The position numbers and the translations under genes are program-made. Of a DNA stretch of 64,000 nt, positions 1-64,000 are shown piece after piece. A model generated the notes under the pieces. That model was not told where the DNA came from. It ran no database searches and worked only from the letters and a program-made list of their open reading frames with translations. The DNA is from Tetradesmus obliquus (taxonomy: Eukaryota; Chlorophyta; Chlorophyceae; Sphaeropleales; Scenedesmaceae): assembly GCA_030272155.1 (NCBI GenBank), contig CP126191.1:1-64000 (forward strand). Reading direction: 5' to 3'. How positions within the stretch are numbered: the first letter of the stretch is position 1; each line of letters begins with the position of its first letter.

Positions 1-472
1 CCCTAACCCTAAACCCTAAACCCTAAACCCTAAACCCTAAACCCTAAACCCTAAACCCTAAACCCTAAACCCTAAACCCTAAACCCTAAACCCTAAACCC
101 TAAACCTAAACCCTAAACCCTAAACCCTAAACCCTAAACCCTAAACCCTAAACCCTAAACCCTAAACCCTAAACCCTAAACCCTAAACCCTAAACCCTAA
201 ACCCTAAACCCTAAACCCTAAACCCTAAACCCTAAACCCTAAACCCTAAACCCTAAAACCTAAACCCTAAACCCTAAACCCTAAACCCTAAACCCTAAAC
301 CCTAAACCCTAAACCCTAAACCCTAAACCCTAAACCCTAAAACCTAAACCCTAAACCCTAAACCCTAAACCCTAAACCCTAAAACCCTAAAACCCTAAAA
401 CCAAAACCTAAACCTAACCCTAAACCCTAAAACCTAAACCCTAAACCTAAAACCTAAACCCTATATATTGTT
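1..472. repeat. Terminal telomere, CCCTAAA repeat (TTTAGGG on the other strand)
   Basis: The first ~370 bases are almost perfect CCCTAAA heptamers with a few length variants (CCTAAA near 106, AAAACCTAAA near 255 and 335). From about 370 to 470 the tract degenerates into CCCTAAAA, CCAAAA and CCTAAA variants before running into unique subtelomeric sequence at about 463-472. The C-rich strand reads 5' to 3' from base 1, which is the orientation expected for the left physical end of a chromosome. Perfect distal repeats with degenerate proximal variants are typical of telomerase-maintained ends. The heptamer is the plant-type motif, also found in many green algae. Confidence 0.98.
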
Positions 473-3400
473 GTGTGACTGTGTAGCAAGGTTCAAGAGC
501 ATCACCAGCACCAAGGCAACCAGCATCCTGCATGCAAACCAGCACACACTTGGTCGGAATGTGCATATTTGCTGCCTACATTTGAGGCTAATGTTCCACC
601 GAGTAGAGCAGGTCAGATGCTGCAAGTGAGTGTGGTCCTGAAAAGAGCAGATCATGGGCTCTCTGGCTAGCTATGGAATGCCTCCATCCAATGAGTGTAG
701 CCAAAGATATGAACTTTTGAAGTTTGCATACCTAAATGGCCTGCTACTGCAGTGCCTGCTACTGCATATGTGCACACTTAGGCAAATTTCACAACATGCA
801 CAGCCCCTCACACTTCGAAAACAGTATTTTATAACCAATATATACATTACAAGCAAGTGGTGACAGCCATGGACTCCTTTGTGGTCATAGGAACACCAAC
901 AGCAGCAGCTGCAGGTGCAAGGGCTGCAGTAGTGAGGAGTGGAGCTAGCATGGCATCAGTGCTTGCTTTCAGTGAGTAGCATGAAGCACACAGAGTGCTT
1001 GGCTTCACATGAAAAACTAGGCATGCACACACCACTACATGTACATTGAGTTGAGCATGCAAGCTTCATGCTGTTCACATGGCACCTTGCTTTTTATTGC
1101 TTTGTAAAACAGCCCATTTCTCAGTGGAGAGAGGGGGGGTGTAGGTTGTCCTAAAACCTAAACCATAAACCCTAAACCCTAAACCCTAAACCCTAAACCC
1201 AAACTCCTGGGTATGTTGTGATTTGTTGTCTGCAGTGATCACAGTTGCAGGCCTTACCCTATGGGTTGTAAGCAAGGCAGCACAGACAGGCAGCTCCAAC
1301 CAACAGTGGGTGGTGGTGCCCCATGTGGTGCACAAAAACCCTAAACTGGTGGCATATTGTTGTGTGACTGTGTAGCAAGGTTCAAGAGCATCACCAGCAC
1401 CAAGGCAACCAGCATCCTGCATGCAAACCAGCACACACTTGGTCGGAATGTGCATATTTGCTGCCTACATTTGAGGCTAATGTTCCACCGAGTAGAGCAG
1501 GTCAGATGCTGCAAGTGAGTGTGGTCCTGAAAAGAGCAGATCATGGGCTCTCTGGCTAGCTATGGAATGCCTCCATCCAATGAGTGTAGCCAAAGATATG
1601 AACTTTTGAAGTTTGCATACCTAAATGGCCTGCTACTGCAGTGCCTGCTACTGCATATGTGCACACTTAGGCAAATTTCACAACATGCACAGCCCCTCAC
1701 ACTTCGAAAACAGTATTTTATAACCAATATATACATTACAAGCAAGTGGTGACAGCCATGGACTCCTTTGTGGTCATAGGAACACCAACAGCAGCAGCTG
1801 CAGGTGCAAGGGCTGCAGTAGTGAGGAGTGGAGCTAGCATGGCATCAGTGCTTGCTTTCAGTGAGTAGCATGAAGCACACAGAGTGCTTGGCTTCACATG
1901 AAAAACTAGGCATGCACACACCACTACATGTACATTGAGTTGAGCATGCAAGCTTCATGCTGTTCACATGGCACCTTGCTTTTTATTGCTTTGTAAAACA
2001 CCCCATTTCTCAGTGGAGAGAGGGGGGGTGTAGGTTGTCCTAAAACCTAAACCATAAACCCTAAACCCTAAACCCTAAACCCTAAACCCAAACTCCTGGG
2101 TATGTTGTGATTTGTTGTCTGCAGTGATCACAGTTGCAGGCCTTACCCTATGGGTTGTAAGCAAGGCAGCACAGACAGGCAGCTCCAACCAACAGTGGGT
2201 GGTGGTGCCCCATGTGGTGCACAAAAACCCTAAACTGGTGGCATATTGTTGTGTGACTGTGTAGCAAGGTTCAAGAGCATCACCAGCACCAAGGCAACCA
2301 GCATCCTGCATGCAAACCAGCACACACTTGGTCGGAATGTGCATATTTGCTGCCTACATTTGAGGCTAATGTTCCACCGAGTAGAGCAGGTCAGATGCTG
2401 CAAGTGAGTGTGGTCCTGAAAAGAGCAGATCATGGGCTCTCTGGCTAGCTATGGAATGCCTCCATCCAATGAGTGTAGCCAAAGATATGAACTTTTGAAG
2501 TTTGCATACCTAAATGGCCTGCTACTGCAGTGCCTGCTACTGCATATGTGCACACTTAGGCAAATTTCACAACATGCACAGCCCCTCACACTTCGAAAAC
2601 AGTATTTTATAACCAATATATACATTACAAGCAAGTGGTGACAGCCATGGACTCCTTTGTGGTCATAGGAACACCAACAGCAGCAGCTGCAGGTGCAAGG
2701 GCTGCAGTAGTGAGGAGTGGAGCTAGCATGGCATCAGTGCTTGCTTTCAGTGAGTAGCATGAAGCACACAGAGTGCTTGGCTTCACATGAAAAACTAGGC
2801 ATGCACACACCACTACATGTACATTGAGTTGAGCATGCAAGCTTCATGCTGTTCACATGGCACCTTGCTTTTTATTGCTTTGTAAAACAGCCCATTTCTC
2901 AGTGGAGAGAGGGGGGGTGTAGGTTGTCCTAAAACCTAAACCATAAACCCTAAACCCTAAACCCTAAACCCTAAACCCAAACTCCTGGGTATGTTGTGAT
3001 TTGTTGTCTGCAGTGATCACAGTTGCAGGCCTTACCCTATGGGTTGTAAGCAAGGCAGCACAGACAGGCAGCTCCAACCAACAGTGGGTGGTGGTGCCCC
3101 ATGTGGTGCACAAAAACCCTAAACTGGTGGCATATTGTTGTGTGACTGTGTAGCAAGGTTCAAGAGCATCACCAGCACCAAGGCAACCAGCATCCTGCAT
3201 GCAAACCAGCACACACTTGGTCGGAATGTGCATATTTGCTGCCTACATTTGAGGCTAATGTTCCACCGAGTAGAGCAGGTCAGATGCTGCAAGTGAGTGT
3301 GGTCCTGAAAAGAGCAGATCATGGGCTCTCTGGCTAGCTATGGAATGCCTCCATCCAATGAGTGTAGCCAAAGATATGAACTTTTGAAGTTTGCATACCT

Positions 3401-5614
3401 AAATGGCCTGCTACTGCAGTGCCTGCTACTGCATATGTGCACACTTAGGCAAATTTCACAACATGCACAGCCCCTCACACTTCGAAAACAGTATTTTATA
3501 ACCAATATATACATTACAAGCAAGTGGTGACAGCCATGGACTCCTTTGTGGTCATAGGAACACCAACAGCAGCAGCTGCAGGTGCAAGGGCTGCAGTAGT
3601 GAGGAGTGGAGCTAGCATGGCATCAGTGCTTGCTTTCAGTGAGTAGCATGAAGCACACAGAGTGCTTGGCTTCACATGAAAAACTAGGCATGCACACACC
3701 ACTACATGTACATTGAGTTGAGCATGCAAGCTTCATGCTGTTCACATGGCACCTTGCTTTTTATTGCTTTGTAAAACAGCCCATTTCTCAGTGGAGAGAG
3801 GGGGGGTGTAGGTTGTCCTAAAACCTAAACCATAAACCCTAAACCCTAAACCCTAAACCCTAAACCCAAACTCCTGGGTATGTTGTGATTTGTTGTCTGC
3901 AGTGATCACAGTTGCAGGCCTTACCCTATGGGTTGTAAGCAAGGCAGCACAGACAGGCAGCTCCAACCAACAGTGGGTGGTGGTGCCCCATGTGGTGCAC
4001 AAAAACCCTAAACTGGTGGCATATTGTTGTGTGACTGTGTAGCAAGGTTCAAGAGCATCACCAGCACCAAGGCAACCAGCATCCTGCATGCAAACCAGCA
4101 CACACTTGGTCGGAATGTGCATATTTGCTGCCTACATTTGAGGCTAATGTTCCACCGAGTAGAGCAGGTCAGATGCTGCAAGTGAGTGTGGTCCTGAAAA
4201 GAGCAGATCATGGGCTCTCTGGCTAGCTATGGAATGCCTCCATCCAATGAGTGTAGCCAAAGATATGAACTTTTGAAGTTTGCATACCTAAATGGCCTGC
4301 TACTGCAGTGCCTGCTACTGCATATGTGCACACTTAGGCAAATTTCACAACATGCACAGCCCCTCACACTTCGAAAACAGTATTTTATAACCAATATATA
4401 CATTACAAGCAAGTGGTGACAGCCATGGACTCCTTTGTGGTCATAGGAACACCAACAGCAGCAGCTGCAGGTGCAAGGGCTGCAGTAGTGAGGAGTGGAG
4501 CTAGCATGGCATCAGTGCTTGCTTTCAGTGAGTAGCATGAAGCACACAGAGTGCTTGGCTTCACATGAAAAACTAGGCATGCACACACCACTACATGTAC
4601 ATTGAGTTGAGCATGCAAGCTTCATGCTGTTCACATGGCACCTTGCTTTTTATTGCTTTGTAAAACAGCCCATTTCTCAGTGGAGAGAGGGGGGGTGTAG
4701 GTTGTCCTAAAACCTAAACCATAAACCCTAAACCCTAAACCCTAAACCCTAAACCCAAACTCCTGGGTATGTTGTGATTTGTTGTCTGCAGTGATCACAG
4801 TTGCAGGCCTTACCCTATGGGTTGTAAGCAAGGCAGCACAGACAGGCAGCTCCAACCAACAGTGGGTGGTGGTGCCCCATGTGGTGCACAAAAACCCTAA
4901 ACTGGTGGCATATTGTTGTGTGACTGTGTAGCAAGGTTCAAGAGCATCACCAGCACCAAGGCAACCAGCATCCTGCATGCAAACCAGCACACACTTGGTC
5001 GGAATGTGCATATTTGCTGCCTACATTTGAGGCTAATGTTCCACCGAGTAGAGCAGGTCAGATGCTGCAAGTGAGTGTGGTCCTGAAAAGAGCAGATCAT
5101 GGGCTCTCTGGCTAGCTATGGAATGCCTCCATCCAATGAGTGTAGCCAAAGATATGAACTTTTGAAGTTTGCATACCTAAATGGCCTGCTACTGCAGTGC
5201 CTGCTACTGCATATGTGCACACTTAGGCAAATTTCACAACATGCACAGCCCCTCACACTTCGAAAACAGTATTTTATAACCAATATATACATTACAAGCA
5301 AGTGGTGACAGCCATGGACTCCTTTGTGGTCATAGGAACACCAACAGCAGCAGCTGCAGGTGCAAGGGCTGCAGTAGTGAGGAGTGGAGCTAGCATGGCA
5401 TCAGTGCTTGCTTTCAGTGAGTAGCATGAAGCACACAGAGTGCTTGGCTTCACATGAAAAACTAGGCATGCACACACCACTACATGTACATTGAGTTGAG
5501 CATGCAAGCTTCATGCTGTTCACATGGCACCTTGCTTTTTATTGCTTTGTAAAACACCCCATTTCTCAGTGGAGAGAGGGGGGGTGTAGGTTGTCCTAAA
5601 ACCTAAACCCTAAC
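463..5614. repeat. Subtelomeric 889-bp tandem array (about 5.8 units), Sultan-like
   Basis: The same sequence recurs with an exact period of 889 bp; for example the segment starting at 1341 recurs at 2230, 3119, 4008 and 4897. The most distal unit is cut by the telomere at about 463-472 and the most proximal ends at about 5600 in a telomere-like tract. Each complete unit carries an embedded tract of about 50 bp made of CCCTAAA-type repeats, and a second single CCCTAAA motif about 180 bp further on. Units look identical apart from one G/C site. The architecture resembles the Sultan subtelomeric tandem repeats described in Chlamydomonas; I cannot test homology, so the comparison is one of layout. 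No convincing gene lies in the unit. Short open frames recur only because the unit recurs. Confidence 0.95.
1151..1203. repeat. Embedded telomere-like tract inside the 889-bp unit
   Basis: This tract contains variant and perfect CCCTAAA repeats, in the same orientation as the terminal telomere. Equivalent tracts occur one period apart at about 2040-2092, 2929-2981, 3818-3870 and 4707-4759. A shortened one sits at about 5596-5616, where the array ends. They mark probable old chromosome ends or recombination seeds inside the array. Confidence 0.9.
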
Positions 5615-6906
5615 CCCCCGCTGACGATCTTGTTGTTGTAGATGCTGACCCGCTTGCCATCTGGCACGGTGCCAGTCTTCTGCATCAGCTGCCTGAGGTG
5701 ATCGATGCCAGAGACGTCCTCCACGTGCACCAGCTTGCCCGCCGCGATGCGCGACAGCCTGTCATCGCCGCGCTTGGTGTTGCCGGCCTTGAAGGAAGAA
5801 GGCGCCAGCGACCTGTTCAAGTGGTGGGCTTCCCTGACCTGGGAAAGGGACTTGGCCAGCGCAAGGTCGGGGTAGCAGTGGTTGCCCATGACGCGGTAGC
5901 ACAGCGGCGGGCGCTTGCTGTAGCGCTCGGCAGAGGACTGCTGGTTGAAGAAGAAGCACTCCCCGTTGGCCTCACAGCCGTACATGGAGATGCCGTGGGG
6001 CTTACAGAAGCCCTCGTACAGGTCCAAGGTCGACACGCCCTGCTTGGCCGGGTCGTAGCAGGACTCACCCGTGCGCTTGAAGTTGGCAGCCTTAATGTCG
6101 CGCCAGAAGTTGGCCTCCTCCTTGAAGTAGGTCTGCAGACCGCTCTTGGGGTGTTTCTTGGTGTACAGGTACTTCACGGCGTCGAACACGCACGTGCCCT
6201 GGCCGCGGTCGTAGTAGGGCATGGGCACGCGGTCCAGCTGGTAGTGCTTGATGTTGGTCATGCGCACATCTGACAGGTCGGCCCGCGCATTGGTCTGCAT
6301 CACGTGCACGTTGGCTATGTCCACAGCATCAATGTCCACACCAATCAGGGCGCTCTGGCTGAGCTTGTTCTGCTGCAACTGCTTGGCATACTCCTGAGCC
6401 AGACGCCGGATCTTGCTCAGCTGGCCAGTGACAGTGAAGGGGACCTCCTGGGTGGAAGTGTAGGTGCGCCCGCCAGCCTTCTTTTGCTTCCAGGCAAGCT
6501 TGAGCTTGACGGTGCCAAAGGCCTGCACCTGCTTGCGAAGGCGGGGAACCAGAGAGCCGTCAGGCAGGGAGCGCCGGCCGTGCACCACCAGGTCGGTGCG
6601 CTTGGGCCAGAGGCGCTTGCTGGCAGGCGTGGCTGCCTGCTGCTGAAGGCGGGTGCGCCGGGCAGCGTCGTTGCGAATGCGCTGGGGTGTCTCGTCAAAC
6701 TCGCCACGCCGGTGGGCGTCTAGCCACAGGTCCTCAGGGAAGCCCTGCAGCAGGCCATGGGCGTGGTCCTTGAGCGCCTTGACGGTGGGGAAGCCGCGCT
6801 ACAGCGCATACTCGTGCGTCACACGGCTGTTGCGGTCTGTGAAGCCCAGGAACTGGCGGATGGCCTTGTTCCTGCGACTGTTGTAGTGGGTGGGGTAGGT
6901 TGCCAT
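5596..6906 (-). pseudogene. Truncated mobile-element or virus-like gene fragment, broken by a stop and by telomere-like sequence
   Basis: A minus-strand frame starts at an ATG at 6904-6906 and is interrupted by an in-frame TAG at 6799-6801. It is then open from 6798 to 5596, and the frame and composition continue smoothly through the stop. The downstream protein contains GTCVFDAVKYLY, a later GVSTLDLYEGFCKPHGISMY and a conserved-looking GNHCYPD. These resemble the region before the catalytic domains in protein-primed DNA polymerase-like proteins of mobile elements and linear plasmids. I recall this pattern only loosely, so the assignment is tentative; an OTU-like cysteine protease is an alternative. 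The last seven codons (GGLGFRF) are encoded by telomere-like repeat, so the native 3' part is missing and the gene was cut by the array seam. No polymerase catalytic motif is present in the surviving piece. Confidence 0.5.
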
Positions 6907-6969
6907 GACTGGTGCTGAGAGTATTCCTGCCGAGAAGAGACGGAGCCAGAGCTTAAGTGGCATGCAGGG

Positions 6970-7045
6970 TGGGGCCCAGCGGGGGCAGCGGGAATAGGCG
7001 AAGAGGTCGCGGGTTCGAACCCGGCCTGGTGGTTTTCACTTTTTG
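6970..7045 (+). other. tRNA- or SINE-like segment with RNA polymerase III box B
   Basis: GGGTTCGAACCCGG at about 7011-7024 matches the T-arm/box B consensus of tRNA genes. A loose box A-like stretch lies about 40 bases upstream (around 6970-6983), and runs of T follow at 7033-7044. The T stem has one mismatch, and I could not form a good 7-bp acceptor stem or a normal anticodon arm. It is more likely a degraded tRNA or a tRNA-derived SINE head than a working tRNA. Confidence 0.3.
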
Positions 7046-8650
7046 GGTGATGGCTCGCTCCTGATTTTTTGTCAGTGGAACGGGGAGCTCATGGCTCCAA
7101 TACGTTTGGCACAGTGTAAAACCACTATGGGAACTGCTTGGCCCCCAAGGGGGTTTCTAAAAGACTGCGCGCAGCGCTATCGCGTTGCTTACTTACTACT
7201 TTCTCGCATGCATCAGGAACAATTCCCACGTCCTGAGCAAATTACGATGCAGCATCCCCACTCACCCTCCCCTAGTTGCATTTGTTGCATGCAACTCCCT
7301 GCACCTCATGACATTCCTTGCATTTCCTGCATTTCAATCGAGATTCTTGATGGTAATAAACTTCTGTTGCATGTACCATGTTCTCACTCTCAGGAACGTG
7401 GCTTATACAGAGTTCAATGCGTCCGACACATTTCATTGCTGATGTGCTATCATGCGGTTAACGTCCAGGATGCCATTTACACCGTTTATGGACTTTCAAA
7501 GACATTAAGCAGGGAAGATAGTCATGATGAGGTTTTGCAAGGTTGTTGTGAAGTTGATGTACATCAACATGTTCACTTACTCATCGGCCAATTACCAGGC
7601 AACACAATGTACGCATGATCGCATCCAAAAACGGTTGTTGTCATCATGTTACATTTCAAGTCATAGCAACAGTTGGCATGCCGAGACGCCATGTGTTGCC
7701 ACGAACTAGCAAGAACACATTTGACACAATGCAAGGGATTTGCATGGTACATAAAGTAATTAATGACCATGCGCGCGGAGCTACTCGCTGCGACTTGCTT
7801 TATGTGGATACAAGCACACACCTTGGTTCAGAACAACCAAAACCGCAAAGGCGATTAGATGTCACGTTATATCCACATGGAGTGTCCTTGAACCATCCAC
7901 TAAGCCCATAAAAGTGCTAGTACACGTAACCATCCCAGGTTGCACAGCAACCGCCAGAATGGGTGCTCCACATCATCCAAGGTAGTGTACATAATTGCGT
8001 CGACATCCCACATAAGCGTCACGCCTCAGCAACATCACCACATCGCTTTATCCGCCACGTTCAGCGCCTACATCATCCGGCAGGTTGACGGCATGGCATC
8101 TGATTGAGCATGGGAAACTCTGTGGAACAATCTGTCCTCTGCTTGCTCAAAGATGGCCGCAAACGCATATGACCAATGGTGTCGACCTTGAGACATGACG
8201 GGCCTTTTACACGCGGCGTTTTGAGCGCGCAGATTGGAAGCACACGCAGCCTGCACGTTGACAAGAAGGCACAAAGAAGAAGGTGTGACAAGTGTCAACA
8301 TTGGCAAGGCCTGGGAATCAGCAGAAGTGTGCATCAGATGATATGTAATTCTACCAATGACATCAGATATGGAATTTATGTGCCTTTGTGCTAGTGTTGA
8401 GGACAACTACGGTATTGAGCACAAGTGCCACACAAATGGCTTCGTACCACACCAAGGGCACCAGAGCATCTCAAGCATCAACACCTCATCCTACAGGTTG
8501 CAAATCGTTCCATTCTGGCAAAACTAGTTGTCAGAGCATAAACAGCCCTCTGTTGCCAGATGTTTGTTTAAAATCCTTAGCACAGCACGGTTAACACCAT
8601 GTGTGGCACAGGTTAAAGTGTTGGTATCAGCTGTACACATCCTGGCTCAC
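7046..8650. other. Low-gene-density region, probably holding the RNase kappa gene 3' end
   Basis: Base composition is visibly less GC-rich than the coding regions. An open frame of 191 codons (7043-7618, plus) has no recognisable domain and no GC-rich third-position bias, so it was not called. The terminal exon and 3' UTR of the minus-strand RNase kappa-like gene must lie in the right-hand part. Acceptor candidates near 8500-8600 would give short alternative C-termini. I see nothing else supportable. Confidence 0.6.
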
Positions 8651-9602
8651 CTAGAGCAAACACTGTCCAACCCAAGTAGATGCCGCCAACTATGAAGCAG
8701 TTTCGAGATCCTTGCGCAATCTGCTCCTCTGTTGGAGCATGGTGCGGTGGCTCCTTCTCGTACCACTCGCCGATGAACCTGCATGGAGGGGACAACAGCA
8801 ACAACATGCCAACATTGTCAGCGCTCAAAGGGGGCGTGTGGACATCAATGTGTGGGGCAAGCTTGTTTTGATTGGTGACCTAGACCAACACGCAGATGCA
8901 ACACGGGCAAGCAAAAAGTGAGAGTCGGCTATCTGCAGCCACACTCCCAAGTCGGCCATGCTAGGGACTCCCAACCTCCATCCTGGCTGCAATTTGTACT
9001 GCTTCGCATGGCTTTGTGCCGCCAGCAGAAATGGCTGACGACACGGGCTAGGTGTTCAGGGCTCTCGCCCTAATTCCGAAATGAAGCTTGGCTACCAGGA
9101 TAGCATACATGTCTTTGTGCGCAGCAAATCGCGCATATTATACGATTGACAGAGTTGCATGACAACATGTCTGAAGAGCAATTGGAAAGCCTCGCCTACT
9201 GCTCACTGGTAGTTGTTCTTGATCAGCACTCCCAGCAGGAACATGAAAAATGCCCCGAAGATGGAAGTACCAGCGCAGGCAGAGCAACCTACAGCAACAC
9301 GGCAGCAGCATGCAGAGGCAGAGGTGAGCAGCAGCATCAGTGAGTAACGTAAAGGAATGGATTTTGCTTGCCTCACGCGACATCATTATCTTTCACATGT
9401 CTGGCATCGCTTGTCGCTGCTGTCACACCTACCATGCACTGCGCAGTGCAAGCATGCTCTGCAAGCAGTCCTGCTGCCCTGTTCTGCTGATCATGGTGCA
9501 GCGTCTGTGCTTTGTACAACAAAGCGTGTACTCTTCTTAATCAAAGCAAGCAGCTATAGAACACAGGCTGTCTACAGCAGTCGCACCAGTTACTCCACAC
9601 AT
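8651..9602 (-). CDS. RNASEK: RNase kappa-like small two-pass membrane protein (terminal exon unresolved)
   Basis: Three minus-strand exons join in frame: 9602-9587 (tiny, MCGVT plus one base), 9288-9207 and 8778-8651. The join uses GTGCG and GTGAG donors and TGTAG and TGCAG acceptors. The product begins with a short Cys-containing leader, then a hydrophobic segment (GTSIFGAFFMFLLGVLI), a hydrophilic loop beginning IGEWYEKEPPHHAP, and a second segment with NCFIVGGIYLGWTVFAL. Segment spacing and the NCFI-x2-G-x-YL signature match the RNase kappa family, small proteins now known as V-ATPase-associated subunits in animals. The last codon is split (phase 1) at a good donor at 8650, so at least one more short exon follows; I could not choose its acceptor. 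The ATG lies 426 bp from the divergent CSE1 start. Family assignment is moderate; the exon structure is firmer. Confidence 0.62.
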
Positions 9603-10028
9603 GGTGCCTCTTGCCTCCTTCTACTGCTGCTGCTCAGGTCCCCCCGGTCTGGCAGTTTTGGGTACTGGTTCGCCTCACACACAGTCAGATCACTTGGTTG
9701 AAGTGCAGCTCGTGCACTTTTGAGCTGTAGATATCCTACGTAGCCTGCGTACGTGTCGCTTTTAGTGTTACAGCACCAAGAGCAGGAGCCACAGCTTTGT
9801 TACCACGCACGAGCTGTTACGCTGCAGGTTAATCATCAAATTACCATCTTTGTTCCCGCACGGCCCATACGTTTACAAGCGGACTATGCGTGACCAACCC
9901 TCCCTTGAGCCCTTGCCTGACATGTTCACTTGAAATTGCAGGACTGAAAGACACGTTGGGCGTGTATGAACAGTTGGTATGATTGTACGGGGACATACTG
10001 CGTATGTCCTAGCCTACTGACGGCTGAA
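9603..10028. promoter_or_regulatory. Shared divergent promoter interval between RNase kappa-like gene and CSE1
   Basis: The two start codons face away from each other across 426 bp with no convincing open frame between them, so the interval must contain both transcription starts. I see no clear TATA box or other named element. The head-to-head arrangement allows co-regulation, which is inference only. Confidence 0.5.
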
Positions 10029-13000
10029 ATGGACGATCCTGCTGTGCAGCAGCTAGCAGAAGCGTTCGCCCGCACCATACAGCATGACAGGGTAATGCAG
10101 AGTTAGAGCTATGTGCTGATGTTTGATCATGTATTTGTATAAGCACTGGCCTCACCACGCTGCGACATTGCACAGGAAGTGATTAAGGCAGCAGAGGAGC
10201 ACCTGAAGTCCGTTTCACAGCAGCCGGGATACGGTATTGCTGTGTTGAAGGTACGTATATGGCGTTCTGATCGCTCTGTACCGTCGCCAGCTCGCAGCTG
10301 AGGTGGTTTGTATCGCCCCCTTGTGCAGGTGATCGCAGCAGGCGACGCTTTAGGCACGGATGTGAGGCTTGCAGCTGCGGTAAACTTCAAGAACTTGGTC
10401 AAGTACCGATGGGTGAGTACGCGGACCCTGTTGCCACACCCAAGCAGCAGCTGCAACTGCATCAGCTTGAACTTGCTGGTGTGGCGCGCAGGTGCCAACA
10501 GAGCTGGCGCAGGATACTGGAGTGCAGCCCATCCCGGATGCAGAAAAGGTGGGACATCCAGCGTGCACTGCGCAGAGGCGCTGCTGCTGGTCTGATGATG
10601 CTGCTGCTGCTGCTGTCAGCAGTGTGGCAACGCTCACATGTCTGCAGAGATGCATGTCGTGGAACACCTTCTTCTGCCACTGAAACTATAACGTGCACAA
10701 CGTTGTGTGTGAAGTGAACTCATTACATTGCCCATTACTTTGCAGCCTGCTAAGCACTAACCAAGCGTGTTCTGGCGACGGCGTGCACGCGGCCAATGCT
10801 GGCGCTGTTGCTTTGCAGGCTCAGATCAAGCAGCTGCTGACGGGGCTGATGCTGAGCACGCCGCAGCTGATCCGTGCACAGCTGAGCGAGGCGCTGACCA
10901 TCATCAGCAGCCATGACTTCCCAGCCAACTGGCCGCAGCTGCTGCCAGAGCTAGTGGAGCGCCTGAATGGTGCGTGGCAGCAGCAGGGCTGCCGACACTG
11001 GCAGCAGCTGCCACAGGCATTGCAGATAGTGGTGTTGATCTGAAGGGCAACAGCAACAAAGCAAACAACTTTGGATGTCAGTTGATGTAAAGGCAGCAAA
11101 TGTGCATGGCGGCAGGCCTGACAGAAGCAAGGCCAAACAGCACGGCTCCCACCTGAGGACTGCTGCCACTCCAGGCCTGGGCCAGTGCAGCTAAATCGTT
11201 GAATCGCCTGTATGGACAGTGATGCATGCTGGGCATGCACCACGGCCCTCGCTCCGACCCAAGCAGCAGCAGCAACAGCAGCACACAGGCAACTCGTGCT
11301 ATCTAACACGCAGTCGCTCTCTTCGAGTGCTAGCACACTCAGCACTTGCTGGCGGCAACTCCTGTCAAAGGAGATCATTGTCTTAACCATGTTCACAACT
11401 GCTGTGTGACTCTGTCCTGCTGCTGATGATCTGTATTGCTGTGGTTGCAGCTGCTGGAGAGGACTTGGCTGTGATCAACGGGGTGTGCCACACCGCCAAC
11501 AGCATCTTCAAGCGCTACAGGAACCAGTTTAGCAGTGACAAGATGATAGCAGAGCTGGCAGCGTCACAGGTGCGGCGGCGCAGCCACGGCATGGGGCCGC
11601 ACACGGCCCCAGGGTGACAGCTGCAGAATGCAAACAGACGCAACACAGGATGCAGTTTGTTGCGGCAAGGGCATGGTATGGCAGCAGCTGAGAGTCCTTC
11701 ATGTGGGTGTGTCATGTCACGCGACAGCGCTGATGCTTCAGGCCATCCGCTGCTAGGCTGATGCTTCCTCCACCTCAGCCTGCTCACCTGGTGTTGCGCG
11801 CTGCGCCTGCCTGCTTGCAGGACGTGTTTGCCCCTGTGGCGCTGCAGGCCATGAAGCAGCTGGCAGGGCTGCTGCCTGCTGCTGCTGCTGGCGGGGACCT
11901 GGAGCGGCTCAAGGCGCTGCTGTCTGCTGTGCGGCTGCTGTGCCGCATCTTCTTCAGCCTCAACTCGCCAGGGCTCACGCCGGTGCGGGGCCGGACAGAG
12001 CATGCAGACGAGGCGCAGCGCAGCAGCTCAGTGTTTGAGGCGGTTGTTACTGCAACGAACTGGAGCGCCACCGCAGCTGTCTAGTGTGCGCAATCTTCTC
12101 TGCCTTGGTTCAGCCCCTGCATAAGGCACGCAGCAGCAGATTGTGTGGTGGTGTGGCCTGCAGAAGCATATGTGTGCCAGTCGATTTCCGAACAGCACCT
12201 ATTGCAACCATATACACTCAGATAGCTTGCTGCTGCTGCTGCTTCCCCTGCAGCTGATGGAGGGCCAGCTTGACGAGTGGATGGACGCCTTCCACACCAT
12301 GCTCGCCTTCAGCCACCCAGGCCTGGCAGCAGCAGACGCAGCAGGTGCGCATACGGGTGGTTGGGGTGGTGGCTGAGGGTGCAGGTGGATGCGGTTGCAG
12401 AGAATCTCATTCTCCCTGCATGGTGGCATAGCACACTGATCAGCAGAAGTTCAAGCTGTAATGCTGTCACTTGCCATGCTGTCTCTGTGTGCACGTCACG
12501 TGCAAACGGCGGCTGTTGTTGCGGCTGTCAGGGTCATGCGCTCCCCGTGCTTGATTCACAGCTTGGCACCACAAAGCGCGCCTCATTGCTGTGCTTCCGC
12601 CGCTGGTGCTCCACCCGGCTGCCCGCTCCCCCCTGCCAGGCGACCCTGAGCGCGAGGGCGTGCTCGATGGCGTGAAGGCCGCGGTGTGCGCCAACATCAA
12701 CCTGTTCATGGAGACCAGCGAGGAGGAGTTTGCCAAGTTCCTGCAGACCTTCGTGACAGACGTGTGGCACCTGCTGATGCAGGTGGGGGGGGGTGCAGCA
12801 GCTCAGGCAGCAGCAGGCAGGCATGGGCAGCTTGTGTGTCAGCAGATGCATGTGCTGGAGGCAATCCTGAACAGGGTGCAGCTATCCCTGGTGATGCCAT
12901 GTACTGCTGCAATGAACAGCCGCAGGCGCATCAGCTGCTGCCGTAGCTTATGTAGCAAATGGGCAACCAGGCAGGCAGGCCATTGCGCTCACACCGCAGC

Positions 13001-16000
13001 TCATGGCAGGGCGCTTTGTCACATGCATGACCCGCATGCCACGCACTGGTCCTGTGGCGCGTGCCGTGCATGCCACTCGTCCGCTGTGCTGCTACTGCTG
13101 CGTCCAGGTCAGCAACCGTCCCGGGCAGGACAACCTGGCCATGGCCGCCATCCGCTTCCTGACCACCGTGGCGCGCAGCGTGCACTGCACGCTGTTTGCA
13201 GACCCCTCGGTGCTCAAGCAGATCTGTGAGAGCATCATCCTGCCCAATTTGCGGGTGAGTGGGGCAATGCGGCAGCAGCATAGGCGAGGCGAGCAGCAGG
13301 GTATGGTCACCAGCAGCGGCCTCGGGCCCAGCAGGCTTTCCTGCAACAGCGAGGCAGGCGCATGGAAGGCAGCACAAACATTCATGCGCATACAGGGGAC
13401 ACAGACTTGACGCTGCAGCAACACCACCCTGCAATGCCCAACTGACGTCACAGTGCACAAGTAGCTGCATACCACTCACTATGCTCATCACGCCGGGTGT
13501 TGCCCTGCGCTGTGGCCCTGCTGCTGCCAGGTGCGTGATGAGGACGAGGAGCTGTTTGAGATGAACCCCATCGAGTACATCCGGCGGGACATCGAGGGCG
13601 GCGACAGCGACACGCGCCGCCGCGCAGCAGCAGACCTGGTCAAGGCGCTGGCGGGCGCATACGATGCCGAGCTGACCACGCTGTGCACCGGATATGTGGC
13701 GGCGCTGCTGCAGGTGAGCATGGAAGGTGCTTGCTACAAAAGTTGTTCGTCCACGTCATCGCGCGGCACACAGTTGCCATACAGACCGCGACAGGCTCTG
13801 GGACAGCCGTGTCCACTCATGGTCCGCACCTCAGCTGCTGCCGCCATTCATCCCCTGTTGCCTGCTGCCACCACGGTCCTGCCCCCCTGCAGGAGCACGT
13901 CGCCGACCCCGTCAAGGGCTGGCGCGCCAAGGACTGCGCGGTGTACCTGGTCATGGCCGTCACCGTGCGGGGCAAGACTGGCGAGCTGGGCGCCACCACC
14001 ACCAACCGCCTGGTCAACATCAGCGACTTCTTCACGCAGCAGGTGCGTGGGCCTGTTCAGTGTAGCGCTCGGGTAACCTGAGCAGGATGACCCTGGGTAG
14101 TGGGGGCGCAGATGGCTGCAACATGCTGCAGCTGGGGCGTTGCTGGGGTTGGGGATGTTGCATGTTGAGTTGTTGCGCATGAAACTTGTTGCGGCACAAG
14201 TAAATTACTGCAGCATCACTGCTTGAAGGCAATTCCTTAGCCAGTAATTGGCCTTCGGCCCCCTTCACTCAAGCGACATGCTTTGCCGCTGCGTGTGCGC
14301 TGCTGTGCGCTGCTGCTGCCTCAGGTGCTGCCTGAGCTGCAGGACCCCGCGGTGAATGAGCGGCCCATCCTCAAGGCGGACGCGCTCAAGTTCGTGACCA
14401 CCTTCCGCAGCCAGCTGCCGCAGCAGACGCTGCTGGCGCTGCTGCAGCCCTGCACTGCGCTGCTGGCCAGTGAGGCGGTGGTGGTGCACAGCTACGCTGC
14501 CACAGCCATCGAGCGCTTCCTGGCACTGCGCGAGCGCGGCAGGCCAAAGTGAGTGTGCCGCTGCTGCTTCTTGCCAGTGCTGCTCGCGCAGCTGCTGTTA
14601 ATAATGCTCTGTTACGCAGTGACACGCCTTTACTAGTGCCAGGTCATGCTGCCCACGCACTGCATCCTGGGCTTCTGCTCAGCAATTGCTGCGCTTTGCA
14701 GGAGCTTGCTGCAGCACATGGTTGGCCACTTCCTGTTGCATCCCCCAACAGTATGTGTGTCTGCGTTTTGTGTCAACTCCTCTCCCCCCCTCCACAGGCT
14801 GGCTGTGTCTGATGTGCTGCCTGTGGCGCAGCCGCTGCTGTCGGGGCTGTTTGCGGCGTTCAGGCACCCCGACTCGGCTGAGAACGAGTACCTCATGCGC
14901 GCCGTGATGCGGCTCATCAGCTTCCTGGGAGGGGAGATGGCACCAGTGGCGCCCATGTGCCTCAAGGTGCGGCTGGGCAGGCTTGCTTGCCATGAAGCTT
15001 TGCAGCCTTTGCCAGATTTCAGCAGCAACTGCAAAACCACTAACCGGCAACAGCACACTGACAGGTCATGCCATACTGCCCTCACTCCCGCTGCTGCTGC
15101 TGCTGCCAGGCGCTGGCTGACATGCTGGTGGAGGTGTGCAAGAACCCCAAGTCACCCGGCTTCAACCACTACCTGTTCGAGTCGGTAGCGGCGCTCATTA
15201 AGCACGGCGCAGCAGCAGACAAGGCGCAGCTGCACAGCTACGAGGCCACGCTGTTCCCCGCCTTTGACATCGTGCTCAGCAACGACGTGCAGGTGTGCGG
15301 CGCACACGCACACTGTGGTGGCCTGATGATGCAGCGCAACTGCAGCATGCGTTTTCCTGCAATGTGTGCTTCTGTTGCTTTTCAAGCCCCAGCAGGCATG
15401 CAATGCGTCCACATCGGCGCTGCCAGCTATCTAGCGAGTGATGTTCACAGACATCCAGCTGCTCGCAGATGACACGCCCTGCGTACAAGTTCAACAACTG
15501 TGTCCTGCTGCGGTTGCTGCCGCTGCACCTGCCGCTGGTGCCTGCCTGCAGGAGTTCCACCCGTATGTGTTCCAGATCCTGGCGCAGCTGATTGAGCTCA
15601 GCAGCCCGCCACTCAATGCGGTGAGCTGGCATGCTTGACGTGGCCGCTGGGGAGCTTGCTCAGCTGGGCGATGTGTGCATGAGGGATTGTTTGTGGAGCA
15701 AACTGTTGTGCGGGGAAGTCTGCTGCTTGCTTGCTGCCTGCCTATGTCAGCTATTACTCGCTCAAGATGCCTTTCTTCTTCCCCAAGAGAACATCATCCT
15801 GCTGGAACCGTCGCGTGATGATGATGGCATGCACGCAGTGATGATGGCATGCACGCAGTGATGATGGCATGCACGCAGTGATGATGGCATGCACGCAGTG
15901 ATGATGGCATGCACGCAGTGATGATGGCATGCACGCAGTGAGCTGCAGGTTCCGTGCATGCGATGAGCAGCGTGCCAGGGACAGCCTGCTGCCTGTGGCT

Positions 16001-18011
16001 GTATGCCATGAGCGCCCAGGCTCTGCAACCTGACATGCTGCCCCTGTGCATGTGCTGCCTGCCGCTGCCCCCTGCAGCCCTACATGGCGGTGTTCCCGCC
16101 GCTGCTCAACCCCATGTTCTGGGAGCGCCCCGGCAACGTGCCTGCGCTGACGCGGCTGCTGGTGGCCTACCTGGCCAAGGCGGGGCAGGAGCTGGCGGCA
16201 GCAGGTGGGGGGGGGGCAGCCTGGGAACAGCGGGGGCGGTGGGGTAGGCAAAGCTTGGAAGCAGCAGCAGCGCAGCTGATGGGAGACGGTGCTCATGACA
16301 ACAACTTGTCCTGCAGCACCCTGCAACACACTGGGGTGGCACAAGCTCGAGTTCACACTGCGCAGCTGCCTGGGCACTGTGCAGTGGTCTGCTGTTGACT
16401 TGCTGCTGCCTGCCCTAAATACTCCCCTTGCTGCTGCCCCGCAGGCCACCTGCCCGCCTGCCTGGGTGTGTTCCAGAAGCTGATCGCCAGCAAGGCCAAC
16501 GACAGCTACGGCTTCGCGCTCATCAGCGGCATCGTGACGCACCTGCCGCCCGCCACCTACCAGCAGTACCTGCCCACAGTGTGGCAGCTGCTGTTCACGC
16601 GGCTGCAGGTGCGCGGCCACACCCTAGCAACAGGCTAGCTGCTGCTGCTGGCGATGGAGTTCTGCTGGTACCCAGCTGTGCGCCTTGCATGCTGAGTTAT
16701 GTGCTGTGGCAGTGGGCTTTATGTATCCGACAGCTCGCAAGCACCTCACGCTGTTGCGCACGCTGCGCCTGCTCCCGTCCCCATCCCGCAGGGCTCCAAG
16801 ACGCCGCGCTTCACTCGCGGCTTTGTGGTGTTCCTGGCGCTGGCTGTGTGCAAGCTGGGCGTGGAGGGCGTGAGCGCCAGCATGGACGCGGTGCAGCCCA
16901 AGGTGATGCTCATGATCCTGCAGCAGGTGCGCACGATGAGAGGCGGCAGCAGCAGCAGCAGGACAGTGGCAGCTGTGAGGCCGGGATGTGCACAGACAGG
17001 TTCGGCGCTGCTATGCAGCTTGCAATGTTGAGGCTGCATGGCAGCCCAGGATTGACGGTGGCTTTGCATGATGGTTACTACTGCTGCTGCTGCTACTGCT
17101 GTTGGTGGTACAGTCTTTGGCCTGCACGCGCTGTGTCTGTCGTTTTTGTGCAATGGCACTGCTGCTGTAGCGATGTGTGCAGGCCTGCGTGCTGCAGTGC
17201 CTGCAGTTGCCGCTGCACGCGTATGGTAGATGCAGCTTGTCTGCTGCTGAGCGCTTCCGTCTGCTGCTACTGTTGCTGCTGCTGCTGCTGCTGCTGCCGC
17301 TGCTGCTGCTGCTGCTGCTGCCCTGGCCAGGTGTGGGCTCCCAGCCTGTCGTCTGCTGACGGCCCCGAGGAGAACAAGCTGGTGGCGGTGGCGGCCACCA
17401 AGTGCCTCACAGAGAGCGCTGACGTGTACGCGGCAACGCCCCTCTGGCAGCAGCTGCGCAGCGCACTGGACGCAAAGCTGGCAGGTGAGGGGGCAGGCTG
17501 GCTGGGCTGGCAGGCGTGGGGTGAGCGCATGCAGCAGGCGACATTGTTGCAGACCTGGGAGGGCTGCTGAGCTGGTGACAGTGGAAGGAGCAGTACGCTG
17601 TAGATGCAGACGGCTGCCTATGAGACCGCTTTGCACGCTGGCTTGAGTATGCATGCTCCTGCCCCAGTGCGTTTCAGTAGGTGAAGCTGTGTTTTACAGT
17701 ACATGCTGTACCCTTGCCTTGCCACATAGTGTGGCCGCAACTCTGTTGCACTGCTTTCATCACGGCACGCCCTGGCTGCTGCTTCCTGTGTCTTTTGCTA
17801 TTTTGTCCTGCCAGGCACTGAGGTGGGCTCAGCAGGCGAGGAGGATGGCGGCGAGGAGGGCCTGGAGTTTGGCGCAGGCTACAGCGCGGCGTACGCCAAG
17901 CTGGCCAACGCCAGCATGCCTGAGCGGCCCGTGCTGAGCGAGATTGCAGACCCCAAGCAGTTTGCGGAGAGCAGATTAGCCAGCTTCATGCAGCGCGTCA
18001 GTGGCAGCTGA
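10029..18011 (+). CDS. CSE1: CSE1/CAS (exportin-2), importin-alpha re-export receptor, 21 exons
   Basis: Exons: 10029-10091, 10176-10250, 10329-10412, 10492-10548, 10819-10969, 11451-11569, 11821-11982, 12254-12344, 12640-12782, 13108-13254, 13531-13713, 13893-14042, 14325-14548, 14798-14966, 15110-15292, 15552-15620, 16078-16204, 16445-16608, 16792-16926, 17331-17484, 17815-18011. All junctions are GT-AG and keep phase, giving 948 codons, close to the ~960-970 usual for the family. Diagnostic segments are [19 protein letters not shown] (around residue 150), [18 protein letters not shown] (around 370-388), [13 protein letters not shown] and [16 protein letters not shown]1 is a HEAT-repeat beta-karyopherin that, with RanGTP, carries cargo-free importin-alpha back to the cytoplasm. 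No disruption is seen, so the gene looks functional despite lying within ~10 kb of the telomere. Confidence 0.96.
15821..15940. repeat. 20-bp minisatellite, six perfect units, in CSE1 intron 16
   Basis: Six exact head-to-tail copies of a 20-bp unit (ATGATGGCATGCACGCAGTG) fill 15821-15940, within the intron between exons ending at 15620 and starting at 16078. The unit contains the palindrome GCATGC. The absence of any mismatch suggests recent expansion or ongoing length change. It inflates a long spurious minus-strand open frame. Confidence 0.97.
17262..17326. repeat. CTG trinucleotide tract ending at the acceptor of CSE1 exon 20
   Basis: About 60 bp of CTG repeats with a few interruptions lies directly upstream of the CCCTGGCCAG acceptor at 17330. 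It occupies the position of the polypyrimidine tract. It is plausibly both length-variable and part of the splice signal. Confidence 0.85.
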
Positions 18012-19367
18012 TGCGCAACTTGAACCTGTTCCTTCTGTTTAGGCAAACAGCAGACAGCAGCAGGGATATTGTCCTCGTGATCTGTATGCTGTGTAGGCAG
18101 AACTAGCGGTTTGGTGTAGGCAGAACTGTGGTGTTAACCTTTGGCAGTCCTTTGGCAGGCACTTCAACAGACGGGGAGCTTTACGTGTGCGAGTCGAGTG
18201 GTATCGCCACAGCAGGGGCTGCGGAAGTTGCTGGCTGGCTGTGGCATGCACGCCTCAGCCGGACATCAGCGGCAGCCAAGCCCTGTTGGCAGTGGCCCAC
18301 ACCGGGTGTGCACTGCATCGATGCATGCATGAGTCATGATGAGCAGGGTGGTGGTGATGTGCAATGCGTGGGCGTGTTACGCTCATGTCCATGCTTTAAC
18401 TGCAGTCAGTGCTAGTATTTGCAGCAGTTATTGCCCACGACAGTACTGTGGCAGCAACTGCAGCCGGCAGGGCGTGTGTGCATTGCTTCACTGCCTCACT
18501 GTCAACTGACGTGTGGCAGGATTGTAATGCATGCGCATGGCTGCAGTTGGCGCAATCACCGGACGCTCAGACAAAATTCACTGAACTGTACACCCCGGAG
18601 GTGCGGCATGTGATTGAAGGGCATGGAGCCGCACTTGCAGTGATTGAGTGGTTTGCGCGGTGCCTGGCCTGCTGCCGGCACCAGTGGTGTCGTTGAATGT
18701 GCTGCCGGGTGTGCCTCAGTGGTGCTTGACGTCCATGTCTTGCATCCGTAATTTGATGGTGGCGCTTGGAAGTAAATAATTTTGGACATGCAAAGATGTG
18801 CTGGAGCACTTCTGCCTGAAACTGCAGGCCCTGCCCCTGAGGGGCGCTAGACCTATTCATGATTGTCAGTTGTACTGCAAGTCTTTAGTCAAGTCACAGT
18901 GCTGACGGCAGCTTGATGTGTTGTTAGTTGATCATCAGCTGTGGTTTTCCGTTACGGCTGGCCGTCGCAAAGGCTGGAAAATGGCTGCGAATGCCTGGTG
19001 TGCAGGACAGTGACCGCTCCAGCATGAGATGAGTTACACCTTGGCGAGTAACACGAGAACCCAGCTTTAAATCGTCAAAGAAACAGTTGATGGTGTTTCA
19101 CCGTATTTTTTGGAGCATGGCACAGTGGAGAGGCCGGCGAACAACCAGTTCGCACAGGCTGGTTACGACGACCACTCTATTGTCCTCCTCTCTATGTCGG
19201 GTTTAGAGATGAACGCGTCAGACCATCATATGTATAACGGGTGAAGTAGTATGCAGAAAGCTAGTGAGCAGCTGCAGATACACGCTGGCTCAGTATATAC
19301 AACAGGGTGTCTCTGAAGTGACGCAAAAGCGCAGCTTGCCGTGAGAAACGTCATTCGGTATGTTTAA
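18012..19367. other. CSE1 3' UTR and spacer to the kinase gene
   Basis: No frame with the codon character of the neighbouring genes is present. A TGTAA motif, the usual green-algal polyadenylation signal, occurs near 18513, about 500 bp after the CSE1 stop, and may mark its 3' end. The kinase promoter and 5' UTR must lie toward the right side. Confidence 0.5.
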
Positions 19368-19724
19368 ATGGATAGATCGAGCCAGACTGGTTTCATAGAG
19401 TCACTTGACCGTGGCGAGTCCGGGGCCATATGCCAGGTGCGTGAAAGCATGCAGCTTGAGTTGTGGCAGCTGAACACAACCCAACATCGGCGATAACCGC
19501 ATACATGCCTGCAGTGTGGCCGGGTACAGGTGCCAGGAGCGACGCCGTTCGCCAGTGTCCAGCAGGCTAGCAGTGCTCAGCTTGGGTCGCTGGCAGTCCA
19601 CGATTTTGTCCTGGGGCAAGCTCCTGCAGCACAATCTTGTGCTGTAGGTGACAGTAGCAGGCTTGGAAAGCAGCAACAGCAGCGGCTGGAGCAACAACTA
19701 CAGCAGAAGGAGGGGCAGCATCAT

Positions 19725-19755
<31 letters not shown>

Positions 19756-22700
19756 TTGGGCGAATGCTGCTGCCACCGCAGGCAACAGCACAATCAGCTG
19801 CTGCATGCTTGGTCACACCACAGGCATCATGTGGCAGCGGCAGCAGTAGCAATTGGGGCATACCCATGCGAAAAGTGCGTGCGGTGGTGGCAGTGGGTGG
19901 CACGTTCAGGCCAGCGGCTGGCACGGCATCGTGGGAGTATGTGGGTGATATCACGCACAAGGTGGTGGGCATCCCCCGGGCAGCATCGTACGCGGAGCTG
20001 CAGGCGCTGCTGGCAAACAGGTCGGAGCTGGACGCGGGGCTGAGCAGCGTCAGCATCAAGGTGCGGCGCGCCTGCAGCACATCCAGCAACCCCGGGCTGT
20101 GGCAGCATGCACTCCATGCGATATGCCTCCTGACACACTGCAATCCAGGCCAGCGGCTAGCTCAGTCCAGCAGATGCTTTGGCAGAGTATGCCACAGGAC
20201 CGTGTGGCTTTTTTTGCCCTGCAGCAGCAAGCATCCGCACTGGGCACATCTCGGCCCCCTAACTGTGATATACATCCATGAATCTTTGTTAAAAGGTACT
20301 GCTGTTGCCGCTGCCGTCGGCGTGTGCAGTATGCCTTGCCTGGTTCAACTGGCACATTCATAGAAGTGACAACAGACGAAGACCTGCAGGACATGGTGCG
20401 CGCCTGACTGCAGCAGACCCAAGCTGTAGCACTCCCAAGGGCGAGCCTGCATTCATGGCTTGTGCTGACTTTGTGCTGATACATCTGCCTTTCAAAGGTG
20501 CTGTTTGCATATGTTGTTTTGTGGGTGGTGCAGTGCCAAGGAACACTTGATGCCAGGCTTGTGCAACCCTGCAGTGCAAGTCCCTCCGCTAAGCTGTGAC
20601 CTGTGTCTTGTGAAGCTGAGCCTGCATGTGTGTTGTCTGTGCAGTGGGACGAGTGGGACGACTTCACGGCAGACAGCAGCAGCAAGGGAGCACGGCTGCA
20701 GCTGTACATCAGCAGGCCAAGGAGCAGCAGCGCCAGCAGCAGCGGAGGCAGCCCATGGCAGACGCTGAACAGCAGCCGGCTGCTGCACATGGGCAGCTGG
20801 CAGCCGCCCACGCCCACCCTGGACGAGGATGCGGGAGACATGGCGGCATGCCTGGCGCAGGCTGCATTGGAGCAGCGCAGCAAGGCGGCCGGCAGCGCAG
20901 CGCCCTTCAAGGGCGGCAGCAGCAGCGCTTTTGGTGGTGCAGCAGCTGCCGGCAGCACCAAGAGCAGTTTGAGGAGCAGCAAGAGCAGCAGCAACGCAGG
21001 CAGTATCCCAGACACACAGTCCCTCATTGCCAGCAGCAGCGTACGCTTTGCGGCAGATGTTGCGCCTGGGGACGCTGCCGCTGGTGGCGCGCAGCCTGGC
21101 CAGCAGTGCGCCGCGTGCATCAGCCTCAAGACTGCTGCAGTGCTGGCCACCATAGCGGAGCACCAGGGCGGCAGCGCTGCGCGCGCTGGCAGCCTGACCA
21201 GCAGCAGCAGCTTCAGCGCGCCGCAGCCAGTCAGGAGGCTGCCAGGCAGGCGGCAGACCAGCCCCGACCTGCAGCAGATCGTGAAGCAGCTCAAGGTGGG
21301 GCGAGCGGCAATGCTGCTGCTGTGCGCTGCTGGCCAGTTGGGCATAGCTGGTGTCTTGCAGTGCCGTCGCCGCAGCGCTGGTCGCAAAAAGGCAGACCTC
21401 GTCAGTTGGATTGTATGTTTGCAGCCCAACTGGTTGACTCAGATGCATGCTTCTGCTGCTGCTGCTGCTGCCCCTGCAAAACCACTGCTGATCGCAGGTG
21501 CAAGTGGAGATGATTATGCCCCATGAGCTGGAGGTGCTCAGGTGCGCAGGGATGGCTGCCTGCTGCTGGCAGACACACCAGCTTGCATGTGACTATCAGC
21601 GAACAAGCTGCACTATGATTCTCGTGCCGGCAGAGAAGCTGGAATGCTACGGCAAACAGCAAACACGGTGATGACCAAGCAGACATGCATAGAAGCTGTT
21701 GCATGAGCTGGCAGCTTCCTGACACGCCACGCATCTTGACCTCTGCTTCCGTTGCTGCAGGTTCATCGCTTCAGGCGCGTTTGGCGACGTGTTTCTGGCC
21801 AGGTGGCATGGCACCGAGGTGGCGGTCAAGTGCCTCTCCTCCAACCTGCTGGCAGGCAGCAGCGAGGGCGGCAGCAGCGCTGCAGGCAGCGCAGCAGCAG
21901 CAGACCTGATGCAGGAAGCCAGCATGCTGGCGGCGCTGCACCACCCCAACATCGTGGCGGTGTACGGCTTCGTGCCGCCGCCGCAGGACATGCTGGGCCG
22001 CTGCTCACTGGAGCTGCCATCGCGGCCGGTGCAGCGCAGCGTGAGCGCGTCAGCGGCAGCGTTTGGCAGCGGCTGCGAGGTGTGCGGGCCCGCAATTGTG
22101 AGCGAGTACATGGCTGCTGGCTCGCTGCACAGCGCGCTGGCCAACCAGGCGGAGTGGCTGAAGAGCAGCATGGCCAGGGTGAAGGTGCTGCTGGACACGG
22201 CACGGGTGCGTGGCTGGGCGCATGGCCTTGGGCCCGGTGGCAAGCACAACGCTGACAACTGTGCTGCACTGCTTTGTTGCGCTTGCTGAGTGTGCTCTTT
22301 ACTGAATGCGCACAGCTGACTTATAAACTGTGCTTGCTGATTGTCTGCACGTGTGCGCTGCCGCCTGCAGGGGCTGTCCTACCTGCACAGCAAGGCGGTG
22401 ACCCACTTTGACCTGAAGACAGCCAACCTGCTGTTCACTATAAAGGTGAGCGTGCAGCACCACTCGCAGCCAGCATGTCACTGGCGGCAACTGCTAAGTA
22501 CAGCGTGCAGAGCAAACTTGCAGCAACGGAGTTAAGCAGTGATGTCAGCTTGCCAGAAGCCAGAGTCTCTGACCCTGGCATGCTGCTGTTGCTTGCAGGA
22601 TCGCACACCGATCGTCAAGGTGGCTGACTTTGGGCTGGCCAAGCGGCGGCAGCAGACCTACGTGACTGGTGAGGGTGGCAGCCTGACCAGCAAGTGTTCT

Positions 22701-23539
22701 GCACGTTGGCTGAATCACCACACCCTCCCAAGCATGCACAAGTGCCACTTGCCTGTACAATGGCCCATCATGTTGCAAGGGAATTGTCACACTTGCTATG
22801 TTTGATCATGATGCCAGCACCAGTAGCTTGCTGGCAGCGCGCGAGTCGCATATGTGCCTGTGTGCACCATTTTCTGCAGGCGTGGACTCGCTGCGTGGCA
22901 CGCTGCCATGGATCGCCCCCGAGGTCATCCAGCACCCTGAGAGCGTGACTGAGGCGGTGAGAGCGTCCGCAGGGCTGTAGCTTTAGTGCAGCTGCATTTC
23001 ATGCTATGCATCAGCGTCAGTCACATTGCACAGCTTTACAATGCACAAGAGAGCAGCAGTTTTGGCCACTGTGATCAGCAGCTGTAAACCGCACGACGAA
23101 CACCTGCACAGGGTGAAGGCTAGGATGTCGCAGCTTTTAGGCCGCATTGTGTAGGCTTCTCTTCAAGTAGCATTTGCATGAGTCTGCGGTTGGGCGAAAG
23201 CTGACAAGGCCACTGCTGCTCATGCTGCTGCTCGTGCAGGCTGACATCTACAGCCTGGGCATCATCGCGTGGCAGCTGTGGACCTTCCAGGAGCCATTTG
23301 AGGACGTGCCCTTCCACACGCTGCTGCACCAGCTGTCCACGCAGGGCGCGCTGCGTCTGGCACTGCCCGGCAGCGCGGCGTGGGGCGAGGAGGAGCCGGC
23401 GCCACCCGAGCCCGCGCCCGGCTACTCGCAGCTGATGCAGCGCTGCTGGTCGGTGGACCCTGCAGACAGGCCCAGCAGCAGGCAGCTGGTGGGTGAGCTG
23501 CAGGAGATGCTGGTGGCGCTGAAGAGGAATAAGGGCTGA
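19368..23539 (+). CDS. PB1-domain Raf-like (TKL, plant B-type MAPKKK) protein kinase, 10 exons
   Basis: Exons 19368-19436, 19530-20060, 20330-20395, 20645-21295, 21498-21541, 21761-22205, 22371-22445, 22599-22668, 22880-22956 and 23240-23539 join in phase to 775 codons. After a Gln/His-rich leader, residues ~138-253 form a PB1 domain (KVRAVVAVGGTF, then TTDEDLQDM and WDEWDDF). The kinase domain runs from ~455 to the end. It shows the glycine loop ASGAFGDV, VAVK with Lys477, alpha-C Glu506, HFDLKTANLL with Asp616, DFG at 637-639 and a GTLPWIAPE activation-loop end. HFD in place of HRD, plus an N-terminal PB1, is the signature of plant B-type Raf-like kinases, some of which activate SnRK2 in osmotic stress. 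A low-complexity insert of about 40 residues lies between the N-lobe strands (LELPSRPVQRSVSASAAAF). All catalytic residues are present, so an active kinase is expected; substrate unknown. Confidence 0.94.
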
Positions 23540-25067
23540 GGCCAGGGCTGCAGGCGGCAAGAATAACACCTTCATGCCTCTGGCAGCTGCAGTGCATGCT
23601 GCTGCAGCAGATTTATATTGTTCCAGTGGCGGGCTTCAGCTAGCAATGCTGTGCTGCACAAGCTGTGGTTTTTCCAGGTGATCAGTCCTTGCAAGCAACA
23701 AATGTGATCATGGAAGGGATGGGCGCGCTCCACTTCAAGCGTTCAGATGCACGGTTTTCAGTTCATGCTGCGCACGGCGGGAATGATGATTGCCGTTGGT
23801 GTATGGGAGTTGGAATGGGAGGGTGATCCTTCTGTCATGTAGTTAGTGTCCATCCGTCATCAGCACGGCGTTTGCCAGCTAAGCTCTTGCTCCATCGCAC
23901 CGCAAGGTCGCCTTTCTCGGTTGCTGCATCACCAGCCGCTACTGTCAGCACAATGCGGGCCGACAGTTGGGCTTACCATACTTCTCATGTCCACACATCC
24001 ACGTATGCCAGCAGCTCGCACCTATATTGGGTGTGTGGCCCTGTTGCTTTGGTGCCACGGTTATGATGTTTCTGACTATTGCAAGTTGCCTGCAAGGTCA
24101 TGCTTGTACTGCATCACATCCTATGCATGACGTACTGCATAGCCAACCCTCTAGAGTGATATGCAGCACTCCCAACCAGGGGCGTGCCAAGCATGCCCAG
24201 TTCTGGCACTGACTTCAGATATTGCTGACGACTGTTGTTTGAGGTTGCATCGCCACTCAGATGGGCGGCGATTGCGTAGCACTGCTGTGCTATAACTGCT
24301 GCAGTTTCAGATACTGAGGTCGGATTGCCTGGTATGTCATCGTCATATGTCAACATGATGACAGCCGCATGCCCGGCTGGTCAAACAGCCAACAGATGGC
24401 ACAATTGATTAGTGCTGGAGGGCTGTGCTGCTTTTGTCATGCTGGTTCAGCTTGCAATAATGCCGCATATAATGTATGCATTGGATGTCGATCAAGCCTT
24501 GTTGCCAAGCTATGTGTCTGTTTGTGTTTGTTCTAGTTGCCACTGGGGCGCATCAAATGGGCAGCCACTGCTTCCAAAGTGGGCTGAGCCCAAATGTAGA
24601 GCTGCGCATCCTGCAGTTTTGTGTGTTATTTGTGTGTGACGCGCTGCTTGTGAACGTTGCGGATGAGCTGAATCAGGGTAACGCTTTCAGTGTCCACCTG
24701 GTTGGTAGTTTTCAGTGGGCATGCCACACCGTAACCTTCTGTGCACTGTCTCATGCACTGCATCTGCACGAGTGTGTAGGACGCTGTAACTTGGTAAAGA
24801 TTGAAGCCGAGATCTTTTTCCCAAACCTGCAAGTCTGTACTGCGCAGTCACTGAAGCACCCGTGTCAGTGTCCACCAAAACTTACACAGCACAGTGTGGC
24901 GCCCAAGCACAGCATCAGCAACGTGACTTGTAGGCCTTCAGTTGGCAGAGAAAGTGCATTGTCGTGCTACGATATACGGTACTACCGTAATATAGTATAT
25001 TACGACCAAGAACTTTTGCAACAGAAGTCATGCTTCACGTGCGCTGTGTGCTCAAACAACTCAAAGC
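23540..25067. other. Convergent spacer between the kinase and gene A copy 1
   Basis: The interval holds the 3' UTRs of two convergent genes. A 231-codon plus frame (24476-25171) has no domain, is Cys/His-rich in a random way and overlaps the gene A terminal exon, so it was not called. The AT-rich palindromes at 24975-25004 are described separately. Otherwise I see nothing. Confidence 0.55.
24975..25004. repeat. Two overlapping AT-rich perfect palindromes
   Basis: 24975-24989 reads TACGGTA-C-TACCGTA, and 24986-25004 reads CGTAATATA-G-TATATTACG. Each is a perfect inverted repeat around a single central base. They lie 64 bp beyond the gene A stop codon and about 110 bp left of the duplication breakpoint. 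They could form hairpins at the transcript end or cruciforms in DNA. Confidence 0.9.
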
Positions 25068-28000
25068 CTACGACATTTGAGGGCTGGTGCAGGACCTGTT
25101 GGTGCTGCTGCCTGACAGGTTGCCTGATGCGCCACGATTCATGGCGGGCTGCAGAGGGGAGCCTGGCCTAGCCAGCAGCGCAGCAGCACCTTGCAAGCGA
25201 GTAGCTGCCGACACTGGCCTGGCTTCTACATTGCTGCCAGATGCCACAACACCACTGCCATTCCTGCTGGTAGCTGCGGAGCTGAGCTCATCACTGGAGT
25301 CCGCGCCCGTCAAGCACGCTGCTGATGAGGGGCTGATGCCGGAGGGGCTGAACAAGCTCCCCCCAGCAGCAGCCTCACAATCAATGTTGGTGGCAACGCC
25401 ATCTTCTAGCCGAGTGACACTGGTGACAGTCTCACTGCCCGCAGGTGCGCAACCATCACTGGCAGGCGATGGCTGCGCACTGCTGCCACCAGCGCCTGAC
25501 AACAGCAGCGCACTCAAGCCAGTGCCAACTGCAGGTGCGAGTGGCGCAACAGGCTGGAACTTGCCATGGTGGCTGTAGAAGCCCAGGATGCGCCTGTAAA
25601 GCTGCCACACCTCCCCAGCTGCCGCGCAGCCCTCCAGGCTGTCGTCCAGGCGCTTCACCAGGCCCTGCAGCGCTGACACCTCAGGCGCCACAGCAGGCAG
25701 CCGCTTGGGCAGCGTGCGCAGCAGCTCCTGCAGGGCAGGCTTCACCGCCCGCCACGACTCCTCCAGGAGCCTGCGCAATGCAGCAAGCAGAGCACGCAAG
25801 GTCAGGCAGATGCTGAATATGAACACTCAAGAGCAGTGTACGACGAGATAAGGAGGCATCCATGCTAAATGTGAGCAGGCTGCAGGCCTTGCACACCGCC
25901 GCATTGTAAATTGTGACTAAGTGACTAATCAATAAAGCAAACATCCATGCCGATGCAACGCCTTACCTGTACTCGCTAAAGGGCGGGCGGTGTGTGATGG
26001 CTGGCTGACGACGCAGGTGCGCCCCACAGCCCACCAGGCCGGCATCAAGCAGCGCAGCAGCGCAGCCAGCAGCGCTGGCAGATGCCTCGCCAGGCCCACT
26101 GGCACGCAGCGCTGCTGAAAATAGTGCCATATGCTGCTGGGATGACATTGCTACAGCAGCGCCAGGGCATACCTGTACGAGCAAGCAGCAATGCCACGGG
26201 CAATAAGGGAGGGTGCAACCACATGCAAGCACCGCAGCGGCAATGGAGGGTGATATTGTTGCCAAGAAGTAACCGCCCTTGCAGCTGTGCCACACATGGG
26301 CTGCGTCTGTTTGCAGGGACCAGCACAGCAACATGCTTCACCTGTCAGGAGCATAAAGGTTTTGCACAACGAATACCTCAGGATGCAAGGTTGCTCCTGC
26401 CTGCAAGCCCACTTGCCTGCTTCAGCAATGCCGCAAAGTCGTCCTGCAGCGCCATGCCCCGTCCCTTGCTGTCGACCATGCGCACCAGCACCTCCAGCTG
26501 CTGCTGGTCGGCAGTGCGCTGGGCCAGCCATGCAGCCAGCAGCAGCTCCAGCGCATCATCAACCTCAAGGGTGTTGTCACTGCTGCCGCCTGCAGCGCTG
26601 ACTAGCGCATCAGGCAGTGCTGCAAGCTCCGGGCAGGCAGGCGCCAGCGTGGGCTGCAGCACCTCTGCTGCCAGCTGCAATGCTGTGCATGCCATCACCT
26701 GGCTGCTGCCCTCTGTGGCCTCGCCCGTCAGGGGCCCACACGAGCAGTGCAGGTGCGCCATGAAGTGCAGCAGCGCACCGACACCTGGCAGACGCCACAC
26801 CCCAGAAACATGCAAGGTTATGGCTGCTTGTGCTTTGTGTTTTACCAGCACAGAAGTGTGTCGCATCAGATTTCCGACCTGCAATGCGCATAAACTGTGC
26901 AGCGCTGCAAGTACAAGTGCCGGTGACAAGCCTCACAACACGCTAACAACCTATGCCTCACCTGCTGGTGGCACCACAGGCTCAAGCAGCCCCAGGCACC
27001 TGCCAAACAGCCTGGCACGTTTGCTGCGTGGCGCTGCCTTGCGCAAGCTGACTACCAGTGCGGTGCAATGTGCTTCAGCGGCTAGTTGGCCACCCAATCT
27101 GCACAGCAAGCAATGGCAGCAGCACCCATTGGGGCATCAAACAGCAGGCATTTGCAAACATACGCAACACCTGGTCAGACCTGCTCTTACATGAATGTGG
27201 TTAAACCCAAGCATAGCAACCACATACGTTGAGTTGCCTAGCAGGCTTGCAACTGCAAGTGCTTCACAGTAGTAACATTGCCTGCATGCAGCAGTTGGCC
27301 ACACCTTGCCATGAAGAAGTCGTACACGCAGCCCTCCAGGTCAGGCCTGCTGCGGCTGCTCCACCAGGCTGACACCAGCGCAGCACCCTTGGATGCAGCG
27401 CCACCACCACCAGCATCACCAGAGGTGTCAGCAGCACCACTGCTGCCAATGCCAGCGTCTGCAGGTGCCGCGCCAGTGCCAGATGCCCGCACGCCTGTGC
27501 CTGATGCTCGACCACCAGCGCCCGCTGCACTGCAGCCAGCAGCATCTGCCTGTGCATCTGCCTGTGCATCGGCAGTGATCTTGTGCAGCAGCAGCTCACC
27601 GACCATGACAGCCAGGCTGTCAGGAGTGAAGCTCAAGCCGGCTAGGCCCACAGGAAGAGACAGCACAGTAGCAGCCAGTCGCTGGGGCCCTGCAAACCAC
27701 AGCAGCACAACAACAAACGTCACCCCTGGTCAGTAGACAGAGTGCTTGAAAACGCTTGACAGCTGGAAAGCAGATGAGCCTGTACACGCTAGATGGAAAT
27801 GTGATGCTTTTGCTGTGCTGGTGAATCGTTGAGGTATCCAGGCGATGCAGCTCACCGCTGTTGGCTGTGCCAGCAGCTGCCTGCCTGTTTGCTTCCGCCA
27901 CCACATCTTGCATGGCCTGCCTGGCTGCTGCCCAGGGCCCCACTTCCTGGTGCGGGTGCAGCCAGCGCTTGCCAGCACTGCCAAAGCCACCTCCAGCGCC

Positions 28001-29025
28001 GGCATCACTCAATGACATGCTGCCTCTGGTTCTGCTGCCACTGCTGCTGCCATTGCTGCTGCCATGTCGGCTCGAACGGGACTTGCTGCCTGTGCTGCTT
28101 TTATCTACTGCTGGCTCAGCATCACTGCCAGGCATGCAGGCAGCACGTGCACCCTGCCGCAGCGCCCAAGCTTCAGCGGCCATGAGCCCCAGGCTAGCCT
28201 GCAGCTGAGCAATGCGGCAGCGCAGCGCAACGGCTGCCGCCTCTGCTGCCTTGGCTGCCTGTGCTGCACGTGCTCGCTCTGCCAGCTGCCGCTGCTCTGC
28301 CAGCTGCTTGTCTGCCTGGTGCTTGGCCTCAATGCCCTTCAGGGCAGTGCTGACCGCCTGCAGGCGTAAGCATGGCACGGCAGATCATTTCAAGCACCAG
28401 CAGCACGTATGTGTCACAGGAGTGTGACTGTACAGGTGCTTGCAGGAGGCTGTCCCACATGTTGCCAACAACACTTGTTCTGCGTCACCAGCCAGTGTAC
28501 CAACAACGCGCCGCCCACCTGCTTTGCCGCCTCCAGCTCTGCCTCCAGGCCTGCGATGCGCTCCTCGCTGCCGCTGGCATTGAGCTTGATGCGCTCACGC
28601 TCAGACTTGAGGTTAGACACCTCCACCTAGCAGGGGTACAGGAAAAACGGGTGGTTTGATCAGGAACAGGTGGCAAGCGTGGCGACTGAACTAGTTTGGC
28701 GCTGCAGTGTGCACAGCAAGAGGCAGCCACATCATGCGGAGCTTGTAAAGGCCATCACCACCAACAACAGACAGCATCCACGCGTCATGCATCACATGCA
28801 GCAGCATGTCAGGGGTGTGCTGCAAGGACATCTAAACATAGCCAACCAGGTGTTCACAGCGACCAGGCGGCAGTAAGCCACCTGATGCTGGCAGCCGCCA
28901 CTGGCAGCCCCCGCCCACCTGCAAGAAGCTGATGACGGTGTTTGCCCGCTGCAGCTTCTCCTCCCCCAGCGCCTTGTCAGCCTGCAGCTCACTGATGCGT
29001 GACGTGAACTTGTCAATGCCGCTCT

Positions 29026-29075
<50 letters not shown>

Positions 29076-32000
29076 AAAGCAGCAGCAGATGAAGGAAAGG
29101 AATTGAGGTGTGTCTGTAGATCTGAAGAGACTGTGCTGATGCTTACACAGCACAGCACATTGTGCTTACGTCCCAAACCTATCACCACCGACGGCATCAG
29201 TGCAATTCACTGCTGTTGGGCACACCTGCCACCTGCGACTTACTGAACCCTACCTGCAACGCTGTCATACGCTGCGCTAGTGCTGCTTTGTCTGCCTGTG
29301 CAGCCTCAAAGGCAGCCAGCTGCTGACTGAGCTGCGCCTGCAAGGCAACCTCGGATGCCTCTGCTGCCGCGAGCTGGCCCAGAGCCGCAGCGTGGATGAG
29401 CTCTGATGCCTGGATCAGCGCAGACAGCAGGCAGCAACAGCAACAGCCATTGCGTGACTTGTCTGCAACTCCGCTGCCACTTCAGGGTGAGTAGCAGCCA
29501 GCGGCTCCAGTCGCCATCTCAGGTACTATAAGTAATCCAAGATGAGTGCAATTTCGAAACACATAGCAAGCAGCTACTGCTGCTAAAGGAAAGTAGGCAG
29601 CCAAAGCAGAAGCGCATTTACAATTCAATTAATGTGCGGTACTAACGGTTTGTGTGCAACCAGCTTCATTCTCCTGATGCTGCACACCCTCACCTGCAGT
29701 GCTTGTTGCTCCAGTGCCCATTGACGCTGCTGCAGCCGTTGCTGGTGCGCATCTCGCATGGCAGCTTCGGCAGTGCGCAGCCTGGCAGCCGCCTCACCAC
29801 GCTGAGCCTCCGCCTGCTCACGTTGATGGCGCAGCTGCTGTAGCTGGCTGACTTTGACTGCTGTTTGCCCGTGCACTGCTGCAACCTGCTCACTGGTGAT
29901 GTCTGGCGCAGCCAACTTCAGCTGCAGCAGCAGACAACAAGAGGCAGACACGAGAGCAGGAGTGAGTCGTGTACAACGCATCATCAGCAGGCAGCGGGGT
30001 ACGGCACTTTCTGCGAGATGGCGAACAACGCCGCACACAGGTGTGAATGATGTCTGCATCTGTTGCCTCCACAGCAGTGCGCAGCAAAGATGTACAGCAG
30101 ACTGATGCTGACAGATGCAGAACCTGCTGTTCAGCTGCATGCTGGTGCTGCTATGCGCACCAGGAGCTGCTGCTTCTCCACCTCCGCCTCTTCGATCTGC
30201 TCGTCCAGCTTCAAGCAATCCTGGCCCATGCGCCCGACATCTGACGCGGCTGACTCATGCGCCTTGCGCGCAGCAGGCAGGTCGACAACAGACACAGCGG
30301 GCTGGGCAGCGCCACCTACAGCAGCAGATGGATAGGTGCACACAGGATTGTGATAGCAGGCCTCAAAACGTACGCATGTTTAGAGCACTGTAGTAGTGTA
30401 CAAAGCACACCGGCAAACTGCATTAGAGTTGGTTCCATGAACAACACTAGACGGCTCCACGTTTAGCATGGCATTGGATCCACATGCCAGTTGTATGGTT
30501 CGGACTTGTCACACCACAGCAGACTGTATGCCTGTTTGCAGGCACTGCCAGTCTCAAATCTCTTGAGACAGAGCGCGGCGCTTCTGCTGATGAAGCTGCT
30601 GCAAGACAGCAATGCCGCCGTTGTGGGCACAGACACATCAGCTCACCTTTGCTGAGCAGGGCTGCGGCTGGTAGCCTGACGCCGCCGCCAGTGCCGGCCC
30701 CTGCCCCCAGCAGCCGCAGCTCTGTCTCCAGCCGCTTCAGGCGGCCCTCCAGGCCCTCCAGCTCCTTCTGCTTGGCCAGCAGCTGCTTGTGCAGCGACTC
30801 GACCTCGCTCGTAGCAGCGACATAGGCAGCCTTCCAGCGACGCTTCTTCGTGCGCTGCAGTGGCGCGGGTGAAGGTGTGCATGCACAGCAATGACGCATG
30901 TGACACAATTGCAATTGCAAATGGTAAAGAAGCAGCGGCTGCACAGTTCAAGGCGCGGCGGGAATCTTAAACTACATAGGGCGACACATGTGTTGTGCAA
31001 GTAGCAACACATGGTGTGCATGGTGCACATTATTCGGGCTGCCAGCCCTTCAAGCAGCTCACCTTGCGCTCCATCACCGCTAATGTGCCTGCCACCCTGT
31101 CCCGCTCTGCAGCCAGGTCGGCTGAGGTCAGCTCCAGCTTGCGGTCACTGGCAGCCAACTCGCCGGTCAAACGCTGCTGCTCAAGCTCCAGCCGCGCCTG
31201 GGAGCAGCAGCAGCAGCAACAACAACAGAGCAGCACGTACGCAGCTATGTGTTCACAGCATTGATGTGACAGATGTAGGGGCGCTTAGCCTAGCTAACTG
31301 GTGACACATAACCCATAACCTCAATGACGATGTGCGCCGTGCTTAAGCAGCTGTGCATTTAGGGCAGCGCGTCGGTGAGGGGCCCCAACTTGATGATGTG
31401 CAGCATTGCCGGATGTACCTGCTTTGCCTCTGCTCTGTCTGCCTGGTCCTTCTTCTCCCTTGTGAGCCGCTCTACATCAGCAGTCAGCGACTTGGCCAGC
31501 AGCCGCGCCTCACCCAGCAGCCGCTCAGACACCTGGGGGCAGCAACACACGGTGATGACGCATACAGATGAGCGGGCGGCAGGAGGGAACAGTGCGTCAT
31601 ACCCGCAGCTCCCACGCTGCATAGTGGCAACTGTCAGCACTCCAAGCAGGAGAGCCCAGCACAGGCTGAGCATGTTGAGGATCAACAACGAATGTGTCTG
31701 CAGGCTGAGCTGCACTGCACAGCTTGGGGAGGGTCGGGCATGCCAGCAGCTGTGTGAAACCATCGGGTCACCCGCTGCTGTACCCACCTTGGCTGCCTCC
31801 TGCAGCTCCTTCACCTCACGCTGCTTCTTCTCCAGCTGGCCCTGGCAGAGCTCCAGCTTGGTGAGTGCCTTGTGCAAGCGAGTGGTGACGTCACTCAGCT
31901 GCTCCGACTGGCCCTGCAGCACATTAGATAGACACAAGGCAGCTGCGAGTAAGGTTTGCAGTTGACTCGCAACAGTTGAGTAGCTGTGTTGACCATGTGT

Positions 32001-35000
32001 CCACCATCAATAAAGTATCTTCTGTCACCAAACTACCTGCAAGCAGACTGCACGACACAGAAGCAGCAGCAGCTATTGCTGCAGCCACCACTGCAAGCCT
32101 CCGCACCTGGCTCTGCGCCAGCAGCTCGTCGTTCTTTGTCTCTGCCAGTGCCAGGCGGCTGCCCAAGCTCATGGCCTGGCGCTGCGTGTCCGCAAGGGAG
32201 GCCTCCAGCAGCGCCAGCTCGCTTGTCATCCTGGCAATGCGCCCTGACTGCTCTTGGACCTGAGGAAAGCGGCGACAGAACAATCGACAGGCGTTGATGG
32301 TGTGCGCTGCAGCAGTAGCGCTGCCGGCCATTGCAGCGTAGGGAGTTCTGGGTGCCATGCACTTATGGCTGCACGCACCAAGCTATATTATTCCATCAAC
32401 GTTGGATTGCTTGACCATGTCACAAGTGTTTCAGCTGGCACCAAGCTTGTGAATGTCGCTGCTGCAGCTGATTGAGATCCCACTCTGCTACTTTGAGAAT
32501 ATGATCTGCGCTTTGCACATGCCGCACCGTTGCGTCCAGGTCATGCAGGCGCGCGTCCTTGCCCTCCAGGCTGCTGCCCAGATGGATGCCCTTGGAGCGC
32601 TCAGCAGCCAGCAGCCGCAGCAGCAGCTGGCGTGCAGACTGTTGAGCCCGCAAGCTGAGCATGGCAACTGCAAAGCCCTTGCTGACCTGCAAAAGGCGGC
32701 AGGCACCATGACAGCAGCGTCACAACAGCAGGGCTGCGGTGACATCATGAAGCCTAATCGTATCAATAGAGTGTTGGCATCATAGCAGGTGCACCCCGCA
32801 AGACAACAAGCCCAGGCACGTTCATGGCATGCGCACCTCAGCCATCAGGCGGTGCTTGCGCTGCAGGTTGCTTGCGGCAGCTGCCAGCCGTTGCTCTAGT
32901 TTGCCATTTGCTTGTTGCTTCTCAGCCACGTCCAGTTGCAGCTGCTCCACCTGCTCCTCCAGCTGGCCACACCTGCAGCCCAGCCAACAAAGCAGCGTCA
33001 GCGTTGCAATGCTGGTTTGCCTTGCATCATGCATGTGATGGCAGCGCTTACCTCTGCTCCAGCGACTCTGCCTTGGTGCGAGTGTTAGCTAGCTGCCCCT
33101 CGGCATCCCCGAGCTCCAGTAGGTGCTTGGCAACGGCCTCATGCGCAGCCAACAGGCGACGCTCGAGGTCAGCAGCACTGGCCTGCAAGGGCACGCGTAC
33201 ATGCATAACTCTGTAAAAATAGGTGAGGGCGGGCTGTTTGCTGGCGCTATGCACTCTGAGCATCTCATCTTGCAGCACAGCTTTGCTGGAAATTGCTGTG
33301 GCAGCCCGGCAAACACAGCACTCCAACCTCAAGCCTTCTGGGCATTACTACCACTGCCCGTGCTGCCGCTGCTGCTGCTCGCCACCTGCTCTGCGCGCAC
33401 CTGGCTCGACTCCAGCTGCCCCTGCACCCGCGCCTGCGCGCGCTGCACCTCAGCCAGCTGCTGGCCGGTCTGGTGCGTGGCCTCGCGCGCCTCACGCAGC
33501 TCATCTCCCATGCGGTAGTTGTCGGTCAGAGCAGCTGTGCGTGCATCAAGCGCCAAGCGCCACTGTGCATGCATCACCTGCATTTGCTGGCTCAGGCGCT
33601 CAGCCAGTGGCTGCAGGTCCTCTGCATGATCCACAACTACTTCTGCCCCGATAGCGGCTGCTGCTGGCAGTGGTGATGAAGAGTCTTCGCTGTTCTGCCC
33701 TGCTCGGCTGCAGCTGTTGCTGTTCTCTGCGGCGGTTTGCTGCAAGGGCTGCCCTGGCGGCTGCTGTTGCTGCTCCAGCTCATTCATCTGCTGCACAAGC
33801 TCGGTGTCTAGTTGCAGCGCTTTGTCAACATGTTGAAACACATCACGCACCTGCATTGCATTGTGAGTATCACATGTTGAGAACATGCTGCTGTGGGCTT
33901 TCAAATGGCACCAAACATGCCGGTTACAGCCGCCACTATAGCCACGTAAAAACGCATTACTGGCAGTGCCAGGCAGTGCAGGTTCTCCAGATGTTGCAGA
34001 GCCTCACCGCTTTACACTGCCCCAGCAGCGTGCCGTAATGGTCATTCAGCTCCTGATGTTGCTGCTGCAGCCGTTCATGCACACCAGCAAGCTCCTGCAG
34101 CTGCTGTTGTGCATCCTGCAGCTGCAGCTGCATGGCTGACTTTGCGTCCAGAGCATCAACGTACTGCTTCACGGCATGCTGGTGCGCGCTCTGCTCCAGT
34201 GCAAGGGCAGCTTGCAGCTCCTCCACCTGCCGCAGAAGGGCAGCGTCGGCAACAGTGCCCGGTGCAACACATGGCAGCTCAAACTGAATATGGGCCAGGC
34301 AGAGGGGGCAGCATGCTGTCAAGCACTACTCCAATGGGTCCATGATGTGGTGGCCATGCAATGCATTGGTGCGGCCACACAACACTTAATTGTTTGGGGC
34401 CGCCAGGCGCACCTGAGCCTTGAGCCCCCTGCTCAGTGTTGACGCCTCCGCCTCTGAAGCTGACAGCCAGCCCAAGTCCTTCACCATGCTGGCATTGTCA
34501 CGCCTCGCCTGCAGGCACGTGGACAGGCAACCGATTTTTTCAGTGGCAGAAGCCAAATGGAGGTCAGGGCTGCAGCGGCCTTGTACCTCTGCACGACTGC
34601 TAGTTCTGCTGATGCTTCCGTCCCTGCTGCAGTCCACATTGCTGCCATGCTTGCCGGCGGACGTTCTGTGCACTGATGTGCCAGTCACCAGCAGACATGC
34701 AGTGCTTGCAGATAGCGCACCTCTGCAAGTTCCTGCTTGCTGCAAAGTAGCTCAGCCATGGCAGTCCCGGCAGCATTTACAAGAGACAGGTAATCGCTCT
34801 TGAATGTCGACTGCAGGTAGCAGCAGCAACAGCAGCACCCAGCAGCAGTGACAAACAGAGATGAGAACGACAAGCAGAAGATTGTGTGGTCATACCCAAC
34901 AGCAAACATGCAGTCATTGTATGAGGTTCGTTCAACCGCCCTCTGCTTGGCGTTGCTCAGTGGGCGTATTTGCTGTAGCTCACATGCCTGTGCTGTGTCT

Positions 35001-36599
35001 GACAGTGCAGCAAAGCGCTCACCTTGAGAGCGTGCTCTGCTAAGCTGAGGAAGGCGCGCCATACAGATAGCAGCAGCTCCTGACGGTTGCCATTGTTTTG
35101 CAGCACATCCTGCATAACGCACATTGCACCGCAGTTGGAAAGGGTGTGTAACATGAACATACAGCAAATGTTTCGAGATTGAGTTTTAAATGCTTGGCGC
35201 CTGGTGTGTGGATGCTGCAGTTTTGCATGCAGAGGCGACTCCTGCACAGCAGCTACTGGCAGTGGCAGGGGATGCTGTTGTAGATGTTGGTGCGGCTGCG
35301 GGTACCAAATAGGTGCACGCGTTGCATCTCAGCAGTGCAGCTGCTGCTGCTTATGGGTATGTCGGCCAACATTGTGAGCTTACTTTGGTGGAGTCAAAAA
35401 AGCCAACACTGTACACGTACAAGCTGCGGTACAGCTGGTCCACTGCTGCATTGCTGAGGCCAGCCACTAGCAGCTGCTTCCTTGCAAGCCCTGCTGCCGC
35501 AGCGCCTCTGAGGCCAGATGCACGTGCTTGCTGCTGTTGCTGCCGTACAACTCTGTCGCACTGGTTGCCAGCTGCGTGCTGCTGCTGGTGCGGGTGCTGG
35601 CTGCTGCTGAGTGCTTCATCAAGCCAGGCCTCCAGCTGCAGCGAGCCGTCCTGTCTGCTGTTGGTGGCTGACGCCTGCGGCAGTTGCCAAGCACAGACCA
35701 ACAACAAGTCCTGCTGATGGTTGAATTAGTTGTTTCTGCACACCATACCATGCGACTTCTTTGTACAATAAACCGGCATGGCTTGTTCTGCTGCTGAGTG
35801 CACTCTGACTGAACTGACCTTCCTGCCAGCAGATCAAAGGTTAGAATATGTTGAAGACTGGCGGTGAGCAACGTGCTAGCTCTCACCAGCTGTTGCTGCT
35901 GTTGCCATGGATCCAAGCCCAACAGCATCCCAGGCATGCTGCTGGTGGCACCTGGGCTGCGTCCCAGTGCGTATGCCATGAGCTCAGCCTTGCGTGCTCT
36001 GCGCATCGGCGACCAGGCCTGACCTGCACTGCTGCCAATGCTGCCTGATATTGGCATCTCATACAGGTCTGCATAAAAACAATAAGAAGTACGTGCACTG
36101 CAATCAGGTGCATCAAATTTGTACATGCAGAGCCAGTGATTGCTGGCATCTGCCTCATCACCCCTGGCTGTTGTCGCTGCTCCATCACTCCGCCAACACA
36201 GAGAAAAGCCTGGCATGAACACAGGCGTAGCGTCGCTGCCATGACTTGTCCAATTGCCGCCACATCTACATACCTCCTGACTTCCGCAGTGGAGGCAACG
36301 ACACTGACTTGGCAGAGTCATACTCTCTCTCCCCTCCCGCCATTGAAGCCCGCAGTGCTGCTGCTGCGCCATGGACTGCAGGACTGCAATCAGAGGTGCT
36401 GCTGTGCCCCAGCCTGCCTGCTTGAGCTCCTTTGACTGCTTCTGCAGCTCTGTCGGTTGACTGGTGCGGGCGTAATGACAAAGACAACAGTGTGAGCACT
36501 GCAGCAGTAGCAGTGGCATGGTGTCCATGATGCCGTAAACGGGCTGAGAAGAAGCACCTGACACGCTTCGGCAAAGGTTGACGGCGCCGATGATTTCAT
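25068..36599 (-). CDS. Gene A copy 1: large coiled-coil protein of unknown function, 28 exons, complete
   Basis: Exons (5' to 3'): 36599-36558, 36460-36274, 36068-35887, 35710-35384, 35109-35023, 34810-34721, 34508-34413, 34283-34008, 33850-33401, 33182-33052, 32972-32837, 32686-32528, 32259-32107, 31913-31788, 31532-31419, 31197-31063, 30854-30647, 30315-30161, 29921-29694, 29409-29254, 29023-28919, 28626-28519, 28357-27856, 27689-27305, 27098-26962, 26784-26417, 26136-25967, 25770-25068. Phases agree throughout, giving 1971 codons. Residues 1-250 are low-complexity; a conserved-looking block VDQLYRSLYVYSVGFF follows. About 340-1220 is nearly continuous coiled coil with heptads such as LEEQVEQLQLDVAEKQQ. 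The C-terminal ~750 residues mix helical blocks (ALELLLAAWLAQRTADQQQL, LDDSLEGCAAAGEVWQLYRR) and low complexity. Intron 26 is GC-AG (donor GCAAGT at 26416-26411). A scaffold or cytoskeletal/ciliary role would fit but is only inference; I do not recognise the family. The last codons lie outside the duplicated unit, so this copy has the native end. Confidence 0.85.
29025..29090. repeat. CAG/CTG trinucleotide tract in a gene A intron (copy 1)
   Basis: Roughly 60 bp of CAG repeat with CAA and AAA interruptions lies immediately upstream (in gene orientation, as CTG) of the exon starting at 29023. It occupies the polypyrimidine-tract position. The same tract is in copy 2 at 46262-46327 with no length change that I can see, notable for a normally unstable repeat. 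Confidence 0.9.
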
Positions 36600-38152
36600 G
36601 TAAAGCTTTCAGGTCATCACGGGCCCAGTTGAGGCGAGGTGCTGCTTACGACGGTCAACCTGATGACAAGACAGTGTTCGCGTTCTCGCTTGATCCTGGA
36701 TTTCTGATGACAAGTTGCATGAAACCATCTCATTATTCACAACGCACATCACGTCGTAACGTATGAGTCGTACCGCAGATGTAGGGCTTGAGGGCACAGT
36801 CACACCTGCAGTTCACTGTTCTTTCCTGACACCTGCCGAGTGATGGCCTCCTAAGGCTAGCGATTTGACTCATTATGCTGTACTATGCTTTTTCATCATT
36901 ATCAACGGTATTGTTCCTGTTGTAATGAAGCAGTTGGTGCAATTGTGGGGTACAAAGGAGCTAGTGCTGTCTAGCCCGGGTCGCCCAGACTAGTAGTAAT
37001 AGCTAGCACCTAGTAGGCACAGAACATCAGTGAGACTCCCAACAACAGACGTTCAGAGCTGCTATAGTCGGCTAGCGCCGGGATTGTGGGGAAACATGGC
37101 TGGCACAGTGCGCCAACAGCTCCATCAGCCCAAGAGCTGATCAGCACTGGCAGCAGCAACAGTGCTCAATTGAGGGCCAGTTACCTGGCAAACTGCGGAC
37201 TCGATCAGCGACAACACGATTACGCTTGACAGCCATACCAAAATGGCTGGTGTTGCGGCGGTCTGCCTCTGTATCAGTTTGAGCCACCGGGCTGCAGCTG
37301 TTCCACTCGACTCAGCCACGGCTGCTCAAGAGCTGACACTTGGCAGGCCACCACAAGCGCTGGTACCAGGGCGCCGGTGCACCAGTGCGCCACCCAGCTG
37401 CAGGCTCTGACAGCTGCCCTGCAGAGTTCCAGGAACGCCGCAACTCTGCTGCAAGAAGTTTGCACCCTGTGCACTGCTATGTACAGCAATTATGAGGCAG
37501 CTGCAGCTGCCACTGCAGTGCATCTAACGCGCAACACGGACACACAGCAGCACAGCAGGCTGGCAACCCTGCATCGTGTATGATGGACGGCCAAGCCTTG
37601 CCTGCATTGAATCAAACACATGACAGGTTCATACATGGAGTGGAACAAGCTCTCATCACCGGCAAGCAGCCCTTGCAGGAAGCCAACTCCACAGCACTAC
37701 AGCTGGAGCGGCGGCGCAGGGGGGCTGTGCTGTGTAGTCAAGTGATGACAGTGGCTGATATCCCATACAATGTAGGCTGGGGCTGGCTTAGCCAGCTATC
37801 AGCTGTAAAGCAACCTTGAACCAGCTGCATGCACTGCAAGTGTCCGACACATAGCACTGCCACAGCTGTACAGCAGTGTGAAAGCTTGCTGTTGCACACA
37901 GCTTATGTCACTCCAGCACCCCAAGCCCGCAGGTTGTTCAAGCGCATAGAGATGCTCTGTACCACCTATTCATTTTTTTGTTGGGCGTGGGTTACTTCAG
38001 ATGACCTGCAGTCCCCCCCCCCCCCCCCCCCCCCCCCCGTCGCGGCGTGCTTGAACCAGTGAGTGTCAGGCCGCGGCGGCCTGTACCATGCAGCAGCAAG
38101 CTGCGAGGTCTTTGTAGGTTGAAATTGGACTCTGTGCTGTTTTCTTTGACAT
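36600..38152. other. Divergent intergenic region between gene A and gene B (copy 1)
   Basis: It contains the gene A promoter, the poly-C tract (38013-38038), and several short frames. The frames at plus 37242-37409 (start MAGVAAVCLCISLSHRAAAV, signal-peptide-like), plus 37377-37583 (helical) and plus 37580-37819 are modestly protein-like but do not join through plausible introns. A minus frame at 37319-37125 has one hydrophobic segment (AILVWLSSVIVLSLI). None is supported enough to call. Confidence 0.45.
38013..38038 (+). repeat. Homopolymer of 26 C (copy 1)
   Basis: An uninterrupted run of 26 C in the divergent intergenic region. The copy 2 equivalent has 21 C. The G-rich strand could form a quadruplex, and the run is also a likely place for sequencing length error. 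Confidence 0.95.
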
Positions 38153-38624
38153 TCAATATGATTCATCGTGGTCAATGGAGTTGATCTGGCCTTGCGCGGC
38201 CAGCATCGCTGCGCAGACCAGCGCCAGGTCAACGCTGTGCAGCCCGCCAAACACGCGCCGTGCATGCGGATCCTGTCCATCACAATCACATTGCTGCTTG
38301 TTATTTTTGGTTCCTCGGATGAAAGCTGGTGTCGTTACAACACTGCTGTCATGACCTGCTGGCGAGCAAAGACCAAGCGCGCCAAGCCATACACTTCATG
38401 CAGGGCCCGCAGGCTCACCCCACAGGTGCTTGATCATATTCATGACGTCATTCAAAGTATTAGGTACTCATTTCAGATGCTGATTGTCCGCCACCTCCTC
38501 GCGATGCTGTGAGCTACGCAACTATTACTTCACGCGCCCGCCGCTCCTGCATCCAAGCTTGCATTATAACTTCATTCAGCTGTGCATCAGCAAGACTGGA
38601 CAAGGCCAGGGCGGGCAGCCTGAG
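38153..38624 (-). pseudogene. Candidate decayed or unresolved small minus-strand gene (copy 1)
   Basis: Several minus-strand blocks read like real protein: 38624-38529 (LADAQLNEVIMQAWMQERRA), 38506-38471 (HREEVADNQHLK then stop), about 38430-38356 (GVSLRALHEVYGLARLVFAR) and 38272-38153 (DPHARRVFGGLHSVDLALVC onward, ending in a stop). The last two join in phase through a GT-AG intron (38355-38273). The first two are separated by only 22 bases, too short for an intron, so that join looks like a frameshift. I find no start codon and no family. It may be a pseudogene, a gene with errors, or chance; it lies head to head with gene B. Confidence 0.3.
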
Positions 38625-38635
38625 CTACACCACGA

Positions 38636-41578
38636 ATGGCTTCATTTTTGATCGTAGCAGACGACGCCGAACAGGGTCCTGCAGGTTTTGATTCGACCAT
38701 CAACGCTCTCTTGCTTCTGGGCTCCTGCAACCAGGTAGGTCTAGCTGGCCTGCCTCGCCCGCGCAAGCACTATTTCCCAGCACGCCTAGCTTACCATACC
38801 GCTTCTACGCAGGCAAAACTAAGCTTTCCTCATGGAGCAATCGAGATCGAAGTCACCGGTAGCTTCGCTTCGGTCCAGCCCCAGCGGCGAGGCAGAGGCA
38901 GCACCAGGGGCGGGGCCAGCACATGGTGGCCTGCCCGGTTCCAGTGGCTGCTGCAAGCGCACATATCAACCAGCAGGGAACTTGACATGCTCACTAGGTC
39001 ACCGGTGAGGTGCTGGGCGCTGCCAAACTGCCTGGCTGCAGCTGAGATGTTGCATGTTTGATAACGTCGGTTCTTCATGCAGCTTCAGGGGTGCTAGCCT
39101 GTCCTGGCCTGGGCCAGGATATGCCTGGTTGTGGTCTCTGCTATCCTGCACAGGGCAACTATGTGGCTGCTTGATGTTACAAGAAGCGTCGCAAATGCGC
39201 TCGGTGTTGGCTGTTGGCGTTGACACATGATGATGGCTGTGAATTTGCAGGTGCTGGTTCTGAGCTGCCCCTGCCACGCCAGCAGCGGCCCCTGCAGCAG
39301 TCCTACAGAGGCAGTGCAGTTCATGCAGGAGCACAGCGCGCACAGCGCACCCTGGGCGGAGCAGCTGGCGCAGCCACAGCAGCTCAGCCAGCAGCTGGCA
39401 CAGGAGATGGCCCAGGTGCAGCAGCACCAGCAGGAGGCGCTGGCACTGCCCATCCAGCGCACCGCTGCGCTGCTGTGCTTGGAGGCGGCGCACCATGTGC
39501 TGCGCACACGCCTGGCCAGCAATGCGCAGCTGCGGCAGCTGGCCCGCGAGGTGCTGCAGCACCCGGTCATGTGGCACGTCAGCAGCTGCTACCGGCCTGC
39601 TCCCATGCGCAAGCCGCCTGCGCTGCGCTCACCGCACCTGATGTGGCTAGCAGTGGGCGCGCCGCCCTACAACCAGTCGGCGCCGCTGCTGCCAGCAAGT
39701 GTGCGGCATTACAGCCTTGAGGCGTGCGCCCTGGTGTGCTGCATGCGCGCCTGCAACCTGCTGCCGCAGCAGCCATCGGAGCTGCAGGTGTCGGCAGCAG
39801 TGGTGCAGCTGCTGCTGCAGCTGTGTGAGGGCGGCAGCGCAGCTGGCGCCAACAAGGCCGAGCAGTGGCGGCGCGAGCTGGCCGAATTGAGTGACGGCCG
39901 ACGGCCTTTTGTCGAGGCACTGCTGCAGCTGCGGCACCTGAAGCTGGCGCACATAGTGGCAGCTGCTGCCGACCCCAGTTTTAACCAGCAGCTCAACTTC
40001 TGTGTGCTGTGCGGCCAGGCGCAGTCTGTCGTGCCGCGCGACCCGCTGCTGCACTGCAAGAGCTGCTGCCAGTCGTTCCACGTGTCCTGCAGCCTTGACG
40101 AGGGCGTGGCTCCCAAGCTGTACAGCATGCAGGCCTACCCCGCTGCGCGCGCAGGCACCTGCCTGGGCTGCCAGCACTTCCCGCTGCGCGCCACAGCAGC
40201 AGGCGGCGGCCTGCCCTGGAACCTGGCCCTGGAGCAGGAGGAGGAGGAGGCGCAGCAGCAGCAGCAGCAGCAACCGCGCGCACCGCGCCGCAGCAGCAGC
40301 CAGGTGGCGCTCGCAGCCAGAGCAGAGGCGGCGCTTGCACAGCCACCTCCTGCATTCTCAGCCAAGGACCTTGCAGCAGCGCCAGTGGAGCTACCAGCAG
40401 CAACAGTGGCTGGCAGTGGCATGCTGCGCGCAGCCAGCCCCGTGATGCCGGTGATGCCATACATCAGCCTGGGGCACACTGGGGTGGGTGCAGACATTGC
40501 TGCTGCAGCTGCTGCCTCTGCAGCCGCCATGCAGCAGTATCGCAGCGCAAGCGGCCCTGCTGGTGGCAGCGCCGGTCTGGGTGGGCATGGCTCAGCTATG
40601 GGTGCTGATGCTGATGCTGATGCCCACGCAGCAGCGCTCGGCATGGCAGCAGCAGCATTGGTGTGCAGCGACGCTGGCATCACAGACTCTGGCGGCACGC
40701 CAGCAGCGGGTGGCAGCAGTGAGCCGGATGACGATGAGGCTGATGGCGGCGCGGGCAGCAGGAGCAGCAGCGATGACGGCGTGGATGATGCCACACCAGC
40801 CACAGACAGCTCCGAGCAGCAACAGCAGCAGCTGCTGCAGACGCCGTGGGATGCTGCTGCTGCAGTGCGCCTGCCGCCAGCAGGCACTGCAGCGGGCGCG
40901 CCGGGCTTTGGCATGGGGCGCAAGGCCAAGGCCAAGATGGCAGCAGCAGCGGGGGCGGCAGCAGCCAGCAGCGGCCAGCCGGCCAAGTCTGCCAAGGGCA
41001 GCGTGCGCGCGTGCGTGCCGCTGCCTGGCATGGCTGCGCCGCCGGCTGCGGACGTGCAGCAGGTGCGGCAGCAGGTGCTGGAGCGCGTCACAGCGCGCGG
41101 CATGACGCTGGCCAGCCTCACCTGCCGCACGCTGCTGCGCCATGCGCTGCTGCCCGAGGGCCTGCGCATCGACTTTGTGGGCAGCAAGGGGCGCTTCAGC
41201 GTGGTGGGCTGCACACCACCCGGGCCGCACGGCGCGGAGCAGCAGCTTCAGTGCACGGTGCCCGGCTGCGCGCGGCTGTTTGGCACCTGGCAGGCTGCTG
41301 AGGTGCATGCGCGGCCCAACCAGAGCAGCAGGCGGCACAGCACTGAGGAGATGCGGCTCACAGGCAGCAATGTCAGCGTGAAGGAGCTGGTGAGGCTGGT
41401 GCAGAGCAGCAAGCAGCCACGCCAGCAGCAGCAGCAGCAGCACCAGCCGCAGGTGCACACGCTGCCACTGTCGGGCCCGTTTGCAACTGCGGCAGCCAGG
41501 CCGCCGCCAGTGCAGGTGGCAGAGCAGCAGCATGCAGCGCCGCTGCCCTCCCCAGACTACCAGCCCCAGTTCCCATAA
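38636..41578 (+). pseudogene. Gene B copy 1: PHD-finger protein gene, cut by a nonsense change and by the duplication junction
   Basis: Exons 38636-38734, 38813-39004 and 39251-41578 encode the same protein as copy 2 for 872 codons. A C-to-A change at 41578 then turns TAC into TAA. Even without that stop, the frame would enter foreign sequence at 42356 and end at 42362-42364. The PHD finger and the TDBD-like region are retained, but the Gln-rich and helical C-terminal ~650 residues are lost. The transcript has no native 3' end and points into antisense of gene A copy 2. A truncated protein could still be made. Confidence 0.85.
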
Positions 41579-41725
41579 TACAACTTTGGTGTGCGGTTTG
41601 GCTCCTACGGAGCGCAGCAGCAGCAGCCGCGCAGCAAGAGGCTGCCGCCCAGCCCTGCACAGCCTGCCGAAGATGATGCTGCATTTGCGCTGCAGCTGCT
41701 GTCCTCTGCAGCAGCCAAGCGCGAG

Positions 41726-44700
41726 TCACCGCAGCAGCAGCGGCCAGGGCCTGCAGCAGGCGGCGACCTGGGGCGGCTGCCCTTCCCTGGTGTTGGCGGG
41801 CGCGCTGCAGCACTGGCGGGCAGCAAGCGCTGGCTGGAGGTGGGCGAGGCGGTGCTGCCCGATAACAGCAGCGACGTGTCTGTCACGTCCACTGCAGCAG
41901 CAGCGGAGCGTGCAGGCGCGGCCGGCAAGCAGCACAAGCGCCAGCGGCTGGAGGCGGGGGAGCTGCTGCAGCTGGGCAGGGACTATGCACCCCAGCAGGA
42001 CCAGCAGCAGCAGCCTGCGGGCCAGGCAGCGCGGCAGCAGGATGACAAGAACGCGCTGCTGCAGCAGGTGCTGCAGAGCCTGGAGAAGGTGAAGGTGCAG
42101 GGCGGCGTGGTGAGCCCGCTGGTGGTGGCGCTGCGCGTGATGGCCGCTGACGAGCGCATCCAGCCACACCTGGTGCAGGCCATCACCTCGGGCGACGTGC
42201 GGCTGTTGCAGCAGCAGTTGGATTTCTGGTCGCCTGAGACGCAGCGCAGCGGCGGCGCACAGCCCAGCAAGCGTCACTGGGAGTATGATGCGCTGGAGCA
42301 GCGGGGCGTGGCGCAGCTGGTGCAGGCGGTGTGTAGGCTGGGCAGCCAGGAGCAGGTTGCCTGATGCGCCACGATTCATGGCGGGCTGCAGAGGGGAGCC
42401 TGGCCTAGCCAGCAGCGCAGCAGCACCTTGCAAGCGAGTAGCTGCCGACACTGGCCTGGCTTCTACATTGCTGCCAGATGCCACAACACCACTGCCATTC
42501 CTGCTGGTAGCTGCGGAGCTGAGCTCATCACTGGAGTCCGCGCCCGTCAAGCACGCTGCTGATGAGGGGCTGATGCCGGAGGGGCTGAACAAGCTCCCCC
42601 CAGCAGCAGCCTCACAATCAATGTTGGTGGCAACGCCATCTTCTAGCCGAGTGACACTGGTGACAGTCTCACTGCCCGCAGGTGCGCAACCATCACTGGC
42701 AGGCGATGGCTGCGCACTGCTGCCACCAGCGCCTGACAACAGCAGCGCACTCAAGCCAGTGCCAACTGCAGGTGCGAGTGGCGCAACAGGCTGGAACTTG
42801 CCATGGTGGCTGTAGAAGCCCAGGATGCGCCTGTAAAGCTGCCACACCTCCCCAGCTGCCGCGCAGCCCTCCAGGCTGTCGTCCAGGCGCTTCACCAGGC
42901 CCTGCAGCGCTGACACCTCAGGCGCCACAGCAGGCAGCCGCTTGGGCAGCGTGCGCAGCAGCTCCTGCAGGGCAGGCTTCACCGCCCGCCACGACTCCTC
43001 CAGGAGCCTGCGCAATGCAGCAAGCAGAGCACGCAAGGTCAGGCAGATGCTGAATATGAACACTCAAGAGCAGTGTACGACGAGATAAGGAGGCATCCAT
43101 GCTAAATGTGAGCAGGCTGCAGGCCTTGCACACCGCCGCATTGTAAATTGTGACTAAGTGACTAATCAATAAAGCAAACATCCATGCCGATGCAACGCCT
43201 TACCTGTACTCGCTAAAGGGCGGGCGGTGTGTGATGGCTGGCTGACGACGCAGGTGCGCCCCACAGCCCACCAGGCCGGCATCAAGCAGCGCAGCAGCGC
43301 AGCCAGCAGCGCTGGCAGATGCCTCGCCAGGCCCACTGGCACGCAGCGCTGCTGAAAATAGTGCCATATGCTGCTGGGATGACATTGCTACAGCAGCGCC
43401 AGGGCATACCTGTACGAGCAAGCAGCAATGCCACGGGCAATAAGGGAGGGTGCAACCACATGCAAGCACCGCAGCGGCAATGGAGGGTGATATTGTTGCC
43501 AAGAAGTAACCGCCCTTGCAGCTGTGCCACACATGGGCTGCGTCTGTTTGCAGGGACCAGCACAGCAACATGCTTCACCTGTCAGGAGCATAAAGGTTTT
43601 GCACAACGAATACCTCAGGATGCAAGGTTGCTCCTGCCTGCAAGCCCACTTGCCTGCTTCAGCAATGCCGCAAAGTCGTCCTGCAGCGCCATGCCCCGTC
43701 CCTTGCTGTCGACCATGCGCACCAGCACCTCCAGCTGCTGCTGGTCGGCAGTGCGCTGGGCCAGCCATGCAGCCAGCAGCAGCTCCAGCGCATCATCAAC
43801 CTCAAGGGTGTTGTCACTGCTGCCGCCTGCAGCGCTGACTAGCGCATCAGGCAGTGCTGCAAGCTCCGGGCAGGCAGGCGCCAGCGTGGGCTGCAGCACC
43901 TCTGCTGCCAGCTGCAATGCTGTGCATGCCATCACCTGGCTGCTGCCCTCTGTGGCCTCGCCCGTCAGGGGCCCACACGAGCAGTGCAGGTGCGCCATGA
44001 AGTGCAGCAGCGCACCGACACCTGGCAGACGCCACACCCCAGAAACATGCAAGGTTATGGCTGCTTGTGCTTTGTGTTTTACCAGCACAGAAGTGTGTCG
44101 CATCAGATTTCCGACCTGCAATGCGCATAAACTGTGCAGCGCTGCAAGTACAAGTGCCGGTGACAAGCCTCACAACACGCTAACAACCTATGCCTCACCT
44201 GCTGGTGGCACCACAGGCTCAAGCAGCCCCAGGCACCTGCCAAACAGCCTGGCACGTTTGCTGCGTGGCGCTGCCTTGCGCAAGCTGACTACCAGTGCGG
44301 TGCAATGTGCTTCAGCGGCTAGTTGGCCACCCAATCTGCACAGCAAGCAATGGCAGCAGCACCCATTGGGGCATCAAACAGCAGGCATTTGCAAACATAC
44401 GCAACACCTGGTCAGACCTGCTCTTACATGAATGTGGTTAAACCCAAGCATAGCAACCACATACGTTGAGTTGCCTAGCAGGCTTGCAACTGCAAGTGCT
44501 TCACAGTAGTAACATTGCCTGCATGCAGCAGTTGGCCACACCTTGCCATGAAGAAGTCGTACACGCAGCCCTCCAGGTCAGGCCTGCTGCGGCTGCTCCA
44601 CCAGGCTGACACCAGCGCAGCACCCTTGGATGCAGCGCCACCACCACCAGCATCACCAGAGGTGTCAGCAGCACCACTGCTGCCAATGCCAGCGTCTGCA

Positions 44701-46262
44701 GGTGCCGCGCCAGTGCCAGATGCCCGCACGCCTGTGCCTGATGCTCGACCACCAGCGCCCGCTGCACTGCAGCCAGCAGCATCTGCCTGTGCATCTGCCT
44801 GTGCATCGGCAGTGATCTTGTGCAGCAGCAGCTCACCGACCATGACAGCCAGGCTGTCAGGAGTGAAGCTCAAGCCGGCTAGGCCCACAGGAAGAGACAG
44901 CACAGTAGCAGCCAGTCGCTGGGGCCCTGCAAACCACAGCAGCACAACAACAAACGTCACCCCTGGTCAGTAGACAGAGTGCTTGAAAACGCTTGACAGC
45001 TGGAAAGCAGATGAGCCTGTACACGCTAGATGGAAATGTGATGCTTTTGCTGTGCTGGTGAATCGTTGAGGTATCCAGGCGATGCAGCTCACCGCTGTTG
45101 GCTGTGCCAGCAGCTGCCTGCCTGTTTGCTTCCGCCACCACATCTTGCATGGCCTGCCTGGCTGCTGCCCAGGGCCCCACTTCCTGGTGCGGGTGCAGCC
45201 AGCGCTTGCCAGCACTGCCAAAGCCACCTCCAGCGCCGGCATCACTCAATGACATGCTGCCTCTGGTTCTGCTGCCACTGCTGCTGCCATTGCTGCTGCC
45301 ATGTCGGCTCGAACGGGACTTGCTGCCTGTGCTGCTTTTATCTACTGCTGGCTCAGCATCACTGCCAGGCATGCAGGCAGCACGTGCACCCTGCCGCAGC
45401 GCCCAAGCTTCAGCGGCCATGAGCCCCAGGCTAGCCTGCAGCTGAGCAATGCGGCAGCGCAGCGCAACGGCTGCCGCCTCTGCTGCCTTGGCTGCCTGTG
45501 CTGCACGTGCTCGCTCTGCCAGCTGCCGCTGCTCTGCCAGCTGCTTGTCTGCCTGGTGCTTGGCCTCAATGCCCTTCAGGGCAGTGCTGACCGCCTGCAG
45601 GCGTAAGCATGGCACGGCAGATCATTTCAAGCACCAGCAGCACGTATGTGTCACAGGAGTGTGACTGTACAGGTGCTTGCAGGAGGCTGTCCCACATGTT
45701 GCCAACAACACTTGTTCTGCGTCACCAGCCAGTGTACCAACAACGCGCCGCCCACCTGCTTTGCCGCCTCCAGCTCTGCCTCCAGGCCTGCGATGCGCTC
45801 CTCGCTGCCGCTGGCATTGAGCTTGATGCGCTCACGCTCAGACTTGAGGTTAGACACCTCCACCTAGCAGGGGTACAGGAAAAACGGGTGGTTTGATCAG
45901 GAACAGGTGGCAAGCGTGGCGACTGAACTAGTTTGGCGCTGCAGTGTGCACAGCAAGAGGCAGCCACATCATGCGGAGCTTGTAAAGGCCATCACCACCA
46001 ACAACAGACAGCATCCACGCGTCATGCATCACATGCAGCAGCATGTCAGGGGTGTGCTGCAAGGACATCTAAACATAGCCAACCAGGTGTTCACAGCGAC
46101 CAGGCGGCAGTAAGCCACCTGATGCTGGCAGCCGCCACTGGCAGCCCCCGCCCACCTGCAAGAAGCTGATGACGGTGTTTGCCCGCTGCAGCTTCTCCTC
46201 CCCCAGCGCCTTGTCAGCCTGCAGCTCACTGATGCGTGACGTGAACTTGTCAATGCCGCTCT

Positions 46263-46312
<50 letters not shown>

Positions 46313-49300
46313 AAAGCAGCAGCAGATGAAGGAAAGGAATTGAGGTGTGTCTGTAGATCTGAAGAGACTGTGCTGATGCTTACACAGCACAGCACATTGT
46401 GCTTACGTCCCAAACCTATCACCACCGACGGCATCAGTGCAATTCACTGCTGTTGGGCACACCTGCCACCTGCGACTTACTGAACCCTACCTGCAACGCT
46501 GTCATACGCTGCGCTAGTGCTGCTTTGTCTGCCTGTGCAGCCTCAAAGGCAGCCAGCTGCTGACTGAGCTGCGCCTGCAAGGCAACCTCGGATGCCTCTG
46601 CTGCCGCGAGCTGGCCCAGAGCCGCAGCGTGGATGAGCTCTGATGCCTGGATCAGCGCAGACAGCAGGCAGCAACAGCAACAGCCATTGCGTGACTTGTC
46701 TGCAACTCCGCTGCCACTTCAGGGTGAGTAGCAGCCAGCGGCTCCAGTCGCCATCTCAGGTACTATAAGTAATCCAAGATGAGTGCAATTTCGAAACACA
46801 TAGCAAGCAGCTACTGCTGCTAAAGGAAAGTAGGCAGCCAAAGCAGAAGCGCATTTACAATTCAATTAATGTGCGGTACTAACGGTTTGTGTGCAACCAG
46901 CTTCATTCTCCTGATGCTGCACACCCTCACCTGCAGTGCTTGTTGCTCCAGTGCCCATTGACGCTGCTGCAGCCGTTGCTGGTGCGCATCTCGCATGGCA
47001 GCTTCGGCAGTGCGCAGCCTGGCAGCCGCCTCACCACGCTGAGCCTCCGCCTGCTCACGTTGATGGCGCAGCTGCTGTAGCTGGCTGACTTTGACTGCTG
47101 TTTGCCCGTGCACTGCTGCAACCTGCTCACTGGTGATGTCTGGCGCAGCCAACTTCAGCTGCAGCAGCAGACAACAAGAGGCAGACACGAGAGCAGGAGT
47201 GAGTCGTGTACAACGCATCATCAGCAGGCAGCGGGGTACGGCACTTTCTGCGAGATGGCGAACAACGCCGCACACAGGTGTGAATGATGTCTGCATCTGT
47301 TGCCTCCACAGCAGTGCGCAGCAAAGATGTACAGCAGACTGATGCTGACAGATGCAGAACCTGCTGTTCAGCTGCATGCTGGTGCTGCTATGCGCACCAG
47401 GAGCTGCTGCTTCTCCACCTCCGCCTCTTCGATCTGCTCGTCCAGCTTCAAGCAATCCTGGCCCATGCGCCCGACATCTGACGCGGCTGACTCATGCGCC
47501 TTGCGCGCAGCAGGCAGGTCGACAACAGACACAGCGGGCTGGGCAGCGCCACCTACAGCAGCAGATGGATAGGTGCACACAGGATTGTGATAGCAGGCCT
47601 CAAAACGTACGCATGTTTAGAGCACTGTAGTAGTGTACAAAGCACACCGGCAAACTGCATTAGAGTTGGTTCCATGAACAACACTAGACGGCTCCACGTT
47701 TAGCATGGCATTGGATCCACATGCCAGTTGTATGGTTCGGACTTGTCACACCACAGCAGACTGTATGCCTGTTTGCAGGCACTGCCAGTCTCAAATCTCT
47801 TGAGACAGAGCGCGGCGCTTCTGCTGATGAAGCTGCTGCAAGACAGCAATGCCGCCGTTGTGGGCACAGACACATCAGCTCACCTTTGCTGAGCAGGGCT
47901 GCGGCTGGTAGCCTGACGCCGCCGCCAGTGCCGGCCCCTGCCCCCAGCAGCCGCAGCTCTGTCTCCAGCCGCTTCAGGCGGCCCTCCAGGCCCTCCAGCT
48001 CCTTCTGCTTGGCCAGCAGCTGCTTGTGCAGCGACTCGACCTCGCTCGTAGCAGCGACATAGGCAGCCTTCCAGCGACGCTTCTTCGTGCGCTGCAGTGG
48101 CGCGGGTGAAGGTGTGCATGCACAGCAATGACGCATGTGACACAATTGCAATTGCAAATGGTAAAGAAGCAGCGGCTGCACAGTTCAAGGCGCGGCGGGA
48201 ATCTTAAACTACATAGGGCGACACATGTGTTGTGCAAGTAGCAACACATGGTGTGCATGGTGCACATTATTCGGGCTGCCAGCCCTTCAAGCAGCTCACC
48301 TTGCGCTCCATCACCGCTAATGTGCCTGCCACCCTGTCCCGCTCTGCAGCCAGGTCGGCTGAGGTCAGCTCCAGCTTGCGGTCACTGGCAGCCAACTCGC
48401 CGGTCAAACGCTGCTGCTCAAGCTCCAGCCGCGCCTGGGAGCAGCAGCAGCAGCAACAACAACAGAGCAGCACGTACGCAGCTATGTGTTCACAGCATTG
48501 ATGTGACAGATGTAGGGGCGCTTAGCCTAGCTAACTGGTGACACATAACCCATAACCTCAATGACGATGTGCGCCGTGCTTAAGCAGCTGTGCATTTAGG
48601 GCAGCGCGTCGGTGAGGGGCCCCAACTTGATGATGTGCAGCATTGCCGGATGTACCTGCTTTGCCTCTGCTCTGTCTGCCTGGTCCTTCTTCTCCCTTGT
48701 GAGCCGCTCTACATCAGCAGTCAGCGACTTGGCCAGCAGCCGCGCCTCACCCAGCAGCCGCTCAGACACCTGGGGGCAGCAACACACGGTGATGACGCAT
48801 ACAGATGAGCGGGCGGCAGGAGGGAACAGTGCGTCATACCCGCAGCTCCCACGCTGCATAGTGGCAACTGTCAGCACTCCAAGCAGGAGAGCCCAGCACA
48901 GGCTGAGCATGTTGAGGATCAACAACGAATGTGTCTGCAGGCTGAGCTGCACTGCACAGCTTGGGGAGGGTCGGGCATGCCAGCAGCTGTGTGAAACCAT
49001 CGGGTCACCCGCTGCTGTACCCACCTTGGCTGCCTCCTGCAGCTCCTTCACCTCACGCTGCTTCTTCTCCAGCTGGCCCTGGCAGAGCTCCAGCTTGGTG
49101 AGTGCCTTGTGCAAGCGAGTGGTGACGTCACTCAGCTGCTCCGACTGGCCCTGCAGCACATTAGATAGACACAAGGCAGCTGCGAGTAAGGTTTGCAGTT
49201 GACTCGCAACAGTTGAGTAGCTGTGTTGACCATGTGTCCACCATCAATAAAGTATCTTCTGTCACCAAACTACCTGCAAGCAGACTGCACGACACAGAAG

Positions 49301-52300
49301 CAGCAGCAGCTATTGCTGCAGCCACCACTGCAAGCCTCCGCACCTGGCTCTGCGCCAGCAGCTCGTCGTTCTTTGTCTCTGCCAGTGCCAGGCGGCTGCC
49401 CAAGCTCATGGCCTGGCGCTGCGTGTCCGCAAGGGAGGCCTCCAGCAGCGCCAGCTCGCTTGTCATCCTGGCAATGCGCCCTGACTGCTCTTGGACCTGA
49501 GGAAAGCGGCGACAGAACAATCGACAGGCGTTGATGGTGTGCGCTGCAGCAGTAGCGCTGCCGGCCATTGCAGCGTAGGGAGTTCTGGGTGCCATGCACT
49601 TATGGCTGCACGCACCAAGCTATATTATTCCATCAACGTTGGATTGCTTGACCATGTCACAAGTGTTTCAGCTGGCACCAAGCTTGTGAATGTCGCTGCT
49701 GCAGCTGATTGAGATCCCACTCTGCTACTTTGAGAATATGATCTGCGCTTTGCACATGCCGCACCGTTGCGTCCAGGTCATGCAGGCGCGCGTCCTTGCC
49801 CTCCAGGCTGCTGCCCAGATGGATGCCCTTGGAGCGCTCAGCAGCCAGCAGCCGCAGCAGCAGCTGGCGTGCAGACTGTTGAGCCCGCAAGCTGAGCATG
49901 GCAACTGCAAAGCCCTTGCTGACCTGCAAAAGGCGGCAGGCACCATGACAGCAGCGTCACAACAGCAGGGCTGCGGTGACATCATGAAGCCTAATCGTAT
50001 CAATAGAGTGTTGGCATCATAGCAGGTGCACCCCGCAAGACAACAAGCCCAGGCACGTTCATGGCATGCGCACCTCAGCCATCAGGCGGTGCTTGCGCTG
50101 CAGGTTGCTTGCGGCAGCTGCCAGCCGTTGCTCTAGTTTGCCATTTGCTTGTTGCTTCTCAGCCACGTCCAGTTGCAGCTGCTCCACCTGCTCCTCCAGC
50201 TGGCCACACCTGCAGCCCAGCCAACAAAGCAGCGTCAGCGTTGCAATGCTGGTTTGCCTTGCATCATGCATGTGATGGCAGCGCTTACCTCTGCTCCAGC
50301 GACTCTGCCTTGGTGCGAGTGTTAGCTAGCTGCCCCTCGGCATCCCCGAGCTCCAGTAGGTGCTTGGCAACGGCCTCATGCGCAGCCAACAGGCGACGCT
50401 CGAGGTCAGCAGCACTGGCCTGCAAGGGCACGCGTACATGCATAACTCTGTAAAAATAGGTGAGGGCGGGCTGTTTGCTGGCGCTATGCACTCTGAGCAT
50501 CTCATCTTGCAGCACAGCTTTGCTGGAAATTGCTGTGGCAGCCCGGCAAACACAGCACTCCAACCTCAAGCCTTCTGGGCATTACTACCACTGCCCGTGC
50601 TGCCGCTGCTGCTGCTCGCCACCTGCTCTGCGCGCACCTGGCTCGACTCCAGCTGCCCCTGCACCCGCGCCTGCGCGCGCTGCACCTCAGCCAGCTGCTG
50701 GCCGGTCTGGTGCGTGGCCTCGCGCGCCTCACGCAGCTCATCTCCCATGCGGTAGTTGTCGGTCAGAGCAGCTGTGCGTGCATCAAGCGCCAAGCGCCAC
50801 TGTGCATGCATCACCTGCATTTGCTGGCTCAGGCGCTCAGCCAGTGGCTGCAGGTCCTCTGCATGATCCACAACTACTTCTGCCCCGATAGCGGCTGCTG
50901 CTGGCAGTGGTGATGAAGAGTCTTCGCTGTTCTGCCCTGCTCGGCTGCAGCTGTTGCTGTTCTCTGCGGCGGTTTGCTGCAAGGGCTGCCCTGGCGGCTG
51001 CTGTTGCTGCTCCAGCTCATTCATCTGCTGCACAAGCTCGGTGTCTAGTTGCAGCGCTTTGTCAACATGTTGAAACACATCACGCACCTGCATTGCATTG
51101 TGAGTATCACATGTTGAGAACATGCTGCTGTGGGCTTTCAAATGGCACCAAACATGCCGGTTACAGCCGCCACTATAGCCACGTAAAAACGCATTACTGG
51201 CAGTGCCAGGCAGTGCAGGTTCTCCAGATGTTGCAGAGCCTCACCGCTTTACACTGCCCCAGCAGCGTGCCGTAATGGTCATTCAGCTCCTGATGTTGCT
51301 GCTGCAGCCGTTCATGCACACCAGCAAGCTCCTGCAGCTGCTGTTGTGCATCCTGCAGCTGCAGCTGCATGGCTGACTTTGCGTCCAGAGCATCAACGTA
51401 CTGCTTCACGGCATGCTGGTGCGCGCTCTGCTCCAGTGCAAGGGCAGCTTGCAGCTCCTCCACCTGCCGCAGAAGGGCAGCGTCGGCAACAGTGCCCGGT
51501 GCAACACATGGCAGCTCAAACTGAATATGGGCCAGGCAGAGGGGGCAGCATGCTGTCAAGCACTACTCCAATGGGTCCATGATGTGGTGGCCATGCAATG
51601 CATTGGTGCGGCCACACAACACTTAATTGTTTGGGGCCGCCAGGCGCACCTGAGCCTTGAGCCCCCTGCTCAGTGTTGACGCCTCCGCCTCTGAAGCTGA
51701 CAGCCAGCCCAAGTCCTTCACCATGCTGGCATTGTCACGCCTCGCCTGCAGGCACGTGGACAGGCAACCGATTTTTTCAGTGGCAGAAGCCAAATGGAGG
51801 TCAGGGCTGCAGCGGCCTTGTACCTCTGCACGACTGCTAGTTCTGCTGATGCTTCCGTCCCTGCTGCAGTCCACATTGCTGCCATGCTTGCCGGCGGACG
51901 TTCTGTGCACTGATGTGCCAGTCACCAGCAGACATGCAGTGCTTGCAGATAGCGCACCTCTGCAAGTTCCTGCTTGCTGCAAAGTAGCTCAGCCATGGCA
52001 GTCCCGGCAGCATTTACAAGAGACAGGTAATCGCTCTTGAATGTCGACTGCAGGTAGCAGCAGCAACAGCAGCACCCAGCAGCAGTGACAAACAGAGATG
52101 AGAACGACAAGCAGAAGATTGTGTGGTCATACCCAACAGCAAACATGCAGTCATTGTATGAGGTTCGTTCAACCGCCCTCTGCTTGGCGTTGCTCAGTGG
52201 GCGTATTTGCTGTAGCTCACATGCCTGTGCTGTGTCTGACAGTGCAGCAAAGCGCTCACCTTGAGAGCGTGCTCTGCTAAGCTGAGGAAGGCGCGCCATA

Positions 52301-53836
52301 CAGATAGCAGCAGCTCCTGACGGTTGCCATTGTTTTGCAGCACATCCTGCATAACGCACATTGCACCGCAGTTGGAAAGGGTGTGTAACATGAACATACA
52401 GCAAATGTTTCGAGATTGAGTTTTAAATGCTTGGCGCCTGGTGTGTGGATGCTGCAGTTTTGCATGCAGAGGCGACTCCTGCACAGCAGCTACTGGCAGT
52501 GGCAGGGGATGCTGTTGTAGATGTTGGTGCGGCTGCGGGTACCAAATAGGTGCACGCGTTGCATCTCAGCAGTGCAGCTGCTGCTGCTTATGGGTATGTC
52601 GGCCAACATTGTGAGCTTACTTTGGTGGAGTCAAAAAAGCCAACACTGTACACGTACAAGCTGCGGTACAGCTGGTCCACTGCTGCATTGCTGAGGCCAG
52701 CCACTAGCAGCTGCTTCCTTGCAAGCCCTGCTGCCGCAGCGCCTCTGAGGCCAGATGCACGTGCTTGCTGCTGTTGCTGCCGTACAACTCTGTCGCACTG
52801 GTTGCCAGCTGCGTGCTGCTGCTGGTGCGGGTGCTGGCTGCTGCTGAGTGCTTCATCAAGCCAGGCCTCCAGCTGCAGCGAGCCGTCCTGTCTGCTGTTG
52901 GTGGCTGACGCCTGCGGCAGTTGCCAAGCACAGACCAACAACAAGTCCTGCTGATGGTTGAATTAGTTGTTTCTGCACACCATACCATGCGACTTCTTTG
53001 TACAATAAACCGGCATGGCTTGTTCTGCTGCTGAGTGCACTCTGACTGAACTGACCTTCCTGCCAGCAGATCAAAGGTTAGAATATGTTGAAGACTGGCG
53101 GTGAGCAACGTGCTAGCTCTCACCAGCTGTTGCTGCTGTTGCCATGGATCCAAGCCCAACAGCATCCCAGGCATGCTGCTGGTGGCACCTGGGCTGCGTC
53201 CCAGTGCGTATGCCATGAGCTCAGCCTTGCGTGCTCTGCGCATCGGCGACCAGGCCTGACCTGCACTGCTGCCAATGCTGCCTGATATTGGCATCTCATA
53301 CAGGTCTGCATAAAAACAATAAGAAGTACGTGCACTGCAATCAGGTGCATCAAATTTGTACATGCAGAGCCAGTGATTGCTGGCATCTGCCTCATCACCC
53401 CTGGCTGTTGTCGCTGCTCCATCACTCCGCCAACACAGAGAAAAGCCTGGCATGAACACAGGCGTAGCGTCGCTGCCATGACTTGTCCAATTGCCGCCAC
53501 ATCTACATACCTCCTGACTTCCGCAGTGGAGGCAACGACACTGACTTGGCAGAGTCATACTCTCTCTCCCCTCCCGCCATTGAAGCCCGCAGTGCTGCTG
53601 CTGCGCCATGGACTGCAGGACTGCAATCAGAGGTGCTGCTGTGCCCCAGCCTGCCTGCTTGAGCTCCTTTGACTGCTTCTGCAGCTCTGTCGGTTGACTG
53701 GTGCGGGCGTAATGACAAAGACAACAGTGTGAGCACTGCAGCAGTAGCAGTGGCATGGTGTCCATGATGCCGTAAACGGGCTGAGAAGAAGCACCTGACA
53801 CGCTTCGGCAAAGGTTGACGGCGCCGATGATTTCAT
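41726..53836 (-). pseudogene. Gene A copy 2: coiled-coil gene with its 3' end replaced at the duplication junction
   Basis: All 28 exons of copy 1 recur 17237 bp to the right (start codon at 53836, last exon starting at 43007), with the same frames and splice sites. The last ~16 native codons are missing. At 42356-42353 the frame passes into the antisense strand of gene B copy 1 and stays open to a stop at 41726-41728. This adds about 208 unrelated residues rich in Leu, Gln and His. Almost the whole coiled-coil protein could be made, but the native 3' UTR and polyadenylation site are gone. Whether it is expressed is unknown. Confidence 0.82.
46262..46327. repeat. CAG/CTG trinucleotide tract in a gene A intron (copy 2)
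   Basis: Second copy of the tract at 29025-29090, in the same place next to the exon starting at 46260. It appears the same length, whereas the poly-C tract differs between copies. Confidence 0.9.
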
Positions 53837-55384
53837 GTAAAGCTTTCAGGTCATCACGGGCCCAGTTGAGGCGAGGTGCTGCTTACGACGGTCAACCTGA
53901 TGACAAGACAGTGTTCGCGTTCTCGCTTGATCCTGGATTTCTGATGACAAGTTGCATGAAACCATCTCATTATTCACAACGCACATCACGTCGTAACGTA
54001 TGAGTCGTACCGCAGATGTAGGGCTTGAGGGCACAGTCACACCTGCAGTTCACTGTTCTTTCCTGACACCTGCCGAGTGATGGCCTCCTAAGGCTAGCGA
54101 TTTGACTCATTATGCTGTACTATGCTTTTTCATCATTATCAACGGTATTGTTCCTGTTGTAATGAAGCAGTTGGTGCAATTGTGGGGTACAAAGGAGCTA
54201 GTGCTGTCTAGCCCGGGTCGCCCAGACTAGTAGTAATAGCTAGCACCTAGTAGGCACAGAACATCAGTGAGACTCCCAACAACAGACGTTCAGAGCTGCT
54301 ATAGTCGGCTAGCGCCGGGATTGTGGGGAAACATGGCTGGCACAGTGCGCCAACAGCTCCATCAGCCCAAGAGCTGATCAGCACTGGCAGCAGCAACAGT
54401 GCTCAATTGAGGGCCAGTTACCTGGCAAACTGCGGACTCGATCAGCGACAACACGATTACGCTTGACAGCCATACCAAAATGGCTGGTGTTGCGGCGGTC
54501 TGCCTCTGTATCAGTTTGAGCCACCGGGCTGCAGCTGTTCCACTCGACTCAGCCACGGCTGCTCAAGAGCTGACACTTGGCAGGCCACCACAAGCGCTGG
54601 TACCAGGGCGCCGGTGCACCAGTGCGCCACCCAGCTGCAGGCTCTGACAGCTGCCCTGCAGAGTTCCAGGAACGCCGCAACTCTGCTGCAAGAAGTTTGC
54701 ACCCTGTGCACTGCTATGTACAGCAATTATGAGGCAGCTGCAGCTGCCACTGCAGTGCATCTAACGCGCAACACGGACACACAGCAGCACAGCAGGCTGG
54801 CAACCCTGCATCGTGTATGATGGACGGCCAAGCCTTGCCTGCATTGAATCAAACACATGACAGGTTCATACATGGAGTGGAACAAGCTCTCATCACCGGC
54901 AAGCAGCCCTTGCAGGAAGCCAACTCCACAGCACTACAGCTGGAGCGGCGGCGCAGGGGGGCTGTGCTGTGTAGTCAAGTGATGACAGTGGCTGATATCC
55001 CATACAATGTAGGCTGGGGCTGGCTTAGCCAGCTATCAGCTGTAAAGCAACCTTGAACCAGCTGCATGCACTGCAAGTGTCCGACACATAGCACTGCCAC
55101 AGCTGTACAGCAGTGTGAAAGCTTGCTGTTGCACACAGCTTATGTCACTCCAGCACCCCAAGCCCGCAGGTTGTTCAAGCGCATAGAGATGCTCTGTACC
55201 ACCTATTCATTTTTTTGTTGGGCGTGGGTTACTTCAGATGACCTGCAGTCCCCCCCCCCCCCCCCCCCCCGTCGCGGCGTGCTTGAACCAGTGAGTGTCA
55301 GGCCGCGGCGGCCTGTACCATGCAGCAGCAAGCTGCGAGGTCTTTGTAGGTTGAAATTGGACTCTGTGCTGTTTTCTTTGACAT
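53837..55384. other. Divergent intergenic region between gene A copy 2 and gene B copy 2
   Basis: Duplicate of 36600-38152, including the 21-C run. The same weak frames recur and are not called. This is the only divergent interval that serves the full-length gene B. Confidence 0.45.
55250..55270 (+). repeat. Homopolymer of 21 C (copy 2)
   Basis: Equivalent of the 26-C run of copy 1, five bases shorter. It accounts for the shift of the duplication offset from 17237 to 17232. Confidence 0.95.
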
Positions 55385-55856
55385 TCAATGTGATTCATCG
55401 TGGTCAAAGGAGTTGATCTGGCCTTGCGCGGCCAGCATCGCTGCGCAGACCAGCGCCAGGTCAACGCTGTGCAGCCCGCCAAACACGCGCCGTGCATGCG
55501 GATCCTGTCCATCACAATCACATTGCTGCTTGTTATTTTTGGTTCCTCGGATGAAAGCTGGTGTCGTTACAACACTGCTGTCATGACCTGCTGGCGAGCA
55601 AAGACCAAGCGCGCCAAGCCATACACTTCATGCAGGGCCCGCAGGCTCACCCCACAGGTGCTTGATCATATTCATGACGTCATTCAAAGTATTAGGTACT
55701 CATTTCAGATGCTGATTGTCCGCCACCTCCTCGCGATGCTGTGAGCTACGCAACTATTACTTCACGCGCCCGCCGCTCCTGCATCCAAGCTTGCATTATA
55801 ACTTCATTCAGCTGTGCATCAGCAAGACTGGACAAGGCCAGGGCGGGCAGCCTGAG
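55385..55856 (-). pseudogene. Candidate decayed or unresolved small minus-strand gene (copy 2)
   Basis: Same blocks as in copy 1. Two of the five substitutions between copies fall in its last exon and change two residues near the C-terminus (Ile to Phe and Tyr to His). The stop codon is unchanged. Confidence 0.28.
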
Positions 55857-55867
55857 CTACACCACGA

Positions 55868-58800
55868 ATGGCTTCATTTTTGATCGTAGCAGACGACGCC
55901 GAACAGGGTCCTGCAGGTTTTGATTCGACCATCAACGCTCTCTTGCTTCTGGGCTCCTGCAACCAGGTAGGTCTAGCTGGCCTGCCTCGCCCGCGCAAGC
56001 ACTATTTCCCAGCACGCCTAGCTTACCATACCGCTTCTACGCAGGCAAAACTAAGCTTTCCTCATGGAGCAATCGAGATCGAAGTCACCGGTAGCTTCGC
56101 TTCGGTCCAGCCCCAGCGGCGAGGCAGAGGCAGCACCAGGGGCGGGGCCAGCACATGGTGGCCTGCCCGGTTCCAGTGGCTGCTGCAAGCGCACATATCA
56201 ACCAGCAGGGAACTTGACATGCTCACTAGGTCACCGGTGAGGTGCTGGGCGCTGCCAAACTGCCTGGCTGCAGCTGAGATGTTGCATGTTTGATAACGTC
56301 GGTTCTTCATGCAGCTTCAGGGGTGCTAGCCTGTCCTGGCCTGGGCCAGGATATGCCTGGTTGTGGTCTCTGCTATCCTGCACAGGGCAACTATGTGGCT
56401 GCTTGATGTTACAAGAAGCGTCGCAAATGCGCTCGGTGTTGGCTGTTGGCGTTGACACATGATGATGGCTGTGAATTTGCAGGTGCTGGTTCTGAGCTGC
56501 CCCTGCCACGCCAGCAGCGGCCCCTGCAGCAGTCCTACAGAGGCAGTGCAGTTCATGCAGGAGCACAGCGCGCACAGCGCACCCTGGGCGGAGCAGCTGG
56601 CGCAGCCACAGCAGCTCAGCCAGCAGCTGGCACAGGAGATGGCCCAGGTGCAGCAGCACCAGCAGGAGGCGCTGGCACTGCCCATCCAGCGCACCGCTGC
56701 GCTGCTGTGCTTGGAGGCGGCGCACCATGTGCTGCGCACACGCCTGGCCAGCAATGCGCAGCTGCGGCAGCTGGCCCGCGAGGTGCTGCAGCACCCGGTC
56801 ATGTGGCACGTCAGCAGCTGCTACCGGCCTGCTCCCATGCGCAAGCCGCCTGCGCTGCGCTCACCGCACCTGATGTGGCTAGCAGTGGGCGCGCCGCCCT
56901 ACAACCAGTCGGCGCCGCTGCTGCCAGCAAGTGTGCGGCATTACAGCCTTGAGGCGTGCGCCCTGGTGTGCTGCATGCGCGCCTGCAACCTGCTGCCGCA
57001 GCAGCCATCGGAGCTGCAGGTGTCGGCAGCAGTGGTGCAGCTGCTGCTGCAGCTGTGTGAGGGCGGCAGCGCAGCTGGCGCCAACAAGGCCGAGCAGTGG
57101 CGGCGCGAGCTGGCCGAATTGAGTGACGGCCGACGGCCTTTTGTCGAGGCACTGCTGCAGCTGCGGCACCTGAAGCTGGCGCACATAGTGGCAGCTGCTG
57201 CCGACCCCAGTTTTAACCAGCAGCTCAACTTCTGTGTGCTGTGCGGCCAGGCGCAGTCTGTCGTGCCGCGCGACCCGCTGCTGCACTGCAAGAGCTGCTG
57301 CCAGTCGTTCCACGTGTCCTGCAGCCTTGACGAGGGCGTGGCTCCCAAGCTGTACAGCATGCAGGCCTACCCCGCTGCGCGCGCAGGCACCTGCCTGGGC
57401 TGCCAGCACTTCCCGCTGCGCGCCACAGCAGCAGGCGGCGGCCTGCCCTGGAACCTGGCCCTGGAGCAGGAGGAGGAGGAGGCGCAGCAGCAGCAGCAGC
57501 AGCAACCGCGCGCACCGCGCCGCAGCAGCAGCCAGGTGGCGCTCGCAGCCAGAGCAGAGGCGGCGCTTGCACAGCCACCTCCTGCATTCTCAGCCAAGGA
57601 CCTTGCAGCAGCGCCAGTGGAGCTACCAGCAGCAACAGTGGCTGGCAGTGGCATGCTGCGCGCAGCCAGCCCCGTGATGCCGGTGATGCCATACATCAGC
57701 CTGGGGCACACTGGGGTGGGTGCAGACATTGCTGCTGCAGCTGCTGCCTCTGCAGCCGCCATGCAGCAGTATCGCAGCGCAAGCGGCCCTGCTGGTGGCA
57801 GCGCCGGTCTGGGTGGGCATGGCTCAGCTATGGGTGCTGATGCTGATGCTGATGCCCACGCAGCAGCGCTCGGCATGGCAGCAGCAGCATTGGTGTGCAG
57901 CGACGCTGGCATCACAGACTCTGGCGGCACGCCAGCAGCGGGTGGCAGCAGTGAGCCGGATGACGATGAGGCTGATGGCGGCGCGGGCAGCAGGAGCAGC
58001 AGCGATGACGGCGTGGATGATGCCACACCAGCCACAGACAGCTCCGAGCAGCAACAGCAGCAGCTGCTGCAGACGCCGTGGGATGCTGCTGCTGCAGTGC
58101 GCCTGCCGCCAGCAGGCACTGCAGCGGGCGCGCCGGGCTTTGGCATGGGGCGCAAGGCCAAGGCCAAGATGGCAGCAGCAGCGGGGGCGGCAGCAGCCAG
58201 CAGCGGCCCGCCGGCCAAGTCTGCCAAGGGCAGCGTGCGCGCGTGCGTGCCGCTGCCTGGCATGGCTGCGCCGCCGGCTGCGGACGTGCAGCAGGTGCGG
58301 CAGCAGGTGCTGGAGCGCGTCACAGCGCGCGGCATGACGCTGGCCAGCCTCACCTGCCGCACGCTGCTGCGCCATGCGCTGCTGCCCGAGGGCCTGCGCA
58401 TCGACTTTGTGGGCAGCAAGGGGCGCTTCAGCGTGGTGGGCTGCACACCACCCGGGCCGCACGGCGCGGAGCAGCAGCTTCAGTGCACGGTGCCCGGCTG
58501 CGCGCGGCTGTTTGGCACCTGGCAGGCTGCTGAGGTGCATGCGCGGCCCAACCAGAGCAGCAGGCGGCACAGCACTGAGGAGATGCGGCTCACAGGCAGC
58601 AATGTCAGCGTGAAGGAGCTGGTGAGGCTGGTGCAGAGCAGCAAGCAGCCACGCCAGCAGCAGCAGCAGCAGCACCAGCCGCAGGTGCACACGCTGCCAC
58701 TGTCGGGCCCGTTTGCAACTGCGGCAGCCAGGCCGCCGCCAGTGCAGGTGGCAGAGCAGCAGCATGCAGCGCCGCTGCCCTCCCCAGACTACCAGCCCCA

Positions 58801-60751
58801 GTTCCCATACTACAACTTTGGTGTGCGGTTTGGCTCCTACGGAGCGCAGCAGCAGCAGCCGCGCAGCAAGAGGCTGCCGCCCAGCCCTGCACAGCCTGCC
58901 GAAGATGATGCTGCATTTGCGCTGCAGCTGCTGTCCTCTGCAGCAGCCAAGCGCGAGTCACCGCAGCAGCAGCGGCCAGGGCCTGCAGCAGGCGGCGACC
59001 TGGGGCGGCTGCCCTTCCCTGGTGTTGGCGGGCGCGCTGCAGCACTGGCGGGCAGCAAGCGCTGGCTGGAGGTGGGCGAGGCGGTGCTGCCCGATAACAG
59101 CAGCGACGTGTCTGTCACGTCCACTGCAGCAGCAGCGGAGCGTGCAGGCGCGGCCGGCAAGCAGCACAAGCGCCAGCGGCTGGAGGCGGGGGAGCTGCTG
59201 CAGCTGGGCAGGGACTATGCACCCCAGCAGGACCAGCAGCAGCAGCCTGCGGGCCAGGCAGCGCGGCAGCAGGATGACAAGAACGCGCTGCTGCAGCAGG
59301 TGCTGCAGAGCCTGGAGAAGGTGAAGGTGCAGGGCGGCGTGGTGAGCCCGCTGGTGGTGGCGCTGCGCGTGATGGCCGCTGACGAGCGCATCCAGCCACA
59401 CCTGGTGCAGGCCATCACCTCGGGCGACGTGCGGCTGTTGCAGCAGCAGTTGGATTTCTGGTCGCCTGAGACGCAGCGCAGCGGCGGCGCGCAGCCCAGC
59501 AAGCGTCACTGGGAGTATGATGCGCTGGAGCAGCGGGGCGTGGCGCAGCTGGTGCAGGCGGTGTGTAGGCTGGGCAGCCAGGAGCAGGGCCCGCAGCAGG
59601 CAGTGGTGGTGCAGCTGTGCCTGGACTCCGTGGCTAGTGCTTTCTGCCTGCCTGACCCTGCAGCAGCAGCGCAGCAGCAGCAGCAGCAGCAGCGCGAGCT
59701 GCGTGGCAAGTGCCAGGAGCTGGTGCAAGCCATGCTGCAGCTGGCGCAGGCCTCGCTGGAGGACAGCAGCGCCAGCCACCTCAACCTCAGCACAGCCATG
59801 CTGGCAGCAGCAGGGGCGGCAGTGGTGGCGGCAGCGGGGCCCGCTGCGCTGCAGCGGCTGGAGCAGCTGCGCTCCATCTGCGAGCACATGCGCTACCTGG
59901 CAGGCAGCGTGGGCGAGGCGCTGTGGGGTGCGCTGTGGGGCCTGGCACGGGCCAGGGCAGGCAGGGAGAGCGCCAGCGGCAGCTGGGAGTGGCAGCCGGC
60001 AGGGCTCACCGCGCTGCAGCAGCTGCTGTTGCTGGTGCGTGCGGCGCCTGCAGGCTGGCAGGCGGCGCTGTGCTTGCCCTGCAGCAGCGCGGCACAGCAG
60101 CAGGCCGGCAGTGGCAAGAGCACCTCGCTGATGCATGTCCTGTTTGCAGCACTGCACCGCTCCTTCCAGCTGCGGCAACAAGTGGCAGTCCACAAGCTGC
60201 AGCGGCAGCAACAGCAGCAGGGCCAAGCACAGCCGCAGGTGGAGGCTGACGAGAGCGAGGAGCTTGCGGAGCGTGAGCAGGCCGAGGCCGTGCTGCTGCC
60301 TGCCTTTGAGGACGCGCTCACCGCTGCCTCTGAGTGGCTGGCCAGCAGCAGCGGCAGCGAGCCGCCGTGCGCGGTGCACGAGCTGCTGGTGCGCCAGTCG
60401 CTGATGATGCAGCAGGCGCTGCGTGCGCTGCTGCTGCCTGATGCGCAGCTGCGCAACGTGCTGGCCTTTGTGGGCTGCGGGCTGCCTGAGAGCTTGGCGG
60501 ACAGCGCCAGCCACCACATGACAGCAGCGCGGCAGCTATTCGCGGCGGCAGCTGGGCAGGCGGGCGACCAGGCGCGGCAGCAGGTGCTGGGCTGCCACGC
60601 CAGTCAGGGCGGCGCGGGGCAGTGCCAGTGCGAGGTGCACCGGGCTGCATTTGACTGCCAGCTGCTGGGTGAGCTGCTGGAGACGACTGTGAGCCATGTG
60701 GTGCGGCCCTGGAGGCAGCAGGACTTTGAGCCTCGCGCCAGGCCGCTGTGA
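55868..60751 (+). CDS. Gene B copy 2: PHD-finger protein with TDBD-like region, full length
   Basis: Exons 55868-55966, 56045-56236 and 56483-60751 join in phase to 1519 codons; the third exon is very long for this intron-dense region. A canonical C4HC3 PHD finger occupies residues 348-404: C348-x2-C351, C366-x2-C369, H374-x2-C377, C401-x2-C404. Residues ~700-820 (QCTVPGCARLFGTWQAAEVH, then SSRRHSTEEM and SVKELVRL) resemble the Tify-domain-binding region found beside PHD fingers in plant chromatin regulators of the IDM1 type. The plant order is usually reversed and no acetyltransferase domain is visible. The middle and C-terminal parts are Gln/Ala/Ser-rich with helical stretches. Expected role: nuclear histone-tail reading or transcription regulation. 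Exon 3 crosses the right duplication breakpoint at 59585, so this copy alone keeps the native C-terminus. The start at 55868 is the first ATG of an in-phase exon and is less certain than the rest. Confidence 0.86.
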
Positions 60752-62998
60752 TTGCGCAGGCGGTGCTGGCACAGCCAGTTGTAGTGGTTTGTAGCCAGCA
60801 GCAGCACATTGGTTCATCTGCTGCTGCGTGGTGTTGTTGTTTTTTATGGTGTGTTATTGGGCGACTGCCCCAAGTGTCAGCGCGAGGTTACACTTGTCTT
60901 GCGGTTGGCTTGGGTGGCACTGGCACCACCTGTTGCTGTTGGTGCAAGGCTGTGTGAGGGGATGTGAAGCGGGTGTTTTTGTATCTGCTGTGTGTGCATT
61001 ACATTTGAAGTATAGCCGGGGTTGACTGCCCGGGCTTTGCAGTCATGACATCATTGGGAAGCCTTGCATTCTCCATGCTTCACTGGAAGGGGGGCAGGGC
61101 ATGCATGAGTGCAGGGGCTGTTCACAGCAGCAGCAGCAGCAGCAGCAGCTGTGTTGGCGTGTGGCCGTGGGGCGGCTGGGCGGCAGCCATCCTAGCATTG
61201 CTGGTACTTGATTGTTTGAGCGCCGCTTCTTTTCAGGCTGCAAAGATTAGCAGTGAGAGTCAGCTGCATCTTGATTGAACCTTGGAATGTCTTTTGATTG
61301 TTTTGCATAGACCAGCACATGCATTTCATGAACGGTAGCAAAGGCATGCATCAGAGGCTGCTATGCTTGTCTGTGCAGCAGGCCAGCAAGCGAGCTGTTT
61401 TTTCGCCATGGTTCTCCCTTGCACAGCGCACTGGCCAATGGCTACGATGTGTGGCACGAACACCATGGCGCTCATGTTGTGTTTGTGGTGAGCCACAGTG
61501 TGCAGCATGGATGCATGCCCCCTGCCCTTTATGTGTGGCGGAGACGGCTGCCGTTGTGCTCTTCCAGCATATGTATGGGTCTGCTGCAGCACACGGGTCC
61601 TGGTTGGCAGCTGGAGCCTTCACATCAGTTCAAGTGGTGTTTACTTTACGTTTATCTCTTTGCACTCTTCATTCGCTGAGGCAGGATTGGCATCTCCACC
61701 GTATACCAAGCACTCTAGCGTTGTCATGCCAGTGGCATTTGCTCATGTGTGTAACAACAATTCCATTGCGATATGTGTTGAAGTACTTATCATCTCGATG
61801 ACCAAAACTGTGTGCTAGATACCGCAGCTGCAGCATACGGCATACACACAGCTGATAAGACAGGCATATGGTCATTGTTCAGGTTTGTGCCAACAGCATG
61901 TGCTCACCACCATCAATGGTGCTATGTCCTGATGGGTGATCCACAGCCTGCTGCACTGCAACGTGGTCATGTAGAGGCATGCCTGCCAGCCCAACAAAAG
62001 CAGCATGATGGCATGCTTGGTCAACTGCAAAAAGTAGCCGGCCTCATGTCATCTCATCACAAGAGTGTTGCAGATCCAAACTGCAAAATTAGAACAGCCA
62101 ACTTTGATGGGGCCCAGAGAACCAAACACATGCCTCGAAACTGAGCTGCATTGCAGTCACTCGATTCACGAGATTGAGGCTGCAACTCGACATCTGCACT
62201 TCCCCAGAAACACATGTACACATGCCGTGACAAACAGATTGCTGCAGTTGCTGCAGACGCGCCAGCAGCTCAGTGCCAGCAGTCCATAGCCACAGACGGC
62301 GGCTTGACTGCTGACGCTGCCCAGGACACGCACAGCCCTCCACCCCGCCCCGCAACACCCCTCCACCCCATTCACCCACCCTCCACAATGCTGCTGCACC
62401 TGCTACCTCGGATCTGCTGGCAGCCTTGGAGGAGGGCTCAACCTGGTGCAGTGCTGCTGTTGTAAGATTGTGTAGCTGATCAGAGGCATATGAAAAAGAT
62501 CAAAACGTGATTCTCAGACAGGAATGAGTGTCGCTGCACACACATAGCATCTAGCATTGCTGCCTGTACACGGGGCAGAAAAATGCAGTGTGGAGCTTAT
62601 CGCACAACAAAAGCCCATGCTTTTCAGCATGATATCAACCATATGGCGCACATGTTGGCTGCAACGTGGCATATGTACAAAACACGATGAAGATATTTCC
62701 AGCGCATGGGTCTGCACTGCGACTGGGTACACCGTGCTGCCGCTGGACACAAAGCAGGTAAGCACACCATCATCATACCCACATCAAGGTTGGAGCGAAC
62801 AACTGCTGGTGTCACACCGGCAGTAACAGTGCCACAGAACTGTGTATGGTCTGCTGCATGTTCTGTCATGGCCGCCATCCAGTAAGCAGAGCAGGCTGCT
62901 GCTCTGTTGTTCTGCTGTAACCGCCACACAGCGTTTGTGGCATCAGGCTGGCATGTGCTGTGCTGCAGCTGCCGAGCCTGGCTGCGCCTGCCTTGTCC
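60752..62998. other. Convergent spacer between gene B copy 2 and the terminal gene
   Basis: Holds the 3' UTRs of two convergent genes. Short CAG runs (61126-61150) and TGTAA motifs (near 61754 and 62461) are present. The longest frames (for example plus 61298-61801) show no domain or coding-like composition. Nothing else is supportable. Confidence 0.55.
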
Positions 62999-63120
62999 TT
63001 ACTCGTCGGGTGCAAAGCTGTCTGTCGCCAGCACGTGGTCGCCCACGCCAGGCACACTGGAGATGTCGCTGCGCCACCTGTACATCCACGCAGGACGGCC
63101 ATTCACCTGCAGCTCCTGGC

Positions 63121-63155
<35 letters not shown>

Positions 63156-64000
63156 CCCTCATCAAAGCTGTTGGAGCCCAGCACATCGTACAGCCGCAGA
63201 GACCACGCACCCGGCACGCCCACTGCGCGCTGCTGCGCAGGCTGCTGCCGCTGGCGCCGCAGCCGCTCCTCGTGCAGGCGCTGCAGCTTCTTCTCAAAGG
63301 CCTCCAGCCCGGGCAGGCAGGGCCCCCACAGCGCCTGGCGGTGCGCGTCGTCCTCCAGCTTGCGGTCAGCCTCGCGCCGCAGACGCCGCCGCACAGCCTC
63401 CTCCAGCTTGGACGAGCTGCGCGGCACACGCGCTGCTGCGCTGCTGCTGCTGGCACTGGTGCTGTTGCTGGCGCTGGCGCTGTTGCTGGCGCTGCTGCTG
63501 CTGGTGCCGGCTGATGCTTCAGCTGATGACTGTTGTGCCTCCTCCTGCTGCTGCTGCTGCTGTTGCCCTGCCGTCTGCTGCTCAGCTGGTGCCGCGCCGC
63601 CGCCGCTGCTCTCTGGGCTGCGCGGCTGCGGCGTGATCATGCGCTGGCGCAGGTCGTCCATGGCCTGCCTGAAGCCGTCGCCCTGCGGCTGGCTGGCGGC
63701 GTGCTGCTGCGCCTGCAGCTGCTGCGCCTGGCGCGCTGCCTGTGCGTCCAGCATGCGCTGCAGCGCGCCCACAAATTTGCTGCTGAGCTGCTTCTGGCTG
63801 GGCAGCAGCAGGCGGTCGCTGAGCATTACTGCTGCATGGCGCTGCATCATCTCATCCTTCTTCTGCTGCTGCTGCTGCCACTCCTGCTGCTTCTGGTGCA
63901 GCGTTGCTGCTGCAGCAGCCCCTGATCCTGGCCAGTCAAACTGCCTGTTTCGGCGCAGCCAGTTGGTTGCTGCTGAGATGGGCAGCATCACTCCCAGGCA
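62999..64000 (-). CDS. Unidentified Gln/Ser-rich protein, C-terminal part, running off the window
   Basis: An open minus-strand frame of over 330 codons extends from the right edge to a stop at 62999-63001. The visible part has a WLRRNRQFDWPGSG block, a Gln/Lys-rich stretch and a Ser/Ala/Asn low-complexity region. It continues with a charged coiled-coil-like segment (LEEAVRRRLRREADRKLEDD, then LEAFEKKLQRLHEERLRRQR), an 11-Gln run, and an acidic C-terminus ending DHVLATDSFAPDE. The block AWSLRLYDVLG and the Trp-rich AWMYRWRSD near the end look like the most conserved parts. I do not recognise a family. An exon boundary may lie near 63990, and the N-terminus lies outside the window. Confidence 0.7.

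Follow-up and report, generated by a model that had tools for sequence, protein, structure and literature searches.

Why does each unit of a tandem array beside a telomere carry a telomere tract of its own, and did those tracts help to build the array? The question is raised by the outermost part of our window, the 64,000 nucleotides at the left end of contig CP126191.1 of Tetradesmus obliquus (positions 1 to 64,000; this end is C1 left below). There, a 463-bp CCCTAAA telomere stands outside an array at 465-5617, in which five full units of 889 bp are followed by a partial one. We propose, with a probability of roughly 0.7, that the array is a recently amplified local form of a family of subtelomeric modules whose members pass from one chromosome end to another by way of telomere repeats. 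The features at this end are:

1..463, + strand: terminal telomere of CCCTAAA repeats, degenerate on its inner side
465..1351, + strand: unit 1: module A, cut back to unit position 3 and abutting the telomere, followed by the seam and segment B
1151..1203, + strand: interstitial telomere seam, 53 bp
2040-2092, 2929-2981, 3818-3870 and 4707-4759: the same 53-bp tract in units 2-5
1204..1332, + strand: segment B (unit 742-870), once per full unit
1333..1345, + strand: stretch holding a single telomere repeat at the B-to-A joint, found in this array only
1352..2240, + strand: unit 2, with C at unit position 650
2241..3129, + strand: unit 3
3130..4018, + strand: unit 4
4019..4907, + strand: unit 5
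4908..5617, + strand: unit 6, partial (710 bp), innermost, with C at unit position 650
5596..5613, + strand: innermost telomere seam, 18 bp, followed by six C
5620..6798, - strand: open frame that the seam truncates, part of a 400-aa stop-to-stop frame at 5596-6798

The units start at 463/465, 1352, 2241, 3130, 4019 and 4908, with a period of exactly 889 bp, and unit position 650 is the sole site that varies within them (from the outermost of the six copies to the innermost: G, C, G, G, G, C). Otherwise, the only deviations are at positions 1-2 of the outermost unit and at 703 and 707 of the innermost, in each case where the unit's own flank starts. The exact periodicity and near-perfect identity described in the first-pass annotation are confirmed, as is its tract of about 50 bp per unit: a CCCTAAA-type tract of 53 bp, in the same orientation as the terminal telomere, is present in all five full units, and the innermost seam measures 18 bp. 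That annotation had placed the array at 463..5614; the array is real, but its inner end is at 5617. The unit is a composite, running from module A (about 6 bases before position 1 to about 687) through the telomere tract to segment B (742-870) and then, by one extra telomere repeat, to A again. The variants 525C and 610T occur in all six units at C1 left and in none of the 15 other copies of A compared, and on such sequence comparison the array is identified as a local amplification of one founder.

The core of module A has at least 27 matches in the 104.7-Mb genome (these counts are lower bounds). All 27 listed matches lie at chromosome ends, distributed over 12 of the 33 ends not known to be masked (33 or 34 in all), and their orientation relative to the telomere is uniform. 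The expectation that the unit would recur at other ends is therefore borne out for its core, but the exact 889-bp unit depends on the joint of B to A, which was found at C1 left only. Three or more tandem copies are present at 2 of the 12 core-bearing ends, C1 left and C5 left (with a period of 1,848 bp), and C7 left, C17 left, and C17 right have two copies each. Since 22 ends (of 33 or 34) lack the core, the cycle that we propose below does not reach every end by module A. A search with an eroded-A pattern gave 24 sites, all at the same 12 ends (the reversed control gave 0), although this pattern includes part of the telomere tract and so cannot prove that the tract is always present. Finally, a 282-bp stretch of A is identical at six ends, which implies that spread between ends has been recent.

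The inner edge of A is constant. Across the 22 ends read, it was located in 26 places; in 24 of these it joins at least 12 bp of telomere-type sequence, and in the other two, which are joints between an A remnant and another module, D, it joins 4 bp. Across these tracts A meets 20 different starts, 12 of which are the inner flanks of the 12 ends. In contrast, the outer edges are variable, and most stop at telomere repeats: 18 of the 22 mapped by hand are telomeric (at least 60% telomeric sequence within the next 30 bp), as against 2.55% of 20,255 background positions in the same zones. The array at C5 left, which is built differently from that at C1 left, is also seamed with telomere repeats. 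Together, the inner-edge joints, the 20 starts, and this second seamed array support the earlier suggestion that the telomere tract helped to build the array, with the growth step itself conjectural. The "eroded end" of the first-pass annotation is likewise supported: truncated copies capped by telomere repeats occur, and one remnant of A at C7 right is about 11 bp long and one at C5 left about 19 bp, both beside telomere-type sequence. C7 right and C12 right have in common a cut at unit position 137 of A. We considered common descent, but the copies differ elsewhere; the site has GG as its last bases on the telomere-forming strand, so the cut may have arisen more than once, at a recurrent capping site.

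The inner flanks point to broken ends. Of the 12 flanks, four were searched for homologs, and at three of these (C1 left, C12 right, and C7 left) the sequence breaks off at the telomere but is intact in internal homologs, three of which were aligned per seam and run beyond the cut. (The inner flank at C5 left had no long homolog and is uninformative.) At C1 left, the cut sequence is the open frame at 5620..6798, whose homologs at C5:5086957, C4:2090336, and C10:177137 extend beyond the cut. A Pfam scan of the whole frame (5596-6798) gave only WYL_2, at E = 0.092 and below its cut-off, and we leave the frame unnamed. The innermost seam at 5596..5613 was presumably once the end of the chromosome.

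The strongest alternative is ordinary satellite growth, in which sister chromatids exchanged unequally and so amplified a block that held a telomere tract by chance, with the tract itself passive. Unequal exchange alone accounts for near-identical tandem units and for the G-C-G-G-G-C pattern, and it could have been the last step at C1 left. But as a full explanation we consider it unlikely, as it does not explain the telomere seams of both arrays, the 20 starts behind A by way of telomere-type sequence, or the capped truncations at ends that have no array.

A second alternative is that A and D are dead or non-autonomous retrotransposons that target telomeres, of the MoTeR/FoTeR type. In such elements, the 3' end of the chromosome primes the copying of an RNA whose own 3' end pairs with the telomere, which predicts an inner edge that stays constant and a stack of 5'-truncated copies separated by telomere tracts. 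Module A resembles them in its constant edge on telomere repeats, its variable truncation opposite that edge, its single orientation, the telomere tracts that separate its copies, and its position at chromosome ends, and the same asymmetry of edges appears in the passages that describe FoTeRs (PMC12857005).

However, the coding content and the neighbors of A argue against insertion. No stop-to-stop frame of more than 94 aa is among those listed for the C1 left unit. The two longest frames of the module family (252 aa and 174 aa) have no Pfam match with an E value of 1 or less, whether to a helicase or to a reverse transcriptase, and no further copies in the genome outside the elements. (An HNH-like identity for the 252-aa frame was an impression only, which that scan did not bear out.) Every copy is truncated, so a domain may have been lost. 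The 252-aa frame runs outward, against the direction of the RNA that such an element requires. The neighbors of A are B, D, and a gene fragment. At C5 left, the start of B comes immediately inside the terminal telomere; at C17 left, B continues into the 174-aa frame, whose joint with the gene fragment lacks telomere sequence. C1 right and C8 right have in common a D-seam-gene-A block (1,095 bp, 97.7% identity) in which D is trimmed at different points, and C5 left and C12 left have in common a D-seam-B block; the ends with such common blocks have different inner flanks. Multi-module blocks with the same internal truncation thus moved together, which single insertions do not explain, and, judged from the elements themselves, we find the retrotransposon account distinctly improbable. 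Least credible of all is that the assembler expanded one unit into the C1 left array: the units are nearly identical and were judged from the assembly alone, but they carry a distinguishing variant and different end flanks, a 5.2-kb array would fit within the length of a single long read, and the architecture recurs in a second array and at ten further ends.

Returning to spread through telomere repeats, we propose a cycle of four steps. First, an end would break or erode and be capped with telomere repeats. Second, the capped end would recombine with another end, at the interstitial telomere tract that borders A on its inner side, and copying outward, of the break-induced replication type, would gain A and everything outside it, with the old telomere left behind as a seam. 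The joined products are seen; the enzymatic route is our suggestion. Third, the new end would erode and be capped anew at another point. (The first and third steps are read from the sequence.) Fourth, the ends with arrays, C1 left (889 bp) and C5 left (1,848 bp), would each have reused their own seam or that of a sister, so that the same block was added several times, perhaps by self-invasion, circle copying, or unequal exchange. The circular 889-bp molecule suggested earlier is a possible source of the array, but a single round of rolling-circle copying would not by itself give the G-C-G-G-G-C pattern; some further event would be needed.

Several observations count against this model. Besides the ends that lack the core and the cut at unit position 137, which may recur, the genome encodes a telomerase RNA-binding domain (Telomerase_RBD, PF12009, at C16:3778830; 64.7 bits, cut-off 25), so recombination is not needed to keep the ends. 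Moreover, some joints lack a full tract: that at C17 left has none, the B-to-A joint at C1 left has one repeat, and the two joints between an A remnant and D have 4 bp. More tentatively, and with more doubt than confidence, we suggest that despite the encoded telomerase a good share of ends are repaired by a standing cycle of copying from telomere to fossil telomere, so that each such end would be a readable stack of former ends and arrays like that at C1 left would be natural counterparts of ALT-type arrays.

How does this family compare with known systems? The Sultan element of Chlamydomonas reinhardtii is a subtelomeric tandem unit that adjoins the telomere and is amplified within ends more than between them, with arrays at 27 of 34 chromosome ends. 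The C1 left unit, which the first-pass annotation put forward as a possible new member of a Sultan-like class, is similar in length and its array lies directly beside the telomere, but the wide distribution of arrays is lacking, as A is at 12 of 33 ends and in three or more copies at 2 of these 12. The likeness is an analogy to the description of Sultan rather than to its sequence, and it does not establish membership.

A closer parallel is TelKO of Naumovozyma castellii. In the passages that describe it (PMC6778800), TelKO is the most distal subtelomeric element of telomerase-negative cells, is bounded inside by a short interstitial telomere tract, and forms arrays with about 50 bp of telomere sequence between tandem copies. 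The C1 left unit is likewise bounded inside by a tract and added tandemly at the end, with 53 bp between copies, but it is longer (889 bp as against about 275 bp) and stands in a genome that now encodes a telomerase domain, whereas the TelKO arrays arise after telomerase loss. Similarly, in TALT and mTALT of C. elegans and mouse ES cells, as excerpted from PMC7889907, subtelomeric sequence beside telomere repeats moved to another end and was amplified; on mouse chromosome 11, eight telomere repeats that adjoin a subtelomeric deletion stand in front of the mTALT copy. Transfer between ends and amplification are as for A, but that amplification is described in telomerase-deficient cells, and truncation module by module at several ends is a feature of our genome. 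Finally, the Y' elements of Saccharomyces cerevisiae also form tandem copies at ends separated by interstitial telomere repeats, but as far as the relevant part of a Y' survey reports (PMC13177704), only half of Y' have an inner telomere tract (as compared to 24 of 26 inner edges of A), 0 of 15 short Y' are interrupted by telomere sequence, and new telomere addition has no significant role in shaping the elements. Y' elements also encode a helicase, which is a further difference from the 252-aa and 174-aa frames of our family.

Altogether, the sequence suggests that broken ends in this alga receive a telomere cap, gain sequence copied from other ends, and in some cases undergo amplification. 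The cycle of breakage, capping, capture, erosion, and amplification has so far been mostly inferred from mutants, and its joints are now given at the level of bases. Telomere-capped truncations are common here, unlike in the part of the Y' survey that addresses them (PMC13177704), and the order of the seams lets the past ends of single chromosomes be read. Routine recombination at chromosome ends becomes testable in a species with telomerase and, if it is confirmed, ALT-type arrays, which are otherwise known mostly from telomerase mutants, would have natural counterparts.

At the left end of contig C1, the CCCTAAA telomere occupies the first 463 bp of the window and is followed, at 465-5617, by five full 889-bp units and one 710-bp unit. 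The first-pass annotation had described an 889-bp array with a telomere tract in each unit, a description that is accurate apart from a few bases. The tract is 53 bp long in every full unit and 18 bp at the innermost position. (We term these interstitial CCCTAAA-type tracts seams.) Unit position 650 is the sole variable site inside the units (G, C, G, G, G, C from outermost to innermost); other differences occur only at the two margins of the array (outer edge of unit 1, inner edge of unit 6). Further along the window, two head-to-tail copies of a 17.2-kb segment (25116-42356 and 42353-59588) are 99.94% identical, through either very recent tandem duplication or duplication during assembly.

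The annotation had also suggested looking for the unit at other chromosome ends, and its core, module A, was found at 12 of them (both ends of C1, C7, C8, C12, and C17, the left end of C5, and the right end of C3). Searching the 17 contigs (104.66 Mb) with the tract-free part of the unit gave at least 27 matches to A. All 27 of those listed lie at these ends, with none in chromosome interiors, and all have the same orientation relative to the telomere. The search covered at most 33 of the 34 ends because the first 10 kb of C2 (1-10000) reads N. Telomere repeats were read directly at all 16 unmasked left ends and all six right ends examined, and matches from the genome search also indicate such repeats at C4, C6, C10, C13, and C16 right.

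By comparing 22 chromosome ends, we defined four modules: A; B, the unit segment behind the seam; D, a neighboring module; and g, a gene fragment. From this comparison, the 889-bp unit is therefore A, a seam, and B, with a single telomere repeat before the next A. From the telomere inward, with "/" for a seam, the 12 ends read:

C1 left: A/B-A/B-A/B-A/B-A/B-A/
C5 left: B-g-A/D/B-g-A/D/B-g-A/ (an extra partial copy behind the outermost A; a 19-bp remnant of A before each D)
C12 left: D/B-g-A/
C8 right: D/g-A/
C1 right: D/g-A/
C3 right: g-A/
C17 left: A/B-frame-g-A/
C7 left: A/A/
C7 right: 11-bp remnant of A/A/
C12 right: A/
C17 right: A/A/
C8 left: A/

C5 left holds a second array, with a 1,848-bp period from the same modules and copies that are 99.3-99.7% alike over long stretches. 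Module g is part of a 252-aa frame (C5 left 2911-3669) that reads outward, towards the telomere; its protein has 13 matches in the genome, all 13 within these subtelomeric elements. Behind segment B at C17 left lies a 174-aa frame (677-1201), for which a 127-aa query matched only its own locus in the genome. No Pfam family was found for either frame. A satellite with ~180-bp spacing adjoins the seam on its inner side at C17 left (2179-8951) and at C1 right, in opposite orientations relative to the telomere. Near the telomere of C16 left (815-1710) is a short tandem array of near-identical copies (~225-bp period) with no match to A.

A 12-base motif was used to locate the inner edge of A, which occurs at 26 places in the ends that were read (3 of them remnants). 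Beyond it lie 12-139 bp of telomere-type sequence at 24 places and 4 bp at the other 2 (lengths by a loose rule that takes in a little of the flank for C1 right and C12 right). Behind these tracts are 20 different 12-base starts. Twelve are the inner flanks, one per end, and the other eight are pieces of A, B, D, or an internal repeat. The outer edge is variable: A starts at unit position 3, 137 (two ends), 170, 187, 398, 483, or 560, and elsewhere it runs on into g, where the cut lies. At least 60% of the 30 bp outside was telomeric for 18 of 22 hand-mapped edges, compared with a background of 2.55% across 20,255 positions from these zones. The exceptions were:

C8 left 502: shared sequence extends ~60 bp further out, then telomere
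C12 left 296: variant repeats, 50%
B-to-A joint of the C1 array: one telomere repeat
C17 left 1153 joint: no telomere

We searched the genome for homologs of four of the 12 inner flanks (C1 left, C12 right, C7 left, and C5 left) and aligned three internal homologs per informative flank. For C1 left, homologs on C5, C4, and C10 continue beyond the switch to telomere, and six C directly behind the 18-bp seam are absent from them at that point. Homologs of the C12 right flank (on C3, C16, and C12) and of the C7 left flank (on C5, C15, and C13) also continue beyond the seam cut. For the C5 left flank the search found no long homolog, which says nothing about a cut. Because homologs run past each cut, we infer that all three informative flanks were cut off and then capped with telomere repeats. 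The innermost seams resemble former chromosome ends.

Modules evidently also move between ends at the DNA level. C1 right and C8 right have D-seam-g-A in common over 1,095 bp (97.7%), and the cut in g falls on the same base in both; their inner flanks differ, and D is trimmed at different points. Similarly, D-seam-B is common to C5 left and C12 left. Such multi-module blocks are hard to explain by separate insertions, but they would arise if copying began at a seam and proceeded outward to another chromosome's tip. A 282-bp stretch of A is identical in copies at six ends, so exchange has been recent.

The C1 array itself grew in place: 525C and 610T are private to it (6 of 6 units and 0 of 15 other compared copies). 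Likewise, at C17 left both copies of A have the variant 440A. Telomere sequence within the unit had been proposed to seed array growth, by recombination at an eroded end or insertion of a circle. This mechanism is supported in part, with the telomeric inner edges of A favoring a role for the tract. Circle copying becomes one of three candidate routes, with self- or sister-invasion at a seam and unequal exchange, and sequence alone gives no choice among them.

C16 encodes a telomerase RNA-binding domain (64.7 bits, cut-off 25), so the genome that holds these arrays has a telomerase gene. The closest working parallel is the N. castellii TelKO array, in which ~50 bp of telomere separates the copies and an interstitial tract is the proposed starting point (PMC6778800). 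Y' elements share the seams and the location, but only half of them carry the inner tract, and telomere sequence interrupts 0 of 15 short copies (PMC13177704). Capture and amplification, as in the A family, are also features of TALT and mTALT (PMC7889907). Sultan elements offer an analogy, with the array a possible member of that class. No description of a telomere-seamed mosaic of this type in algae appeared among the titles and abstract openings surveyed (20 of 89 papers in one search), a survey that did not extend to the main Sultan paper. The C1 array belongs to a family of telomere-seamed modules found at 12 chromosome ends, a wider feature than the first-pass annotation described.
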